From positions 124,001 through 188,000 of the forward strand of contig JAFDWX010000006.1 in NCBI GenBank assembly GCA_018268255.1: DNA of 64,000 bases, read 5' to 3'. Below the pieces are notes generated by a model. That model saw nothing but the letters and a program-made list of their open reading frames with translations, made no database searches and was not told the origin of the DNA. This DNA comes from Armatimonadota bacterium. GTDB taxonomy: Bacteria; Armatimonadota; Fimbriimonadia; Fimbriimonadales; Fimbriimonadaceae. The position numbers and the translations under genes are program-made. Shown here one piece after another: positions 1 through 64,000 of the stretch. The first letter of the stretch is position 1, and each line of letters starts with the position of its first letter.

Positions 1-2
1 GA

Positions 3-494
3 TTACTTGAGGAGTGTATCGATCGTCGCGCTAAATGGATCGTCGCCGCCGAACCCGGTCTGGATTTTGCGGACCACGCCTTTCTTATCGATCAGGACGA
101 AGTAAGGAATTCCAGTTACACCCCAACTTTTTGCCAAGGCGTCGTTTTCAAACGTGAAGTTGTACGTGTACTTGTGCTCCTTGGCATAGGATGCTGCAGT
201 CGCCTTGCTCTTGCCGGGTTCCTCGCTCGTGTTGACACCGATCACAACAAGACCTTTCTTGGCGTACTTGTCGTGGAGTTTCTGCATGAGTGGGGAAGCC
301 TTTTTGCAGGGGCCGCACCACGATGCCCAGAAGTCCAAGAGCACGACCTTGCCCGCGAGAGACTTGTTCGTATGGACTTTGCCCTTCAAATCAGTCATCT
401 TGAATGCTGGCACTGCTTTGTTCAATTCGGGCGCAGCCGCGAGCGACATTCCAGCAATGGAAGTAGCCAGAAGCGCGAGAGCAATTTTCTTCAT
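3..494 (-). CDS. Secreted TlpA/ResA-like thioredoxin-fold protein
   Basis: This is a thiol-disulfide oxidoreductase of the TlpA/AhpC-TSA type, expected to act outside the cytoplasmic membrane. From the chosen ATG at 494 the protein has about 163 residues: a signal peptide (MKKIALALL..., roughly residues 1-20), then a thioredoxin fold with the redox motif WCGPC at about residues 59-63 and a Gly-Ile-Pro cis-proline loop near residue 129. The open frame extends to 557, but the extra residues precede an obvious signal peptide; an alternative in-frame ATG lies at 500. The TAA stop is at 3-5, so the gene is complete. Family members usually reduce disulfides in cytochrome c maturation or serve as general periplasmic reductants; which applies here cannot be told. 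It diverges from the membrane protein at 661. Confidence 0.85.
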   Translation of the reverse strand: MKKIALALLATSIAGMSLAAAPELNKAVPAFKMTDLKGKVHTNKSLAGKVVLLDFWASWCGPCKKASPLMQKLHDKYAKKGLVVIGVNTSEEPGKSKATAASYAKEHKYTYNFTFENDALAKSWGVTGIPYFVLIDKKGVVRKIQTGFGGDDPFSATIDTLLK

Positions 495-660
495 CACCAT
501 GGTTTTACCTACGTTTGAGACGTTGCGTACGCTTCGTGATATCACTTTGGGAACCACCCATTGCTAAAATGGACCTTACACGGCGCATTTGGTGCACCGA
601 ATACGTTCCGAGCAAAGCCGACGTGGTTGTGGCTTGTGGGCGGCTTTGGCGAAAAGTTGA

Positions 661-1911
661 ATGAACTCCGATCAGCCCAAGAGGCAGTCGACCAGGCTCG
701 AAACAATTGCCTCTTTGGCGCTTGCACTCTTGTCGCTGCTCTGGTGGATTCGGTACGTACTTGTGGTCCAACCTTCCGGTGCGTGGCTCAGAGATACGGA
801 TACGGCTACCGCATTGCGAGCCATCATTCAGCGCAACGATCCTCTGAGTTGGTTTTGGACCGACTGGCCGTTACAGAATCACTTTTACAGACCCATTTCC
901 ACCCTGACGTTCGAATATGACCTTCGCGTCTACGGCGGACATCCGATTGGGTTCGCCATCACGAATGCGCTCTTGGTTGCTGCCTGTTTTGTCCTGGTCG
1001 TGGCGATCGCACTGCGTATGGGATCACGCCCATGGAGTGCCGTACTTGCTGGGCTGTTTCTGCTGTACAAACTCGACCCATTCGGTGGCCCATGGCTCGG
1101 GTGGTTGGCTCTGGTGGTTATTCCGGTGGCTGTAGGCATCCGTGTGCGAAAGGCTCCTGTGACTCTCCTGGCTATTCTCGGTGCCTTGTTTATCCACTTT
1201 GACATGAGCCAGACCCCATCGCTCGCATCGAGAATGCTGATGTGGGTTCCCGGCAGAACAGCTTCAACCATGGCCGTCTTCGCGCTGCTTTCGGTTTGGT
1301 TCGGTCTTGATTGGGTCCGACGAAACACACGGTGGGCACCAATTGGAACGGTTCTGGCGGCAGCCTTCGCCATGGGCAGTTACGAGCAGGCAGTCATGCT
1401 GCCGGCGATACTCTCCGGAACGGCGATCCTCGGCTGGCTTTGGGGAGCTCGACCGCGGTTGAGCCTCGTCCTTGGCCCCTGGTTATTGCTGGCCGCATAT
1501 TTCGGGCTGAAGCACCAAGTCATTCCGCCCGAAAGCTCGACCTACATTGGACAACAAATGCGCTCCCACGGTGCTTCGTGGACCGAAATCCTGGCCTACT
1601 TGTTTCCGGGACTACTCTCGATGCAGTCCGCTTGGATTATGGTTTCCACGGGTCCGCTGCTGCTCTTAACCACCGGCCCCTGGTCCCATTTGGCCTCGTT
1701 CGCTGCCAACGTGTCCACCATGGGGCTCGCCGGGCGAACCCGCCTTTGGCGACCCATTGTGTTTTCTTTTGCCGCATCGGTCCTCGCCTATCTCCCCATG
1801 GCCTGGGTCAAGATGTTCGAGCACTATCACTTTTGGCCCATCTGTTTCCGATCAATTTTCTGGGCATTGCTGGTGGAAGCGCTTCTGACTCTGGGTAAAG
1901 AGCGAGCCTAG
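661..1911 (+). CDS. Polytopic membrane protein, GT-C-like, function unknown
   Basis: The 416-residue product has about ten hydrophobic segments spread along its length and a short charged N-terminus, so it is an integral membrane protein. Between the first two segments is a loop containing an Asp-Thr-Asp motif (LRDTDTA, about residues 43-49) and an NHFYRPIS stretch, a layout reminiscent of GT-C glycosyltransferases, which carry an acidic motif in the first external loop. I cannot assign a substrate or a named family. The ATG at 661 has no evident Shine-Dalgarno sequence. Its end overlaps the convergent pheT end by 4 nt. Confidence 0.6.
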   Translation: MNSDQPKRQSTRLETIASLALALLSLLWWIRYVLVVQPSGAWLRDTDTATALRAIIQRNDPLSWFWTDWPLQNHFYRPISTLTFEYDLRVYGGHPIGFAITNALLVAACFVLVVAIALRMGSRPWSAVLAGLFLLYKLDPFGGPWLGWLALVVIPVAVGIRVRKAPVTLLAILGALFIHFDMSQTPSLASRMLMWVPGRTASTMAVFALLSVWFGLDWVRRNTRWAPIGTVLAAAFAMGSYEQAVMLPAILSGTAILGWLWGARPRLSLVLGPWLLLAAYFGLKHQVIPPESSTYIGQQMRSHGASWTEILAYLFPGLLSMQSAWIMVSTGPLLLLTTGPWSHLASFAANVSTMGLAGRTRLWRPIVFSFAASVLAYLPMAWVKMFEHYHFWPICFRSIFWALLVEALLTLGKERA

Positions 1912-3950
1912 CGGAGTTTTCCGCCGAGTCCTGCGACCGATGCGACAACGCGATCTCGGATTGTGTTTGCGTCTTCGTCGGTAAGGTTCGCCCCCATTCG
2001 CCGCAGTTGCAACGCGACAGCCAGCGAGTGGTGATCGTCTTCAATCCCTTTGCCTTCGTAACGGTCGAAGAGCCACATCTTTTCTAACTCCGAGCCGCCG
2101 GCTTCAACCATGACCGCCTCGATCTGGCTCCAAGCCACCGATTTGGGAATTACAAACGCGATATCTCGGCGAACTGCCGGATTTTTCGAAATCTGGCGCA
2201 AGGGCAACTCCGCATCATCGTGGATGGCGAATACAAAGAGATCGAGCTCTGCCAGGAATGTCTCTCGCGGAAGTCCTATCGAGTCCGCGATATCCGGGTG
2301 AATCTGGCCAACTGTTCCAGCCCAACTCCGTCCATGGTCGAGAAGCACCCCAGCTTGACGCGTCGGATGGAACCGCCGATCTGGATCCCAAGGGCGATCA
2401 AAGACGATGCTGTCCTTGAGTGCTCCCGCAAGTTCCTCGACCGCGCCCTTGAGCGAGAAAAAGTCAGCATCGTTCGCTTTGTTGCCCGACCAATGGACGG
2501 TTGAGAGAGCACCGGTGCTCAGCAAACCGATTTCGATGCTTTCATCTACTTGGTGATCGCCTTTGACGAATACCCGGCCAATTTCAAACAGATGCAGGTT
2601 CCGAGCGCCATTTCGAAGCGCGGTTTCGGCAAGCCCGGGGAGAAGTGAATCCCGCATTAGAGCGGTCTCAGGCGAGTGAGGATTGCGGGGCCCTATTCGC
2701 CAGTTCTCGGTGAAATCCAGTGGGTGTCTGTCTCTCAGCGTGTGATTCATCACCTGAGTGAACCCAGACCTTAGGAGACTGCACCTTGCTTGGTCGGCCA
2801 GCTCTGGAAGGCCCGAAACTCTGCCTCGGACGTTTTCGCCACGGAGAGGAAGTTCTGGAATTCGGTCGTATCCGTGAACCCGGGCAATCTCCTCAATCAA
2901 GTCATCTTCACGAATCAAGTCGAAACGCCAACTGGGAACCTCGACCGTGAAGGGCTCTCCAGAACCTGAAACTCCCATGCCGAGCGATTCCAGATACCGT
3001 TTTGCGTCCGTTGCTTGGACCTCGATCCCCAGAAGCTTGTGGGTGCGCGACATCCGAATTTGTACCGACGTTGACTCCCGCTTTCCTGGATAGGCATCGA
3101 TAACTCCGGGAATAGCCGACGCACCGGTCGCCTCTTGATAAAGTTCCTCAAACCGTCGCAGAGCAGCGACCACGCCATCTGGATCGACACTTCGTTCAAA
3201 GCGGTAACTGCTTTCCGTCGCAAAATTGAGATCCTTTCGGGTTCTTCTCACGCTGGTGTTGCTGAAATGTGCTGATTCGAGAAGCACGTTTCGAGTGGTG
3301 GAACTAACCTCTGTTTCTTCGCCGCCCATAACACCTGCGACTGCGACCGGCCGTGAAGCATCGCAAATGCACAGATGATGAGTTTGGAGCTTGTGCGTGA
3401 CTCCATCCAGAGTCGTGATGGTCTCACCTTCGTGGGCTTCTCGGACAACAATCTGGTGGCCCTCAAGTTTGTCCAGATCGAACGCATGGAGTGGCTGACC
3501 AAGCTCCAGCATAATATAGTTAGTGAGGTCTACCAGCAAACTGATGGACCTCATTCCCGCAGCTGCTAGCCGCTCAGCGATCCATGCTGGGGCATTTCCG
3601 TTCTGAACATCCAGAAATATCTTCGCCGCGTATCGACTGCATTTGTCGCTTTGGATCACCACGCGAGCGTGGTTCGAAGCTTCTGCAGAGTCGGTCGCGG
3701 TCGCCGAGAATCTACTAGAAGCGCTGGCGTAAAGCTCGGTCGGTCGAGAAGCCGAATCTTTGGCCAGGATCTCTCGCGCGAGTCCGAGAGCCGAAAGTCC
3801 GTCTCCTCGGTTGGCCATCACCTTGAGGTCAAGAACTTCGCCTTGCAAGCCTTCGAGTTCGAAGCCCGCCATGGTGAGCAGGTCTCCGATCTGTTCTGTC
3901 GACAAATCGGTTTGGACAAAATCACGCAACATCGAGACCGGAAGCTTCAT
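1908..3950 (-). CDS. pheT: Phenylalanyl-tRNA synthetase beta subunit, short form
   Basis: PheT pairs with PheS to charge tRNA-Phe. The 680-residue protein has the N-terminal B1 start (MKLPVSMLRDFV), the B3/B4 editing region, B5 (EIARVHGYDRIP at about 350) and a C-terminal FDX-ACB anticodon-binding domain (RRDIAFVIP near 600 to the end). Bacterial PheT usually has about 790-800 residues. Here the sequence goes from MAGFELEG (about residue 34) almost directly to the ANRGDGLSALGLAREI segment, so the OB-fold tRNA-binding domain normally inserted there, about 110-120 residues, is missing. No pheS lies next to it; the upstream neighbour is a YeeE/rhodanese gene. The frame is intact, so this is a shortened gene rather than a broken one. 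Confidence 0.93.
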   Translation of the reverse strand: MKLPVSMLRDFVQTDLSTEQIGDLLTMAGFELEGLQGEVLDLKVMANRGDGLSALGLAREILAKDSASRPTELYASASSRFSATATDSAEASNHARVVIQSDKCSRYAAKIFLDVQNGNAPAWIAERLAAAGMRSISLLVDLTNYIMLELGQPLHAFDLDKLEGHQIVVREAHEGETITTLDGVTHKLQTHHLCICDASRPVAVAGVMGGEETEVSSTTRNVLLESAHFSNTSVRRTRKDLNFATESSYRFERSVDPDGVVAALRRFEELYQEATGASAIPGVIDAYPGKRESTSVQIRMSRTHKLLGIEVQATDAKRYLESLGMGVSGSGEPFTVEVPSWRFDLIREDDLIEEIARVHGYDRIPELPLRGENVRGRVSGLPELADQARCSLLRSGFTQVMNHTLRDRHPLDFTENWRIGPRNPHSPETALMRDSLLPGLAETALRNGARNLHLFEIGRVFVKGDHQVDESIEIGLLSTGALSTVHWSGNKANDADFFSLKGAVEELAGALKDSIVFDRPWDPDRRFHPTRQAGVLLDHGRSWAGTVGQIHPDIADSIGLPRETFLAELDLFVFAIHDDAELPLRQISKNPAVRRDIAFVIPKSVAWSQIEAVMVEAGGSELEKMWLFDRYEGKGIEDDHHSLAVALQLRRMGANLTDEDANTIRDRVVASVAGLGGKLR

Positions 3951-4001
3951 GCTTCGAGTATCTTACACCCGCTCTGGTATTGCTCGCACTATGGAAACCC
4001 G

Positions 4002-5195
4002 CTAACAGCCACCAGCAACGCGCTTTTGGGCCTTCTTCGATCCGGATCCTCGCGACTTTTCCTGTTTAATAAGGTCTCTGAGTTTCTGACTCGCCCTATA
4101 CCGATACTCTGTAACAGCCTGTTGCTCACTAGATGCCAAAACCACTGGAGAAGTTCCTAGATACTGCTGTTGCACTGCACTTACTCCGCCCTTGGAATAT
4201 TCGACATTCTGAAACCCCAGTTCCTGCATAGCAAGCACGGCAATCCGAGCTTCCTCATCAGATTGGGCTACAAGGACCTTTTTAACATGCACTTTGGAAA
4301 ACTCTGCGGCAGCTGTCCTCCCGAACAAATCCTTTATCGTCATGTTTTCTGACCTTGGCAGCGCAAAATCCGAAAACTCTTTTGGCGTACGAAGATCGTA
4401 AATCTTCAAGTTCGCGTTGCCGGTGACAAGCCGAAATACTAGTTCGTCTGTGGTGATTGCTCTTGCTGCATGCGTGGCCTGGTACCCTGAGTCACTTACT
4501 CGCTTGAGGACTTTATCTGTTCGATTAGGCAACTGCGAGACAAAGAAACCAAGAATCAGTAACGCTGCTCCGGCAAGTACGTGGAACTTGATTGGGAACG
4601 AATTGACTGGCGCTGAATCCCCTCCCACTTTGCTCTCGATTTTGCCCGTCACCACAAAAGCGACAATTGCGATCGCAATCAGGCCCATCACGAAGATGCC
4701 CTGGTCCAGGTGCAGGGAATCAAAGACCTCAAGTGGTCCCAATGCACTCGACTCATAAAAGGTGTGGATAGCTGGATACATGGCACCAAATATCAGCACG
4801 CCAATGAACCCACCAAGAACAAACAGCATGGCATCAATCTTTCCAATTGCTGCGCCAACAATACTTGTGCCGGGACAATATCCACCCAAGATAAAGCCCG
4901 CTCCCATGATCACACCACCCACAACTGCTGGCCAGAGAAATGTGGGATTGATGTAGATGGAATCTCTGTCTAGGAGCCCAACGTAGCCAAGGAAGATCAC
5001 TCCCAGCGCGGCAGTGATGGCAGCTGTAAAAAAAACGCGGAGAACTGTAAAGTCGTAGCCATAAAATAGTCCAGCAAGACGCCTTGAAGATGAAAAGCCA
5101 GCCTGCTCTAAAACATAGCCGAATGCGATGCCGATGATAAGTGCTATCACCAAACTGAGCTCGTCCGAAATGAAAGTTGGTACAAACGGTCCCAT
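4002..5195 (-). CDS. YeeE/YedE membrane protein fused to degenerate rhodanese domain
   Basis: The first about 240 residues form a sulfur-transport type (YeeE/YedE, Sulf_transp) membrane domain with the hallmark GGYCPGTS-VG-A-GK-DA motif. The C-terminal part (about 265-370) has a rhodanese fold with IYDLRTPKEF. The usual rhodanese catalytic loop (Cys followed by a small loop) reads VLVAQSDEEA, with Gln311 and Ser312 where Cys is expected, so sulfurtransferase activity is doubtful. The start is placed at ATG 5195, preceded by AAGGA about 9 nt upstream, inside the end of the preceding gene; an open frame continues to 5234. It is the last gene of the octaheme cytochrome operon, 11 nt after its neighbour. 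The likely role is moving or binding a sulfur species for the operon's redox enzyme; this is inference. Confidence 0.85.
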   Translation of the reverse strand: MGPFVPTFISDELSLVIALIIGIAFGYVLEQAGFSSSRRLAGLFYGYDFTVLRVFFTAAITAALGVIFLGYVGLLDRDSIYINPTFLWPAVVGGVIMGAGFILGGYCPGTSIVGAAIGKIDAMLFVLGGFIGVLIFGAMYPAIHTFYESSALGPLEVFDSLHLDQGIFVMGLIAIAIVAFVVTGKIESKVGGDSAPVNSFPIKFHVLAGAALLILGFFVSQLPNRTDKVLKRVSDSGYQATHAARAITTDELVFRLVTGNANLKIYDLRTPKEFSDFALPRSENMTIKDLFGRTAAAEFSKVHVKKVLVAQSDEEARIAVLAMQELGFQNVEYSKGGVSAVQQQYLGTSPVVLASSEQQAVTEYRYRASQKLRDLIKQEKSRGSGSKKAQKRVAGGC

Positions 5196-5206
5196 AGCAA
5201 ATGTCC

Positions 5207-5722
5207 TTAAATCCAGAGCCTTCTTGCAAACCAAGCGAACGCATACCCAGATCCGAAGATCGCAAGCATCGTCACGAATCCAGCAGTTGACAAGACTGCC
5301 ATACCACTCAGCGCCGCGCCACTCGTACAGCCACGGGCAAACTGCGCTCCAATTCCGAATAGAATTCCTCCCAGTACTGCAAAGGTCCAGCGCACCTTTG
5401 GCCCGACCCTAGGTCCAGATTCCGTCATTGCTTTAAGTCGATTGGAAAGCAGACCTGAAATAAATCCTCCGATCAGGACGCCAAGTACTTCGAATACAAG
5501 CCAGGACTTAAGTGGTGGCTCCTTACCCGGGCCGAGGTAGTTTTGATAGAAGGGTTGGTGAGAAGCATATTGGTGAGCGACGACGTCCGTTGTCGCGACT
5601 GCAACGCTCTTGACAGCTCCACTTGCACCAAGACCTCTGCCGGTAATAAAGATGGTAACCAATAGCACGATTCCGAGCCAGAATCCTGCGAGATAGGGAT
5701 TCATATATTGAGTTTGCTTCAC
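5207..5722 (-). CDS. YeeE/YedE family membrane protein
   Basis: A 171-residue membrane protein with about four helices. The C-terminal half carries the family signature GAQFARGCTSGAALSG followed by an F-T-ML-IFGSGYAFAW stretch. YeeE/YedE proteins occur as two half-domains; this gene and the following one (4002-5195) look like the two halves encoded separately, with a rhodanese-like tail on the second. It overlaps the upstream cytochrome b gene by 4 nt (start/stop overlap), which supports one transcript. Known relatives take up thiosulfate or related sulfur compounds. Confidence 0.85.
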   Translation of the reverse strand: MKQTQYMNPYLAGFWLGIVLLVTIFITGRGLGASGAVKSVAVATTDVVAHQYASHQPFYQNYLGPGKEPPLKSWLVFEVLGVLIGGFISGLLSNRLKAMTESGPRVGPKVRWTFAVLGGILFGIGAQFARGCTSGAALSGMAVLSTAGFVTMLAIFGSGYAFAWFARRLWI

Positions 5723-6390
5723 GAGAGTTCTCCTCCAGGTGCTCCAACAAGTTCCGCTGCAGTGAATGTTTTCTCCCCTCTATCCTCTGGCACCTCTTCA
5801 TAACCCGTGATCATGGCCTTCAGGTTGGAGGTAACGGTGTGACCGGTGGTCATCAGATAGAGATGAGCCATCAGGAATGCCACTAGCGCAAAAGCACCAA
5901 CCGTGTGAACCACGGCGATATTCTCGAGTCCCTTAATGTTGAGTTGCGCAACAGAGTATCTCTGGGGATATCGGAAAAACATATAAAGGAGACCGGAGGT
6001 GACCATCGTAGGAATGACGACGACTTTCAATCCAGCGTAAACGATTCGCTGGAGCGGATTGAGCTTGCTCAGTGCTGTCTTTTCAGTTGGATGGGGCTCA
6101 TTCTTAAAAATACCGAGTGCATAGTATTGAGCCTGTTCACGAATATTTTCGAGCGTTGGCACATATTGCTTCCATTCGCCGGTTGCAAAGTGCCAGAAGA
6201 TTGCAAAGGCGATGAGCACAAGAAATGCAATTGCTGCCGAATTGTGGTAGTGGACGGCATTCTCAAATCCAAAGAACCTTATTTCGCTATGAATCTCGAA
6301 ACCTGTCAACCCGAGAAAAATGATGAGGAGAGCCTGTGTCCAATGCCAGAACCGCTCAAAAAGTCGATAGACATAAATTCTCTTCATCAA
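5719..6390 (-). CDS. Cytochrome b (b561/formate dehydrogenase gamma type) membrane subunit
   Basis: The 223-residue protein has four membrane helices with histidines suited to binding two hemes: FERFWHW (about residue 11), AVHYHNS (about 46), IFWHF (about 64), VVHTVGAF and AHLYLMTTGHT near the C-terminus. This is the pattern of di-heme cytochrome b subunits that link the quinone pool to periplasmic oxidoreductases (PhsC/FdnI/HydC-like). It overlaps the octaheme cytochrome gene by 4 nt, so the two products are probably partners: quinol to cytochrome b to octaheme cytochrome, or the reverse. The electron acceptor cannot be read from the sequence. Confidence 0.85.
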   Translation of the reverse strand: MMKRIYVYRLFERFWHWTQALLIIFLGLTGFEIHSEIRFFGFENAVHYHNSAAIAFLVLIAFAIFWHFATGEWKQYVPTLENIREQAQYYALGIFKNEPHPTEKTALSKLNPLQRIVYAGLKVVVIPTMVTSGLLYMFFRYPQRYSVAQLNIKGLENIAVVHTVGAFALVAFLMAHLYLMTTGHTVTSNLKAMITGYEEVPEDRGEKTFTAAELVGAPGGELS

Positions 6391-8012
6391 AAGCCTCCCT
6401 TTTTGTGGGCAATCATGCGAGTCAGGCCGTGCGTTAGGACTCCGATGAGTGTTAGAAGAATGAGTGATTTGCCCGCCAGATCCGCGAAGTCATTCTGATC
6501 TCTACCGGGCATGTAAAAGCCCTTAAGATTCTTCAATCGACCGCCATTGCGCGTATGGCACTCGGAACACGCTACGGCTTTATCACCCTTTGAGACCATG
6601 TGATTGATGGGCCAATACATTTCAGTCTTGACAAATCCCATTTTCCCACTGTAATTCAGTCCAACCGACTTCATCCCTTCCGCGGAAGCAGTTTGCCAGT
6701 TGAAATCTTTCCAAAAGCCACCATCCCCAGGATGGGCCGAGAAGGTCTTTGGCTGAATCAGATATTTGTTGACTTCGTCAAACATCTGATTGGACCTCAT
6801 GACCTTAACTGGAATGATCTTAGAATCAGGTTCGTCGTAAGAGCCGAGGAGCGTATTGATTTGAATCGGTTTCGAAGGATCAGAAACCTTGTCTCCGAGG
6901 AGATAGTGGGTTGCGGTTCCGTTAAACCAGGTGTACTCCGGCTGAAGGTTCTTGCCCCACTGGAACGAGCCCTTAATAGAGAGATAGGAGTCCGTGCCGT
7001 CAGGATTCTTAACCTCATAGGGTTTACCATCTTTCAGCTTTCCGGCAGTTGACCAATCCCAATATGTCTTGGTGGGGTTCTCTTTAGCATATACTGGTAT
7101 ATGGCATGTTTGACAAGCTACCTTGAGCGTATGGTTGTTGAGAATGGAATCATTATGGGGAAGTTCGGTATGACAAGATTCACATTGGACACGATCTCGA
7201 TTTGCTGAACTCAGGCTATAAACCTTGCCCAGCATCTGATGGTTAGTCGCACTATGGCAATCAACGCAGGACATGTCAGATCCTGCTGAAGTCATATGGA
7301 TATCTACATCAGGCGACGGATCATACAGTGCTTGCTCCATATCCCCATGCTTTACATTGTTTCCGCCGCCGCCATTAAAGTGGCATGTGCCGCAGTTAGC
7401 TCTTTCAGGACGACCGACATGGGTTGCCACGAGCTTGAGGTTTACGATCTTGTCCGGTAGACCTGCTTGTCCGCTACCTTTGACATAGGTGTTGCTGTTA
7501 TCGTGGCATGCAAGGCAATCAACATTGCGTGGGTCTTTGAAGTTAAAGTTCTTGTCCTTGTATCCATAGCCGATGTGGCACTTGGTACAGCTTTGTTCGT
7601 TGGAAGAAACCCCCACGCAAAAGTTGTTAAGAATATTGCTCTTTCCAAGGGAAAGGAGGCCCTTGTCAGGAACGTATTCGACATTGGACCAGTTCCAGTG
7701 GGAAGTGGCCATAACCTCGGTATGTCGCTTGTTGTGACAGGAAATGCAAGCTTGAGTGACATCCTGCGGAGTTTTGAAGTCTTGATTCAGCACCGCAAAT
7801 TGGGTGTGATCTACTGAAGAAGTATGTTTGCTGGAGAACTTTGTCTTCAGCTTTGCTAAGGGAGTAGCACTGGTATCGGTGCTGGGCCACAACGCCACCA
7901 CCGACAGCGCCACCGCCATCATGATGAGTACCCCTATTTTTTCTTTCACAGGTCGGTTCCGGAAACAGATTCGCCGGACTTCTCCGTAATCAAGGGAGTC
8001 CTTCCGGGGCAC
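6387..8012 (-). CDS. Octaheme c-type cytochrome, tetrathionate-reductase (OTR) family type
   Basis: The 541-residue protein contains exactly eight CXXCH heme motifs (CISCH at 89-93, then CTKCH, CLACH, CGTCH, CVDCH, CESCH, CQTCH and CSECH near 495). An N-terminal hydrophobic segment (about 26-42) and a C-terminal membrane helix (SLILLTLIGVLTHG) suggest a membrane-anchored periplasmic enzyme. Heme number, spacing and the cytochrome b partner fit the octaheme tetrathionate reductase (OTR) group, whose members reduce tetrathionate, nitrite or hydroxylamine in vitro; the physiological substrate is uncertain, but the YeeE genes downstream favour a sulfur compound. The frame opens at GTG 8012; an in-frame GTG at 7949 just before the hydrophobic segment is a second candidate. 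Neither has a clear ribosome-binding site. First gene of a four-gene operon. Confidence 0.88.
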   Translation of the reverse strand: MPRKDSLDYGEVRRICFRNRPVKEKIGVLIMMAVALSVVALWPSTDTSATPLAKLKTKFSSKHTSSVDHTQFAVLNQDFKTPQDVTQACISCHNKRHTEVMATSHWNWSNVEYVPDKGLLSLGKSNILNNFCVGVSSNEQSCTKCHIGYGYKDKNFNFKDPRNVDCLACHDNSNTYVKGSGQAGLPDKIVNLKLVATHVGRPERANCGTCHFNGGGGNNVKHGDMEQALYDPSPDVDIHMTSAGSDMSCVDCHSATNHQMLGKVYSLSSANRDRVQCESCHTELPHNDSILNNHTLKVACQTCHIPVYAKENPTKTYWDWSTAGKLKDGKPYEVKNPDGTDSYLSIKGSFQWGKNLQPEYTWFNGTATHYLLGDKVSDPSKPIQINTLLGSYDEPDSKIIPVKVMRSNQMFDEVNKYLIQPKTFSAHPGDGGFWKDFNWQTASAEGMKSVGLNYSGKMGFVKTEMYWPINHMVSKGDKAVACSECHTRNGGRLKNLKGFYMPGRDQNDFADLAGKSLILLTLIGVLTHGLTRMIAHKKGGF

Positions 8013-8151
8013 GATGGATTCAGCGAAATTTCCCTATTGGTCCCAATCACTCAAACCTAGTAAAAATACGGAAAGTGGCCGAGTGGGGTTGGCATAAGGG
8101 GAGTGTGATGGAGTAGACTATCAGTTTGCTCAAATTCCCCCGGAGGCATGA

Positions 8152-11100
8152 ATGAAGGTAATTCAGCCGACTTCCAAGCGTATTGGTCGGTATCTCGAAG
8201 TTCCTAACCTAATTGAACTTCAACTCAACAGCTACAAGTGGTTTCTCGAAGAAGGGCTCCCAGAGCTTTTCAAAACATTTTCCCCAATCTGGGACTTCAC
8301 ACAGACAAATTACATTGAGTTCGTCAATTTCAACTTAGGCGAGCCGAAATATTCGCTTCAGGAATGCCGCGACCGCGATATGACCTTCGAAGCTCCTATC
8401 AAGGCAACTGTTCGGTTCGGTGGCCGAGACAGGGAAGAGATGGAAACGGAGGTCTATCTTGGCGACCTCCCATTGATGACCGACAAGGGAACCTTTATCA
8501 TCAATGGTCGCGAACGGGTTATCGTTTCGCAGCTCAGCCGATCGCCTGGACTCTATTTCGAAGAGGGTGTCGATTCCTCGATGCAGGTCATTGTTTCGGC
8601 TCGAGTCATTCCCACCGAAGGTCCTTGGCTTGAGTTCGAGTCTGACTCGAACATGGTGGTTCACACCCAGCTGAGCCAAACCAAGAAACTGCCTTTGACC
8701 CAGTTAGTCAAGGCGTTGCACGCGTTTTTCGACAGCAACAGTCCGGATCGACTTCACGGACGCGTCCGATACCAGATGGCTGTGCGAGACGCGGTCCGAA
8801 AGAAGATCGCCGACCCAATTGCCGATCCCGATTCGGGAGAGGTTCTGGTTGAGCGTGGATCGATCTTGACCAAAAAGTTGATGGCGACGCTTCCAGAAGG
8901 CGCGCTGGACCAGGTGATTTCCGTAGAGACTCCGCTCGGATCCAATGAAGAAATTCTTTGGGCAGCCGGCGAGGAGATCACCCTCGAGAAGCCAACCCAC
9001 GAAGACTTAATCGGGCTGAGGCCGGTCGACGATATCAAGGAAGGCAGCAACCTGATCATTGCCAAGCTTCAGGTGATCGATAAAGATGTTGCTCGAAAGA
9101 TTGAATCGCTCGAGCTGGATTCCATTAACCTTCTCAAGGTCCCGCAGCTGATCAGCAACACGTTGGAAGTCGATAAGACCAGCACCATGCGCGAGGCGAT
9201 CATCGACATCTTCAAGCGTCTGCGGCCGGGTGAAGCAGCTACAGAAGATGCAGCCAAGCAGCTGATCTACAACCAGTTCTTTGAGATCAAGCGATACGAC
9301 CTGGGCAAGGTGGGCCGCCGGTTCCTGAATAAGAGGCTTCATATCGATGTTCCTCAACAGGTTCGAAATCTCACGTCCGATGACCTCTTCGCGATGATGA
9401 TCGCGATGGAGCCGTACATCGCCAAGGACGCCGAGCGAGACGATATCGACGATCTTCGCAATAAGCGAGTTCGATCTGTAGGCGAGTTGCTCCAAAGCCA
9501 ACTTCGACTCGGCTTCGTCCGCATGGAGAAAGTGGCTCGAGAGCGAATGACCAGCGCAGATCAAGATAATCTTCTGCCAGGAATCATTCTCAGCGTCAAG
9601 CCGGTCAGCGCGAGCATCAAGAGTTTCTTTAGTTCCAACCAGCTCAGCACGTTTATGGATCAGACCAACCCGCTCAGCGAGTTGACCAACAAACGGCGCC
9701 TTTCGAGCCTTGGACCTGGTGGACTTCAACGAACGAGCGCCAAGCTGGAAGTTCGCGACGTGCACCGTTCTCACTACGGACGCATCTGTCCGATCGAGAC
9801 TCCTGAAGGTCCGAACATCGGTCTGATCAGCCAGCTCACGACCCACGCAAGGGTTGATGAGTACGGCTTTATCATGACTCCGTACCGAAAGGTGGTGGAC
9901 GGCAAAGTCACCGAAGACATTATCTATCTGACCGCGCAGGAAGACTTCACGTTCCGCATCGCTCCTGCCGACTTGCCGACCGACAGCGAAGGGTTCATCA
10001 ATGTAGACCGCGTTCAAGTACGGTGCCCAGGCGGTGACCGAGAATTTGGCGGCGCGAGCTATCCGATTGTCCCTAAGAACAGTGTGGATCTGGTCGACAT
10101 TTCCCCTGTCCAGATCATCTCTGTTGCGACAGCGCTGATTCCGTTCCTGGAGAACGACGACGCAAACCGCGCACTCATGGGTGCAAACATGCAGCGCCAG
10201 GGTGTTCCGTGCCTTCGTTCGGATGCTCCGATCGTTGGAACCGGATACGAGCGCACTGCAGCTGTCGACTCTGGAGCCGCGATCGTCGCACTCAAGAGCG
10301 GCTATGTGGAGGCTGTCACTTCCAACACCATCACGGTGCGAAACGAAGAGGGCAACCTCGACAGCTACGACTTGATGCACATGGTTCAGAGCAACAAGTC
10401 AACGTGCTTCACGCACCGTCCGGTCGTATGGCCCGGACAGCGTGTGCTGAAGGGCGATCCTCTTGCCGATGGACCTACCTGCGACAACGCTCGGTTGGCG
10501 CTGGGTCAGAACGTCGTGGTGGCATTCATGCCGTGGGGCGGATACAACTACGAAGACGCCATCTTGATCAGCGAGCGGCTGGTGAAAGATGACGTTTACA
10601 CGTCCATCCACATCGAGCGCCACGAAACGGAGGCTGTTGATACCAAGCTTGGACCCGAGGAAATCACTCGCGATATTCCAAACGTTGGCGAAGACGCTCT
10701 GAAGGACCTCGACGAGAACGGAATCATCCGAATTGGTGCCGAAGTGCGACCCGAGGACATTCTTGTCGGTAAGGTAGCGCCAAAGGGCCAGACGGAGATG
10801 ACCGCAGAAGAGCGACTCATCATCGCGATCTTTGGTAAGAAAGCCGAGGAAACGAGAGACGTCTCGCTTCGACTGCCACACGGCGAAAAGGGGACTGTCG
10901 TTGACGTCAAGACCTTTAGCCGATACAAGTACGAGTGCACGAACTGCAAGCACGTCTACAAGGAATCCAAGAAGCGAGAGAGCCTGATCTGCGATCGATG
11001 CGACAGCTCGCTGATTCAGCTTCCGGGTGACGAACTTCCGGCCGGCACGAACATGACCGTTCAGGTTTACATCGCCCAAAAGCGCAAGCTGATGGTCGGC

Positions 11101-12198
11101 GACAAAATGGCTGGACGCCACGGCAACAAGGGTGTTATCTCCCGAGTGCTGCCGGTGGAAGACATGCCGATGCTCATGGATGGAACTCCAGTTGACGTGG
11201 TTCTCAACCCGCTCGGTGTCCCGAGCCGTATGAACATTGGCCAGATTCTGGAAACGCACCTTGGGTACGTAGGCAGGAATCTGGGAATTCGATATGAGTG
11301 TCCTGCTTTCGAAGGTGCAACCGAGCACGAAATTCTCAACGAAGTTGAGAAGCTAGCGGAGCATTTCCGGCGAAAGGTCCTCGAGAGCTACGTCAATAGC
11401 GAGCTTGAACTCAATGTCAAGTTCGAATTGGACGATACGCTCGACGGGATGTTTGGAAAGGTCGAGGCGGCACTACGCGCCTTGGATGAACCTCGATTGG
11501 ATCGATTGAGTCGAATCGTGGCAGCTGCTCCGGTCAAGTCAACCGGCGAGATCCTGGACACCGACTACGAAAACTGGGTTCCAGAGGAATTGCCAGAGGA
11601 GATGGGTGCGCCCGCCAAGGCGGAAGACGCCGTCTATGCCGAGATTGTCGCGAAGATTCAGAAGAACACCTTCCGACGTGCAGGGCTTGACCCTGAATCG
11701 TGCAAGTCTCTCCTCCGAGATGGCTTGACTGGCGATGTACTTCCAAATCCGATCACGGTCGGAGTCATGTACATCCTAAAACTGGAGCACTTGGCCGACG
11801 AGAAGATCCACGCTCGTTCGATTGGCCCGTACTCGCTTGTCACTCAGCAACCGCTGGGTGGAAAGGCGCAGTTCGGCGGTCAGCGATTCGGTGAGATGGA
11901 AGTCTGGGCATTGGAAGCGTACGGCGCTGCCTACACGCTCCAAGAGCTTTTGACCATCAAGTCTGACGACGTCATGGGTCGGGTTAAGGCCTACGAGTCG
12001 ATCGTCAAGGGAGAGAGCATCGCCGAGCCGGGTATCCCTGAATCGTTCAAGATTCTGGTGAACGAGCTTCGGTCGCTTTGTCTCAAGGTTTCGGTGGAAG
12101 ATCCTCAAAACAAGGAACTGAACCTGAAGGACTTGGACGAATTGTCCGGTGGCGGAGACGATGTCCGACTTGCTCGATCGGTCGGATTCTTCAACTAA
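8152..12198 (+). CDS. rpoB: RNA polymerase beta subunit
   Basis: The 1348-residue product contains all core RpoB landmarks: the rifampicin-region sequence around SNQLSTFMDQTN (494-506), the RDVHRSHYGRICPIETPEGP block, the PWGGYNYEDAI motif, the GDKMAGRHGNKGVIS catalytic-region block and the C-terminal GGKAQFGGQRFGEMEVWALEA clamp segment. ATG 8152 follows a good GGAGG sequence 6 nt upstream. A lineage-type insertion around residues 925-952 carries four cysteines (C929, C932, C947, C950) as a probable zinc ribbon. At the rifampicin-contact positions it has Thr500 (E. coli Gln513) and Asn513 (E. coli His526). No rplJ/rplL precede it and no rpoC follows; a strong hairpin closes the unit. Confidence 0.98.
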   Translation: MKVIQPTSKRIGRYLEVPNLIELQLNSYKWFLEEGLPELFKTFSPIWDFTQTNYIEFVNFNLGEPKYSLQECRDRDMTFEAPIKATVRFGGRDREEMETEVYLGDLPLMTDKGTFIINGRERVIVSQLSRSPGLYFEEGVDSSMQVIVSARVIPTEGPWLEFESDSNMVVHTQLSQTKKLPLTQLVKALHAFFDSNSPDRLHGRVRYQMAVRDAVRKKIADPIADPDSGEVLVERGSILTKKLMATLPEGALDQVISVETPLGSNEEILWAAGEEITLEKPTHEDLIGLRPVDDIKEGSNLIIAKLQVIDKDVARKIESLELDSINLLKVPQLISNTLEVDKTSTMREAIIDIFKRLRPGEAATEDAAKQLIYNQFFEIKRYDLGKVGRRFLNKRLHIDVPQQVRNLTSDDLFAMMIAMEPYIAKDAERDDIDDLRNKRVRSVGELLQSQLRLGFVRMEKVARERMTSADQDNLLPGIILSVKPVSASIKSFFSSNQLSTFMDQTNPLSELTNKRRLSSLGPGGLQRTSAKLEVRDVHRSHYGRICPIETPEGPNIGLISQLTTHARVDEYGFIMTPYRKVVDGKVTEDIIYLTAQEDFTFRIAPADLPTDSEGFINVDRVQVRCPGGDREFGGASYPIVPKNSVDLVDISPVQIISVATALIPFLENDDANRALMGANMQRQGVPCLRSDAPIVGTGYERTAAVDSGAAIVALKSGYVEAVTSNTITVRNEEGNLDSYDLMHMVQSNKSTCFTHRPVVWPGQRVLKGDPLADGPTCDNARLALGQNVVVAFMPWGGYNYEDAILISERLVKDDVYTSIHIERHETEAVDTKLGPEEITRDIPNVGEDALKDLDENGIIRIGAEVRPEDILVGKVAPKGQTEMTAEERLIIAIFGKKAEETRDVSLRLPHGEKGTVVDVKTFSRYKYECTNCKHVYKESKKRESLICDRCDSSLIQLPGDELPAGTNMTVQVYIAQKRKLMVGDKMAGRHGNKGVISRVLPVEDMPMLMDGTPVDVVLNPLGVPSRMNIGQILETHLGYVGRNLGIRYECPAFEGATEHEILNEVEKLAEHFRRKVLESYVNSELELNVKFELDDTLDGMFGKVEAALRALDEPRLDRLSRIVAAAPVKSTGEILDTDYENWVPEELPEEMGAPAKAEDAVYAEIVAKIQKNTFRRAGLDPESCKSLLRDGLTGDVLPNPITVGVMYILKLEHLADEKIHARSIGPYSLVTQQPLGGKAQFGGQRFGEMEVWALEAYGAAYTLQELLTIKSDDVMGRVKAYESIVKGESIAEPGIPESFKILVNELRSLCLKVSVEDPQNKELNLKDLDELSGGGDDVRLARSVGFFN

Positions 12199-12217
12199 CG
12201 GTTCGGAGAATCAGTAG

Positions 12218-12251
12218 AAGGGTCTCGCGTCTAGATTGGCGCGAGACCCTT
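12218..12251 (+). terminator. Hairpin terminator after rpoB, probably bidirectional
   Basis: A perfect 12-bp inverted repeat (core GGGTCTCGCG/CGCGAGACCC, arms 12218-12229 and 12240-12251) with a 10-nt loop begins 20 nt after the rpoB stop and 8 nt beyond the pnuC stop on the other strand. The following bases are only moderately T-rich. Its position between convergent genes supports termination in both directions. Confidence 0.75.
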
Positions 12252-12258
12252 CGTTCTG

Positions 12259-12963
12259 TCAGGCTGTTGGAGTGGATAACTCTCTTGCGAGGGAACGTCG
12301 CCATTCTGCCAAACCGGCAATGGCCAGGACAAAGAAAATCAAGTAGAGCGCTGCTGTGGTGTAGTACTGCCTGTAACTGTACAGAGGCACATAGATCGCG
12401 TCGGCGAGGATCCAGAGAATCCAGTTTTCCAGCACTTTGCGGTTCAAAAGAAACTGAGCTGCGAGAGAAATGCTGAAGGTGAGCGCGTCCCAAAACGGCA
12501 CTTGCCCTCCGAGTCGCTCCAGAAGAGGGACCAAGCCGAAAGTCACTAACACAATGGTGGCGGTCACCACAGCCACCTGGAAAGGCTTGAGCCGCGACAC
12601 TTTGAGCTCCGTGTGATTCTCGCCGCCAAACTTCCACCTCCACCACCCCTCGACCAGATACCCGAAGAAGACAAGCTGCAGGGCTGCGTTGGCGTAGTGG
12701 CGAGCCACGATAAAGAAGAACCAGGCGTATACCAGCACGTTGACGATGCCGACAGGCCAGTTCCACAAGCTCTCTTTGATTACCAAATACACGCCCACCA
12801 CTCCGGTCACAAATCCAACCACCTCGATCCATGAGTCGCGGTTTGAGGGGATCCATGTGATGGGTGTTTTGGAGACATACGCCTGAAACGCCTGGCACAA
12901 GATGGCCAGAACAAACGACCCCAAGGACATAAGCAGGGTGTTGCGGAGGACGGCGCGGCTCAT
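12259..12963 (-). CDS. pnuC: PnuC-type nicotinamide riboside (vitamin) transporter
   Basis: A facilitator-type transporter with about seven or eight helices. Family marks include WIEVVGFVTGVVGVYL, the KESLWNWPVGIVN block that lines the substrate site in PnuC, and WILADAIYVPLY near the C-terminus. PnuC imports nicotinamide riboside for NAD synthesis; relatives move thiamine or riboflavin, so the substrate is not certain. The ATG at 12963 is chosen because the hydrophobic region begins shortly after it; an AGGAGG lies about 21 nt upstream, which is too far for comfort, and in-frame TTG codons exist upstream (to 13008). Convergent with rpoB, divergent from the lipoprotein at 13039. Confidence 0.85.
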   Translation of the reverse strand: MSRAVLRNTLLMSLGSFVLAILCQAFQAYVSKTPITWIPSNRDSWIEVVGFVTGVVGVYLVIKESLWNWPVGIVNVLVYAWFFFIVARHYANAALQLVFFGYLVEGWWRWKFGGENHTELKVSRLKPFQVAVVTATIVLVTFGLVPLLERLGGQVPFWDALTFSISLAAQFLLNRKVLENWILWILADAIYVPLYSYRQYYTTAALYLIFFVLAIAGLAEWRRSLARELSTPTA

Positions 12964-13038
12964 CAAACGGTTGTACCATGACCCCCTCCTGAATCGATGG
13001 GCTCGCAAGGACCGAAGACTCGGTATAACTGAATTGCA

Positions 13039-13683
13039 ATGAAACTGAAATGCCTTTTACCTCTTGCTGTTGTGGGTCTAATCGCAGGTTGTATGGTGCC
13101 CAGCATTCCGGATGAGCCGGAGACGTTCTCGCCTCTTGGCGATGCTGCGCCGGCGTGGGGCACTGCTGGAATGAGCGATTGGGGCAGCTTTTTGGAAGGG
13201 AACTGGGGATTCAAATCGATGGATATGGATCCGGCGGTGGCCAAACAACTGGGAGTGAGTGCGCTCCAGGAGCAATCCAAAGATGAAGGACCTACGGATC
13301 GGTGGAACTTCACCAAAGATGGCCAACTGACGCTTTACCACGGGAAGTTCAAAGTTGGAGGTAAATGGGCTCCAGCAGGGAACGGAATCCAACTCCAATG
13401 GAAAACCCTGAACGACAAGCCGATTCAGGGCGAACTGGAGCGGCTTAAGAAAGAATCTGAGACTGGACGGCAGGGAGCGATCGCCACTGAGTTGTTCGCA
13501 GACTGGATGAACCAGAGTCTGCAAACCTTGACCATGTTTTATCTGGACGACGACCGGAAAAAGCTCAGATTCCCGGGTGGTATGTCATCGATGGGTATGC
13601 CAACGGACAATAGCCCAGCCACCCAGGCAATGCTGGCCAAGATGGGACCGACTCTCCAACGTCTAAAGTCAAATAAATCATAG
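13039..13683 (+). CDS. Secreted lipoprotein, function unknown
   Basis: The 214-residue product begins with a lipoprotein signal peptide (MKLKCLLPLAVVGLIAGC; the Cys at 18 is the lipidation site). The rest is soluble, with a compact beta-rich stretch around residues 95-130 (DGQLTLYHGKFKVGGKWAP), resembling a small lipocalin-like or DUF-type barrel, but I do not recognise a family. No Shine-Dalgarno sequence is present; a TATAAC hexamer lies 9 nt before ATG 13039. It is followed by a 130-nt gap and the pilus ATPase cluster. Confidence 0.6.
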   Translation: MKLKCLLPLAVVGLIAGCMVPSIPDEPETFSPLGDAAPAWGTAGMSDWGSFLEGNWGFKSMDMDPAVAKQLGVSALQEQSKDEGPTDRWNFTKDGQLTLYHGKFKVGGKWAPAGNGIQLQWKTLNDKPIQGELERLKKESETGRQGAIATELFADWMNQSLQTLTMFYLDDDRKKLRFPGGMSSMGMPTDNSPATQAMLAKMGPTLQRLKSNKS

Positions 13684-13813
13684 ATATAAACCACGTTTGG
13701 CGCAATTTTCCGTACGAAAGACGGTCGTCTAGATTCGCCCAAATGGGAGTTCTTAACTACAGGGGAAGGTTTTCAATGGGAAAAGCGCCCGGGTGAGATA
13801 AACTCACGGTCGC

Positions 13814-14545
13814 ATGCGGTTCCCTTCGATAGTCTTTGCTGCGGTTCTTGCTGTGGCGGCGAACGCTCAGCCGAGCCGCGACCGTGCGCTCGAGGCGTTG
13901 GTTTTCGGTGAAAAGCCGACTCTGTTTGCTGTCGTCCAGCGAACATCATCCGGTTCGGATCTAATTGAGATCTCCATGTTCGACCCGAAGTTTCCTATGG
14001 AGTTACTGAAATCGCAGTGCGAGGAACTCGGGAGGCAATCAGGCGGTGGCACGCGGGGCGCGTTTTACTTTGAGTCCGACCCCAAGAATCCACAGTTCAG
14101 TTTCCGCAAGGCCCGGTTCGCCACGGAAAACTTGATACATTCCAACTCTCACGATCTTAACTTGAGTCCGATCGTCAAGGCGTTCGCGGGCCTGCCGAGC
14201 CCCTACACGATCAAGAGCATGTCGATCACCTTTCAGGGCGAGGTACCGAGCGCAAAAACCCTACGGACCTTTTTTGACAAGAAGATAGGGCTTATTGCGA
14301 CCGTGAGCACAAGGCCAGCCATGATTGAGTACCGAATCAGGCTGTTCACCCAGAATCCAGCCGAGATCAATATTCCGGGTGAGTACACTCCACCCCCCGC
14401 CCCGGTTCAAAAACCAGCGGAACAGCGAACTCCTTGGCTAGGCTATGCGCTCTTAGTTGTTGGGTCGCTCGCAGCGGGGCTATTGGTATACTTCACCCTG
14501 CAGGCACTCTCGAACCGACCCTCGGCCCAAGCCAAGAGGCGGTAA
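13814..14545 (+). CDS. Secreted protein with C-terminal membrane anchor, upstream of pilT genes
   Basis: The 243-residue protein has a signal peptide (MRFPSIVFAAVLAVAANAQ), an extracytoplasmic domain to about 190, a proline-rich linker (TPPPAPVQKPAEQ) and a single C-terminal helix (WLGYALLVVGSLAAGLLVYFTL) ending in a basic tail. No known family is recognised. It ends 12 nt before the first PilT-type gene, so it is probably co-transcribed; a role as an envelope partner of the motor ATPases is a guess based on position only. Confidence 0.6.
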   Translation: MRFPSIVFAAVLAVAANAQPSRDRALEALVFGEKPTLFAVVQRTSSGSDLIEISMFDPKFPMELLKSQCEELGRQSGGGTRGAFYFESDPKNPQFSFRKARFATENLIHSNSHDLNLSPIVKAFAGLPSPYTIKSMSITFQGEVPSAKTLRTFFDKKIGLIATVSTRPAMIEYRIRLFTQNPAEINIPGEYTPPPAPVQKPAEQRTPWLGYALLVVGSLAAGLLVYFTLQALSNRPSAQAKRR

Positions 14546-14557
14546 GGGCATACCATC

Positions 14558-15637
14558 ATGATTGACGCATCTTCGATCACTCTCGACCAGCTCATCGCAA
14601 CCGGCTTTGAGATCTCGGCCTCGGACGTTATGCTCAAAGCGTACACGCCACCGATGATGAAACAGCACAGCATGGTGCGCCCGCTCCCCGGCGAATGGCC
14701 GGTCTTGGACGAGCAGACGGTGGAGAGGCTGGTGCGATCGAAGATGACGGACAGACAGATTCGTATCTACGATGAGACCAGCGAGATGGACCTCTCGTTC
14801 GCAGTGGGCAGCACCTGCCGAATTCGTATGAACTGCTACCGGCAGCGTGGTGGCGCGGCTACCGTCATGCGCATTATCCCGTTGGTTATCCGCACGCTGG
14901 AGCAATTGGGTCTACCCATGGTCTTGGGCGAAGTCACCAAGCACCGCCAGGGATTGGTTCTTGTCACGGGTCCAACGGGTTCCGGAAAGACGACCACTCT
15001 GGCAGCACTGATCGATATCATCAACAACAACCGTCCGTGCCACATTGTCACGGTCGAGGACCCACTCGAAATCGTCCACCAGGACAAAACGGCCTATATC
15101 AGTCAGCGAGAAGTCGGAATCGACACGGAAGACTTCCAACCTGCATTGCGCGCCGTGGTCCGCGAAGCTCCGGACGTCATCCTCATCGGTGAAATGCGCG
15201 ACGTCACCACCATGAACGTCGCTATGCAGGCTGGTGAAACGGGTCACTTGGTTTTCTCCACGGTTCACACCTCTTCGGCCTACGAAACGCTTGACCGTAT
15301 CGTCAACATGTTCCCGCCGCACGAAAAGAACCACCTCTGCCTTCGCCTCGCCAATTCACTCAAGGCGATCGTGGCCCAGAAACTTGTCCCGAGATGCGAC
15401 GGCCCGGGCCGCGTGGTTGCGAATGAAATTTTGATTTGTACGCCAACGGTCAGTAAGGCCATTGAGGAAGGGCACTTCGGCGACCTCTACCACATGATGA
15501 ACGAAGGCGCCTTCTGGGGCATGCAAACCATGAACCAGTCGCTTGCACGATACGTCAAGGCGGGAGTCGTGAGCGAGGAAACTGCGCTCAACTACGCCGG
15601 AATCGTCTCGGAGTTGAAACAGCTTCTCCGCCGGTAA
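14558..15637 (+). CDS. PilT-family secretion/pilus ATPase, divergent paralog
   Basis: A 359-residue hexameric-type ATPase of the PilT/GspE superfamily. It has Walker A GPTGSGKTTT (about 137-146), the Asp box VTVEDPLE, Walker B VILIGEMRD and the His box GHLVFSTVHTSSAYETLDRIV. The N-terminal PAS-like domain is divergent, and where PilT proteins carry the AIRNLIRE retraction motif this one reads TPTVSKAIEEG. It is therefore unlikely to be an ordinary retraction motor; a PilU-like accessory or a gliding/secretion regulator is possible. A terminator hairpin separates it from the next paralog. Confidence 0.88.
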   Translation: MIDASSITLDQLIATGFEISASDVMLKAYTPPMMKQHSMVRPLPGEWPVLDEQTVERLVRSKMTDRQIRIYDETSEMDLSFAVGSTCRIRMNCYRQRGGAATVMRIIPLVIRTLEQLGLPMVLGEVTKHRQGLVLVTGPTGSGKTTTLAALIDIINNNRPCHIVTVEDPLEIVHQDKTAYISQREVGIDTEDFQPALRAVVREAPDVILIGEMRDVTTMNVAMQAGETGHLVFSTVHTSSAYETLDRIVNMFPPHEKNHLCLRLANSLKAIVAQKLVPRCDGPGRVVANEILICTPTVSKAIEEGHFGDLYHMMNEGAFWGMQTMNQSLARYVKAGVVSEETALNYAGIVSELKQLLRR

Positions 15638-15665
15638 TCCAATCCGCTTCCAAACACATCGCGAT

Positions 15666-15694
15666 GATGCCAATCGGGCTCCCCGATTGGCATC
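15666..15694 (+). terminator. Hairpin between first and second pilT-type genes
   Basis: A perfect 13-bp inverted repeat (GATGCCAATCGGG and its complement, arms 15666-15678 and 15682-15694) with a 3-nt loop CTC, followed by AATTCT. It sits 28 nt after the stop of the first ATPase gene and could attenuate or end that transcript. Confidence 0.7.
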
Positions 15695-15730
15695 AATTCT
15701 GAGTATGATCAGATTCAAGCGAGAGCGACG

Positions 15731-16825
15731 ATGCCCGAGATTATCGACAACCTGCTGCGCGAACTGGTCAGCCGCGACGCCAGCGACCTCCATATTAAAG
15801 CCAACAACCCGCCTCTCATGCGGATTCGCGGCGACCTCAAGCGGACAAGCCACCCAGCGCTGAGTGAGGAAAAGACTCACGAACTGCTCCTAAGCATCCT
15901 GAACGAGGAGCGCAGAGCGAAACTCTTCAGTTACAAGGAAGTCGATCTCAGCTATTACGTGGAGAGCGTTGCGCGATTTCGGGTCAACATGTTTTGGCAA
16001 CGCGGCCACATCGGCGCGGTCTTTCGTGTCATCCCCTTTAACATTCGCACCATCGATGACTTGCTGATGCCCGCGGTATGCAAGGACATTGCGTTGTTGC
16101 CTCGAGGCCTTGTGTTGGTCACGGGACCAACCGGCAGCGGAAAGTCCACAAGTCTCGCGGCGATGATCAACCACATCAACATAAACCGCAAGAGCCACAT
16201 CATGACGGTGGAGGATCCGATCGAGTATGTGCACGAAGATAAGGTGAGCATCATCAATCAACGCGAACTCGGTACGGATACCCATTCCTTTGCCGACGCG
16301 CTCAAGCACGTGATGCGGCAAAATCCGGACGTTATCCTCGTGGGTGAGATGCGCGACCTAGAGACCATTCAGCTCGCAATTACGGCAGCTGAAACCGGCC
16401 ACTTGGTCTTTAGCACTCTCCACACTGTGGACTCTGCTCAAACGATCGACCGCATCGTAGACGTGTTTCCTCCGCAGCAGCAGGCACAGATCCGCACTCA
16501 GCTCAGCGTTACGCTTCAATCGGTCATATCCCAAACGCTGCTTCCAACCAAGTCTGGATCGGGCCGAGTAGCGGCATTTGAGGTCATGGTGGCTACCGCA
16601 GCCATTCGCACGTTGATCCGCGAAGGGAAAACTCACCAACTCTATCTGGACATCCAGACGGGTGCAGAACATGGCATGCAGACGTTGGATGGCTGCCTGC
16701 TTCAACTCATCAAGGAAGACCGAATCGATTTTGACCACGCAATTTCCAAGTCGTCCAACGCCAGCGAATTTGCACGTCGTGCAGCATCGCTCGGGATAGC
16801 AGGAGAGGCCAATGCAGCACCTTAA
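15731..16825 (+). CDS. pilT: PilT-family twitching-motility ATPase
   Basis: A 364-residue type IV pilus retraction-type ATPase. It starts with the canonical PilT sequence (DNLLRELVSRDASDLH) and has Walker A GPTGSGKSTS (about 131-140), VEDPIEYVHE, Walker B VILVGEMRDLET, the His box GHLVFSTLHTVDSAQTIDRI and a recognisable AIRTLIREGKTHQL retraction motif. PilT hydrolyses ATP to depolymerise pilin at the inner-membrane platform. It overlaps the next gene by 14 nt. No pilin, PilB or PilC genes lie in the window. Confidence 0.93.
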   Translation: MPEIIDNLLRELVSRDASDLHIKANNPPLMRIRGDLKRTSHPALSEEKTHELLLSILNEERRAKLFSYKEVDLSYYVESVARFRVNMFWQRGHIGAVFRVIPFNIRTIDDLLMPAVCKDIALLPRGLVLVTGPTGSGKSTSLAAMINHININRKSHIMTVEDPIEYVHEDKVSIINQRELGTDTHSFADALKHVMRQNPDVILVGEMRDLETIQLAITAAETGHLVFSTLHTVDSAQTIDRIVDVFPPQQQAQIRTQLSVTLQSVISQTLLPTKSGSGRVAAFEVMVATAAIRTLIREGKTHQLYLDIQTGAEHGMQTLDGCLLQLIKEDRIDFDHAISKSSNASEFARRAASLGIAGEANAAP

Positions 16826-18041
16826 CTCACTCTTGACCCAATGCGTTCGGATGGGTGGATCGGACCTTCACCTCAAAACCGATACAGGGAAGATTTACAT
16901 TCGAGTAAACGGCGAACTGGATGAGCTCGAGTATCCCCATTTCAGCGACGAGGAATTTCGCCGAGAACTCAAAGATATTCTCCGGCCAGACCAGATGGAG
17001 AGGTTCGATAGTCAGCTGGAGCTTGATTTTGCCTACGAAATCCCTGGCGTAAGTCGCTATCGTGGCAATATCTACCAGCAGCGCGGCCACGCTCAGGCGG
17101 CTTTTCGGGTGATTCCTTACGAGCTGATGTCGATGGAGGATCTCCAACTTCCTGCGGCAACTTTTGACTTCATCCAACGGCCACGCGGTTTGGTTTTGGT
17201 TACCGGCCCGGCGGGGAGCGGGAAATCCACCACTCTTGCCGCCATGATTGACCGGATCAACCGTACCGATCAAGTCCACATTGTCACTGTGGAAGATCCC
17301 GTCGAGTTTGTCCACGAGGATCACGTCGCGCTCATTAACCAGCGGGAACTTGAAACAGACACGCACAGTTTCGCCAACGCTCTCAAGTACGTCTTGCGTC
17401 AAGACCCCGACGTCATCTTGGTCGGCGAGATGCGCGACCTAGAGACCATCCATCTGGCTATCACCGCTGCGGAAACTGGTCACCTTGTCTTTGCCACACT
17501 GCACACAGTCGATGCAGTCCAAACGATCGATCGCATCATAGACGTGTTCCCGCTGGCGCAACAGCAGCAGGTTCGGATGCAACTTTCGGTGAACTTGGTT
17601 GGCGTGTTGTCGCAGACTCTGGTGAAGCGAAAAGACGGTCGGGGACGAATCGCCGCGTATGAGACTCTAGTGGCAACCAGCGCCATCCGCAACCTCATTC
17701 GAGAAAACAAGAGTTACCAGATCGGATCAATTCTTCAAACCGGAGCGAAGCTCAAAATGCACACGCTGGACCAATATCTGGCAAACCTTGTGGATCGAGG
17801 CTTGATTGAACTGGACGATGCGGTCAACAAAGCGAAAGATCCTGGCGAGTTTCGTCGCCTTGTCGCCTTGTCGGAGATGGCTCACGCAAAAGGTACACCG
17901 AACGCACCGAGCGCTGCTCCACCAGTGGTGGGTGGTCCTCGTGCAATTCCAGATTCGGAAGCCGAAACTGAGGCAGCCCCTCCGCAGCCACCGGGTGCAG
18001 TGCGAGGCCAGCCGAATCGGCCGGGCTACAAGCGAGAATAG
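16812..18041 (+). CDS. pilT: PilT-family twitching-motility ATPase with Pro-rich tail
   Basis: A 409-residue PilT homologue that begins inside the previous gene, so the two are translationally coupled. Walker A is GPAGSGKSTT (about 130-139), followed by VEDPVEFVHED, VILVGEMRDLETIH, GHLVFATLHTVDAVQTIDRI and a classic AIRNLIRENKSYQ motif. Residues after about 355 form a low-complexity tail rich in Pro, Ala and Gly (NAPSAAPPVVGG to the end) not found in standard PilT (about 345 residues). The tail could be a flexible docking region; this is inference. Confidence 0.93.
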   Translation: MQHLNSLLTQCVRMGGSDLHLKTDTGKIYIRVNGELDELEYPHFSDEEFRRELKDILRPDQMERFDSQLELDFAYEIPGVSRYRGNIYQQRGHAQAAFRVIPYELMSMEDLQLPAATFDFIQRPRGLVLVTGPAGSGKSTTLAAMIDRINRTDQVHIVTVEDPVEFVHEDHVALINQRELETDTHSFANALKYVLRQDPDVILVGEMRDLETIHLAITAAETGHLVFATLHTVDAVQTIDRIIDVFPLAQQQQVRMQLSVNLVGVLSQTLVKRKDGRGRIAAYETLVATSAIRNLIRENKSYQIGSILQTGAKLKMHTLDQYLANLVDRGLIELDDAVNKAKDPGEFRRLVALSEMAHAKGTPNAPSAAPPVVGGPRAIPDSEAETEAAPPQPPGAVRGQPNRPGYKRE

Positions 18042-18052
18042 CTTACAAAAAT

Positions 18053-18085
18053 GCCTGTGATCCCCAACATTGGCTGATCACAGGC
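18053..18085. terminator. Hairpin between convergent pilT and deacetylase genes
   Basis: A 10-bp perfect inverted repeat GCCTGTGATC/GATCACAGGC (arms 18053-18062 and 18076-18085), 13-nt loop, followed on the plus strand by TCTTTGGTT and preceded by AAAAAT, which gives a short U tract in either direction. It fits a bidirectional terminator. Confidence 0.75.
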
Positions 18086-18101
18086 TCTTTGGTTCGCCGG
18101 A

Positions 18102-19634
18102 TTACCGATTGACCGAATACGAGTCCGCATATTCGCCCATCGTTTTCACTTGGACGCCTCTGTCGATCATTGAATCGACGTACGAAAGAACCGTGTACAG
18201 GTCAGCTTGATTAATGCCATTTCCTTGAGTCGTCGCCGTCCTGCTGACATCATGGAACATCAAGTTGATCGCGCCTCCATTTGCCACGCAACTGTCGATC
18301 GCTGCCATCGTGCCGAACACACCCAGACTGGAGACGTTGATTGCCGGAATAGCGTAAGGATCAACTCCAAAGATGGGCTGAAGGAAATAAGGCAGGGCTG
18401 TGCGTGGCTGCATCAACCGTCCGTAAGTCGTATTGAGCATCTTCATCGCTGCTTCCACGTGGGGGCCGTAGCTTCCCTCAGGATAGGCAACGGTGTACGC
18501 ATCGCTCGATCCCCAGCCATGGTCGAGGATGTAGTCCCGGTTAGCTAGGTACGCGTTGTAGATGTCCTGCGTGGTGTAGGCGAGGCCGGCATCCATGACC
18601 AAGTTCCCGGATAGCTTCTTCCAGCCGATCGCAGGCTTGGCTTTCCGAAAAGTGATGCGAAGGCCAAAACTGGTGGTGAGATTTCCAGAGCCTCCGGTTG
18701 TCACCCTAGCCTCACCAGCCCCCAGCGTAGCGTCAAGAGCGTCTTGAACCTGCTTTTGGGTCGCGTTCTGAGGAAGGGCCGCTGTTTGCTTGGAATCAAT
18801 AATCAGGCTAAAGGTCCCTGAACCGGAAACTAGATCAATCGCTTGGTCCGTGCCAGTCTGGTAGGCAACCTTATGACCATCTGCCGAGACAGCAGTTGCC
18901 GGATGCTTCACTCCGGTTTCATATCGCTTGTGCTCGTCCGAGTGGTTTCCGATTTTGAAGAATCCGGTGCTCGCCAAAAAACTGACGTTGGCAGGAGTGA
19001 GGGTTTGCGCAGTGTCAAATCCGTACCGGTAGCCCTTCTCAGTCCACACTTTGACGATGTTCAAGGTGTGCTTCAGCCTTGGAAACTGACTGATAATCGC
19101 CCAGCCGTTATTGAGCACTCCGCGAAATCCATCATCCCAAGATAGAGTAATGACGGAGTCTCCCGCGGGGTTCGAGTCGATGCTATCGAGCACAATTGGC
19201 ATCGTGGAATGCTTGGGATCAACCGCTGACTGATACTGCGCCGCGTTGACGTAAAACTTGTATTGCCGAATGTTTTCCCAGTCAAACTGCGGGACGCTGG
19301 CAAACGATGTCAAAAAGATCGTATTCCATCCTGGTTCCAACTTGAATGCGGCCTGGCCGGTTTGCCCGCCCGCGTCGGTAAGGTATGAAGTCCCGACAAT
19401 GGAGACATCAGATTCGTTGAACGCCGCAATCACGACGTTGCGCGTTAGGTGCTGCGACGAGATGTCAAAGGTCAACAGATTCGCTTTGGTGGGATCGCCT
19501 TTGCTCTGGAATCGGATCGCTCCAGTGTGGTCAATGGAGGGTGTGGCGACGACAGCCGCAGTGCTATAGCTCGACACAGTCGTGTAGGCAAGGCTATCAC
19601 AGGTTCGAATGGGAATCCCAAAAGTCGCTGACAT
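18102..19634 (-). CDS. Polysaccharide deacetylase-like protein with inserted phage-type module
   Basis: The 510-residue protein has a jelly-roll-like N-terminal half (about 1-150) and a NodB-type deacetylase fold: metal and base motif SWDDGF (about 175), GNHSDEHKR (about 235) and the later AYPEGSYGP and NLMFHDVS motifs. NodB enzymes remove acetyl groups from chitin or peptidoglycan. Between the second and third motifs lies an extra block (about 255-330; TAALPQNATQKQVQDALD...) resembling a small beta module seen repeatedly in phage tail and surface proteins. There is no signal peptide, which is unusual for this enzyme class and again phage-like. ATG 19634 has an AAGGAG ribosome-binding site 7-8 nt upstream, and a perfect TATAAT box lies further upstream. 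Confidence 0.75.
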   Translation of the reverse strand: MSATFGIPIRTCDSLAYTTVSSYSTAAVVATPSIDHTGAIRFQSKGDPTKANLLTFDISSQHLTRNVVIAAFNESDVSIVGTSYLTDAGGQTGQAAFKLEPGWNTIFLTSFASVPQFDWENIRQYKFYVNAAQYQSAVDPKHSTMPIVLDSIDSNPAGDSVITLSWDDGFRGVLNNGWAIISQFPRLKHTLNIVKVWTEKGYRYGFDTAQTLTPANVSFLASTGFFKIGNHSDEHKRYETGVKHPATAVSADGHKVAYQTGTDQAIDLVSGSGTFSLIIDSKQTAALPQNATQKQVQDALDATLGAGEARVTTGGSGNLTTSFGLRITFRKAKPAIGWKKLSGNLVMDAGLAYTTQDIYNAYLANRDYILDHGWGSSDAYTVAYPEGSYGPHVEAAMKMLNTTYGRLMQPRTALPYFLQPIFGVDPYAIPAINVSSLGVFGTMAAIDSCVANGGAINLMFHDVSRTATTQGNGINQADLYTVLSYVDSMIDRGVQVKTMGEYADSYSVNR

Positions 19635-19969
19635 GCTGTCTCCTTTTCCGTTCGGGTTGCAGACCCTAAGACGGCATTATATAAGAGAACTATAAATAAA
19701 GCAAGCGAATTTAGAACTTTCTTGTGTCAGTTAACCTAAAGTGCGAAAAACAGCACAGATTCCGTCAATATTCAGGATTGTGGTCACAGATAGCATTCTT
19801 GTGGAGAATGGCACCACAAAAGAATCGTCTTCTAGTGCCGCTGAGTGACATTGAGCCGCGGCGGGCGCCATTAACGTTCTATAAGAACAGTTAGGGCAGG
19901 GGAAAGTTCAGCGATCCAGTCGCAAGGATGCGCCGGTTCTAACCTGTAGTTGACCTTTGGGTGTCCAAC
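19635..19969. other. 335-nt non-coding gap, AT-rich next to the deacetylase
   Basis: Apart from the promoter at 19676-19704 no gene is seen. A short inverted repeat GTTCT-ATA-AGAAC lies near 19875-19890 and could bind a dimeric regulator, but nothing else supports this. The half nearest the deacetylase is AT-rich, which with the phage-like module hints at acquired DNA. Confidence 0.4.
19676..19704 (-). promoter_or_regulatory. Sigma-70-type promoter for the deacetylase gene
   Basis: Read on the minus strand: TTGCTT (19704-19699), a 17-nt spacer, then a perfect TATAAT (19681-19676), about 40 nt upstream of ATG 19634. It is in an AT-rich patch unlike the surrounding DNA. Confidence 0.6.
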
Positions 19970-21301
19970 CTATGCTAGGGCGCGCCGCAATTCTTGGGCA
20001 AAGCGATCTATCTGCTCACGTGTCCTAGTCTCCGTGACGGCGATGAGCAGGCTGTTGTCGAACCCCGCAAGGTAAGGGCCGAGTGGAAGTCCAGCCATAA
20101 TTCCGCTGTCAATCAACTTGGCGTGCACTTCCGAAGCTGGCTTCGGCAGATCAATGACAAACTCGCCAAACACGTTGCCTGCAAATCGTCGACGCGCCCC
20201 TGCTTTCTCCAAGCTTTGGATCGCGTACTGGGTATTGCGTACAGTGGATTCGGCAACAGAGCGAAGGCCGTTCTTACCCATCGCCGCAAGGTAGATGGTT
20301 GCAGACAGAGCCATCAATGCTTCATTTGTGCAAATATTGGAAGTCGCTTTTTCGCGGCGGATGTCTTGCTCGCGCGTTCGCAAGGTCATGACAAATCCTG
20401 GGCAGCCATCGTGATCGTGAGTTCGACCGACGATTCGGCCGGGGATGCGGCGCACGTACTGGTCCTTGCACGCAAACAGCCCGACCAAAGGCCCACCAAA
20501 TCCCATGGCGACGCCCAACGGTTGCCCTTCGCCCACCACAATATCCGCATCAAATTGACCTGGCGGCGGAAGGAGTGCCATGGCTGTAGGATCGGCGACG
20601 ACCACAAAAATCGCTCCGGAACCTCGTGCCGCATCGCGTGCTTGGCCCAAATCTTCGATTTCGCCGAAGAAGTTGGGGTACTGGACGATCACGCAGGCGG
20701 TATCCGAATCGACCGCTGAATAGTCCTTCGTCAAACCATCCGACGTTTTGATGGTTTCCACCTGGAGCGAATTGGCCCATGCGTACGTTTCCAGAACTTG
20801 GCGGTAATGCGGGTGAACAGCTTCGCTCACCACGATCTTGTGGTGCCCTGTAATTCCGCTCGACATAATCGCGGATTCGGCCATCGCTGTCGATGCATCG
20901 TACATGGAGGCGTTGGCAACATCCATTCCGTAGAGTTCTGCCACCATCGACTGGAACTCGTAAATGCTCTGCAGATATCCTTGGCTAAGCTCAGGCTGAT
21001 AGGGAGTATATGCGGTTAGGAATTCGCCCCGGGAGATCAGCGCGCCAACCGTCGCGGGAATGTAGCGGTCATACAGCCCGGCACCGAGATACCAGTCCAA
21101 TCTCGTTGCATCCAAGTTCTTGCGAGCCATGAGCGCAAGCTTGAGATAGAGTTGGTACTCGTTGAGTGCGCTTGGAACATTCAGCGGACCCTTTATTTTG
21201 AGCTCGGCAGGAATTTCAACAAAAAGATCGTCGATCGATTCCACGCCGATGGTAGCGAGCATAGACTGCTCGTCTTGGGCTGTATGGGGGATGTAGGGCA
21301 T
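19970..21301 (-). CDS. gcvPA: Glycine dehydrogenase (decarboxylating) subunit 1
   Basis: The 443-residue protein matches the N-terminal half of the P protein: PYIPHTAQDEQSML start, YTPYQPELSQGYLQSIYEFQ and MDVANASMYDASTA motifs, and a C-terminal AVTETRTREQIDR segment. With GcvPB it forms the PLP-dependent decarboxylase of the glycine cleavage system, which passes an aminomethyl group to lipoyl-GcvH. It begins 3 nt after the gcvH stop, so the two are co-expressed. A split P protein (PA + PB) is typical of many Gram-positive and deep-branching bacteria. Confidence 0.95.
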   Translation of the reverse strand: MPYIPHTAQDEQSMLATIGVESIDDLFVEIPAELKIKGPLNVPSALNEYQLYLKLALMARKNLDATRLDWYLGAGLYDRYIPATVGALISRGEFLTAYTPYQPELSQGYLQSIYEFQSMVAELYGMDVANASMYDASTAMAESAIMSSGITGHHKIVVSEAVHPHYRQVLETYAWANSLQVETIKTSDGLTKDYSAVDSDTACVIVQYPNFFGEIEDLGQARDAARGSGAIFVVVADPTAMALLPPPGQFDADIVVGEGQPLGVAMGFGGPLVGLFACKDQYVRRIPGRIVGRTHDHDGCPGFVMTLRTREQDIRREKATSNICTNEALMALSATIYLAAMGKNGLRSVAESTVRNTQYAIQSLEKAGARRRFAGNVFGEFVIDLPKPASEVHAKLIDSGIMAGLPLGPYLAGFDNSLLIAVTETRTREQIDRFAQELRRALA

Positions 21302-21304
21302 TGC

Positions 21305-21679
21305 TTACAGTGTGGATTTGTAGGTGTCAGAGTCCATCAGGTCATCCAACTCAGCCGGATTTGACAGCTTGATTTTGAGAATCCAGCCGCTGAGATACGG
21401 ATCGGTGTTGACCAGTTCGCTTTGGCCTGTCAGCACACCATTGGTTTCAACCACTTCGCCGCTCACGGGTGAGTACAGGTCGCTCACCGTCTTGACACTC
21501 TCAACGGAACCAAGATTTTCCTCTCGCTGAAGTGCTCGTCCAACCTGAGGCAAGTCGAGATAAACAATGTCTCCAAGCTCGGATTGGGCATGGTCGGTGA
21601 TTCCAACGGTCGCCACATCGCCATCGACTTTGACCCATTCGTGGGTTTTGGTGTACTTGAGATTTTCAGGGACGCTCAC
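21305..21679 (-). CDS. gcvH: Glycine cleavage system H protein
   Basis: A 124-residue lipoyl carrier of the glycine cleavage system. The lipoylation site is Lys63 in GSVESVKTVSD, in the usual hairpin, followed by the SPVSGEVVE motif. The start is GTG 21679, with GAGG about 10 nt upstream. It lies directly before gcvPA. No gcvT gene and no recognisable glycine riboswitch are seen upstream in 21680-21826. Confidence 0.95.
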   Translation of the reverse strand: MSVPENLKYTKTHEWVKVDGDVATVGITDHAQSELGDIVYLDLPQVGRALQREENLGSVESVKTVSDLYSPVSGEVVETNGVLTGQSELVNTDPYLSGWILKIKLSNPAELDDLMDSDTYKSTL

Positions 21680-21774
21680 GAGTGTATTTCCTCTTCATCC
21701 TACGTTGGGATGCTTCCTAAAGTGTACCGTGGGACCGCGATTTGTGGGGAGGAGAGAGGGGTGAAAAAGGACAA

Positions 21775-21807
21775 CAGGCTGGATGCTTGAACTTGCAATC
21801 CAGCCTG
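21775..21807 (-). terminator. Rho-independent terminator of the cyclophilin gene
   Basis: Arms CAGGCTGGAT (21775-21784) and ATCCAGCCTG (21798-21807) with a 13-nt loop lie 20 nt past the stop of the minus-strand cyclophilin gene. On that strand the stem is followed by TTGTCCTTTTTCAC, a good U tract. It separates this transcript from gcvH-gcvPA. Confidence 0.85.
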
Positions 21808-21826
21808 CAGATCGTTATCGAACTTC

Positions 21827-22885
21827 TTATTCGACGACAACTGCCGTCGAGATTTTATCGAACCGCCGGAGGGTGAGCGCAGCGGAGATGTTTCCGATAA
21901 CTTTACCAAAAACGACGTAGTTGCCGTCGAAGGCGGGGATTGTCTCTTGGCAGATGTAGAACTGCGACCCTGCCGTGTTGAGTCCGCTTCCTCTGGCCAT
22001 AGCAATTGCACCGAGTTCGTGTTTAAGCGAGTTGGTCTCAAAGTTGATCGTGTAGCCAGGGCCGCCCGTTCCAATCGAAGGATCATCGAGGGGAAGAGTT
22101 TTGGTGAGAGGGTCTCCTCCCTGGATAAATGTGGGTTGGCCTTCATCCGGACCGTAGCGGTGGAAGTATGACCCGTTGTAGAACCCAGACCGTGTCAGGC
22201 TGAGGAAGTTATCCGTTGTGTTCGGAGCCTCGTTTTGGGCCATTCGAATGTAGATATCGCCTTTGCCTTGGACCGTCATCTTCACGACTTTCGTGTCGCT
22301 GACGAGGACGTCGTAATTCCCGGTCTTCGTTGGATCCTCCTGGCTGGTGGCAGTGACTCTATAGTAGCCCGCCTTGCTGGGCGCGACGTACACTCCGGCA
22401 TTGCTGACTACTCCACCATCGGGGTCCGAGACGCTCCAGGTGATTTTGCTGGCGTCGGTGCCCAGAATCGAAGCTTTGAACGGCACCTGCTGACCGAAAG
22501 AGTAGCGACCCAGAATGGTCTCGGGTTCGATGGAAATGCTGACGCCCGTGGCAACAGTGACGTTTGCAACCGCAGCGATGCTTGGATCTTTGGTCACGTA
22601 TACGCGAACCTGATAGGTCCCCGTTACTTTGGGAGCCGTGTAAAGGCCACTCGTGGAGACAGTCCCATTTTTATCTCCGCCCACAACTTCCCACGTTACG
22701 GGAACGAAGGTTCCGCCTGTCGGTAGCGCGGTGAATTGAATCGTTCGTCCGAGAACCACTCCTGTGGTGCTCGGTGAAACGGCGATATCCGAAGGTGGCA
22801 TGCCAGAGTCTCCTCCTGCACAACCTTGCAGAGCCAAAGCCACCCAGCAGACCAGTATCCAAACGAAAAATCGCGCTCTTTCCAC
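21827..22885 (-). CDS. Lipoprotein with Ig-like repeats and cyclophilin-type PPIase domain
   Basis: The 352-residue protein has a lipoprotein signal (FFVWILVCWVALALQGC), two bacterial Ig-like (Big/BID type) repeats of about 80-85 residues each (TTGVVLGRTIQFTA...; YSFGQQVPFKASI...), and a C-terminal cyclophilin fold (about 205-352) with NEAPNTTDNFLSL, YFHRYG and FIQGGDPL, GSQFYICQ motifs. Cyclophilins isomerise Xaa-Pro bonds in secreted proteins. The start codon is GTG 22885, only 21 nt downstream of the S1/P1 nuclease gene, so the pair may be one operon. The Ig-like stalk plus PPIase on a lipid anchor suggests a surface-projecting folding factor. Confidence 0.85.
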   Translation of the reverse strand: MERARFFVWILVCWVALALQGCAGGDSGMPPSDIAVSPSTTGVVLGRTIQFTALPTGGTFVPVTWEVVGGDKNGTVSTSGLYTAPKVTGTYQVRVYVTKDPSIAAVANVTVATGVSISIEPETILGRYSFGQQVPFKASILGTDASKITWSVSDPDGGVVSNAGVYVAPSKAGYYRVTATSQEDPTKTGNYDVLVSDTKVVKMTVQGKGDIYIRMAQNEAPNTTDNFLSLTRSGFYNGSYFHRYGPDEGQPTFIQGGDPLTKTLPLDDPSIGTGGPGYTINFETNSLKHELGAIAMARGSGLNTAGSQFYICQETIPAFDGNYVVFGKVIGNISAALTLRRFDKISTAVVVE

Positions 22886-22906
22886 GCTGGCGGTTTTACC
22901 CCCGAA

Positions 22907-23758
22907 TCACTTCCAAGTTCTGTTCAGAAGCTCGGCCAATCGGTAGCCTGCCAACGCGACCTGCTTCCGAATCAGGGTTCGGCAGGTCTTGAGGTAATCG
23001 GCGGTGAAAAAGGCACCTTCGCGCGTGTTGTAAACCTGATCGCGAAGCGCAAAGCTCTCTTTGCCCCAGTCCGAAGGATTCATGCTCTCGCCAACTTTGA
23101 CCTTTCCAAGGGGAAACTCCTTCTCGATAGTGAGGGCCATATCCTCGATCCGTTTCGCGTCCTCATCTGTGAGGGGCCGATTGATCTGAGGGAACTCACC
23201 CAAACCGAAGTCCCACGCGATATGGAGGTTCTTGATCGGACGATTTGCACCCCAATCGTTGATCACGCCGACACTGAAGTCGTTCCCTCCCCGATCACCT
23301 TTGGGAAACTCATCCGTATCGCGCGCCATTAGGTGCAGAGGTTGGTGAATGTCTCCCAAGAAGTGGGAGATGTACCGCAACGCTTCTGCCTTTTCGACAT
23401 CGGTTGCTGTGGCACTTCTCAGGACATTCGTGAACTTGTCCAGCGCCCAGACGATGTTCTCCTCGTCGCCCTTGTTGGTGCTCGGCTTGCCATCCGCCCG
23501 AAAGTGGGTGTCGAAGTAGTGCCAGTGTCGATCCTTGTCGGACTTGTGATCATCCACGAAGCACGCTATCGTAACGCAGTCATCGGTCTTGGCGTCGGTG
23601 CCGATTTTCGCCAAACGATCGACCATTTGGCGAGCGTGGGCATTGAGGTGATGCGAGGCGATTTTGGCCACAACCATATGGCCGGTGTCGTTCCACGCAA
23701 AGCTACAACTCGGCGCGAGAACAGCGAAGACGATAAAGAATCGGGATGGGCGAATCAT
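22907..23758 (-). CDS. Secreted S1/P1-type nuclease
   Basis: A 283-residue zinc-dependent nuclease of the S1/P1 family. After a signal peptide the mature protein begins with Trp (SFA-WNDTGHMVVAKIA), whose amino group and side chains bind zinc in this family. Further ligand motifs are HYFDTHF, the YISHFLGDIHQPLHL block and GGNDFSV, with WDFGLGE near 200. Such enzymes cut single-stranded DNA or RNA and remove 3' phosphates, probably for nutrient recovery outside the cell. The ATG 23758 has no Shine-Dalgarno sequence, but TACATT lies 7 nt upstream. Confidence 0.92.
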   Translation of the reverse strand: MIRPSRFFIVFAVLAPSCSFAWNDTGHMVVAKIASHHLNAHARQMVDRLAKIGTDAKTDDCVTIACFVDDHKSDKDRHWHYFDTHFRADGKPSTNKGDEENIVWALDKFTNVLRSATATDVEKAEALRYISHFLGDIHQPLHLMARDTDEFPKGDRGGNDFSVGVINDWGANRPIKNLHIAWDFGLGEFPQINRPLTDEDAKRIEDMALTIEKEFPLGKVKVGESMNPSDWGKESFALRDQVYNTREGAFFTADYLKTCRTLIRKQVALAGYRLAELLNRTWK

Positions 23759-23854
23759 GGCTCAAAATGTACCTTGTGTCGGACAGGATTTCTGACGTGC
23801 ACCAGGCGATTTAGATTCGAATTCGCTGGTCGGTGGTTTTGTTCGGAATCAGAA

Positions 23855-23894
23855 TGATAAGGGGTTGCGTTCGCGTGAAGCGAGCCCCTTATCA
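23855..23894 (-). terminator. Hairpin terminator after gcvPB
   Basis: A 10-bp perfect inverted repeat TGATAAGGGG/CCCCTTATCA (23855-23864 and 23885-23894) with an inner 3-bp TTC/GAA hairpin, 21 nt past the gcvPB stop on the minus strand; the sequence after the stem on that strand (TTCTGATTCC) is moderately T-rich. Confidence 0.7.
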
Positions 23895-23914
23895 CCACCT
23901 TTGCGACCTGGCGT

Positions 23915-25396
23915 TCAGACTGAAACAGGCACCGGCTTTCGCCAGCGAACGTCCAAGTTCTTGACTGCTGCAGCTTCGTCCAACCGCCCAACGATCTGCG
24001 TATTTGGCGCAGCGTGGAGTAGATCCGGATCGGCATGCGCCTCATTGCAAATCGAGATCAGCGCATCACAAAAGGCATCCAAAGTCTCCCTGCACTCTGT
24101 TTCCGTCGGTTCGATCATAAACGCCTCTGGAACGATGAGAGGGAAGTAGTTGGTCGGCGGATGGAAGCCGTAGTCAATCAGGCGCTTCGAAAGATCTAGT
24201 GCCCGAACACCCAGTTTCTTATAGGCTTCCGCCGTGAGGACGCACTCGTGCATGCACGGACGGTCGTGAGCTGCTGGCAAAACACCTTTGAGACGTGCCT
24301 TAACGTAATTGGCGTTGAGCACCGCATAGCGCGAAATGTCCGCAATGTGCTCCTTTCCAAAGGCCATGAGGTAGGTAAGCGCGCGCACTTCCATAAGGAA
24401 CTGGCCGAAAAACGCGGATACTCGCCCAATGGAGTGAGGACGGTGATAATCGAGTTCGATCGCGCCGGATTCTGTTCGCACCACTACCGGAACGGGCTGG
24501 AACGCCTCCAGATGGGCCTTCAGGCCGATGGCTCCGCATCCAGGGCCGCCTCCACCGTGCGGCGTCGAAAATGTCTTGTGCAAATTGAGGTGCATGCAGT
24601 CGAAGCCATGGTCGCCAGGCCGCGTGGTGCCGACCATGGCGTTCATATTGGCTCCATCGCAGAACACCTGTGCGCCTGCATCGTGGACCAATCGGCAAAT
24701 CTCCTGGATATGGGTTTCGAACAATCCCAGAGTGGAAGGGTTCGTCACCATAAACGCGGCAACATCGGGGCCGAGGGCTTTCTCCAGTGCTTCCAGGTCG
24801 CATCCGCCGTTGGGCAGAGTTGGGATTGACTTGACGGCATAGCCGCAGATTGCCGCCGAGGCGGGATTGGTGCCGTGAGCACTATCCGGAACGAGAACGA
24901 CTGTGCGCTGTTCGCCTTCTCCACGGCTCTCGTGGTAAGCCTTGATCAACATCAGGCAGCTGAGCTCGCCGTGCGCGCCTGCCAACGGCTGGAGGGTAAT
25001 CGAATCAAACCCGGTGACCTCGCAAAGAAATTCCTGGACTTCGGCAAGGACTTCCAACGCGCCCGGCACGGTGGTCGGCGGCTGCATCGGGTGAATGTGC
25101 GTGAAACCTGGAACGCCCGCAGTCCGCTCGTTGATCCGGGGGTTGTATTTCATGGTGCAAGAGCCCAGCGGGTAGAAGCCCGTATCGATGCCGTAGTTGA
25201 TGTGGCTGAGATTTGTGAAATGGCGCACCACTTCGAGCTCACTGACTTCGGGAAGGTTGAGTTCGCTTCTGACCTCACCTAAAACGGCGTTCAGATCAAC
25301 TTCGGGGGTATCTGCAATCGGAAGGTTGCATCCGACCCGGCCTGGTGAGGACTTTTCGAAGATCAACTTGGGCTGCGGAACCGATTTTTGGGGCAT
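23915..25396 (-). CDS. gcvPB: Glycine dehydrogenase (decarboxylating) subunit 2
   Basis: A 493-residue PLP enzyme corresponding to the C-terminal half of the P protein. It shows LGSCTMKYNPR near the start, ADSAHGTNPASA (as DSAHGTNPASAA), and the PLP-lysine motif MHLNLHKTFSTPHGGGGPG. With GcvPA it decarboxylates glycine. It is on the same strand as gcvH-gcvPA but separated from them by the nuclease and cyclophilin genes and by its own terminator, so the P-protein halves are transcribed apart. ATG 25396 has no clear Shine-Dalgarno sequence. Confidence 0.95.
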   Translation of the reverse strand: MPQKSVPQPKLIFEKSSPGRVGCNLPIADTPEVDLNAVLGEVRSELNLPEVSELEVVRHFTNLSHINYGIDTGFYPLGSCTMKYNPRINERTAGVPGFTHIHPMQPPTTVPGALEVLAEVQEFLCEVTGFDSITLQPLAGAHGELSCLMLIKAYHESRGEGEQRTVVLVPDSAHGTNPASAAICGYAVKSIPTLPNGGCDLEALEKALGPDVAAFMVTNPSTLGLFETHIQEICRLVHDAGAQVFCDGANMNAMVGTTRPGDHGFDCMHLNLHKTFSTPHGGGGPGCGAIGLKAHLEAFQPVPVVVRTESGAIELDYHRPHSIGRVSAFFGQFLMEVRALTYLMAFGKEHIADISRYAVLNANYVKARLKGVLPAAHDRPCMHECVLTAEAYKKLGVRALDLSKRLIDYGFHPPTNYFPLIVPEAFMIEPTETECRETLDAFCDALISICNEAHADPDLLHAAPNTQIVGRLDEAAAVKNLDVRWRKPVPVSV

Positions 25397-25440
25397 TGCT
25401 TATTGGTACGAGTTTACCGAATGAGGAGTTCGGATGCCCT

Positions 25441-25507
25441 GCCGCCGCGTTGCCCAATGCCTTGCCCTGGCTTCGGCTCGCGCCTCAGCCCTGCCCAACG
25501 CGGCGGC
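25441..25507. repeat. Palindromic intergenic element, copy A
   Basis: A 67-nt element with perfect 12-bp outer arms GCCGCCGCGTTG (25441-25452) and CAACGCGGCGGC (25496-25507); inside the arms are TTGCCCAATGCC and GCCCAA, nearly shared with the element at 27986-28053. It lies between the divergent gcvPB and hydrolase genes, so it is unlikely to be only a terminator. The rest of the 208-nt gap shows no gene. Confidence 0.6.
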
Positions 25508-25625
25508 CTGTGTGTTCAATTAGCGAACCATTCCGTAGGCCGTTATGCCCACTTTCGGCTGGATCCCTGGTAATGGCTACATGAAGCACTGAACCGACCG
25601 GCTGATGCCTCGTCTGGACGCACCG

Positions 25626-26579
25626 ATGGCACCCATTTTTCTAGCACTGGTCTTGACAACCTACGACCCGCTGGCGGAGTTGCACCAAACTCGCACGCAG
25701 CTCCTCACCGTCCATGATTCCGCGCGAGACCGCGACATACCTATCAAGGTCTACCTGCCATACAAGGCTCGCAACCTACCGGTGATCCTTTATAGCCACG
25801 GGTTGGGCGGAAACCGAGAGACCTCGCGCTTTATGGGGGACCATTGGTCCAAACGAGGGTACGTATGCGTGTTCATTCAGCATCCTGGAAGCGATGACTC
25901 CGTGTGGACGGGTGTTAAGCTCGCTGATCGAAGAAATTCGCTGAAACGAGCAGCCAACGGCGAAAACTTGATGCTGAGGGTTAAGGATGTTCCCGCGGTG
26001 ATCGAGCAAATAGAAAGATGGTCCAAAGACACCAAGAGTTCGCTCTACCAGGCCTGTGACATCGCCAAAATCGGAATGTGCGGCCACTCGTTCGGCGCGG
26101 TCACCACCCAGGCAGTCAGCGGGCAAATTTTCGGTCCGAAAGGGCCTATGTTCACAGATGGCCGGATCGATGCTGCGATCGCGTTCAGCCCCTCGGTCCC
26201 TCGAGCAGGGAATCCGGACCGCGCTTTCGGATCGGTCAAAGTTCCTTGGATGCTGATGACCGGGACCGAGGACAAGGCGGACATCGTGGACCAAACGGCA
26301 GAATCGCGCCTGGGCGTCTTTCCGGCGCTCCCCAAGACCATCGATCGATACCAGCTCAATCTCTTCGGGGCCCAACACTCCGTCTTCACTGATCGAGCGC
26401 TGCCGGGAGATACGCAGCAACGCGACCCCAAACACCACCCTGCGATCTTGGCGCTTTCGACCGCATTTTGGGATTGCTATCTCAAAGGAGATCATGCTGC
26501 TCAAGCGTGGCTCCAGGGCAAAGGCGCCCGGGATGCGTTGGATGCGAAGGACGACTGGAAAGTTGAGTTAAAGGATTAG
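25626..26579 (+). CDS. Alpha/beta hydrolase (chlorophyllase/PAF-acetylhydrolase-like)
   Basis: About 317 residues from ATG 25626, which begins a short signal-like stretch (MAPIFLALVLTT); the open frame starts at 25605. The oxyanion region is ILYSHGLGGNRE, the nucleophile elbow is GHSFGAVT (Ser about 152), and an acidic GTEDKADIVD and a late histidine (GAQHSVF) complete the likely triad. Related proteins hydrolyse small esters or phospholipid acetyl groups; the substrate here is unknown. It precedes the pdhC-type gene by 138 nt that hold a palindromic element. Confidence 0.75.
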   Translation: MAPIFLALVLTTYDPLAELHQTRTQLLTVHDSARDRDIPIKVYLPYKARNLPVILYSHGLGGNRETSRFMGDHWSKRGYVCVFIQHPGSDDSVWTGVKLADRRNSLKRAANGENLMLRVKDVPAVIEQIERWSKDTKSSLYQACDIAKIGMCGHSFGAVTTQAVSGQIFGPKGPMFTDGRIDAAIAFSPSVPRAGNPDRAFGSVKVPWMLMTGTEDKADIVDQTAESRLGVFPALPKTIDRYQLNLFGAQHSVFTDRALPGDTQQRDPKHHPAILALSTAFWDCYLKGDHAAQAWLQGKGARDALDAKDDWKVELKD

Positions 26580-26587
26580 GCGCCTCG

Positions 26588-26650
26588 TGCCGCTTGGGGG
26601 CGGAGGAGTCCGTCAGGACGACGAGGGCGTGGCCTCGGGCCCAAGCGGCA
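26588..26650. repeat. Palindromic intergenic element, copy B
   Basis: Outer arms TGCCGCTTGGG (26588-26598) and CCCAAGCGGCA (26640-26650) enclose two further hairpins: GTCC-GTCA-GGAC (26608-26619) and CGAGG-GCGTGG-CCTCG (26622-26637). The predicted fold is a three-way junction. It begins 9 nt after the hydrolase stop and could end that transcript or be a structured RNA; the arm sequence GCCGCTTG resembles copies A and C. Confidence 0.6.
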
Positions 26651-26717
26651 ATCCGGTTCTACTAGGGACGTCGAAGGTATCCTCCCTGCGTAGAATGATG
26701 TGGAGGATGCCGCACCG

Positions 26718-27974
26718 ATGACTGAAGTGATCATGCCCAAGATGGGCGATGGAATGGAAGAGGGAACTCTTCTGGAATGGCTTAAGAAGGACGGGGAGAC
26801 CGTCAAGTCCGGGGAAGTCATCGGAAATATCCAAACAGACAAGGCAGTCTTGGAACTGGAGTCTCCGGGGACTGGAACTTTAACGGGCTTCCTGATTCAG
26901 CCAGGGTCAACCGTTCCCGTCGGCGTCCCCATCGCGATTATTTTGAAGAAGGGCGAGGAAGTGCCCAAAGGTTGGGGATCGGCCGACTACAAATCCGCGG
27001 AAAAAGAGGATAGTACGGAAGCAGCTGTTGAGGAGCCCAAAGAGGTCGTGGCTGCCTCCGCGCCTTCTCCCGCTGCCAAATCCGACGAGCGAGTCAAAAT
27101 CAGTCCACTCGCACGCCGCATAGCCAACGATGCTGGAATCGACCTGAGTCAAATCAAAGGGTCCGGACCTGGCGGTCGGATCGTGCAGGAAGACGTTCAG
27201 AAGGCCATTAAAGAAGGAGGAACAACAGCTTCTGCTCCTGCCGTGGCCAAAGCTTCTCCGCCGCAGCCACCCGCGCCGATTGCGGCAAAAGCAGAGGACA
27301 CCAAGGTCCCACTAAACTTCCTTCGAAAAATCATCGCCGAGCGGACTGCGCACTCCAAATCCACCGTTCCCCACTTCTATGTAACCGTGGAGGTGGACGT
27401 CGAGGAGATCGTAGCCCTCCGCCAGATGTTTGAAGAGCAGGGTAGCGGCAAGGTAAGCATCAACGATTTTGTGATGAAGGCCACAGTTGAGGCTTTGCGT
27501 GAGATGCCCGAAGCCAACGCCACCTTCCAAGGCGACCACATCCTGCAGTTTGGAGCCATCCACATGGGCATGGCGGTGGCGATCGATGACGGGTTGCTCG
27601 TCGCGGTGATCAAGAACGCCCACTCGATGACGCTTCGGCAACTCAGCGCCAAGGCCAAAGAACTCGCGGGTAAAGCCCGCGAAGGGAAGCTATTGCCCGA
27701 TGAGATGTCTGATTCCACCTTCACCATCAGCAATATGGGCATGCTGAATGTCGACACATTCGGAGCCATTATCAATGAGCCGAACGCGGGAATCGTGGCG
27801 GTTTCATCAACGCGTCGCGTGCCTGTGGTCACCGCCGATGACGAACTGGAGATTCGAACCCGAATGAACATCACGGGGTCGTTCGATCACCGCGTGCTGG
27901 ATGGCGCAATCGGAGCCAAATTCATGAATGTCCTGCGCGGATACCTGGAAAATCCGACTCGCCTGCTGCAGTAG
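26718..27974 (+). CDS. pdhC: 2-oxoacid dehydrogenase E2 (dihydrolipoamide acyltransferase)
   Basis: The E2 core of the pyruvate or branched-chain oxo-acid dehydrogenase complex, about 418 residues. One N-terminal lipoyl domain has the lipoyl lysine K42 in IQTDKAVLELES; an Ala/Pro/Lys linker follows, then the peripheral-subunit-binding domain (SPLARRIANDAGIDL, about 125-155), another Ala-Pro linker, and the catalytic domain ending with DHRVLDGA. ATG 26718 is chosen over upstream GTG 26700 because GGAGG lies 11 nt before it. The E1 genes are 14 kb away (41413-43560), and E3 is not in the window. Confidence 0.92.
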   Translation: MTEVIMPKMGDGMEEGTLLEWLKKDGETVKSGEVIGNIQTDKAVLELESPGTGTLTGFLIQPGSTVPVGVPIAIILKKGEEVPKGWGSADYKSAEKEDSTEAAVEEPKEVVAASAPSPAAKSDERVKISPLARRIANDAGIDLSQIKGSGPGGRIVQEDVQKAIKEGGTTASAPAVAKASPPQPPAPIAAKAEDTKVPLNFLRKIIAERTAHSKSTVPHFYVTVEVDVEEIVALRQMFEEQGSGKVSINDFVMKATVEALREMPEANATFQGDHILQFGAIHMGMAVAIDDGLLVAVIKNAHSMTLRQLSAKAKELAGKAREGKLLPDEMSDSTFTISNMGMLNVDTFGAIINEPNAGIVAVSSTRRVPVVTADDELEIRTRMNITGSFDHRVLDGAIGAKFMNVLRGYLENPTRLLQ

Positions 27975-27985
27975 TTCGATCGCCC

Positions 27986-28053
27986 GCGCCGCTTTGCCCG
28001 ATGCCACACCCCATGCTGGGCTTTCGCCCAGCATTCCGCCCAATGCGGCGCGT
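27986..28053. repeat. Palindromic intergenic element, copy C
   Basis: Outer arms CGCGCCGC (27986-27993) and GCGGCGCG (28046-28053) enclose a strong inner hairpin ATGCTGGGC-TTTC-GCCCAGCAT (28014-28035). The flanks TTTGCCCGATGCC and CCGCCCAATG match copy A closely. It fills the gap between the convergent E2 and aminotransferase genes and could act as a bidirectional terminator. Confidence 0.65.
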
Positions 28054-28055
28054 AA

Positions 28056-29405
28056 TTAAGATGCTTCCATCTTTGAGCAAATCTGGTCCAAAATGGCCAA
28101 GAATTCGCTGATCTCCTCGCGGGTGACGCTGAGGTTCGGTCTCGTCCGGATCGACTGAATGCCTGCTCCAAGCAGTAACAACTGGTGCTCTTCAAGCGCG
28201 ATCCGCATGAATTCCCGCTTGGCGGCCGGACTGAACAGCTGGAAGCCTTGATACAATCCCATCCCGCGGACGTTTTGAACCACGGTCGGGTGCTTTTCGA
28301 CGAGGGCCAGCAAACCGGTGCGGAGGAACTCACCATTCTCTCTGGCTCGCTCCACCAATCCCTCGTCCTCAACGATTTTGAACTCCTGGACCACGCGAAC
28401 CATATCTGCCAAGGTCCCGCCCCAGGTCGAATCCAGCACACCGATCTCGTCCAACGGTTCGTGCATGTACACCACTCCGCAGCCGAACTTCTTGCCCGTA
28501 GCAACAGCAATCGGCGGGTGGGGAAGGTCAAAGTGATCGATGGCGAACATCTCACCCGTTGCACCGCCACCCGTTTGGACTTCGTCGAACGCTAAATAGA
28601 CGTTGAACTTGTGGCACAGCTCGCTGAGGCCCACAAAAAACTCCGGAAGGGCGCATCGTTGACCTCCCGCTCCTTGGATCGGTTCGACGATGATTCCAAC
28701 GGTCTCCTCAGACATCTGCGAAAGGGCCATCTCGACCATCTTGAGCGCATCTCGGGTGAGCTTCTGTTTCTCCTCCGCCGTGTGCCGACTTCCGACGCTC
28801 GGGAAGGGTAGTTTAATGTTGCCGCCGGTGGTTAGTCCATGAAAATCTCGGGTGGCGGTCTCGTCAATCGTTTGGGTTACCCCTAATGCGAACACGGTTC
28901 TTCCGTGAAAGGCCTTTTCGAAGTAAATGAACCTCGGCGCTCGCGCGACTCTGCCGTTTCGAGCCTTTTTGGCATTGAACCGGGAGATCATGTACTTCAT
29001 CATGTTCTCGACCGCTTCAGCCCCTGAATTCACTGCGTAGACCTCGAGCGTTTTGGACTTCATGCTCTTGGGGGCGATCCGGTTCAACGTTCTGTAAAAC
29101 TCCAAGCACTCCGGCGTCAGAAAGTCGGGGTTGGCAACTTTGTTATTCGCAGCCACCGTCAGGCGTTTTACGTAGTCGGGCTCGTAGAGCCTTGGGTGGT
29201 TGTGACCCACAAGCTTGGAGCCGAAGTATCCAGCCCAATCAAACAGCCGGATCCCCTCAACTGTTTCCAGGTACATACCCTCGCACTTTTCTAGGTTCAG
29301 CACAAAGGGGTATGGCTCGGAGACGACATATCGGCGCATCTCTTCGAGCAAGGCACCAGAAATCGGACCCGGGAACACCGGGACTTGAGGGAGGGTTGGA
29401 ACCAT
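28056..29405 (-). CDS. lat: L-lysine 6-aminotransferase type class III aminotransferase
   Basis: A 449-residue PLP enzyme of aminotransferase class III. The sequence follows lysine epsilon-aminotransferases: VNSGAEAVENMMKY, the FHGRTVFALGVTQT block, FDEVQTGGGATGEMFA, the PLP-lysine region ATGKKFGCGVVY and the LDSTWGGTLADMVR motif. Lat converts lysine plus 2-oxoglutarate to aminoadipate semialdehyde (piperideine-6-carboxylate). No catabolic partner dehydrogenase is adjacent. The frame opens at TTG 29438; ATG 29405 is preferred because TAACAT lies 7 nt before it and the added residues are not typical. Confidence 0.85.
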   Translation of the reverse strand: MVPTLPQVPVFPGPISGALLEEMRRYVVSEPYPFVLNLEKCEGMYLETVEGIRLFDWAGYFGSKLVGHNHPRLYEPDYVKRLTVAANNKVANPDFLTPECLEFYRTLNRIAPKSMKSKTLEVYAVNSGAEAVENMMKYMISRFNAKKARNGRVARAPRFIYFEKAFHGRTVFALGVTQTIDETATRDFHGLTTGGNIKLPFPSVGSRHTAEEKQKLTRDALKMVEMALSQMSEETVGIIVEPIQGAGGQRCALPEFFVGLSELCHKFNVYLAFDEVQTGGGATGEMFAIDHFDLPHPPIAVATGKKFGCGVVYMHEPLDEIGVLDSTWGGTLADMVRVVQEFKIVEDEGLVERARENGEFLRTGLLALVEKHPTVVQNVRGMGLYQGFQLFSPAAKREFMRIALEEHQLLLLGAGIQSIRTRPNLSVTREEISEFLAILDQICSKMEAS

Positions 29406-29481
29406 CAGATAGATGTTACCCGATTCCGAGCAATTCAAACGTAATATTTATATAAACTTATACAAAACAGTATTACTATCA

Positions 29482-29946
29482 CTAATGAAACTGGTTGCCA
29501 AGTTCCTCGCGAAGAGCTTCCAGGACATCGGAATGCATCTGTGGATCAAACAGGAAAGGAGCCATTGCTTCACCTTCTGGCATGACATTCCAGACCGGCA
29601 GATAGGGCTCTGGTTCCGAAGTGAACCGTGGGAAGATGTGCCAGTGCACGTGGGGACACACATTGCCTAGTGCTTCGTAATTGAGTTTGTGCGGATGGAC
29701 AACTCGGCGGACAGCCAGCGCAAGGGTGGACATATCTTCAAGGAGTTGCCGCCGCATAAGCGGCTCAAGTTCATCAAGTTCCGTTACGGGTTCTTCGCAC
29801 AGCAAGAGCGAATAGCCGGTGAAAAACTGATGCGGGCCCAGAACGGCATAGCCGCTTTGCATCCGAGCCAAAAAACGCGGGTGCCGATTCTCTCGGCAAA
29901 GCTCGATTTGTCGACACACATCGCAATCCAACTGATGCAGGGCCAT
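29482..29946 (-). CDS. HIT-family nucleotide-binding protein
   Basis: A 154-residue histidine-triad protein. The catalytic triad is HVHWHIFPR near residue 105, and the N-terminal CDVCRQIELC cysteines resemble the zinc site of some HIT proteins. HIT enzymes hydrolyse nucleotide phosphoramidates or dinucleoside polyphosphates; the exact substrate is not evident. ATG 29946 has no Shine-Dalgarno sequence, but TACAAT lies exactly 6 nt upstream. It diverges from folC across 37 nt. Confidence 0.88.
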   Translation of the reverse strand: MALHQLDCDVCRQIELCRENRHPRFLARMQSGYAVLGPHQFFTGYSLLLCEEPVTELDELEPLMRRQLLEDMSTLALAVRRVVHPHKLNYEALGNVCPHVHWHIFPRFTSEPEPYLPVWNVMPEGEAMAPFLFDPQMHSDVLEALREELGNQFH

Positions 29947-29952
29947 GGGCGG

Positions 29953-29958
29953 ATTGTA
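29953..29958 (-). promoter_or_regulatory. -10-like box for a leaderless HIT mRNA
   Basis: TACAAT ends 6 nt before ATG 29946 (spacer CCGCCC), where a transcription start would fall on the start codon. The divergent folC has CACAAT at 29971-29976, 7 nt before its ATG. No -35 box is obvious for either. Confidence 0.5.
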
Positions 29959-29983
29959 TCGAATCTTTGCCACAATTCGGCGG

Positions 29984-31288
29984 ATGACCTTTGAGCAAGC
30001 AGTTGATGCGCTCTCCTCACTGAACTCGCGAGGCTGGAAACTCGGCCTGGAACGGATGCGCGAGATTTGTCATTTATGCAAGTTCGACCGATATCTTGGT
30101 CCAGAAACGCCCAAGTACTTCCACGTCGCAGGGACCAATGGCAAAGGAAGCGTCACCGCCAATTTGTACGATCTGCTCACAGCAACCGGAGCCAGAACAG
30201 GTGGATTCTTCAGTCCCTACGTCGTCGACGTAAGGGAGCGAGTGCAAGCCGAGGGCGAAATGATCTCCGAATCGGCATTTGCCGAAGGAGTGGAGTGGCT
30301 TCTGGAAAAGACCGAACCGCTAATTCATACCCCGATTGGCGGACCAACGGAGTTTGAGCTCAAAACAGCGTTGGGGTTCTGGTACTGGCATCGGCACAAA
30401 TGCGAGTGCGTCGCTATGGAAGTTGGTCTTGGAGGAAGGCTAGATTGCACCAACGTCGTCATGCCAGCGGCGTCCATCATCGCCAGCATCGGTCTCGATC
30501 ACATGGCCATTTTGGGAGACACTCTTGAGAAGATCGCGTTTGAAAAAGCGGGGATCATCAAGGATGGAGCACCAGTGATCGTGGGAAGGATGGATGAGGT
30601 GGCGCTCTCGGTCATCGAGGCAAGGGCGACCGAAAATAATGTTCCGTTGTGGCGCTTGGGAAAGGATTTCGAGTGGGAGGACGCCGGAGACGGGAAGATA
30701 TCTCTCAGCGTGCCAGAACTTGGAATCTCGCCCCAAACTTGGACCCCAAGATTCTCCGGCGAGAGGCAGAAAGACAACTACGCACTGTCGCTGGTTGCAC
30801 TGGCTTCCGGAGGAATCTCACTACCTTCACCCCAGGAGGTTCGACCTCTCGCGATCCTGCCGGGGCGATTCGATGTAATCAGGCAATCGGGACGGACCTT
30901 CATCATTGACGGAGCCCATAACCTCCCTTCGGCTGAGAACCTCGCATCCGAACTCCGCAGGTGCGGGTACACACAGTGTGTCTTAGTCACCCAAATGCTG
31001 TCTGGGCACGCCGTCCAGGATTTCTACGCCGCGCTGGCTCCGCTGATCGGAGTCGCTCTTGTGCCCCCCATCGACTATCATCGATCGCAATCACCGAACT
31101 CGACGGTGTCCGTGCTGAATAGTCTGGGAGTGGAGGCAGAACCTATGGTATCCGTCGAAAGTGCGCTAACAACCGCCACACGTTCACATCCAGAATGGCC
31201 CATCGTGATTACGGGGAGCTTCTATCTGGCAGGGGAGTGCCATCGGTGGCTCCGGAATCGTCCTTCGGATCCTCCAACCAAACCGTGA
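29984..31288 (+). CDS. folC: Folylpolyglutamate/dihydrofolate synthase
   Basis: About 434 residues. The Mur-ligase-type P-loop is HVAGTNGKGSVTANL (about 41-55), followed by TGGFFSPYVVDVRERV and EVGLGGRLDCTNV, then the C-terminal ligase domain with ILPGRFDVI and IIDGAHNLPSAENL. FolC adds glutamate to folates and/or dihydropteroate in the cytoplasm, feeding one-carbon metabolism that the glycine cleavage system also serves. ATG 29984 is preferred over the upstream frame start at 29945. Its last 80 nt overlap the convergent CoA-transferase gene. Confidence 0.93.
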   Translation: MTFEQAVDALSSLNSRGWKLGLERMREICHLCKFDRYLGPETPKYFHVAGTNGKGSVTANLYDLLTATGARTGGFFSPYVVDVRERVQAEGEMISESAFAEGVEWLLEKTEPLIHTPIGGPTEFELKTALGFWYWHRHKCECVAMEVGLGGRLDCTNVVMPAASIIASIGLDHMAILGDTLEKIAFEKAGIIKDGAPVIVGRMDEVALSVIEARATENNVPLWRLGKDFEWEDAGDGKISLSVPELGISPQTWTPRFSGERQKDNYALSLVALASGGISLPSPQEVRPLAILPGRFDVIRQSGRTFIIDGAHNLPSAENLASELRRCGYTQCVLVTQMLSGHAVQDFYAALAPLIGVALVPPIDYHRSQSPNSTVSVLNSLGVEAEPMVSVESALTTATRSHPEWPIVITGSFYLAGECHRWLRNRPSDPPTKP

Positions 31289-33122
31289 CGCAGCGCATTC
31301 CATCCTCTAGCCGTTCTTCCGTCGGAAATCCCGTCTTCTGCATGACGTGAACCATCGAGAGGTTATCTGGCGAGATATAGCCGACCAAACCTCTAATTTT
31401 CGCTCGCTTGGCGATTGCTATCAATTCTGAGAGTAATTTTGTGGCGATCCCTTGTCCCTGCCATTCGTCCAGTACAGCAAAGGCCACCTCGGCCAGATTG
31501 CTGCCCTCATCCAAAAAGTAGCGTCCGGTCGCGATGAGGAACTCGGCCTCTTCGTGTTTTTGGGTCGCTACTAGTCCCACATGGCGGTGGAAGTCAACGT
31601 TCACCAGGTGAGCGATGGTCCGGTTGTCCAGCGATTTGACCATGCGATTGAATCTGCGACGCACTGCCTCAGGGCTGAGCGAATAGAAGTGCTTTCTTAG
31701 TAGCTGGTCGTCAGTCGGTCGAATCGGTCGAATCAGAATCTCCTGACCAGACCTTGTTTCAATCCAGCGCGGAGCAATTTCCATGGGCAGGTCACTGACG
31801 GGCGGATGGTCCTTCGCAATGTATCCAAGTTGCTTGGCCTCTTCCAAAAGCGATTCTCGGAACTTAGGATCGGCGATTCTGATCAACGAAAGTGCCCTCT
31901 CGCGAATCGATTTGCCGTGCAGATATGCGATTCCGTGCTCGGTTACGACATAGTGAACATCTCCGCGGCTGGTGACCACACCCGCGCCATCGTTCAATTT
32001 CCCTACGATGCGGCTGATATTTCCCCCTTGGGCTGTCGACGATAGGGCGATGACCGGTTTTCCACCCTTTGAGCGTGCTGCGCCGCGAATAAAATCCACC
32101 TGGCCTCCGATCCCACTGTAAGGTCTGGGACCAAGGGAATCGCTCACCACTTGCCCAGTGAGGTCGACTTGAAGAGCGCCATTGATGCTGACCATACGGT
32201 CGTTTTGGCCAATGACCCAGGGATCGTTCACATATTCAGTCGGCGCAAAGTAGAAGAACGGATTGTTGTTGATCGAATCGTACGTAACACGTGTCCCGAT
32301 GCAAAATGACGCTAACACCTTGTTCAAATGAAGGCTCTTCTTTCGACATGTGACGTTTCCGCGGCGGATGGCGTGAATCAGCGAATCTGAGAACATCTCG
32401 GTGTGGATCCCGATATCGTTGTGGTCGCTCAATGCATCCAGAACGGCGGATGGAATCCGTCCAATCCCGGTCTGCATAGTTGAGCCATCGGGAATCAGAG
32501 TCGCGATCTGCTGCGCGATCGCCTCGCTGTTTTCATCGACATCCCGGGAGAGGTGCTCAATAATGGGCGCATCCACGGGGACCAAGAAGTCGATATCGCT
32601 GACGTGGAGGAATGAATCGCCCAAGGTTCGCGGCATGTTGGGATTGACCTCCGCGATGATGGTTCGGGCATTCTTGCACGCAGCCATTCCAATGTCAACG
32701 CTAACGCCCATGCTGCAAAAGCCATGCTCGTCGGGAGGACTCACGGCAATCAGAGCCACATCCAAGCGCATTTGCCCTGAGTTGAAAAGCCGCGGCAGGT
32801 CGCTCAGAAACACGGGGATGTAATCGGCCAGCCCAGCCTGCACGGCTTCGCGACTATTGGGGCCGACGAAGAACGCAGCGTGGCGAAAGGACTCTTGCAG
32901 CCCTTGAGCGAGATACGGTGCCTCGCCAAAGACAATTAGGTGTACGAGTTCAACACCGCTGAGCTCGTTCCGGCGCCCCACAAGCGCCCGACAAAGGGTT
33001 TCTGGCTGTCCGCAATTTGAACCGATGTAAACTCGATCACCGCTTCGGACTGCCCGCAGTGCGTGCTGGGGCGTAACCGTTTTGGTATTAATAATTGCGG
33101 ACAGCGAGTCTTGTCCCGGCAT
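31209..33122 (-). CDS. Acetyl-CoA hydrolase/CoA-transferase fused to GNAT acetyltransferase domain
   Basis: The 637-residue protein has an N-terminal family-I-like CoA-transferase region (about 1-430), close to 4-hydroxybutyrate/acetate CoA-transferases, with the HTEMFSDSL segment supplying the catalytic Glu and the GIGGQVDFIRGA motif near 340. It continues with a GNAT domain (about 460-620) that has the acetyl-CoA loop QGQGIATKL. The fusion could couple CoA-ester chemistry to protein acetylation. It starts directly after the stop of the 33123-33365 gene (TAA then ATG, no spacer), so the pair is co-translated. Confidence 0.88.
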   Translation of the reverse strand: MPGQDSLSAIINTKTVTPQHALRAVRSGDRVYIGSNCGQPETLCRALVGRRNELSGVELVHLIVFGEAPYLAQGLQESFRHAAFFVGPNSREAVQAGLADYIPVFLSDLPRLFNSGQMRLDVALIAVSPPDEHGFCSMGVSVDIGMAACKNARTIIAEVNPNMPRTLGDSFLHVSDIDFLVPVDAPIIEHLSRDVDENSEAIAQQIATLIPDGSTMQTGIGRIPSAVLDALSDHNDIGIHTEMFSDSLIHAIRRGNVTCRKKSLHLNKVLASFCIGTRVTYDSINNNPFFYFAPTEYVNDPWVIGQNDRMVSINGALQVDLTGQVVSDSLGPRPYSGIGGQVDFIRGAARSKGGKPVIALSSTAQGGNISRIVGKLNDGAGVVTSRGDVHYVVTEHGIAYLHGKSIRERALSLIRIADPKFRESLLEEAKQLGYIAKDHPPVSDLPMEIAPRWIETRSGQEILIRPIRPTDDQLLRKHFYSLSPEAVRRRFNRMVKSLDNRTIAHLVNVDFHRHVGLVATQKHEEAEFLIATGRYFLDEGSNLAEVAFAVLDEWQGQGIATKLLSELIAIAKRAKIRGLVGYISPDNLSMVHVMQKTGFPTEERLEDGMRCVTVWLEDPKDDSGATDGTPLPDRSSP

Positions 33123-33365
33123 TTAATGCCGGTATACCACGTCAACCGCGATATCGCGGATTTCAGGTCGGTTGCGTAAGATGTGGACGACGTGTCCCAT
33201 CTCCTCTACAAGGTCATCCGGCGCTCCAGGAACTGGCTTTACAGTTCCACGAATAGAAGCGATGCCGTGATGAACCCGCAGGTCACAAAGAGAAACATCA
33301 ATGTGCCGCTTGTTGAATTCGCGTCGCATGAGCTTTACGGCTTCAACGTCTTTCGGGTCATGCAT
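33123..33365 (-). CDS. Small BON-like protein upstream of the CoA-transferase
   Basis: An 80-residue protein with no signal peptide or membrane segment. Its middle (SLCDLRVHHGIASIRGTVKP) and end (PEIRDIAVDVVYRH) resemble the alternating beta-alpha-beta pattern of BON domains, but the match is weak and the family is not certain. It abuts the CoA-transferase/GNAT gene without a spacer, so a joint function is likely. A GAGG sequence lies about 11 nt upstream of ATG 33365. Confidence 0.6.
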   Translation of the reverse strand: MHDPKDVEAVKLMRREFNKRHIDVSLCDLRVHHGIASIRGTVKPVPGAPDDLVEEMGHVVHILRNRPEIRDIAVDVVYRH

Positions 33366-33434
33366 CGTTGCAATACCTCTACATATTAATGTACAGCAAT
33401 ATTGCGGAATACGATTCAGGATTTTTATAAGAAA

Positions 33435-33466
33435 ATGGGCCGCAACCGAAATCGATTGCGGCCCAT
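33435..33466 (-). terminator. Rho-independent terminator after hppA
   Basis: An 11-bp perfect stem ATGGGCCGCAA/TTGCGGCCCAT (33435-33445 and 33456-33466) with a 10-nt loop, 24 nt past the hppA stop on the minus strand. On that strand the stem is followed by TTTTCTTATAAAAAT, a strong U tract. Confidence 0.92.
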
Positions 33467-33489
33467 GCCTTTGAGCAACTCGGAAGAGA

Positions 33490-36400
33490 TTACTCGTTGG
33501 AGGCGGAGGTCAGGGCGTCGGACATCGAGCCCTTCTTGGACTTAAGCACCGAGAAGATCAGGAACAGGATTGATACCGCTGTGATGATGATCCGAACGGT
33601 GTTATCCATGGGCTGGATAATTGTCGGAGCAAGAAGCAGAGCAACCAAGTTCATAACCTTGATGAGCGGGTTAAGCGCGGGACCGGCTGTATCCTTGAAC
33701 GGATCGCCAACGGTGTCGCAGACCACGCCAGCTTTGTGAGCTTCCGTGCCCTTGCCACCATGGAGGCCGTCTTCGATGAGCTTCTTGGCGTTGTCCCACA
33801 TGCCGCCTGAGTTGGCGAGCAGAACAGCCATCAGCTGACCCGAGAGGATCGTTCCAGCAAGGAATCCACCCAAAGCCTGTGCACCCGTCAGGTTGTACAT
33901 GTGGCCACCGATTGAGACTGGATCCTTTCCGATGGAGAAGCCAAATGCAACTGCAACGGGGAGGAAGATGGCCAAAATGCCCGGTGACAGTAGCTCGTTT
34001 TGAGCTGCTGCAGTGACGATGCTGACGCATCGGCCGTAATCGGGCTTGCTGGTCCCTGCCATGATTCCCGCATCCTCACGGAATTGGCGTCGCACTTCGT
34101 TAATTAGCGCGAATGCTGCGCGACCCACCGCGTTAATGCTAAACGCGGAGAAGACAAACGGAGCAGCTCCACCAATCAGAAGACCGAGGAAGATCTCGGG
34201 GACCTCGAGGCGAAGTCCAGCGCTGGTCAGCATCGCTTGTTCCACGTAGGAGTGGAACAATGCGACGGCAGCAACAACGGCGGTCGCGATTGCGAAGCCC
34301 TTGGTGAGTGCCTTGGTCGTGTTGCCAGCGGCATCGAGTCGCTGAACGACCTTGGACGCCTCGGGATTGCCCTCACCGGCTCCAGACATCTCAAACACGC
34401 CTTGGGCGTTGTCCGAGATCGGTCCGAAGGTATCCATGGCAAGGATGTAGCCCGTAGTGGTCAGAAGACCAAGGCCGACGAGAGCGATGCCATAGAAGCT
34501 GAGGAGGTAACCGCCGAACTCAGCAGCGGGGAACACATAAAGCGGGGCGAGCAGTGCGACCACGATGGCGAGCACTGAAAAAGCGCTCGATTCGAGACCG
34601 TAGCTGAATCCCTGGATAATCATCGGGGCGGGGCCAGCAGACGCGACGTTCGCAATCTCTTGCACCGGTCGTCGGTGGGTTGAGACATAGTAGTCGGTCA
34701 TTCGCTCGAAGGCGTAGGCCATAACGATACCGATGACGATACAGAGAAGGAATCGCCACCACTCAGCCGTGATCATGGTCAAGGCACCGGTTTGGATTCG
34801 ATCCTGAGCAGGAGGCGTAGCACCCTGCTTGTTGGCTCGCATATCCTCGGTGTACTTCTTAACTTCGGCAACAGGAGCCTTGAAGAAGCTCTGTACGCCT
34901 AGTCCGAGTCCCTTGGATACATCAAATCCGTCTCCGATTCCCCATGCCAGCTTTCCTTCTCGCGAAGCCATCAGCTTGGCTGGAAAGGTCTCTTTGGTGA
35001 TCTCAACCTTGAGACCAGGATTGGACTTCTTAGCGTTTTCGATCACGCCCTCAATCGTTTTGAGGTCTGTGGGGCCGAGGTAGTAAGGAGTAGCCTTTGG
35101 CGCGGTTGGTCCCGAAGCTTGGCCTTGTGTGACCATGACCTTGTAGACCTTGGGAGCCGTGGCTGGGTCGGCGAACTTCTTCATGTAGTCGCCGAGCGAC
35201 ATGTACTCTGGCTCAGCCTCTCCACTTTGGGGAGGAATTGCCACCGTGTACGCCATCGCCGGGTTCTTAGTGTCGTTCGGATCAAGCACGGAATATCCGG
35301 CGAGTTTCGCATCGTCTCGGACTTCTGGTCTTTGCTCCTCGGGCTGAGTCAGGACGCTGTTGACCATCATCTCGCGATCTTGGTCCGTAAGACCAAGAGC
35401 CTTGAGTTTGGGGTCGGCGTCGATGACTGTCTTCAGATCGGCAACAGTCTTGATCTTGTCGAGATCTTCTTTCTTGAGTTGGTCAACCGACTTTTTCGCA
35501 AGAGCTGCCGCGGCCTTCTTTTGGGCTGCCTTGACGGTATCCCACATTTCGAGGTTGGCTTCAGCTTGCGATTTGAGTTTGGCTGCTTGGATCAACTGAC
35601 CCTTCTGACCGCCCATCATAAAGAATGCGAGGACACCCGTAAGAACGGCTGCGATAGCTGCCGAACGGAGGAAGCCCGCGGAGATGGGTTTGAGTGCGTC
35701 AGCATCGACATCGTTCGAGCCGCGTACCATGAAGATGCCCAAGATCGAAGCGATGATTCCAACGCCGCGAGCAAGGAGCGCGAAGAGGATCAGCTTCATC
35801 CATGTCGACTGATCGAACATGACGGAAGTAGCGGCGCCGAGCACGATGGCTGCGACAAGCGTGACTTCGTAGGATTCGAAAACGTCTGCGGCCATACCGG
35901 CGCAGTCACCCACGTTATCGCCCACATTGTCGGCAATAACCGCTGGGTTGCGTGGGTCGTCTTCCGGGATTCCGGCTTCGACCTTTCCAACAAGGTCTGC
36001 TCCGACGTCGGCGGCTTTGGTGTAGATACCACCACCAACTCGCATAAACAGAGCTGCAAGCGATCCACCAAATCCGAAGCCCACAAGGAGCTTCATAGCT
36101 TCCGCCTGGGCGATCAGGAAGATCAGCGTTGCGCCGATGAGACCCATGCCGACTGTGAACAGGCCGGCAACACCTCCGGAACGGAAGGCGATGTCAAGCG
36201 GCTTGCCTGCACTCACGAGTGACGCAGCGGCAGTTCGCATGTTGGCTTTGACCGCCATGCGCATGCCGGAAAAACCTGCGATATAGGATGCCGCGACGCC
36301 CGCGACAAAACAACCAGCAACAGCTAACGACAGAGTCAAGCCGTAGGTGTTATAGTACATTCCCACAAGCAGTGCGGCGATGATGATCACAAAAATGACC

Positions 36401-36726
36401 ATCGTGGAAATCTGTCGTTTGAGATAGGCCATGGCGCCGTCGAAGATGGCACCGCCGACTTCCTCCATTTTCTCGCCGCCCGTGCTTTCTTTGTTGAGCG
36501 AGCCCATCAAAAGAAGCGCGACGATGATCGCGAGTGCTCCGATAGCGAGAGAAACGAAGAGGAAGATTCGGTCTTGAGAAGAAAATTCGAGTCGGACATC
36601 GGCCTCACCGCCAGCTGCCGCCGCAAAAGCGGGCATCAGCAGAGAGATGAGAGAAACGAGCATGACCTTCATAAGGCCGCTCGCGCGTTTCGTCCATGTC
36701 CGCGCAGTCATGGTCATCCTGGACAT
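33490..36726 (-). CDS. hppA: Membrane-bound proton-translocating pyrophosphatase with large insertion
   Basis: HppA couples pyrophosphate hydrolysis to ion pumping across the membrane. The catalytic motifs are present: GGGIYTKAADVGADLVGKVE, the DNVGDNVGDCAGMAADVFESY block and the late DTVGDPFKDTAGPALNP. The GNTTKALTKG sequence has Lys where K+-dependent enzymes have Ala, which marks the K+-independent, H+-pumping subclass. With 1078 residues it is about 300-350 longer than usual: residues about 372-640 form a Lys/Ala-rich soluble insertion (from GGQKGQLIQAAKLK to about TGALTMITAEW) between two helices on the external side. ATG 36726 has no clear Shine-Dalgarno sequence, and an in-frame ATG at 36672 begins a signal-like helix. 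Confidence 0.93.
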   Translation of the reverse strand: MSRMTMTARTWTKRASGLMKVMLVSLISLLMPAFAAAAGGEADVRLEFSSQDRIFLFVSLAIGALAIIVALLLMGSLNKESTGGEKMEEVGGAIFDGAMAYLKRQISTMVIFVIIIAALLVGMYYNTYGLTLSLAVAGCFVAGVAASYIAGFSGMRMAVKANMRTAAASLVSAGKPLDIAFRSGGVAGLFTVGMGLIGATLIFLIAQAEAMKLLVGFGFGGSLAALFMRVGGGIYTKAADVGADLVGKVEAGIPEDDPRNPAVIADNVGDNVGDCAGMAADVFESYEVTLVAAIVLGAATSVMFDQSTWMKLILFALLARGVGIIASILGIFMVRGSNDVDADALKPISAGFLRSAAIAAVLTGVLAFFMMGGQKGQLIQAAKLKSQAEANLEMWDTVKAAQKKAAAALAKKSVDQLKKEDLDKIKTVADLKTVIDADPKLKALGLTDQDREMMVNSVLTQPEEQRPEVRDDAKLAGYSVLDPNDTKNPAMAYTVAIPPQSGEAEPEYMSLGDYMKKFADPATAPKVYKVMVTQGQASGPTAPKATPYYLGPTDLKTIEGVIENAKKSNPGLKVEITKETFPAKLMASREGKLAWGIGDGFDVSKGLGLGVQSFFKAPVAEVKKYTEDMRANKQGATPPAQDRIQTGALTMITAEWWRFLLCIVIGIVMAYAFERMTDYYVSTHRRPVQEIANVASAGPAPMIIQGFSYGLESSAFSVLAIVVALLAPLYVFPAAEFGGYLLSFYGIALVGLGLLTTTGYILAMDTFGPISDNAQGVFEMSGAGEGNPEASKVVQRLDAAGNTTKALTKGFAIATAVVAAVALFHSYVEQAMLTSAGLRLEVPEIFLGLLIGGAAPFVFSAFSINAVGRAAFALINEVRRQFREDAGIMAGTSKPDYGRCVSIVTAAAQNELLSPGILAIFLPVAVAFGFSIGKDPVSIGGHMYNLTGAQALGGFLAGTILSGQLMAVLLANSGGMWDNAKKLIEDGLHGGKGTEAHKAGVVCDTVGDPFKDTAGPALNPLIKVMNLVALLLAPTIIQPMDNTVRIIITAVSILFLIFSVLKSKKGSMSDALTSASNE

Positions 36727-36880
36727 ATTTTGGATAGAGACCCCCTAGGTTCTGTTATGCAGATACGGGTAAGCCGTAACCGCAAATTCCCAGTGAGGAT
36801 ACCCAAGTTCAATCAAGTTCAACAAATCTGTCCGAATTCGACGCAGATTCAGTCCGAAGCCGTATTACGAAATCCCTGAG

Positions 36881-37606
36881 TTATCCAGGTCTGGATTCAC
36901 TAAACTCAGCGACTGCATCCATGTGCGACAGATCTTTCTGAAGCATTTCTGCTTTCATTCGAGGAATTCCCGTAAGGAGGGTCGCTGGCAAATTCCCCAA
37001 GATCTCCTTAACTTGATTGCGGTTAAGCGCTAACAGATGCTGTAAATGTTGGATGAGTTGTTCACTCTTGGCATTGCCCTCACGCAAGACCAAATCGTAA
37101 CGAGCAGTATCCTGCTTGAAGCTGTAGGTGTGGGCAGCCGCTGAACCTGATTGACCTTCGGCAACGGCGATCGGTATTTCGCGGTCGCACGATTCGCAGA
37201 TCAAGCCAACCGATTTCTCCGAGTAGTAATTCAAGGTGTTGCAGAAACCGCACCTCACTTGCGAGACACGCAATACTCGGCCTTCCACAATCGGCATCAG
37301 CCGATGGCATTCCGTACAGGTTTGGTCGTCGGCGGGAGTGTCTGTATAGGTGTTCTTGGCGTGGCAATAGGGACAAGAAATAACGGTTCCCGGTGGTACT
37401 TTTCGGCACTCGTTGTAGCAGAAAATGGCGTATCCCAGAGCCGCAAGCCCTGCAAGAAGAAGCAAAATGCCGAGGTACATCAACATGCCCCGGTAATAGA
37501 CCATCAGGCCACCAAGAAGGACGGCGACGACGCCACCGATCCCATACTGAAGCATCAAGACGCTATACGTTTCAACAACATCGGACCTTCGCTGGACTTG
37601 CGACAT
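36881..37606 (-). CDS. Membrane protein with two zinc-ribbon domains
   Basis: About 241 residues with two adjacent helices (YGIGGVVAVLLGGLMVYY and YLGILLLLAGLAALGYAIF) and then a cytoplasmic or external part with two cysteine pairs, CPYCHAKN...CTEC and CGFCNTLNYY...CESC, that look like zinc ribbons. The C-terminal region is helical and soluble. No family is recognised. It lies downstream of the ECF sigma operon on the same strand, 77 nt away, so a shared role is possible but unproven. ATG 37606 is preferred; an upstream GTG at 37618 is in frame. Confidence 0.6.
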   Translation of the reverse strand: MSQVQRRSDVVETYSVLMLQYGIGGVVAVLLGGLMVYYRGMLMYLGILLLLAGLAALGYAIFCYNECRKVPPGTVISCPYCHAKNTYTDTPADDQTCTECHRLMPIVEGRVLRVSQVRCGFCNTLNYYSEKSVGLICESCDREIPIAVAEGQSGSAAAHTYSFKQDTARYDLVLREGNAKSEQLIQHLQHLLALNRNQVKEILGNLPATLLTGIPRMKAEMLQKDLSHMDAVAEFSESRPG

Positions 37607-37694
37607 AGCAAAACTCACTCATGCCCGGAAGACATATTCCCTAAGAGCATTCTACAACTGAGGACGGACAAAACCAAGAAGATTTGTCAGGGTC

Positions 37695-38477
37695 CTATCG
37701 GTAGATTGTCGGCAACTCGTCCGGTTGTCTGCTGGGTTGAGTGGATGGCGAAGCCGGAACCACGAGAAAGTGGCCCGGTTCTTGGTCGAAAACCGTGAAG
37801 TTGAGGCTCTGAGCAAGGGCTTTGAGAATTGCCCCGGGGCTTCGGCCGAAGTAGTCGGCTTCCACAATCTGATCCTCAAACCCGGGCGCTACTTCTATTT
37901 GGCAGTGACCGCTCGCGGCGATGAGTTTGAAGGCATCCAGCAGGCTAACACCTCTCAGCTTGACCGTGATGGGAGCATCCCAAGGTTTGGCATCGGTGTC
38001 CCTATGGTCGGGTGCCTGATTGTCGGGCGACTGGGACCTTGTCGGGTCGTTACTCACCGAAGGATTGGGAGAGGTCTCGGTCCGTCTCGTGTCGGCCCTC
38101 AGAGGTGCCTCGTCGCCGAATCGAGACGTAGTGGTCTCACGTACTTGCGAAGGTGCTGGAGCCACCGGTGCGGGTGATTGACTGCCGAGATACTTTCCCA
38201 GGGCCAAGCCAGCGAACGCTACGCCGGCGAGCAGAAACGCGGGCACTGCGGTGCGCCAGATTGGACGTCTGGATCGCACTTCAAGCAGTTGCGGAGCAAA
38301 CGGCTTTGCCGTGCCTCCCGGTTTGGACTCCCGAAGTCGATGCACCATGTTCGCGCGATGCAGAACCTCTTGACGCAACTCCGGATACCGGGTGCAGAAC
38401 TGCTCGATCGAATCGGCATCTTGACCTTCGGCGAGTTGCCACATAAGGGCATCAGTGGCGGGGGAAGGACCTTTCAT
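37695..38477 (-). CDS. Membrane protein with extracytoplasmic STN domain, candidate anti-sigma factor
   Basis: The 260-residue protein has an N-terminal soluble part (about 1-75), one helix (TAVPAFLLAGVAFAGLALG, about 76-95), a Pro/Ser/Asp-rich linker and a C-terminal secretin/TonB short N-terminal (STN) fold (about 170-240; ITVKLRGVSLLDAFKLIAA...). This is the topology of ECF anti-sigma factors: cytoplasmic part holding the sigma, external part sensing. The first 70 residues show no clear ZAS zinc motif, so the anti-sigma role is inferred from the 4-nt overlap with the sigma gene. Confidence 0.7.
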   Translation of the reverse strand: MKGPSPATDALMWQLAEGQDADSIEQFCTRYPELRQEVLHRANMVHRLRESKPGGTAKPFAPQLLEVRSRRPIWRTAVPAFLLAGVAFAGLALGKYLGSQSPAPVAPAPSQVRETTTSRFGDEAPLRADTRRTETSPNPSVSNDPTRSQSPDNQAPDHRDTDAKPWDAPITVKLRGVSLLDAFKLIAASGHCQIEVAPGFEDQIVEADYFGRSPGAILKALAQSLNFTVFDQEPGHFLVVPASPSTQPSRQPDELPTIYR

Positions 38478-39037
38478 CGAGAAATCTCCTCATAAATCTT
38501 GCGAAACCGTTCTCGTGCTCGGAACAACCGAGTTTTTGCTGCATTTGCACTACAGCCCAATGCCTGGCCCACCTCAGCTAAGTCCAAATTCTGCCAGTAG
38601 AAAAGCGTCAAAACGGCGCGATCCTCGGGCCCGAGCTGACCCAGTGCAGTATCGATGTCGGTGAAGTCGTCCCGAGATTCGGCAACTGGAGCAACGACTT
38701 CCGAGGCCAATTCGATCGGCTGCTCGCGCTTTCGCCTCGATAGAGTGCGCCCGTGCTGAATTGCCCGGTTCACCGTGATCCGAAAAAGCCACGTGCTGAA
38801 TTTGCTCCGACGATCGAACCTCACAAGGTTCCGGTAGATGGACGAGAACACTTCCAGCGTAACATCGTCGGCATCGTCAGAGGTGGGAAGAATTCCGCGA
38901 GCAATCTGGAAAACCCTGTCGGAGTAGCGTTGGTAAAGCTGATCGAACGCGGCACCATCGCCACGCAGATATCTCTCGATGAGTATGGTGTCTTCATCGA
39001 AAAAGGTCTGTCGCGCTGAATTCAGGAGGCTTTGCAC
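38474..39037 (-). CDS. ECF-family RNA polymerase sigma factor
   Basis: About 187 residues with sigma region 2 (YQRYSDRVFQIARGILPTSDDADDVTLEVF...) and region 4 (LGPEDRAVLTLFYWQNLDLAEVGQALGCSANAAKTRLFRARERF), linked by a short spacer; regions 1 and 3 are absent, as in ECF (sigma-E type) factors. GTG 39037 is chosen because GAGG lies 5 nt before it; an adjacent in-frame TTG precedes it. The stop overlaps the start of the STN-bearing membrane gene, so sigma and partner are made together, and the sigma presumably controls its own operon. Confidence 0.92.
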   Translation of the reverse strand: MQSLLNSARQTFFDEDTILIERYLRGDGAAFDQLYQRYSDRVFQIARGILPTSDDADDVTLEVFSSIYRNLVRFDRRSKFSTWLFRITVNRAIQHGRTLSRRKREQPIELASEVVAPVAESRDDFTDIDTALGQLGPEDRAVLTLFYWQNLDLAEVGQALGCSANAAKTRLFRARERFRKIYEEISR

Positions 39038-39094
39038 CAATTCCTCTATCGGACGCCGTCAGGCTTACTGAGGTTACGAGTTGTGGCCCAAATC

Positions 39095-41296
39095 TCAGCC
39101 GTTTCCACCTTCAGACTGTCTAAATTTGGCTCGTGCTGCTTCGATTTCCGTAACGTAGGCTTGGGGAAGGTCGTGCCAATCTTTGACCGGTTTGCGCTCT
39201 CCGCGCTCAGGATTCACAAATTGGCGGACCACTCGCACACCTTCCGCTACTCGATAGATGATGCTGAGCCTCTCTTCCACAGCAGGTGTAAATTCAACAA
39301 AAGTGATTTCTCCGTTGCCAGCAGTCTCCATCTGGTTGAGCATCTGCGCGAACTGAACCAAACCCATGGGATAGGTGAAATCCTGTCCATTCTGCTGGCG
39401 GATCTTGGTTGAAATCATCTTGGCGCTCGACGACTTACCCTCGAGATAGCCATCTCCAGGGAGGCCCGTTGGAAGGCAGATTGTCGGCTCCCGCATCGCG
39501 TCAGCAATAACAACCGCCTTGCTTGGGTCAGGTGCCACTTCCGCCGGGATCGGCACATCGTAAGGATCCCAGTTGTTCACGTCAGCCTCATCGTTAAACG
39601 TGAGGTTTCCTTCTGGCCCGTAGACAAATCTCCCCAGCTGGCGACGAGTTTCATCACCGAGCAACCTGATTGGAATCGATTTGCCCTGTCGGAGTTCGTC
39701 AAGTTGGCCTTGAGTCAGGCTTCCGTAGAGGTCTAGCCAGGAATCAAATAGGTTACGGGACATTCCACCCATCAAGTAGGCCGGGTTGGTGATCCACAGG
39801 TACATCACATAAAGGGAGAACGAGAACTTTCCGTGGGTGGCGATCGCTCTGGGTGCTAGTTCATCCAGACCAAGTTGGTCGTGTTCTACTTGCGAAAGAT
39901 ATTCTTTGAGATCGGCTCTATCGATGAAGAGCGAGTCTTGGACTGGCTCATAGGGCTCGACAGTCATCCAATCCGAGTCCTGTTGAACGATGAGGTTGCC
40001 CTCCGGAGAGACCAGTTTTTCAACCCATTGCTCGTTAATGTTCACCTCGCCGCCAGTAAAAGCAAGAAGCATTGCGTCATCTGGAACTACGGCGATGAGG
40101 TTTTTCCCGACCTTTGCAGCGTTGTGGCGTAATCCATCCGCGACAATCGAATCGTTCGGATCAAATACGGTTGGATCGAAATACTTCTTTGCTTCTGCTG
40201 GCACTTCCCCGGAGATCGTCATCCCGCCCTGCATAATTTCCGAGATTCGGCTCATGAGGTATTCGCTAAAGGGGGAAAGCTTAATCTTGGTGCTTTCAGC
40301 GGGAGCCTTAACCGGAGGATCCTCGGGCACCTCGTCTTCATAATCTTCCACCTCTCCGCCATATGGGTTGTTGATGTTGGCTCGGACCGTGGTTGAAGCC
40401 ACATAATTTCCCTGGGCGTCATACCCACGAAGCTCGACAGTCCTCGGAGACCACATCAACTCTCCCGGCACCGAATAGATCATCAGAACAACACTGACGG
40501 GACCTTGCTTTCGAGAAATTGGCTCGGGTCCTTCTTGCATGAGCGCGCTCTCCTTAGCCGCTTGAGCGGGAGCCGAATCGCCTTCCGTCATCGCTGGTTC
40601 TGGCTCTTCACCTTCGTACTCGCCAGAGACCTTCTGAGCAATTTCCTGAGCCTGGACCTGCTCCTTTTGCAACGCATCAAGAATTCCTGCCACCTTGGCC
40701 TCGAGCTTGCGCTGCATCTGGGTGGGATGGTTTGAGAAAACAATGCGCGTCTCCGCGTTCATGGACGCCAGAAATGGGATGTCAATAAACTTCGCCAACC
40801 GCGCTGAGGCGCGAGCATTGGGTTCCCACTTGCGCCACTCCTTTGGGTCCACCGGATCGTTCTCACCGCTGGAGTAGCTCTTCCGGAGCATTCCTTCGTA
40901 CTCGGAGCTATCCCAAGCCGGGACCTCGGTTGAATAAGACTTGTCCAAATGCGCCTTGATTCGTTTTGCTCTGAGGGATTCCGCTCGTTTTCTGGCTTCG
41001 GTGTACTTGCGAGCTGAAGGCCGCAATTCAAGATACGTTTCCTTGTTGGCCCATTCCGCTTGCGTGAGGTCCGCGACCTTGTCTAGAACTTCGTTGATAG
41101 GCTTACCATCGGATTCCACCAACACAATTACGTTCTGGAGCGACTTGGAAGCCCGCAGTTCCATCCCAAGGAGCTTTGAAAGCTCGGGAAGGCTCTTGCT
41201 GATCGGTTGAGCAGGCAAGCTGATATGAACTGGCCCGGACTTGGGAGCGGCGATAGGCTGAATCGCGATTACTGCTGCGAGAATAGAACCGATCAT
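39095..41296 (-). CDS. Large secreted protein with N-terminal STN-like domain
   Basis: The 733-residue protein starts with a signal peptide (MIGSILAAVIAIQPIAA) and an STN-like segment (about 25-95; QPISKSLPELSKLLGMELRA...) of the kind found at the start of secretins and TonB receptors. A Lys/Arg-rich helical stretch follows, then a long region with no recognised domain. Near 190 it has FSNHPTQMQRKLEAKV, which matches YHPTRMQRQLPAN in the paralog at 46275. The ATG has AGGAAG about 11 nt upstream. It is next to the ECF operon (58 nt upstream of the sigma start), so it may be a target or cognate surface component. Confidence 0.7.
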   Translation of the reverse strand: MIGSILAAVIAIQPIAAPKSGPVHISLPAQPISKSLPELSKLLGMELRASKSLQNVIVLVESDGKPINEVLDKVADLTQAEWANKETYLELRPSARKYTEARKRAESLRAKRIKAHLDKSYSTEVPAWDSSEYEGMLRKSYSSGENDPVDPKEWRKWEPNARASARLAKFIDIPFLASMNAETRIVFSNHPTQMQRKLEAKVAGILDALQKEQVQAQEIAQKVSGEYEGEEPEPAMTEGDSAPAQAAKESALMQEGPEPISRKQGPVSVVLMIYSVPGELMWSPRTVELRGYDAQGNYVASTTVRANINNPYGGEVEDYEDEVPEDPPVKAPAESTKIKLSPFSEYLMSRISEIMQGGMTISGEVPAEAKKYFDPTVFDPNDSIVADGLRHNAAKVGKNLIAVVPDDAMLLAFTGGEVNINEQWVEKLVSPEGNLIVQQDSDWMTVEPYEPVQDSLFIDRADLKEYLSQVEHDQLGLDELAPRAIATHGKFSFSLYVMYLWITNPAYLMGGMSRNLFDSWLDLYGSLTQGQLDELRQGKSIPIRLLGDETRRQLGRFVYGPEGNLTFNDEADVNNWDPYDVPIPAEVAPDPSKAVVIADAMREPTICLPTGLPGDGYLEGKSSSAKMISTKIRQQNGQDFTYPMGLVQFAQMLNQMETAGNGEITFVEFTPAVEERLSIIYRVAEGVRVVRQFVNPERGERKPVKDWHDLPQAYVTEIEAARAKFRQSEGGNG

Positions 41297-41412
41297 TGCG
41301 GTGAAAACTTCCTATCCACTATAACGCGCGAAGGGGCGGATTTTGCGTGAGAATCTCTACTATTTGTCGAAACATCTCGACGCAGCCATCGTTCCCACCA
41401 TGATCACCGGCT

Positions 41413-42423
41413 TTAGTATCGAATCAGGCGCTGCGCTAACTCAACGATTTGGTTCACGCTCGGAAGAACGAACAGTTCCAAAGGTTTCGCCCAAGGAACC
41501 GGCGTATCCATTCGAGTCAACCTCAGGGCCGGTGCATCCAAGTGTTCGAATGCGATCTCGTTGATTCGTGCGACCAACTCTCCTGCAAAACCACACGTCT
41601 TGGGCGCCTCGTTCACCACCAACACTCGATTCGTCTTGGATATTGAGGATTTGATAGACTCTTCGTCCAACGGAACTAAGGTCCGGAGGTCGATAATTTC
41701 CGCTTCAAGCCCCTGCTCGGCAAGAATGTCAGCAGCCTTGAGGCAGTGGTAGACCGTCTGGCCGTAGCTGACCAGCGTGATGTCTTTACCGGCTCTGCGA
41801 ACACTGGCTTGCCCGAACGGGACGGTGACGTCCCCTTCCGGAAGCTCTTCCTCGATATCACGAAGCCGGTAAAGCTCTTTGATCTCATAGAACAGCACCG
41901 GATTCGGATCTCTCAGGGCGGTCTTCATCAAGCCTTTGGCATCGCTGGGAGTTGAAGGACATACGACCTTGATTCCCGGCGAATGGGCAAACCACGCCTC
42001 GTTCATTTGGCTGTGATAGAGGGCTCCGCCGCCATATGCCCCTGCGGGACCTCTGAGCGTGACGTTCAGTGCAACCTCACCTGCGGTGCGATAGTGGTAA
42101 GTCGCCATGTTGTTAACGATCTGGTCGAATCCACACGAGATGAAGTCTATGAACTGCATCTCCGCCATCACAGCCTTCCCTTGGAGAGCCATGCCGACTG
42201 CAGTTCCAACGATTGCCGCCTCGCTGATCGGAGCGTCGATCACACGTTGAGTGCCGTACTGCGCCTGGAGTCCTTCTGTAACACCGAAGGCACCTCCCAA
42301 AATGCCAATGTCCTCACCGATGGAAATGAGTCCAGGATTGAGACCCATTTCCTCATAGATCGCTTCCTTGATCGCAGTCAGATAGTTCTTCTTGATGCCG
42401 ACCTCGTGAGCTACCGTCGCCAT
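41413..42423 (-). CDS. pdhB: 2-oxoacid dehydrogenase E1 component, beta subunit
   Basis: A 336-residue transketolase-like subunit with GEDIGILGGAFGVTEGL, the EMQFIDFISCGFDQIVNNMA segment and VNEAPKTCGFAGELVARI. With E1 alpha it decarboxylates pyruvate or branched-chain oxo-acids in the cytoplasm and passes the acyl group to the lipoyl E2. The ATG follows the alpha stop without a gap (TAA/ATG), so translation is coupled. Confidence 0.93.
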   Translation of the reverse strand: MATVAHEVGIKKNYLTAIKEAIYEEMGLNPGLISIGEDIGILGGAFGVTEGLQAQYGTQRVIDAPISEAAIVGTAVGMALQGKAVMAEMQFIDFISCGFDQIVNNMATYHYRTAGEVALNVTLRGPAGAYGGGALYHSQMNEAWFAHSPGIKVVCPSTPSDAKGLMKTALRDPNPVLFYEIKELYRLRDIEEELPEGDVTVPFGQASVRRAGKDITLVSYGQTVYHCLKAADILAEQGLEAEIIDLRTLVPLDEESIKSSISKTNRVLVVNEAPKTCGFAGELVARINEIAFEHLDAPALRLTRMDTPVPWAKPLELFVLPSVNQIVELAQRLIRY

Positions 42424-43560
42424 TTATGCACCCTCCCGAAAGACCCACATTCCGCCTTCCTCCGGCGATGGGTCAGGTGATTTGAGAGCAAAGTCCACTC
42501 CGCGTTTGAGATAAGCGACAACCTCGGGTGGGAAATCCTCGTCGGTTGTTTCTCCGGCAGATTTGTTCTCGGCTTTGTACTTTTCCGCTTCGGCATTGGT
42601 GAGATAGCCCTTTTCGACGAGATAGCTCTTGCAGACCGCGATAGGATCTCGATTGCGCCCGCGCTCCACCTCTTCGACGGGCCTATACTTTGCGGCTCGG
42701 TCGTCGTCGTGGTCCCCGTGTCCGTATGCACGGAAGGTTTTGCACTCGACGATGCTCGGCCCTTTCCCTGATCGGGCATAGTCAACCGCTTCCATCACCT
42801 TATCATAGACATCGAACACATCTTGCCCATCGGCAATCGATCCGGGGATCCCGTACCCGTCTGCTCGACGAGCGAAATCCTGCAGCGGATACTCAAGGTG
42901 AGTTGGTGTACCGTAAGCCCAGTGGTTGTTCTCGATAATCGTCACGACAGGCAATTTGTGAACCGCGGCAAAGTTGATGGCCTCATGAAACACCCCCTGC
43001 GCAGTGGAACCCTCGCCATTGTAGGTGAGGATCACCGCGTCGCCTCCGTCTAATCGGTCCGCGTAGGCAACTCCAGCCGCAACGGGAATCGTGCCAGCAA
43101 GCATCGAGGTCGAATGGATGATGCCAGCGGACTTCTTGCCGATGTGCGACCAGTTGTCCCGCGCGCGTCCGGGCGATCCGGATTTACACCAAACCTGAGC
43201 GCAAACCTCCTCAATGGACATGGCTCTCCGGTCCGGATTGTCCCAGCCACTCCTCAAATCCTTCATGAAGAAGGCAGGCATGTCCCGGTGAATGGGCGAA
43301 ATCCAGTCGGTCGACTTGAGGCCGAACAGAGAACCTACAAGAACGGCCTCTTGATTGTGCGAACTGTACAGCGTGCCGCGGAGGCGCCCTCTCTTCTTCT
43401 CCTTGATCAGTCGGACGTCAAAGTACCGAGCAAGATAAAGCTGTTTGAGGATTTCAAGGTGATCTTCAGGGGTCAGCAACGTTCGAGGGAGTCGCTGCTC
43501 TCCTGGGGCCGCGTCGGCGGCTTTCGATTTGGCTGAACTGGCTGTGGGTGTCAACGTCAT
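42424..43560 (-). CDS. pdhA: 2-oxoacid dehydrogenase E1 component, alpha subunit
   Basis: A 378-residue ThDP-dependent subunit. The ThDP motif is YNGEGSTAQGVFHEA to ENNHWAYGTP. The region SPIHRDMPAFFMKDL resembles branched-chain oxo-acid E1 as much as pyruvate E1, so the substrate is left open. The first about 25 residues are Ala/Ser-rich and possibly flexible. GGAGA lies just before ATG 43560, a short spacing. Confidence 0.92.
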   Translation of the reverse strand: MTLTPTASSAKSKAADAAPGEQRLPRTLLTPEDHLEILKQLYLARYFDVRLIKEKKRGRLRGTLYSSHNQEAVLVGSLFGLKSTDWISPIHRDMPAFFMKDLRSGWDNPDRRAMSIEEVCAQVWCKSGSPGRARDNWSHIGKKSAGIIHSTSMLAGTIPVAAGVAYADRLDGGDAVILTYNGEGSTAQGVFHEAINFAAVHKLPVVTIIENNHWAYGTPTHLEYPLQDFARRADGYGIPGSIADGQDVFDVYDKVMEAVDYARSGKGPSIVECKTFRAYGHGDHDDDRAAKYRPVEEVERGRNRDPIAVCKSYLVEKGYLTNAEAEKYKAENKSAGETTDEDFPPEVVAYLKRGVDFALKSPDPSPEEGGMWVFREGA

Positions 43561-43696
43561 TCTCCGAACACGCGACTGCGTGCCAATCTGTAGGGAAGCT
43601 AAAAGAATACCTAAACGTATAGTTTCATCGCAATCCGGACGATTTGCTCACAATATGTACACGGTTCATATTCTCGGCTCTTGTTCCATAAGAAAA

Positions 43697-43729
43697 AAGC
43701 CCCTGGTCCCTTCTAGGGGCCAGAGGCTT
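43697..43729 (-). terminator. Rho-independent terminator after the thioredoxin fusion gene
   Basis: A stem of AAGCC...GGCTT, CTGG/CCAG and CCC/GGG with one C-A mismatch and one T-G pair closes a 5-nt loop (arms 43697-43710 and 43716-43729). The minus strand continues with TTTTTCTTAT. It lies 20 nt past the stop at 43750. Confidence 0.85.
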
Positions 43730-43749
43730 GAAAAGTTGACTGAAAGTGG

Positions 43750-44727
43750 TCAGTTTCCAACAATTTTTCGAATTTCCGCAAGATACTCCGCGACAGGCAC
43801 GTAGCCCACAAATCGACCGATCTCGGCACCGGTGTTGTCGGTGACAATCGTCGTTGGCATGGCTTCGATGTTGTACTTTTCTGCAATGTCCTTTTGGGCA
43901 TCGACATCGATCTTGAGGAAGACAAATTCCTTGGAGAGAGCCTTGAACTCTGCTGTTGAGTGGACATTCTTCTCCAGCATCTTGCACGGACCGCACCAGG
44001 TTGCGAAGCAGTCGATCAGGACCTTGCGGTTCGTCTTGGTAGCTTCAGCCAACGCAGCGTCGTAGTCGGTGAACCAGTCGGCAGATGCCAAATCAGCTTC
44101 CTGAATTTCCTTGCTGCCCTCTGGAGCTTTGAGGGCAAATGCGTCTTTACTTGCATCGGCCTTGAGGAGCAGCGACGTGAAGTCGATGACGCTTGTCTTA
44201 TCGCTGGTTGTGAGTTCGATCGTATTCTGCTTGAGATCGCCGTTACCTGCGAACAGGAAGGTCAGGGTCTTACCAGTGTTGGAATCGACCACGGTCTTGA
44301 CCGGCGTAAGTTCCATTCCTTTTCGGCGGACTTTATCGCCAACGGTGGCGGCGAGGTTGTCATAGGCGTTCTCGGAGAAGAACGGTGCCCACATGCGGAG
44401 CGCAGGCTCGGCGAACAAGTTTTGGATGCCAGTTGCATCGACAGCCTTGGTGTAGTGCTCTTTTTGGGCTTTCATAAAGACCATCATCTGGTCTCCATTA
44501 ACCGTGATCACCTTGCCTGGCATGTCGATCTTGACCATGTTCGGCTTGGCAAGTTGAACCTTGTAAGTCCCCTTAGAACCACCGATTTCCTGAACGGTAT
44601 AGCTTGCTTCCAACGCGTTGGCGCTATGGATAGCGCTGACATACTTTGCGAGCGGGGCTGGGAGCGATGCTGATGCGAGTGCAGATACTGTGGCGAGAGC
44701 CACGATAAGAACTGTCTTTGCCTTCAC
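43750..44727 (-). CDS. Secreted LolA-like domain fused to thioredoxin domain
   Basis: From GTG 44727, with GGAGGAATTTC just before it, the product is 325 residues: a signal peptide (KTVLIVALATVSALASA), a LolA/DUF2092-like beta domain (about 25-200; KGTYKVQLAKPNMVKIDMPGK...) and a C-terminal thioredoxin domain with ATWCGPCKM (about 235-243) and cis-Pro in MPTTIV. The LolA fold normally carries lipoprotein acyl chains. The fusion could bind a lipid or lipoprotein and reduce its cysteines; this is inference. The open frame runs to 44841 but the earlier residues are not credible. Confidence 0.8.
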   Translation of the reverse strand: MKAKTVLIVALATVSALASASLPAPLAKYVSAIHSANALEASYTVQEIGGSKGTYKVQLAKPNMVKIDMPGKVITVNGDQMMVFMKAQKEHYTKAVDATGIQNLFAEPALRMWAPFFSENAYDNLAATVGDKVRRKGMELTPVKTVVDSNTGKTLTFLFAGNGDLKQNTIELTTSDKTSVIDFTSLLLKADASKDAFALKAPEGSKEIQEADLASADWFTDYDAALAEATKTNRKVLIDCFATWCGPCKMLEKNVHSTAEFKALSKEFVFLKIDVDAQKDIAEKYNIEAMPTTIVTDNTGAEIGRFVGYVPVAEYLAEIRKIVGN

Positions 44728-44839
44728 GAAATTCCTCCAGTTGTATAGCGTTATTACTATACTGATTATTCTACAGGCGAAAATCCCTTCGGCCCCTCTT
44801 TTCTGACCGCAATTTTCAGAACAAGCCCATAATCTCCCC

Positions 44840-46216
44840 ATGACGCCCTCGCGGATGTTGCTAGTTGTCCTGCTGCTCTATGTTGTTTTGGCAAGCGCAT
44901 TCAACTTGGCAACACCGTATCGAACGCCAGGGATTTTGCTTCTCCAACGGGGGGCAGATGGCGGGCCGCTTCCAGTTGCTGACGTGGGAGCGCCCGATGA
45001 GCGACAACACGCGAATTACATCCAATACTTACGTGAGAACCGGTCGCTTCCCGTGTTTAAGCCGGGTGCGGCAGACCTGTACGAAACGTATCAGTCGCAC
45101 CAGCCCCCACTCTATTACATCACCGGCGCGATTTGGTCGGCAATGACGGGTGCGGTTCCCGTTGATCCAGAAGCTGGTTTCCGCCTCCGCTTTCTCAACA
45201 CGATCTTTGGAGCGTTGACCCTGATCGGAATTTACTGCTGCGCGACTTGGAGTGGTGAAGGTCGAAAGATGTGGGGCGTTCTCGGAGCTGCTATCGCAGG
45301 TCTTATGCCGATGTTTATGGCACTGCACGCGGCCGTAAGCAACGATCCAATGCTGATATGCCTATGCACATGGGCATTTGCATACATGATTCGGCTGGAT
45401 CGTACCGAACTCGGCTGGAAACACTGGATCATGCTCGGGACTTTGTTGGGCGCGGCGATGATCACCAAAACGACCGCATTGGGGTTGATTCCTCTGGTCG
45501 GTGGGCTGGTGTGGGTCAATCGAAGCAGGCCTGGGATCTTGCTCCATGCTGGAAGCGCCGTTTTGCTATCAATCTTGATAGCAATGCCAGTTTGGATTCG
45601 GAATCAATCACTTTATGGCGATTTATTCGCACTTAAAGCGTTCCGCGAGGCGTTCACCGGGAACCCAACGCGCGAGCAAATGATCCAGATGGTCCAAATG
45701 ATGCGTGAGGCAAAAGGACTGAGCCCAGCTGGTGCCCCCCAGGACTATTGGTTGAACTGGTTCGGCTGGTGGACTCTGCGAAGCTTCTTCGGCGCGTTCG
45801 GCCAGATGGATATCTTCTACGGTCCGAACATTTACCGTGGACTCGGAGCTCTGGTCGGGTTGACCGGTGTTGCAGGCTACCTGCGTAAGCGTTCTGTGGG
45901 AAAAGGTGACGTGGAGACGGATGGTCACTACTCCACCCTAGCGTGGCTTTTCGTCGCGATCATCCTCCTGCTGTTCCTGCAGTTCAATCTGACGTACTTC
46001 CAAGCCCAGGCACGATATCTCTACCCCGCTGTAGCACCCATCAGCCTGGGAATTGCGGCCGGCATCTTGGCTCTCGCCGGACGATATCGCGCGACGGCTG
46101 TTTGGGTCGTGATCTGCAGCATGGCATCCTGCGGATGGCTTACGCAGGACTTTCTAAAGGGCCAGTTTGCGATTCGATTGTTGCCGCAGGGACATCAATC
46201 TCAAGAAAAACAATAA
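44840..46216 (+). CDS. GT-C-type polyprenyl-phosphate sugar transferase-like membrane protein
   Basis: A 458-residue protein with about ten helices. The first external loop has GAPDERQHANYIQYL, an acidic Asp-Glu motif with a following His, then YQSHQPPLYYI, a pattern of ArnT/PMT-like glycosyltransferases that use lipid-linked sugars. The acceptor is unknown. ATG 44840 has no Shine-Dalgarno sequence; CATAAT lies 6 nt upstream. It ends about 58 nt before the next STN-protein gene. Confidence 0.75.
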   Translation: MTPSRMLLVVLLLYVVLASAFNLATPYRTPGILLLQRGADGGPLPVADVGAPDERQHANYIQYLRENRSLPVFKPGAADLYETYQSHQPPLYYITGAIWSAMTGAVPVDPEAGFRLRFLNTIFGALTLIGIYCCATWSGEGRKMWGVLGAAIAGLMPMFMALHAAVSNDPMLICLCTWAFAYMIRLDRTELGWKHWIMLGTLLGAAMITKTTALGLIPLVGGLVWVNRSRPGILLHAGSAVLLSILIAMPVWIRNQSLYGDLFALKAFREAFTGNPTREQMIQMVQMMREAKGLSPAGAPQDYWLNWFGWWTLRSFFGAFGQMDIFYGPNIYRGLGALVGLTGVAGYLRKRSVGKGDVETDGHYSTLAWLFVAIILLLFLQFNLTYFQAQARYLYPAVAPISLGIAAGILALAGRYRATAVWVVICSMASCGWLTQDFLKGQFAIRLLPQGHQSQEKQ

Positions 46217-46274
46217 ATCGCCCGCGCGAACCTTAACTGATTTTGCGTCCGTAATGTACGCTGAGAAAACTACT

Positions 46275-48506
46275 ATGACCTGTTTGTTGCTGGCCCTGAC
46301 CATAGCTTTCCAACCGGCCCCGGAAACCTCGCCGATCCGTGATGGCAAAGTAACTTACACCCACAAGGCAGACAATGTAATCAAAATCCTGGAGGATTTC
46401 TCTAAAAAGACGGGTTTGCAGCTTGAGGCTGGCAAAACACTTGCCAATACCGTTCTCCTTATCGACGTTGCCGATATCCCACTTCAGGATTTCTACAGCA
46501 GACTCGCATCCGAGTGTGAAGCCGAGTGGACGACAGAGAATGGGAAGTTATTCCTTAAGCAACTTGCTAGAAATCAGGTCAGGAAGTCTAAGGCGGAAGT
46601 AGAACAGACAGCCAAACGATTGCGTGAAGGCATCGATAAGCTTAAGAAACAAGTTCCCACAGATCAAACCGACGAGCAGCTTGAAAAACTTGCTAAGGAC
46701 ATGGGCGTCGCAGAAAAGGCGATGCAGGAATACGATGGCAATGGCGAATATCCCTGGCAAAAGTATCAAAAACTACAAAGCCAGCAACCCATTCGACGTG
46801 CTGCTGTGGAGATCATCTCTCAACTGAGTATCGAACAACTGGCCCAAATGCTTCCTGGAGATCGGCTCGTCTTCACCTATCACCCCACCCGAATGCAGCG
46901 TCAACTGCCAGCCAATTCACAACAAGTTTTCAAGAAATATCTTGATCAACAGGCGAAGTACAGTATCTATCAGCAACAGGTACAGCGCGAGATGCACCCG
47001 GAGTGGTACGGGTCGAGTGGAGACGATTTTACGCCTGTGGCGCCGATAACTGACGCGCGAGATGTTTCTTTAGTGATCGCCCTGCCCGAAGCGCTGAACT
47101 CACCTGCGAATTTTCAGATCAAATTTCAATACGCCGTGCAATATCCTGGTTCGGCAGACGATACCCCCCAGGCCCTGCCTGCAAATTACCAGGCTGAATC
47201 TTTTGATCTAAACCTCACCGAGATGGATCCGGAGACTTTTGCAGATCTTGAAAAGAATTATCACGCTCCGGAAGGTGGTGATAAACCGCTAGAACTTTCT
47301 GCTGAAACCCAAGTGTATATCGACGCTCTTAAGGCGATAAAAGACCCTGCCAAGCGAACAAAGGAACAATTGGATCTGATTGGCAATCCGCAAGTTTATG
47401 AGCCCTTAAGCTACTTACCCAGCGAGATTTTGCTCACGTATTCTAAGTGGAAAAAAGCCCAAGTTCTGCTTAAGATGTCCGATATGCTTTGGATGTTGGG
47501 AGGTTGGGATGGGTTCTTTGAAAAGACCTTGGCCGGCATCGACAAGTTCATGACTGTGTACAGAGAATTTCACGGTCTTGAAATCCGCGATGGTTGGTTG
47601 ATTCAAGATACAAAGCAAGTCTTTTGGGACCAGCTCCCCAAGACCAATCTCAACCGGTCGGAAATTGGGAAAGTGATCCGTGCCTCGATCGCGTCAGGCG
47701 ATTTTGATCTGGACTCTTTTGCAGAGCTCGTTGCGCACACTCCTCGCGAAGATGGCGGTTCATTAAGCCTGGCTGAGCAGGTAATTCGATCCTCTGGGAT
47801 TACGCAGAATCAGTACTCTATGGAGCGAAACTACTCAGTATTACGTTTCTACGGCTCGTTAACTCCTGACCAAAGAAAACTTCTGAGGGATGGGGGATCG
47901 ATACGATATGGCTCCTTGGATAACGCACAACGAGAAGCCGCATTTCAGCTGGTTTTTGGTGCAGATGCTCGGCTGAAGCCGCTCAACCAGGAAAATGTCC
48001 CGGTTCAATCAGGGGATGATAGCTTCTACGAGTACGGAATTTACTCTGACGGAAATCCAGGGAGCGAGCCGACGACCGTTTGGCCAACAGGTTTTCCGGA
48101 TACGGCGGTCATTACCGGTAAGGCCGGGTCCAGTGTTCTGTTACGTCCTATCCGACCCAATCAAGACTATTTTGAAACGTGGACAATCAACACTGCTGGG
48201 CAGCAATTGTACTATTTTGACCACCCCGAAAAGTTTGAATGGATTCGTGACCAAGAGAAACCGACTAAGTTCTCTATCATTAACACATCGGACATGTACT
48301 TCTCGATTCCGATCTCCAAAACACTAACTGCGGAATACCGGATGAGAAATCTCAAACCTGCAGGAAATTCCCAATCGCTTTCCCTGAATGAACTTCCTAC
48401 AGAGATTCAAGCGGCTATTAAAAAGTCCTACGATGAAGCGGCGGCGAGTTACAAGGACTACACGCCAGGCCAAGACTCGATCCCAAGGGCTAAACCCAAA
48501 CCCTAG
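46275..48506 (+). CDS. Large secreted STN-domain protein, paralog of the 39095 gene
   Basis: From ATG 46275 the protein has 743 residues: a signal peptide (MTCLLLALTIAFQPAP), an STN-like domain (about 25-100; KADNVIKILEDFSKKTGLQLEAG), a Lys/Glu-rich coiled region and a long unassigned middle. YHPTRMQRQLPAN corresponds to NHPTQMQRKLEAK in the other paralog, and both contain an LTPDQRKLLRDG or LTQGQLDELRQG segment at a similar place. An in-frame ATG at 46254 is possible. Its stop overlaps livG on the other strand by 4 nt. The exact function is unknown. Confidence 0.65.
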   Translation: MTCLLLALTIAFQPAPETSPIRDGKVTYTHKADNVIKILEDFSKKTGLQLEAGKTLANTVLLIDVADIPLQDFYSRLASECEAEWTTENGKLFLKQLARNQVRKSKAEVEQTAKRLREGIDKLKKQVPTDQTDEQLEKLAKDMGVAEKAMQEYDGNGEYPWQKYQKLQSQQPIRRAAVEIISQLSIEQLAQMLPGDRLVFTYHPTRMQRQLPANSQQVFKKYLDQQAKYSIYQQQVQREMHPEWYGSSGDDFTPVAPITDARDVSLVIALPEALNSPANFQIKFQYAVQYPGSADDTPQALPANYQAESFDLNLTEMDPETFADLEKNYHAPEGGDKPLELSAETQVYIDALKAIKDPAKRTKEQLDLIGNPQVYEPLSYLPSEILLTYSKWKKAQVLLKMSDMLWMLGGWDGFFEKTLAGIDKFMTVYREFHGLEIRDGWLIQDTKQVFWDQLPKTNLNRSEIGKVIRASIASGDFDLDSFAELVAHTPREDGGSLSLAEQVIRSSGITQNQYSMERNYSVLRFYGSLTPDQRKLLRDGGSIRYGSLDNAQREAAFQLVFGADARLKPLNQENVPVQSGDDSFYEYGIYSDGNPGSEPTTVWPTGFPDTAVITGKAGSSVLLRPIRPNQDYFETWTINTAGQQLYYFDHPEKFEWIRDQEKPTKFSIINTSDMYFSIPISKTLTAEYRMRNLKPAGNSQSLSLNELPTEIQAAIKKSYDEAAASYKDYTPGQDSIPRAKPKP

Positions 48507-49300
48507 ACAGCTTCGCCGAGGTACGCCTCGATCACTTTGGGGTTGTTGCGAATCTCGGCGGGACCACCCGATGCTATCTCGACGCCGTGGTCGAGTACCA
48601 CGATCCGTTCGCACAGGTTCATCACGAACTTCATGTCGTGTTCGATCAGAAGGACGGTCTTGCCAAATTCATCTCTGATTCTGCGTACGGTACGCATCAA
48701 CTGCTCGGATTCCTGAGGATTCATACCCGCAGCGGGTTCGTCCAGCAGCAGAAGCGTTGGGTCGGTGGCCATTGCTCTCGCAATTTCGAGACGCCTTTGC
48801 TTTCCGTAAGGCAAGTCGCAACTTCGCACGTCAGCAATATCCTCCAGGTCCATCACTTTGAGCAGTTCCAATGCGCGAGCCCGGATTTCACCAGTCTCCT
48901 TAATTGCCGAAGGTAAATAACTCAGCGCGGAGATGAATGAGCTTTTTTGCCGAAGCGAGCCTGCCACCACAACGTTCTCTAATGCGCTCATCGAGCTAAA
49001 GAGCCGAATGTTTTGGAAAGTTCGAGCGATTCCCATTTCGCAGATACGATTGGGCGCCTGTCCGTTGAGTACAGTGTCTCCGAACTTAACGACTCCTGCA
49101 GTGGGCTTATACACGCCGGTAATCAGATTAAAGCAGGTGGTTTTTCCCGCTCCGTTCGGTCCGATAAGTCCGAAAAGATCGCCCGATTGAATCGAGAAAC
49201 TCACGTCTCGGACGGCAAAGAGCCCGCCAAAGCGGATGGTGGCCTTATCAAGGGTAAGGACGGCCTGGCTCAAGCCTCTGACCTCCTCAGCGAGCCCCAT
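48503..49300 (-). CDS. livG: Branched-chain amino-acid ABC transporter ATP-binding protein LivG
   Basis: A 265-residue ABC ATPase. Walker A is GPNGAGKTT, the signature is represented by [17 protein letters not shown], Walker B is [11 protein letters not shown] (LivG style, with PAAGMNPQE), and IEHDMKFV is the switch region. It pairs with LivM and LivH below the membrane. It overlaps livM by 31 nt. A second ATPase, LivF, would normally follow but is absent; the next gene is convergent. Confidence 0.93.
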
Positions 49301-50436
49301 CCGAACTCTCGATGACCGAGAAGTCCTTGAGGGCGAACCAACATCAGAACGACGAGGGTCACGGCAAAAATCACCAATCGAATGCGCGATCCATCAGTCG
49401 AGGCGTTTGCCAACGTTGGGATGAACGCGAGCACCTTACTGAGCACCACAGTGAGTATGATGCTGCCGATGATCGCACCGGGGTAAGCAATCCGTCGGGT
49501 CGATGGAGTGTGCACGTGCTGGCTGACGTAGCGGACTGCAACGACTCCTGCAATGATCGAAATCGCCGCAGCGACGAGCCCCGCCATGGAAATCTGTTGG
49601 ATATCCCTGAGGAACTCAGGCAGTGTTGAGAGGAGAATAGCTGCAATTACCGATCCGGTCACGCTTCCGGAACCTCCCAGCACGACCATCGTGAGAATGA
49701 TGAACGAGACGTCCATGGTGAACATAGTTGGGATCAAGAAGCCCTCGTAGTGGGCGAGAAATCCTCCCGCCATTCCCGCAAACGCCGAGCCAAGGACAAA
49801 AGCCGCCACTTTGGTCCGAGTGACGTTAACTCCCATCGCCGAACTCGCAATTTCGTCCTCACGGACGGCGAGAAAACCGAGGCCATGAGCGGTTTGGAGG
49901 AGGTTGCGGCACACTGCGATGCTCGTGATCGCAAGGAGCCATGCAAGCCAAATCATGGGTGTGCTCATCTTAGGCTCGACAGCCATGCCACTGGCGGCTC
50001 CAACGACCTTAAGGTTTTGCGTTACGATGCGGATGATCTCTCCGAACCCGAGGGTGACGATTGCGAGATAGTCACCTCGAAGCCGCAAAGAGGGAAGTCC
50101 TACCACGAGTCCTGCCACACTGGCCGTTACGCCTCCCACCAGCATCATCAACGGAATCCACAAAGCGAGCCCCAAAGGCTGCGATTTGTAGAATGTCACT
50201 GTCGCCAATCCCGCGGCATAGGCCCCAACCTGGTAAAAAGCGGCGTGCCCAATCGAAAACTGACCAGTGATTCCATTAATCAGGTTCAGGCTCACCGCAA
50301 GGGTTATGTAGAGTGCGGCCAGCACCACCAATCGAACGATGAAGTCCTTTAGATTTTCCTTGGCGAACCAATCAATCAGGAAGCAGCCTCCGACTGCCAG
50401 GGCGATAGAGGCCAGTCGACGAATCCAGAAGCTCAA
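49270..50436 (-). CDS. livM: Branched-chain amino-acid ABC transporter permease LivM
   Basis: A 388-residue membrane protein with about ten helices and the family sequences LINGITGQFSIGHAAFY, GDYLAIVTLGFGEIIRI and AVREDEIASSAMGVNVTRTKVAAFVLG. With LivH it forms the translocation pore. Start and stop overlap with LivH by 4 nt, so the transporter genes form one operon. Confidence 0.93.
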   Translation of the reverse strand: MSFWIRRLASIALAVGGCFLIDWFAKENLKDFIVRLVVLAALYITLAVSLNLINGITGQFSIGHAAFYQVGAYAAGLATVTFYKSQPLGLALWIPLMMLVGGVTASVAGLVVGLPSLRLRGDYLAIVTLGFGEIIRIVTQNLKVVGAASGMAVEPKMSTPMIWLAWLLAITSIAVCRNLLQTAHGLGFLAVREDEIASSAMGVNVTRTKVAAFVLGSAFAGMAGGFLAHYEGFLIPTMFTMDVSFIILTMVVLGGSGSVTGSVIAAILLSTLPEFLRDIQQISMAGLVAAAISIIAGVVAVRYVSQHVHTPSTRRIAYPGAIIGSIILTVVLSKVLAFIPTLANASTDGSRIRLVIFAVTLVVLMLVRPQGLLGHREFGWGSLRRSEA

Positions 50437-51602
50437 ACCTTTTCCACCTTTGCAGATCCCAAAAGGCCGCCGGGCCGGAACATCAAGACTCCGATGAGGA
50501 TAAGGAAGGCAACAGCATCCTTATAGTCTCCCCATCCCACCCAAATAACGAGCGATTCGGCGACGCCCATGAGGAGCCCTCCCAGAACCGCGCCAGGGAT
50601 GTTTCCGATTCCGCCCAGAACAGCTGCGACAAAGGCCTTAACTCCAGGCAACAGGCCGTAAAACGTGTCGATTTTTACTCCGCTGATGAACGTCGCGCTC
50701 ATCATGGCCCCCGCTCCCGCCAACGCGGATCCCAGGATGAAAGTGAACGTGACCGTGGAGTTCACGTTGATTCCCATCAACGATGCGGAGTCGAAGTCGT
50801 GTGAGACGGCTCGCATCGCGCGGCCCTGCTTGGTGAACATGACCAAATGTCGGAGAATCGCCATGAGGAACATGGTGACCACAAACATAATAAGCTGGCC
50901 TTTGGGAATTGTGACGGAGACTCCAGAGTTTGCGGCAGCTCCTTTTGCTTCCTCATAGGCATTGCGGGCCTCAAAGTAGTTGTTCCTGAGCGCGGTGACA
51001 GTCGGGCCAGGTTCTTCGCCCGATGGAACGCCCGACAATGCCTCGTTGTAGGCCTTTTCCGTAGCAGTAGCCTCTGCTTCTAAACTCGACGCTTTATCTG
51101 CCAGCGGTTTCGCAGGAGGCTTGAGATAAAAGGTCATGCTGTCAGAATAGGGATTGACCTTCGCGTTAATGTTTGGCGGAGGCGCAACCGGCAAAAAGAG
51201 CTGCCCCCCGAATTGAAGCAGGAGCGAAAGTCCGATTGCCGTGATCAAGCTTGCGATTCGTGGCTCATTCCGTAATGGTCGGTAAGCGAATCTCTCCAAG
51301 ATGACGCCCACCAGAGCACTGACGGTCATGCTGGCCAGAAGCATGGTGGGAAGCGCCCACCAAAACGTGTGGACTGGAGCGACCTGATTGCCGTAGATCA
51401 GCCAGGAAACAAAGAGGGCCGTATACGCGCCGAGCATGTAAACCTCGCCGTGAGCGAAGTTGATCAGCCGCAAAACGCCGTAAACCATCGTGTAACCCAG
51501 CGCGATCAGCGCATATAGGCTACCGATGAGGATTCCATTTACAACCTGGGCCGGCAGGGAGCCAAAATTGACCCCTGCCGCAAACAAATGGTCAACTGCC
51601 AT
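50433..51602 (-). CDS. livH: Branched-chain amino-acid ABC transporter permease LivH with coiled-coil insert
   Basis: A 389-residue permease: NGILIGSLYALIALGYTMVYGVLRLINFAHG at the start and LLPGVKAFVAAVLGGIGNIPGAVLGG near the end. Typical LivH has about 300 residues. The extra about 80 residues (about 140-225; SLEAEATATEKAYNEALS and NNYFEARNAYEEAKGAAANS) lie in one external loop and look like a helical hairpin. It overlaps livJ by one base (TAATG). Confidence 0.9.
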   Translation of the reverse strand: MAVDHLFAAGVNFGSLPAQVVNGILIGSLYALIALGYTMVYGVLRLINFAHGEVYMLGAYTALFVSWLIYGNQVAPVHTFWWALPTMLLASMTVSALVGVILERFAYRPLRNEPRIASLITAIGLSLLLQFGGQLFLPVAPPPNINAKVNPYSDSMTFYLKPPAKPLADKASSLEAEATATEKAYNEALSGVPSGEEPGPTVTALRNNYFEARNAYEEAKGAAANSGVSVTIPKGQLIMFVVTMFLMAILRHLVMFTKQGRAMRAVSHDFDSASLMGINVNSTVTFTFILGSALAGAGAMMSATFISGVKIDTFYGLLPGVKAFVAAVLGGIGNIPGAVLGGLLMGVAESLVIWVGWGDYKDAVAFLILIGVLMFRPGGLLGSAKVEKV

Positions 51603-52873
51603 TATTTAGACTCGAAGTAATCGTAGGCTTTCTTAAAGACCTGGAAGCCTTCGCTCGCGGGACGGATTTCCACGACCAAGGCTCGCTTCGGTGGGTTTCC
51701 GTTGTGGCCTTTGAGCGTGATTTCGCCGCTGACGCCCTGCAACTTGTCCACATTCTCGATTTCCTGGATCAAGCTTGCAGAATCTAGGGTTTTGCATCGC
51801 TTCAGCGCATCGATAGCGACCAAAGCCGCATCGTAACCGAGTGCAGCCATGGTGGTGCTGGGCTCTTTGCCGTACTTGGCTTTGAACTTATCCAGGAACA
51901 TCTTGACTTCGGGACGGGCTTCCTTATTGTTGTAGTGGTTGCAGAAGTAGGAACCAATGATCGCATCGCCACCGCTCTGAAGGATGGCGCTGGAATCCCA
52001 GCCGTCGCCGCCAAAGAACTTGGCCGTGATCCCTGCTGCTCGTGCCTGCGCCGCTAGCGGACCCACCTCAGGGAAGTAGCCACTCATGAAAATCCCTTGA
52101 GGATTCGTAGATTTCAACTCCGTAAGCTGGGCTTGGAACTGGGTGTCGCCGGTTTGATAGCTAACCTCGGAGACGATCTCCCCGCCAAGTTTCAGAAAGT
52201 ACTGCTTGAAGCTCTCGCTGAGACCTTGGCTATAGGGCTGCTTCTTATCCGTGATGATGGCGGCCTTGCGAATCCCCTGATCTTCGTATGCAAATCGAGC
52301 CATCACTGGGCCTTGAAAATCGTCCGTGTAGCAGACTCGCCATACGTTGGCGCCGATGTCCGTCAATGTAGTCTTCGTTGCGCCAATCGCGATGACGGGA
52401 ATTCCTTTGTCGAACGCTGGTCGCGCGATCTGTTCTGTATTTCCGCTGGAAACTTCTCCCAACACGCCAAGGACGCCCTCGCCCATGAGCTTTTCGCCCG
52501 CAGTCTTTGCAGCCTCCGGTTTGCTCGCGCTGTCTTCCATCAGCAGCTCGATTTTCTTACCGTTCAGTCCGCCTGCGGTATTGAATTCGTCGATGGCGAG
52601 TTTTGCTCCGTAGTAGCTGTCATCTCCCCACGGCTTCAGGTCGCCCGTCACGCTGGCGACAACTCCCAACTTGATCGTGTCTCCGGATTGGCTGTTGCCC
52701 TTACCAGTCGGGGTGGGCCGTTTGCCTCCAGATCCCGAGGAAGAGGCGTTCGTGGAAGTTGAACTGTTATCCGAGGTCGCTGCTTTCTCGGCATCGCTCT
52801 TGCAGCCGACCATCGACAATGCCATCGCTCCGCCGAGCGCGGCGGTCCAGAACATCGAGTACTTGTAATTCAT
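51602..52873 (-). CDS. livJ: Branched-chain amino-acid substrate-binding lipoprotein
   Basis: A 423-residue type-1 periplasmic binding protein. A lipobox (ALSMVGC) is followed by a Ser/Gly/Asn-rich linker and the LivJ fold (IKLGVVASVTGDLKPWG to about residue 420), with VLGEVSSGNTEQIARPAF in the hinge region. A perfect AGGAGG lies 7 nt before ATG 52873. The ligand is probably a branched-chain or similar amino acid. First gene of livJ-H-M-G. Confidence 0.92.
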   Translation of the reverse strand: MNYKYSMFWTAALGGAMALSMVGCKSDAEKAATSDNSSTSTNASSSGSGGKRPTPTGKGNSQSGDTIKLGVVASVTGDLKPWGDDSYYGAKLAIDEFNTAGGLNGKKIELLMEDSASKPEAAKTAGEKLMGEGVLGVLGEVSSGNTEQIARPAFDKGIPVIAIGATKTTLTDIGANVWRVCYTDDFQGPVMARFAYEDQGIRKAAIITDKKQPYSQGLSESFKQYFLKLGGEIVSEVSYQTGDTQFQAQLTELKSTNPQGIFMSGYFPEVGPLAAQARAAGITAKFFGGDGWDSSAILQSGGDAIIGSYFCNHYNNKEARPEVKMFLDKFKAKYGKEPSTTMAALGYDAALVAIDALKRCKTLDSASLIQEIENVDKLQGVSGEITLKGHNGNPPKRALVVEIRPASEGFQVFKKAYDYFESK

Positions 52874-53049
52874 TTGGCACCTCCTAGTGTCCGGCTGCTT
52901 GAGCGCGGCCGGTATCCAATGTTAATGTTTCCGATTCTAGCCCACAGGACGTCTTTCTGCCTGCAATTGCCCCGATTTTTTGCGCAGGATGCACCTTTGA
53001 GGCAGAATCGCTCGTACCTGAGCCATAGTTAAGGCACAGAGGATTTTTT

Positions 53050-53913
53050 ATGTCGGAAGAAACACAAGGCCTTTTGCAGGAAGCCACGACGCTTGTTCAG
53101 GAACAGCGATTTCAGGACGCCAGAAGCCGTATTGAGCAGGTTCTGGCAGCTGAACCTCAAAATACCGATGCAATGGTGCTGCAAGGCATCTGTCTTGCCC
53201 AGTTGGGCATGAAGGACGAAGCCACCAGCTCCTTCCAACGCGCCCTTTCTGTGGATCCCTCGAACACAAAAATTCTTTACAATTTTGCGACCCATCTCTA
53301 CCAACTGGGTCGTAAGCAGGAGGCGCTCAGTTACGCTAAGCAGGCGGTGGCGCTCCAGCCCGAGCATAACTCCGCAGCCCAGATGGTTTCGCTGATCGAA
53401 ACGGAGCTTCAACAGCCGGCTGCGCCCGGAATGGCACCCCCAGTAGTGCCCGGAAGTCCTGCTGAGCAATCGGGCTATGCGCAGGGCCAACCCTACTCCG
53501 GTTACACAAGACCGGACGTTTATGGCACTCCCCCACAGGGAGGTGGCATTCCTTTTGTTCGGAAGATGGGGAACACATGGACCATCATCGGGTGGTTCTT
53601 CGCGATCCTGGCGGCGGTGCTCTTTGTATACAACTTGGTTCACATGATGCCGTACATATCACAGATCATGGCGGCAACGCAGAAGGGCCAGACAGAAATG
53701 AACAGGATTACGACAGAAATGCAAAAGGACGTAAACATGTTCGCCCAGATATTGGGATGGGTCAGTCTCCTCGGTGCGATGGTTTGGGCAATCTTGGATT
53801 TGGTAGACCGGCGCGGTAATTTCCTCTGGCTTCTCGGCATCATCCCGTGCTCGTGCTGTGGTGCGCAGTTCATCGTCTTGCCGATCTACTTGCTGTTCGG
53901 TCGAAAATCATAG
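53050..53913 (+). CDS. TPR protein with C-terminal membrane segments
   Basis: The 287-residue protein has three TPR motifs (about 10-115; QEQRFQDARSRIEQVLAAEPQN...), a Pro/Gly/Tyr-rich linker (about 115-160), then two membrane helices (TIIGWFFAILAAVLFVYNLV and WVSLLGAMVWAILDLV) and a third hydrophobic segment (FLWLLGIIPCSCCGAQFIVLPIYL). TPR repeats give protein docking; the partner is unknown. GAGG is followed by ATTTTTT and ATG 53050. Confidence 0.7.
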   Translation: MSEETQGLLQEATTLVQEQRFQDARSRIEQVLAAEPQNTDAMVLQGICLAQLGMKDEATSSFQRALSVDPSNTKILYNFATHLYQLGRKQEALSYAKQAVALQPEHNSAAQMVSLIETELQQPAAPGMAPPVVPGSPAEQSGYAQGQPYSGYTRPDVYGTPPQGGGIPFVRKMGNTWTIIGWFFAILAAVLFVYNLVHMMPYISQIMAATQKGQTEMNRITTEMQKDVNMFAQILGWVSLLGAMVWAILDLVDRRGNFLWLLGIIPCSCCGAQFIVLPIYLLFGRKS

Positions 53914-53946
53914 TCGCAAAGTTCAAACGTCTATCGTAGAGTTAAA

Positions 53947-55125
53947 ATGGCCATGATTTCTGCGTTGCTTGTTGCTGGGCTACTTTCTGCCCCCCTCACC
54001 AAAACCATCGATGTTCCGTTTTCGGTCACCGACGATGCTTTGATCGTTGATGCTGTGCTGAACGGCAAAAAGACCAGCTACATGTTCGATACTGGCTTTA
54101 GCGGCACGATCGTGCTCGACAGCCCCATCGACATCGGTAAGCCCGACGGAACCATTACCTTGCGCGACTTCGTCGGCGAGTTCCAGGCGGAAACGGTGAA
54201 AATCAAGTCGTTGAAACTCGGCGACCTTGAAGTCGACGCGGTGGGGAAGACGGTTGTTAAGCAGCCGAGCAACCGAATATCCGAGCAGTACAACCATCGG
54301 TGCGATGGAATCATGGGCCTGGAGGTCGTGAGCAAATACGTCACGGAAATCAACTTCCAAAATAAGAAGTTTATTTTTCACCCGGATAGCTACGACATAT
54401 CATCCAAAGTGCCCGATAACAAGACCACCTTTTTGGCGAAAATGTTGCCATTAGGAAACACGTCCATTGAACTCTCGGTTGAGACTCTTGCTGGAAAATC
54501 CATGGTTCTCGCGCTCGATACGGGCAACGCGTTTTACGGAACAACCCACAAAGATGTGTTGGAGCGCGTGGGGATTTGGACGCCGGGTAAGCAGCCGGAG
54601 TTCATGAAAATGGCGGGAGTCGCCTCTGGTGCGGTTGAGAGTTTCTACATGATGATGCCGGAGATGAAGATTTTCGGCGTGCCAGTGAAACAGAGCGTGT
54701 GGTCGATCATCGACCTGCCGAGCAGCAGCGCAGACCACGACGGCACGATCGGATTCGGCTTCCTGAAGAACTTCAATATCACCATAGATCTGAAACGCAG
54801 ACGTGTCTGGCTTGAAAAGTTCACCGAGGAGGTGGGCAACCAACCAGAGGCGGAAGTTGGTCTTTCTGGCGCTTATGACGACCAGACGGATCGCATTTTG
54901 GTCTATTACGTGACGCCGAAAGGCCCCGCCGACAAGGCGGGAATCAAACGCGGAGATCAGATTCTTGGAATCGATGGCGAAGATCCGGGCCAAATCAACT
55001 TTCGCGATCTGATGAAAATGATGCAGGGGCCAAAGGGCAGCGTCGTCGATCTAGCCATTTCCCGTGATGGCACGCTGATGCGAATCAAAGTCACCCGGGA
55101 TTTTATGATCAACGGTATGAAATAA
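53947..55125 (+). CDS. Secreted aspartyl-protease-like protein with PDZ domain
   Basis: The 392-residue protein has a signal-like start (MISALLVAGLLSA) and two pepsin-like lobes, each with an Asp: SYMFDTGFSG (about 45) and MVLALDTGNAF (about 195), the retropepsin-type DTG motifs. A PDZ domain (about 300-390; YYVTPKGPADKAGIKRGDQILGID) follows. It could recognise C-terminal peptides and cut secreted proteins. The PDZ part overlaps the UDG gene by 17 nt on the other strand. Confidence 0.8.
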   Translation: MAMISALLVAGLLSAPLTKTIDVPFSVTDDALIVDAVLNGKKTSYMFDTGFSGTIVLDSPIDIGKPDGTITLRDFVGEFQAETVKIKSLKLGDLEVDAVGKTVVKQPSNRISEQYNHRCDGIMGLEVVSKYVTEINFQNKKFIFHPDSYDISSKVPDNKTTFLAKMLPLGNTSIELSVETLAGKSMVLALDTGNAFYGTTHKDVLERVGIWTPGKQPEFMKMAGVASGAVESFYMMMPEMKIFGVPVKQSVWSIIDLPSSSADHDGTIGFGFLKNFNITIDLKRRRVWLEKFTEEVGNQPEAEVGLSGAYDDQTDRILVYYVTPKGPADKAGIKRGDQILGIDGEDPGQINFRDLMKMMQGPKGSVVDLAISRDGTLMRIKVTRDFMINGMK

Positions 55126-55768
55126 AGCTGGATACAACTTCATCCAGCATCTCCTCTGTCAGCCGACCCGTAAACGTGTTTTGCTGGCTGGGGTGATAAC
55201 TCCCAATCACGCGCGTTCCGTTAGAGAGGTCGACGTAGGTGCCGTGCCCGAACTCGGGCAATGGCCTGAGACCATACGTCTTCATCACCTCAGTCCAAGC
55301 GATGGATCCCAGGCACAGGACCGATTTCCATACACGGCCCCTGATCAGAAGCTCGAGATACTCGTGACAAGACACCACCTCCAGTGGGAATGGCTTGTTA
55401 TCCGGAGGAGCGCAGTGATTGACGGCCGTGATCAACACGTTTTTCAGGGTAAGCCCATCATCGATGTGCAAACTGTTGGGCTGATTGGCGGCGCCCGCCC
55501 GGTGGAGCGCGCGATACAGCCATTCACCGCTTCGGTCTCCCGTGAACATGCGTCCCGTTCGGTTGGCACCGTGGGCTGCTGGTGCCAAGCCGACGATCAG
55601 GCGTTCTGCTGATGTGTCACCAAAGTTCGGTACGGGTTTGCCCCAGTAGGCGTCGTCGGAATAGGACCTTCTCTTATCCCTTGCAACCTGGGCACACCAG
55701 GTTCGAAGGCGCGGGCAACGGTCGCACGAGACAATGCGATCATTCAGAGCCGAAATGCTCAGATCCAT
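55109..55768 (-). CDS. Uracil-DNA glycosylase, UdgB (family 5) type
   Basis: About 219 residues. Motif A is GLAPAAHGANRTGRMFTGDRSG and motif B is IGSYHPSQQNTFTGR; cysteines CDRC (about 15-18) and others bind a 4Fe-4S cluster. Asp/Asn at the usual catalytic position is replaced by the Ala/His-Gly pattern of family 5, which excises uracil and some other deaminated bases. ATG 55768 is used rather than the upstream GTG 55819. Confidence 0.88.
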   Translation of the reverse strand: MDLSISALNDRIVSCDRCPRLRTWCAQVARDKRRSYSDDAYWGKPVPNFGDTSAERLIVGLAPAAHGANRTGRMFTGDRSGEWLYRALHRAGAANQPNSLHIDDGLTLKNVLITAVNHCAPPDNKPFPLEVVSCHEYLELLIRGRVWKSVLCLGSIAWTEVMKTYGLRPLPEFGHGTYVDLSNGTRVIGSYHPSQQNTFTGRLTEEMLDEVVSSFISYR

Positions 55769-56066
55769 GTACCGTAAAGTTTGACCCAAAATCCGGGACA
55801 AAGGGCGTTCCTTTTTCACTCGGAATCGCCCAGTGTCACACTCTTTCCAGCATTAGCGAGGTCAACAAGCTCATGCCGTCCGGATTTCTCGTCTCCTAAC
55901 GGACGAGGTTCGAGACGCGCGCACGGACTGGCAGACAAACAATCTTCCGGCGCACGACTCTCATACATCATTGGCTAGCTTTGCAAAAATCGCCACCTCA
56001 TTTCTGCTGGATCTAACAATTTTGGGGGGCGTTCGCACAGGATGCCAGCGATGCCACAATAGGGTC

Positions 56067-57245
56067 ATGCACGACGTGGTGATTCTTTCTGGTGTTCGAA
56101 CTCCTATCGGAGCCTTTCAAGGTGCCTTGGCATCGCTTTCCGCGCCACAACTCGGCTCGATTGCCATCAAAGGTGCTCTCGAAAGAGCGGGTGTTGCCGG
56201 CGATAAGGTGAGCGAGGTCATCATGGGTTGTGTCCTCACTGGAGGGATGGGGCAAGCGCCTGCAAGACAAGCCTCTCTAGGTGCCGGGATTCCCAACTCG
56301 GTGCCTTGCTTGACCATCAATAAGGTTTGCGGCTCTGGGATGAAAGCGGTCATGATGGCCGCCCAAGCGATCAAATTGGGAGACAGCGAGTTGGTTGTCG
56401 CGGGTGGCATGGAAAGCATGACCAATGCTCCCTATGTCCTTCCCCAAGCTCGCGCCGGATATCGCATGGGTAACGGATCGATCGTGGATACGATGGTCAA
56501 CGATGGTCTTTGGGACCCATACAACAATTGCCACATGGGTAATTGCGGCGACGCGACTTCCAGCGAACTGAATGTCTCAAGAGAGCAGCTCGATGCGTTT
56601 TCGGCAGAAAGCTATCGAAGAGCAGTCGATGCTCAGGATTCCGGTCGGCTCGCAGAGGAAATAGTCCCCGTGGGCGTTCCGCAGCGCAAAGGTGACCCTG
56701 TGATGGTCGAGTTGGACGAGGAACCCAAGAGAGGCAATCCTGAAAAGTTGGGCAGCCTGCGTCCTGCGTTCTCGAAAGAGGGCGTGACGACCGCTGGCAA
56801 CGCCAGCTCAATCAACGACGGTGCAGCCGCTTTGGTCCTTAGTAGCCGAGAGTACGCCGAACAGAACGGCCACAAGCCTTTGGGACGAGTCATTGCGTAT
56901 GCGACCCACGCTCAGGAGCCACAGTGGTTTACGACCGCTCCGGCGGCCGCGATCCAGAAGCTATTGGATTCGGCTGGACTCAAAGTGACCGACATCGATC
57001 TGTTTGAGGTGAACGAGGCCTTTGCAGTTGTTGCGATGGTCGTTGCAGATAAGGTTGGGATTCCGCACGAGAAACTGAATGTAAACGGCGGAGCGGTAGC
57101 GATCGGACATCCGATCGGAGCGACTGGAGCACGATTGGTCTTGACCGCTCTGCATGAACTCCGCCGCCGTGGAGGCAGATACGCGATTGCTTCACCCTGC
57201 ATCGGCGGTGGCGAAGCGACAGCCATTTTGATCGAAGCTCTCTGA
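56067..57245 (+). CDS. Acetyl-CoA acetyltransferase (thiolase)
   Basis: A 392-residue thiolase: VCGSGMKAVMMA carries the acyl-binding Cys (about 88), with EVNEAFAVVA (about 340), GGAVAIGHPIGATGAR (catalytic His) and SPCIGGGEATA (catalytic Cys). It makes or cleaves acetoacetyl-CoA, for ketone, PHB or beta-oxidation pathways; no partner genes are adjacent. ATG 56067 is preceded by CACAAT and a 6-nt gap, with no Shine-Dalgarno sequence. The frame starts at 55971, but its added residues are not thiolase-like. Confidence 0.93.
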   Translation: MHDVVILSGVRTPIGAFQGALASLSAPQLGSIAIKGALERAGVAGDKVSEVIMGCVLTGGMGQAPARQASLGAGIPNSVPCLTINKVCGSGMKAVMMAAQAIKLGDSELVVAGGMESMTNAPYVLPQARAGYRMGNGSIVDTMVNDGLWDPYNNCHMGNCGDATSSELNVSREQLDAFSAESYRRAVDAQDSGRLAEEIVPVGVPQRKGDPVMVELDEEPKRGNPEKLGSLRPAFSKEGVTTAGNASSINDGAAALVLSSREYAEQNGHKPLGRVIAYATHAQEPQWFTTAPAAAIQKLLDSAGLKVTDIDLFEVNEAFAVVAMVVADKVGIPHEKLNVNGGAVAIGHPIGATGARLVLTALHELRRRGGRYAIASPCIGGGEATAILIEAL

Positions 57246-57284
57246 ATTAACGAATGCGAGCCGGTGATTGGCTAGACTGGAAGT

Positions 57285-59756
57285 ATGTCTAGAGGTCATC
57301 GGCTTCTTGTTGGTATCTCGGGCCTGTTCATGGTGGGTGCGATGACTCACGGTGATGACCCGAAGGTGGGAGAACAGACTCGAGAGGGCACCCGCGTCTC
57401 GACGGGACAGTTCGTTCCAACGGCGGCTAACCGTATTCAACTGGCGAATCGCCCCGTGGACATGGTGATTTCCAGTGACCTTAAGTTTGGCTATGTCAAA
57501 CACAATGGTGGCCTGACCAGCTTTGATTTGAGGACCTTCAAAAAGGTGCAAGACTTGCCTATTTCAGGAGGAGCCTCGTGGTATGGGCTGGACATCAATT
57601 CAGAAAACTCGAAGCTCTTATACACCAACTCCTCGAACAAGGCTTTCCTCGTCGACGTAAACGAGGGGAAGATGTCCATTTCAAAGGAGATCGTTCTGCC
57701 TGCCGCACGCGTGGGAGGTAATCCGTACCCTTGTGGGATCGCTTTTGCTTCAGACGAAAAGTCGGCATTCGTTTGCCTAAACAGAGACAACTCCGTCGCC
57801 CAAGTGACGTTGGATGGCTTCTTATTGCATAAGTACGATACGGATATTGCTCCATACTCCGTCCGAGAGCTCTCGGGAAAACTCCTGGTGACTTGCTGGT
57901 CGATTAAGCCTAAGCGACTGCAGGAAACTGGGGTTTCATCCGGATCTAAAGTTCCAGTAGATACGAGGGGAGTCGCCTTAAACGGATCTTTGTACACGAT
58001 CAACCTCCAAACCGGCGAGTTGATGAGTTATCCGATTGGCCTCCAACCGACTGAGATCATACAAACTGCGAAAAGGGTCTTCGTTCCTTGCTCGAGTTCG
58101 GATGTGGTGAAAGCGTTTGATCCACAGACGTTTAATGCGTCGGACATTTCGATAAAAGTCGGGAGTTGGTATGGTGCCGGACCATCGGCAATTGCCGTCG
58201 ATCCTGCTAAAGATCGTATGTACGTAGCTTGCGGTAGTCGGAACTCGATCTTGGTCGTCAAGTTGTCCAACGGCCAAATGTTAGGCGAAATAGCCACAGA
58301 GTGGTATCCAACGAGTGTAAAGATCGCTGGCAAGAACCTCCTCGTAACTTGCTCCAAAGGGTTGGGAGAGCGGAACAAAAAAGAAGAGGCAAAAGGCCAC
58401 AGCGTCTATGACTTTACCGGCTCTATCATCAAGTTGCCTTTAGCTTCAAAACTGAACAAGGTCAAGGTCCCTCCATCGCTGGAGAAGGCGCGCGATAATG
58501 TCGCTCCGCAGCCTATCCCGCAGCGTCTGGGCGAACCAGGTCTCATCAAGCATGTTGTGTATGTTATTAAGGAAAACCGGACTTACGACCAGGTCTTTGG
58601 AGATGTAAAGACTGGTGACGGCGATCCCTCGCTCTGCTCCTTTCCCAAGCTCGTCACTCCTAATCACCATGCCTTGGCTGAACGGTATGGACTATTGGAT
58701 AACTATTACTGCAATGGCGTGCTCTCTGCAGATGGCCATACCTGGGCTACAGAGGGCATCACAACAACCCAGCTAGAGAGAAGTTTCGGCGGATGGACGC
58801 GAAGCTACCCCTATGGTGGAGATGATGCTCTTGCCGTTTCTCAAGAAGGATATATCTGGGATGCGCTGGTAAACAAGGGGATAAGATTTAGAAACTACGG
58901 CGAATTTGATACGGCAACGGTCAAACCTAAAGCGACTTTCAAACAACTTTACGATGATTGGGCCAACAACACGGGCAAATACGCGATAGATCACCAAATC
59001 TACGTGCGTCGTATGCGCGAACACAGCAACATGGCGTCCCCTGGATGGAATATGGAGATCCCCGACCAAATACGCGCCAATTGCTTCATCGAAGATTTTA
59101 AGAAGCTTGATGCAGAGGGAAAAGCACCCGAGTTCATGATTGTGTATCTCCCGCAAGACCACACATCGGGAGCCAGCGCAAATATGCCAACACCTCGTGC
59201 GCATGTAGCCGATAACGATCTCGCTCTGGGGCGAGTTGTCGAGGCGATTTCGGAGAGTTCAATCTGGAAGAGCACGGCGATCTTCGTTACGGAAGATGAT
59301 CCACAGGCAGGTTTTGACCACATCGATGGGCACCGCAGCTTGTGTTTGGTGATATCACCCTACACGGCTCATCGCGGCACGGTGTCCAAGTTCTTCAACC
59401 AATCCAGTGTGCTCCGTACCATCGGACAGGTCTTTGGAACTCCCCCGATGAACTTCTTCGATGCGCTAGCTACTCCAATGGCGGCGTGTTTCGGTACAAA
59501 ACCAGACTTTGCGCCATATTCCGCTCTTCCCAGCAACATCCCCTTGGATGAGTTGAACCCGAGTAGCAAGGTCGCGCTGAATTTGAGCAAGCCGGACTTG
59601 GTCAACGAGAATTTGCTGAATCGGCAGATTTGGGCTAGCGTGTTTCCGGACCGTCCCTATCCGGCAGAGTACGCCGGTGCTCACGGCAAGGGCCTCGCTA
59701 AAAAGGGTCTTCTTCTAGATGACCGCGTTCGAGAACAAGACGAGGACGACGACTAG
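57285..59756 (+). CDS. Secreted YncE-like beta-propeller fused to phosphoesterase-family domain
   Basis: The 823-residue protein has a signal-like start, a YncE-type beta-propeller (about 40-400, repeats with GAGPSAIAVDPAKDRMYVA and PYPCGIAFASD) and a C-terminal phosphoesterase domain (about 420-780): HVVYVIKENRTYDQVFGDV, the DGHTWATEG segment and AIFVTEDDPQAGFDHIDGHRS with metal ligands. The domain resembles acid phosphatase/phospholipase C relatives; its substrate is unknown. TAGACT lies 6 nt before ATG 57285. Confidence 0.85.
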   Translation: MSRGHRLLVGISGLFMVGAMTHGDDPKVGEQTREGTRVSTGQFVPTAANRIQLANRPVDMVISSDLKFGYVKHNGGLTSFDLRTFKKVQDLPISGGASWYGLDINSENSKLLYTNSSNKAFLVDVNEGKMSISKEIVLPAARVGGNPYPCGIAFASDEKSAFVCLNRDNSVAQVTLDGFLLHKYDTDIAPYSVRELSGKLLVTCWSIKPKRLQETGVSSGSKVPVDTRGVALNGSLYTINLQTGELMSYPIGLQPTEIIQTAKRVFVPCSSSDVVKAFDPQTFNASDISIKVGSWYGAGPSAIAVDPAKDRMYVACGSRNSILVVKLSNGQMLGEIATEWYPTSVKIAGKNLLVTCSKGLGERNKKEEAKGHSVYDFTGSIIKLPLASKLNKVKVPPSLEKARDNVAPQPIPQRLGEPGLIKHVVYVIKENRTYDQVFGDVKTGDGDPSLCSFPKLVTPNHHALAERYGLLDNYYCNGVLSADGHTWATEGITTTQLERSFGGWTRSYPYGGDDALAVSQEGYIWDALVNKGIRFRNYGEFDTATVKPKATFKQLYDDWANNTGKYAIDHQIYVRRMREHSNMASPGWNMEIPDQIRANCFIEDFKKLDAEGKAPEFMIVYLPQDHTSGASANMPTPRAHVADNDLALGRVVEAISESSIWKSTAIFVTEDDPQAGFDHIDGHRSLCLVISPYTAHRGTVSKFFNQSSVLRTIGQVFGTPPMNFFDALATPMAACFGTKPDFAPYSALPSNIPLDELNPSSKVALNLSKPDLVNENLLNRQIWASVFPDRPYPAEYAGAHGKGLAKKGLLLDDRVREQDEDDD

Positions 59757-60457
59757 CCGAACAGAGCCTCTGCTGCCAAAACGGAACGGGTTTCGCCTTC
59801 GACCGCGCAAATCAGCTCACCCTCTGGCCCCACGCCGATGCCAACCGCATCTTCGCCTGTGGCCAAGGTGAATTTCTTCCCGGAAGTTTCGTCGAACATC
59901 GCCCAAATCGACTTAATGTCGGACCAGTTATTGGGTTCGGGAAGAGCTTCGATCTGAGCTAGAATCAGTTCGAGCAGATTTTCTGCATTGTGAACCTGAT
60001 GGCTCTCCAGGTTCGAGGCTCGCTCAGCCAGCTCTGCGGGAAAGTTCTCCACTCCGATGTTGAGCCCGATACCCACCACCGGCACGGTGTCTCCATCAGG
60101 AGTTCGAGCAAGGGAAGTCAAAATGCCTCCGACCTTTTTCTTGCCGACTTGGAGATCGTTGGGCCAGGAGATTCGGCAATGGACGGCTCCAGCCACGGCC
60201 AACGCCGTTCCCATGCCAACCAGCCATGGTTTGGGGTGATTCTTGTACTCCCAAAAAATGAGCGAAACCGTCAACGAGTGACCCTTCTCTGAGTACCAAG
60301 TTTTTCCAAGACGACCTTGCCCATTGGTCTGAATTGCGGCGAGGGACGCCCCAACGCTTTCACCCTCGCCTCGGTGGATTAGGTCCAAGCAATATTGCTG
60401 TGTTGACTCCAGTTCGTCGAATTTCTTAATCTCAAAGCCATCCAGTGGCGATTTCAC
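59753..60457 (-). CDS. birA: Biotin--[acetyl-CoA carboxylase] ligase
   Basis: A 234-residue ligase with ESTQQYCLDL, the biotin and ATP region AIQTNGQGRLGKTWYSEKGHSLTVSL, KWPND-like ISWPNDLQVGKKKVGGIL and VGIGLNIGV. The N-terminal DNA-binding domain of E. coli BirA is absent, so it biotinylates carboxyl carrier protein without being the bio repressor. It overlaps the hypothetical gene 60454-60951 by 4 nt. Confidence 0.92.
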   Translation of the reverse strand: MKSPLDGFEIKKFDELESTQQYCLDLIHRGEGESVGASLAAIQTNGQGRLGKTWYSEKGHSLTVSLIFWEYKNHPKPWLVGMGTALAVAGAVHCRISWPNDLQVGKKKVGGILTSLARTPDGDTVPVVGIGLNIGVENFPAELAERASNLESHQVHNAENLLELILAQIEALPEPNNWSDIKSIWAMFDETSGKKFTLATGEDAVGIGVGPEGELICAVEGETRSVLAAEALFG

Positions 60458-60951
60458 TGTTTATCCTCACTAATTTCCAGTCCGGCGCGTGCAGCAATTT
60501 CGGTGATCAGGAGTTCAAATGGAACTTCGACGCCATTGCGCAACCAGCCAATCGGCGCCCGAATAGTACCGGAAACGATGAATGCTGGGGGGCCGATCTT
60601 TAAGCCGCCGCGTTCCATGTCGAAATGAGCGTCCGATTTATGCCACGTGATGGTCGTGATTTCAGCGTAGGAAATGGTTCTGACACCGGTTGGCTTGACG
60701 ACTTCGAAGTGGTCGTCATGGAGGGAATATTCCGTAGCATTCGCCGCCAAGTGCGCAACGTCGGCCACCGCGCTCTTGCCCATATCGAAGAGCGCTCCTG
60801 CTGTTTGCGAGAGATCTCGGGCTATCGAGCGAGAACCTTCTCGGCGAATGATGCTCGACCCGGCCCGAGCGGCCTTATCGCGCATACCTTTTGCCCCTAA
60901 CTGCAACCATTGGACCGCACGATCCGGTCGATAACGAACTACTTCGGCCAC
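60454..60951 (-). CDS. Hypothetical PH-like small protein
   Basis: A 165-residue product without signal peptide or membrane helix. The first about 75 residues are helical (ALFDMGKSAVADVAHLAANA), followed by a beta-rich part (SLHDDHFEVVKPTGVRTISYAEITTI) that resembles a PH-like or bPH domain. It overlaps birA and follows the McsB-like gene by 30 nt. The start is GTG 60951, with TAGAAT 6 nt upstream and no Shine-Dalgarno sequence. Confidence 0.55.
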   Translation of the reverse strand: MAEVVRYRPDRAVQWLQLGAKGMRDKAARAGSSIIRREGSRSIARDLSQTAGALFDMGKSAVADVAHLAANATEYSLHDDHFEVVKPTGVRTISYAEITTITWHKSDAHFDMERGGLKIGPPAFIVSGTIRAPIGWLRNGVEVPFELLITEIAARAGLEISEDKQ

Positions 60952-60981
60952 AAATTGATTCTACGTCGATTTAAAGGGGTC

Positions 60982-61989
60982 CTAGGACCGTCGGTCCAAC
61001 ATTGGCTCAAGATTGGTCCGCATCAGACTGGCTCGCCGGATCCCTCTGGAATCATCTCCGGGTTTCGAGCGAAAGTCCAGCGCAGATATCCATCGGTCGA
61101 TTTGCGCGAGTTCAACCTGATAGATGGGAATACTCAACCCTGCGGCCCATCGAACATATCCCAGAACCCGAACGCAATCGGTGTAGCTGAGAGAGCGCGA
61201 GGTAACGGCGAACCGTATCACTTCCTGAGTCAGTTTGTGGACGACTTCTGGATCAACCGTGCTGCGCGCTTCTCGCTCTTCTCTCAAAAGGTACTCACAA
61301 GCGCCGACAAAGTCGGCGGAAACTCCCCGCTGAGTACTGACCTGAAAGAGTGCACCAACTCCTCGCGTGTTCTCACCGAAGAGACCTCGAACGACGACCC
61401 CTTGCGAGACCAGGGCTTTGCTTACCCCCTCCCACCGCTTCGTTCTGGCCAGGCCAATGAGATGGACCATGGCGGACAGCCGAACACCTTGGCCGGTGTT
61501 AAAGGGGCTTGCCGTAAGAAATCCCCACGGCTCGGCATATGCGAAATCTAGCACCCGAGCCAAGGACCGCTCACCCTTTTGCCCCTGAACACGGCTCTCA
61601 TCCGGTTGCCAACCAGGCAAGAGAACCTGAAGCCGGATGTGGTCCTCCTCATTGACCATCATGCTCCCGATTCGTTTGGGCGCAAGGCAGATGGCCTGGG
61701 TCGAGTCACTGGGATGAAATTCGTGCGAAATGAGCCTGTCAGCGACCAGGAGATCAATTTCGATGGGTGCACACGAGTCTTCGATCGACCACCCGGGCAA
61801 AGCAGTCGGCAAGACCGTGGCGACTTTGGCAACCACTTCCATCTTGGCGGTTCGGTCGGCTGAGCAGGGAAAGGTGAAACCTTTGAGGTTCCTGGCGGCA
61901 CGGTACCGCGTGCTCAAGATCACGTCTCGATCGGGGCCCGATTCTTGCAGCCAGGCCGCGTTCGGACGAGCGCGCGCAACCATCTCCAT
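60982..61989 (-). CDS. mcsB: McsB-like ATP:guanido phosphotransferase (protein-arginine kinase family)
   Basis: About 335 residues from ATG 61989. It has the McsB N-terminal block (SGPDRDVILSTRYRAARNL), MMVNEEDHIRLQ (acidic substrate loop), GQGVRLSAMVHL and VRGLFGENTRGVGALFQVS. The catalytic loop, normally T-x-C-P, reads FLTASPFNTGQG, with Ser161 in place of the usual Cys. The family tags misfolded proteins on arginine for ClpCP. McsA, CtsR and ClpC genes are not near it. An in-frame ATG at 62055 is possible. Confidence 0.82.
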   Translation of the reverse strand: MEMVARARPNAAWLQESGPDRDVILSTRYRAARNLKGFTFPCSADRTAKMEVVAKVATVLPTALPGWSIEDSCAPIEIDLLVADRLISHEFHPSDSTQAICLAPKRIGSMMVNEEDHIRLQVLLPGWQPDESRVQGQKGERSLARVLDFAYAEPWGFLTASPFNTGQGVRLSAMVHLIGLARTKRWEGVSKALVSQGVVVRGLFGENTRGVGALFQVSTQRGVSADFVGACEYLLREEREARSTVDPEVVHKLTQEVIRFAVTSRSLSYTDCVRVLGYVRWAAGLSIPIYQVELAQIDRWISALDFRSKPGDDSRGIRRASLMRTNLEPMLDRRS

Positions 61990-62075
61990 CCAAGTTGTGG
62001 AATCCAACAGGCCGCTCACCTGTCGAAGTGTACTCGCCGTAACCAACAGGATCATGCGGAGTCAAAATAGTTCAC

Positions 62076-63140
62076 ATGCTCACCGCAGCGCTTCTTTCGA
62101 TGTCAATGATCCAAGCGCCGCCTCCTGGCACCAGCGCCATGATGGTGGAGCTTTTGAGGAAGGGGGAAGAAAGAGCGGACCTGTCGTTACGGATTCAGTT
62201 CGACAAGATGGAAAAACCGCAGACTTGTCCCCTGCACAAATGGCAATTCGAATACGTCAATGCAGGATACGGCAGAACCAGCCCGGGCGATCCGCTGGGC
62301 TTGCGCTTCCGAGTCTTCTCCCAGTACCGAAAGTCAGAAAACGATCCTGCTGACGGCGCCGTTCGGATGTTGATGCGACTGTGGGATTGGAATATCCGCC
62401 GACTGAACCTCGGGGAGCAACTGGTGACGGGTGGTTTCTGCGATCTCTATTTGGCGTTCGGTGGAAAAGCTGGCGGAGAACAGCTGATGACGAGCGAGGA
62501 ACGTAATGGGCGAACCGCCGCCGTCAATGTCATGTACATCTACGACGTCACTTCATTTACCGATCCGCTGGAGATGGCGAGGGAAATTGCCCACGAGTAC
62601 GGCCACGCAAGCCTCCCCGCGGTTGGTGGTTACAAGGTACCGGAGGAATGGGCGAACGGAGAACTCGGAGAAAGAATCTACTTGACGTGGGCCCTGGAAG
62701 CGATACAAGACGGTCAGCTCCGCGATGCAGATTTTATGGGAGCATCACTTAAGTCAGTTCAGAATTATGTTGATACTAAGGTGAGACCTCTTGCTGACGC
62801 TGTGCTCGAAAACGGTCCTAACTGGCCGAAACTGGATAAGGACATGAATGCCTACCTCGGAGTCGCACTGGCTGCTCAGCGTCTCCTTCCCGTGGAGCAG
62901 TTTGCCCGAGCGTTCGCGCTTAACGAAACCAAATCTGCTACGGGGTTCGGCAAATCTGTTGCGGCCGCTGCATCTGAGGCGCCTTGGAGTTTTGGATCCA
63001 AGGAGTGGGTCGGAAAGTCCATCTGGGTTCCAACCGGACTGGCAAGGATAACAGGTATGGTTGTTGCGAAAAAATCCCAAGGATGGAGCTTTGGCAAGGT
63101 TACACAATCTAAAGTCACCGTTACGCCTGCGGCTCGGTGA
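62076..63140 (+). CDS. Secreted protein with HEXXH motif, candidate metalloprotease
   Basis: The 354-residue protein has a short signal-like start (MLTAALLSMSMIQA). Its central AREIAHEYGHASLPAVGG contains HEYGH (His-Glu-x-x-His), the zinc-binding motif of many metallopeptidases, with a possible third ligand in the EEWANGELGE segment about 20 residues on. No named family is recognised. CAAAAT lies 7 nt before the ATG. It overlaps the next gene by 20 nt, convergent. Confidence 0.65.
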   Translation: MLTAALLSMSMIQAPPPGTSAMMVELLRKGEERADLSLRIQFDKMEKPQTCPLHKWQFEYVNAGYGRTSPGDPLGLRFRVFSQYRKSENDPADGAVRMLMRLWDWNIRRLNLGEQLVTGGFCDLYLAFGGKAGGEQLMTSEERNGRTAAVNVMYIYDVTSFTDPLEMAREIAHEYGHASLPAVGGYKVPEEWANGELGERIYLTWALEAIQDGQLRDADFMGASLKSVQNYVDTKVRPLADAVLENGPNWPKLDKDMNAYLGVALAAQRLLPVEQFARAFALNETKSATGFGKSVAAAASEAPWSFGSKEWVGKSIWVPTGLARITGMVVAKKSQGWSFGKVTQSKVTVTPAAR

Positions 63141-63735
63141 CTTCGGCTTCTCCCAAGCTAACGACTGCGCGAGATGCCTCCAAGACTCTCTTGTTAAGTG
63201 CCAGATCCTCGGGGGAATCGACCCGTACACAATCGATGTCATCGAATGATAACAAGATAATCCCGCCAGACTGAGCAGATTCGTATACGAACGAATTTGA
63301 GAATACGTAGTCTCGCCCACCTTCGAGCGGGCGAAGGAAGAGGCGATCGCCTGATTTTAGGAATACGGTGCAGATAGCGCCTTGAGATCGCGCTTCTTCC
63401 AAGAACTCGAAGATGCTGTCGGTCTCCCTGTCTGATATTCGAGTTCGTTCAGGGTGTTCGGAAAAGACCTGATCCCCAATCTTCTCCAGAGTTTTGAGGT
63501 AGGGACTTCCCACGACGATCCTGGTAATGAGATCCAGGCTCAGGATGTCGCTCTCCGGCTCCTGGCGGCCCGTTGAATTGACTAAAGTGAAGTGAATGGC
63601 GTGGTCGAATACCTGAAGGATTTTTCCCACGACGAACTCCTCCACAGGCAAGCTCCTCAAATAAAGTGCGACTAGTCGATGCGTTCCTGACAACATCAGG
63701 AGTTGTTCCGCCAATTTTTCTGAAAAGTACTTCAT
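63121..63735 (-). CDS. Hypothetical protein, Sm/LSm-like beta pattern
   Basis: The 204-residue protein has no signal or membrane segment. Two similar stretches, VVGKILQVFDHAIHFTLV (about 35-52) and AICTVFLKSGDRLFLRPLEGG (about 118-140), each followed by a strand ending in I-x-x-D or DLITRIVV, look like paired small beta-barrel units. I do not recognise a family. It is convergent with the metalloprotease-like gene. No clear Shine-Dalgarno sequence is seen before ATG 63735. Confidence 0.55.
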   Translation of the reverse strand: MKYFSEKLAEQLLMLSGTHRLVALYLRSLPVEEFVVGKILQVFDHAIHFTLVNSTGRQEPESDILSLDLITRIVVGSPYLKTLEKIGDQVFSEHPERTRISDRETDSIFEFLEEARSQGAICTVFLKSGDRLFLRPLEGGRDYVFSNSFVYESAQSGGIILLSFDDIDCVRVDSPEDLALNKRVLEASRAVVSLGEAEVTEPQA

Positions 63736-64000
63736 TGGACTCTCGATGGCGTTATTATACTTAATGAGTGGTAAATTTATGTATTCTAAAGCGAGACTGT
63801 TGCTGAAAGCTCCATTGCGTTCTCAATATTTCATCAGGCGTGTGCCACACCGTGAATCAACATACTACTACCAAAGCAGATAACAATTGCTTGCAAAAAA
63901 TTGTTAAATTTCGCGCAAAAAGCAGAAAATAACATCACCACGCGAGCTGCTATTGTGTAATGAGTCTCCATACAATCCTCCCCGAACCAGGTTGGTGCGG
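63736..64000. other. AT-rich gap at the window edge
   Basis: 265 nt with no convincing gene. It is AT-rich, and contains promoter-like TTGCAA and AAATTGTTAAATTTC sequences at about 63890-63910. An ATG at 63960 opens a frame that runs off the end of the window; it is too short to call. Confidence 0.4.

Follow-up and report, generated by a model that had tools for sequence, protein, structure and literature searches.

Which partner serves an anti-sigma factor with an STN domain at its end where no TonB receptor can be detected? Anti-sigma factors of this kind are known from TonB-receptor signalling in iron uptake, and the question is raised here by a window (the whole stretch of 64,000 nucleotides analyzed) from a member of the Fimbriimonadaceae (Armatimonadota). 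The initial annotation had described in this window an ECF sigma factor overlapping a single-helix membrane protein with an external STN domain, beside a 733-residue secreted protein that also starts with an STN domain. The open reading frames were found where it had placed them and the domains were confirmed (Table 1).

Table 1. Features of the sigma locus, with positions in the window
Feature	Position	Strand	Description and evidence
Membrane-bound H+-pyrophosphatase	33490..36726	-	named from sequence; usual next gene, downstream order conserved
F4, membrane protein	36881..37618	-	CxxC zinc-ribbon-like motifs; 77 bp 3' of the anti-sigma gene
Putative membrane anti-sigma factor	37695..38477	-	260 aa; 4-bp overlap and full-length matches
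C-terminal periplasmic STN domain, residues 168-242	37752..37976	-	hhalign, model, Foldseek to 4m0h, 4jtm, 6ovk
Single transmembrane helix, residues ~73-95	38193..38261	-	PIWRTAVPAFLLAGVAFAGLALGKYL after RSRR; then Pro-rich linker
Cytoplasmic N-terminal domain, residues 1-53	38319..38477	-	predicted three-helix, putative sigma-binding; alignment and model
ECF sigma factor	38474..39040	-	188 aa; TTG start, GTG possible one codon later; Pfam/NCBIfam matches
ECF-type promoter of the sigma/anti-sigma operon	39052..39077	-	GTAAC-N17-CGTC in the gap separating the sigma and 733-aa genes; read in sequence
P0003, 733-aa secreted protein, family here called F10	39095..41296	-	no Pfam/NCBIfam match
N-terminal STN domain of P0003, residues 22-95	41012..41233	-	hhalign, model, Foldseek
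F3, membrane glycosyltransferase-like protein (PMT_2)	44840..46216	+	PMT_2 E 2.1e-10
P0001, second F10 protein	46275..48506	+	743 aa; 3' of the PMT_2-type gene; BLASTP to P0003 E 2.8e-24

The sigma/anti-sigma pair

Of the sigma-70 regions, only regions 2 and 4 are present in the sigma factor (Sigma70_r2 2.3e-15, Sigma70_r4_2 5.3e-13, TIGR02937 8.5e-26). The gene of the membrane protein lies directly 3' of the sigma gene and 4 bp are shared between its start codon region and the sigma stop, which is also the case at 31 of the 39 aligned loci, an arrangement indicating translational coupling. Sigma orthologues, about 50% identical, always adjoined the anti-sigma gene at all 38 relative loci first checked, and full-length matches to the anti-sigma factor were found in 81/85 Fimbriimonadaceae genomes and in 6/8 genomes of the sister family. 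The pair, its architecture and its near-universality in Fimbriimonadaceae are strongly supported by computation. No stretch of the anti-sigma alignments was sufficiently conserved to scan named genomes for close relatives; with the sigma alignment, the matches beyond the first few were mostly unrelated ECF sigmas.

The N-terminal domain of the membrane protein is marked in the alignment by the motif D.LMW..AE..D..A...F..RYP..R.EL..R..MV..L and was modelled as helices at residues 6-18, 21-30 and 32-50 (pLDDT 77-88), from which we infer that it may bind the sigma factor. Neither the window protein nor any aligned relative has the zinc motif HxxxCxxC; comparison of the domain with zinc anti-sigma domains gave the expected register, but at 1.3% probability (not significant), and a profile search for a solved structure resembling the domain returned none that was convincing. 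No FecR domain (PF04773) was matched in the membrane protein or its 38 relatives, nor anywhere in the genome to which the window belongs. The hydrophobic stretch of the predicted transmembrane helix is also present in relatives, and has low confidence in the structural model.

STN domains of the anti-sigma factor and of the secreted protein

The membrane protein alone had no family match, and STN (PF07660) was the top Pfam family among its 39 aligned members (three members, best E 0.0032, a weak direct match). In profile comparison, the C-terminal domain matched the STN domains of the order at 96.8% (E 2.9e-10, a pairwise value with no database correction) and the N-terminus of the 733-aa family at 97.8%, while the same comparisons with the anti-sigma N-terminal domain stayed below 1%. 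An AlphaFold model built on five sequences gave b-a-b-b-a-b-b for residues 170-241 (pLDDT ~90), and the best PDB folds found by Foldseek were 4m0h (putative FecR-type anti-sigma, E 4.2e-4), GspD N0 (TM 0.73) and PupR. Profiles and predicted structure thus strongly support the assignment of the C-terminal ~75 residues as an STN domain, and the initial reading of this external end is upheld by both the model and Foldseek.

The N-terminus of the F10 family matched STN at 97.5% (hhalign, E 7.8e-12, likewise pairwise and without database correction). The model of P0003, built on three sequences and useful at moderate confidence for only the ~93 N-terminal residues, consists of strand 23-31, helix 32-43, strands 47-49 and 57-65, helix 67-77 and strands 80-84 and 89-93, in the same order as in the anti-sigma STN, and its best Foldseek match was the N0 domain of PilQ, so that profile, model and fold agree with the STN start noted before. 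Over the ~640 residues beyond this domain P0003 matches no family, its Pfam scan gave no domain, and neither a TonB plug nor a secretin barrel was seen in it; the plug (PF07715) had no match in the scanned members of the family either, in keeping with the earlier description of a partner lacking both barrels. Scanning named genomes of close relatives with the 733-aa protein gave no matches.

F10 is a large, lineage-wide and uncharacterised family of secreted proteins, found in 81/85 Fimbriimonadaceae genomes with up to 14 matches per genome; the window's own genome has only two genes. Its members in Fimbriimonadaceae genomes number hundreds. A F10 gene stands beside the sigma gene at only 14 of about 78 loci (14 genomes), and two genomes keep the anti-sigma/sigma pair without any F10 gene. 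The F10 genes just 5' of sigma stem from several lineages: a single origin was rejected by the AU test against one clade (p 3e-38), a result to be read with caution given the long branches. By analogy with receptor-coupled systems, the 733-aa protein is a plausible partner of the anti-sigma factor.

Promoter and gene neighbourhood

The motif GTNAC-N17/18-CGTC was located at -34 to -41 of 72/75 orthologous sigma genes, including that of the window (0.5 expected). Because this promoter precedes the sigma genes at a fixed distance and is lacking in front of neighbouring genes, there is strong evidence in the sequences that the sigma operon is autoregulated, and the promoter is probably used by this very sigma. 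The initial annotation had proposed the F10 genes at 39095 and 46275 as sigma targets; the promoter occurs before neither, and before 1/58 F10 genes (near 0.2 expected) versus the 72/75 sigma genes, which speaks against that proposal. A search for conserved motifs 5' of the PMT_2-type and 733-aa genes gave nothing above shuffles. Searching the window's own genome for GTAAC-N17/18-CGTC yielded 27 matches versus 67 in the reversed control, hence no enrichment, and among the 27 only the sigma's own site had the relatives' geometry outside a clear gene (judged by eye). A tighter motif was no commoner than the control over 31 genomes. One of the matches falls at pilP within the pil operon, where it runs into the end of pilO, and was taken to be chance.

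The F3 gene lies 5' of the sigma gene on the same strand at about 53/74 loci, and the F4 gene 3' on the same strand at about 62/74. F4 has no promoter copy of its own and may therefore be carried on the sigma transcript. Pseudopilin-like genes occur sporadically 3' of the sigma operon.

Proposed circuit and its alternatives

Taken as a whole, we consider it quite probable that the locus encodes an autoregulated circuit of ECF sigma and membrane anti-sigma factor, with an STN sensing module, proteolytic release and an optional STN partner. The anti-sigma factor would hold the sigma factor through its three-helix N-terminal domain, cross the membrane once, and carry on a flexible linker the periplasmic STN as a contact or sensing module. 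The trigger would be a change of STN partner or exposure of the linker. Proteases of the M50 and S41 types are present, and release would presumably proceed by proteolysis, through an S41-type protease and then an M50 site-2 protease, upon which the freed sigma would first amplify its own operon. The 733-aa protein would be an optional periplasmic component whose STN may touch that of the anti-sigma factor, as happens between receptor and anti-sigma factor in PupB-PupR. A stronger form of this circuit, which we put forward only tentatively, is surface signalling free of a receptor, in which secreted F10 proteins dock STN to STN on the anti-sigma factor, set the autoregulated sigma and replace the TonB receptor, and in which exchange of the genes beside sigma swaps the signal.

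What the anti-sigma STN contacts could also be sought in the type IV pilus machinery: the partner would be the pilus secretin or the separate STN protein encoded in the pil operon, with the circuit watching pilus or envelope assembly and the 733-aa protein a mere neighbour. Proteins with a Pfam STN domain, many of secretin size, were found in 40/41 genomes searched in the order and are as universal as the anti-sigma factor, this genome's pil operon (pilM-N-O-P, with a 241-aa STN protein and a secretin-like protein) carries such proteins, F10 genes beside sigma are rare, and secretin STN domains contact one another and inner-membrane proteins (PMC11637429). However, apart from the sporadic pseudopilin-like genes no genomic link between the sigma and pil operons was found, and the F10 genes adjoining sigma stem from several lineages, so we regard this explanation as possible yet doubtful. 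The STN might also need no separate partner and self-associate like secretin N-domains, and sigma activity would then depend on whether the anti-sigma factor dimerises or is exposed to protease. The oligomers formed by secretin STN domains (PMC11637429) and the two genomes lacking any F10 gene are consistent with this, but STN neighbours recur, namely F10 here and, in HR16 and Chthonomonas, separate STN proteins that follow zinc anti-sigmas, and we judge self-association to be rather unlikely.

Divergent FecI-FecR signalling with its TonB receptor elsewhere in the genome is disfavoured and seems very improbable. The overall order is the same (ECF sigma, single-pass anti-sigma, C-terminal STN) and the top fold matches are FecR-type anti-sigmas; against it stand the lack of a FecR domain in protein and genome, the absence of the TonB plug (PF07715) from the own genome and its presence in only 9/41 family genomes, and a promoter that is conserved before the sigma gene and not before a receptor gene.

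An STN-tailed anti-sigma factor is near-universal in a family in which no TonB receptor is detectable in most genomes, that of the window among them, and zinc-type anti-sigmas elsewhere in the phylum show the same layout. Together these point to STN contacts as a more general connection between envelope proteins and sigma factors, independent of iron receptors. The locus also provides a first lead on the large secreted F10 family, and its conserved promoter offers a direct experimental handle.

Comparison with known systems

In PupR (6OVK/6OVM) and FoxR the C-terminal end is an STN domain for which binding to the STN of the receptor is known or modelled (PMC7186176, PMC11637429). The earlier claim that having an STN in the anti-sigma factor sets this locus apart from FecA-FecR-FecI therefore does not stand. 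The PupI-PupR-PupB, FecI-FecR-FecA and FoxI-FoxR-FoxA systems share with the window an ECF sigma, a single-pass anti-sigma with STN at its extreme C-terminus, and a further protein that begins with an STN (PMC7186176, PMC11637429). In contrast, the window anti-sigma factor has a Pro-rich linker in place of the all-beta juxtamembrane (FecR) subdomain and an N-terminal domain not recognisably related to theirs, its candidate partner is secreted and barrel-free rather than a TonB receptor, and the sigma gene has its own conserved promoter.

The solved fold closest to the C-terminal domain is BDI_1681 of Parabacteroides (4m0h/4m0n, putative anti-sigma, E 4.2e-4), although the match covers the STN part only (74 columns). 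Both STN domains have the fold of secretin N0 domains (GspD, PilQ), whose barrel is in neither window protein. In other Armatimonadota classes, a zf-HC2 anti-sigma beside an ECF sigma itself ends in STN (L367, L371, L377, L386) or precedes a distinct secreted protein with several STN domains (L076, L077, L379). The former have the same succession of ECF sigma, then anti-sigma with membrane helix, low-complexity linker and C-terminal STN, whereas their HxxxCxxC zinc domain and extra region before the STN are both missing from the Fimbriimonadaceae protein. The suggestion of a different form of surface signalling thus holds in part: an STN at the end of an anti-sigma factor is not new, and what differs is a system free of FecR domain and TonB receptor, with another N-terminal domain and with autoregulation of the sigma operon.

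Conservation and gene content of the sigma locus

All three open reading frames of the unit, namely the genes of the sigma factor, the membrane protein and the 733-residue protein, were found where the initial annotation had placed them. The sigma proved to be an ordinary ECF sigma factor in Pfam and NCBIfam searches, and neither the membrane protein nor the 733-residue protein, searched alone, gave a meaningful family match in these libraries. The membrane protein, which we read as the anti-sigma factor, was present in nearly all Fimbriimonadaceae genomes by single-sequence search, and the profile search recovered it at full length (E below 1e-25, tallied from the profile-search table) from 81 of the 85 Fimbriimonadaceae genomes and from 6 of the 8 genomes of the sister family f5. 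The four Fimbriimonadaceae genomes without it are two reduced (1.5-Mb) and two incomplete ones, and in the rest of the phylum the profile matches essentially the STN part only. In each of the 38 relative loci checked at the outset, the sigma gene lay directly upstream; the two genes overlapped by 4 bp in 31 of 39 loci (window counted in), and identity across the family is about 50% for the sigma and 30% for the anti-sigma.

Coordinates of the features (window positions unless a locus is named)
Feature	Position	Strand	Remark
H+-pyrophosphatase gene	33490-36726	minus	1078 residues
Zinc-ribbon gene	36881-37618	minus
Membrane protein (anti-sigma) gene	37695-38477	minus	260 residues
ECF sigma gene	38474-39040	minus
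-10 element region of the sigma gene	39038-39055
Sigma promoter motif	39077-39052	minus	between 733-residue protein gene and sigma gene
F10 gene P0003	39095-41296	minus	733 residues
PMT_2-type gene	44840-46216	plus
F10 gene P0001	46275-48506	plus
Region with the inverted block	33490-48506
Tandem F10 array	L207 4487-15733		five genes
Tandem F10 array	L202 5931-12694		three genes
pil operon	L231 (G000:C7:194000-207000) 5205-11689	minus	pilM, N, O, P, named from sequence

The H+-pyrophosphatase beside the locus has an apparent long insertion roughly at residues 370-640, and its counterparts across the family are similar in length (about 1060-1200 aa); f5 has a gene of ~900 aa at the corresponding place, a possible homologue.

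Architecture of the probable anti-sigma factor

Residues 1-53 carry a conserved motif in the alignment and form three helices in the model, and are followed by basic residues, a membrane helix, a variable Pro-rich linker and a C-terminal domain of ~75 residues. This last domain is an STN domain: STN was the top Pfam family among the anti-sigma members, profile-profile comparison with the Pfam-detected STN domains of the order gave 96.8% (E 2.9e-10; the N-terminal domain gave nothing), PDB profile matches to PilQ and GspD were weak but consistent, the AlphaFold model was confident across the domain, and the leading Foldseek hits were a putative Parabacteroides anti-sigma, the GspD N0 domain and PupR. 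The STN fold first proposed at the external end of the membrane protein is thus borne out by profiles, model and Foldseek. The N-terminal domain had no recognisable kinship to zinc anti-sigma domains, either in comparison with these or in a profile search of solved structures, and therefore its presumed role as the sigma-binding domain rests on gene order and architecture.

In the window's genome a single STN domain passed the Pfam cut-off; it lies in a frame of 895 aa. The pil operon of this genome (L231) encodes, ahead of a secretin-like gene, a 241-aa STN protein that stands alone and has a Gly-rich tail, and many relatives have STN proteins of comparably short length (200-320 aa).

Elsewhere in the phylum, HR16 and Chthonomonas have related sigma loci in which a zinc anti-sigma follows the sigma and is itself followed by a distinct secreted protein carrying two STN domains. 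Among loci chosen via the STN part of the profile, which show that the layout exists and give no frequency, L367, L371, L377 and L386 (other families) encode, directly downstream of an ECF sigma, one protein with a zf-HC2 start and an STN end; L376 holds one interrupted example, and in L379 a separate protein carries three STN. These loci support the reading of the Fimbriimonadaceae membrane protein as an anti-sigma factor, and link STN domains to sigma regulation across the phylum.

Promoter of the sigma operon

The regions upstream of 75 sigma genes have in common GTAAC-N17/18-CGTC at a fixed distance. With any base at the third position, the motif stood at -34 to -41 in 72 of the 75 (expected 0.5), at background level before F10 genes (1/58), and before none of the PMT_2-type (0/57), zinc-ribbon (0/66) or pyrophosphatase genes (0/40); it also precedes several sigma genes of f5. 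This is the promoter layout of an autoregulated ECF sigma, presumably recognised by the window's own sigma. Because the motif was without enrichment in a genome-wide search, the sigma may directly control hardly more than its own operon, possibly together with the zinc-ribbon gene, which in about 62 of 74 loci lies downstream in the same orientation. The -10 element is ~12 bp before the sigma start codon, likewise in nearly all relatives, and the mRNA leader should therefore be very short; a GAGG-like sequence lies in between.

The secreted family F10

The 733-residue protein belongs to a secreted family, F10, whose N-terminus matched STN (97.5%) and the anti-sigma STN (97.8%) in profile-profile comparison and PDB profiles including PilQ and PupA. 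Together with the order of structural elements, which fits STN in a low-confidence model, these profiles uphold the STN-like start initially proposed; the remainder of the protein matches no family (mean pLDDT 41). F10 occurs in 81 of 85 Fimbriimonadaceae genomes, with a maximum of 14 matches per genome and two in the window's genome (P0003 and P0001). Its genes are mostly distant from any sigma gene and sometimes tandem, and the arrays in L207 and L202 suggest that this uncharacterised secreted family has expanded strongly in places. Of about 78 loci, 14 have an F10 gene as the immediate upstream neighbour of the sigma. A single clade for these adjacent copies was rejected (AU p 3e-38; tree branches long), and therefore several F10 lineages have occupied the slot beside the sigma. 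Two genomes (G011, G022) keep the anti-sigma with zero F10 genes, and the two reduced genomes have neither.

In the window, a block of E1-beta, E1-alpha, thioredoxin, PMT_2-type and F10 genes is inverted relative to most family members, leaving one F10 gene adjoining the sigma gene and another adjoining the PMT_2-type gene. P0001 groups in the tree with a copy from the same-genus genome G001 that is not adjacent to the sigma locus but ~10 kb away, so the gene arrangement around the window's sigma may be older than the species.

Comparison with known surface signalling

In PupR, the STN is at the C-terminus behind an all-beta subdomain, an arrangement its authors termed new, and the periplasmic part binds the PupB STN (PMC7186176). 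FoxR is built like PupR and was modelled to meet FoxA by STN-STN contact; Prc, CtpA and RseP also play a part (PMC11637429). The window's anti-sigma shares the C-terminal STN with PupR and FoxR but, unlike FecR-type anti-sigmas, lacks the FecR domain, which was not found in the protein, its aligned relatives or the window's genome; nor was a TonB plug found in that genome. Therefore, the system resembles FecR-type signalling in outline and is not a FecR-family member as defined by domain. Proteolytic release is possible, as M50 and S41 proteases are encoded in the genome. Searches of open-licence papers on STN with ECF/anti-sigma and on Fimbriimonas with sigma factor turned up no account of such an arrangement, in which bacteria that have no detectable FecA-type receptor carry a presumably autoregulated ECF sigma together with an anti-sigma that ends in an STN. 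The possible role of the 733-residue protein is of particular interest.
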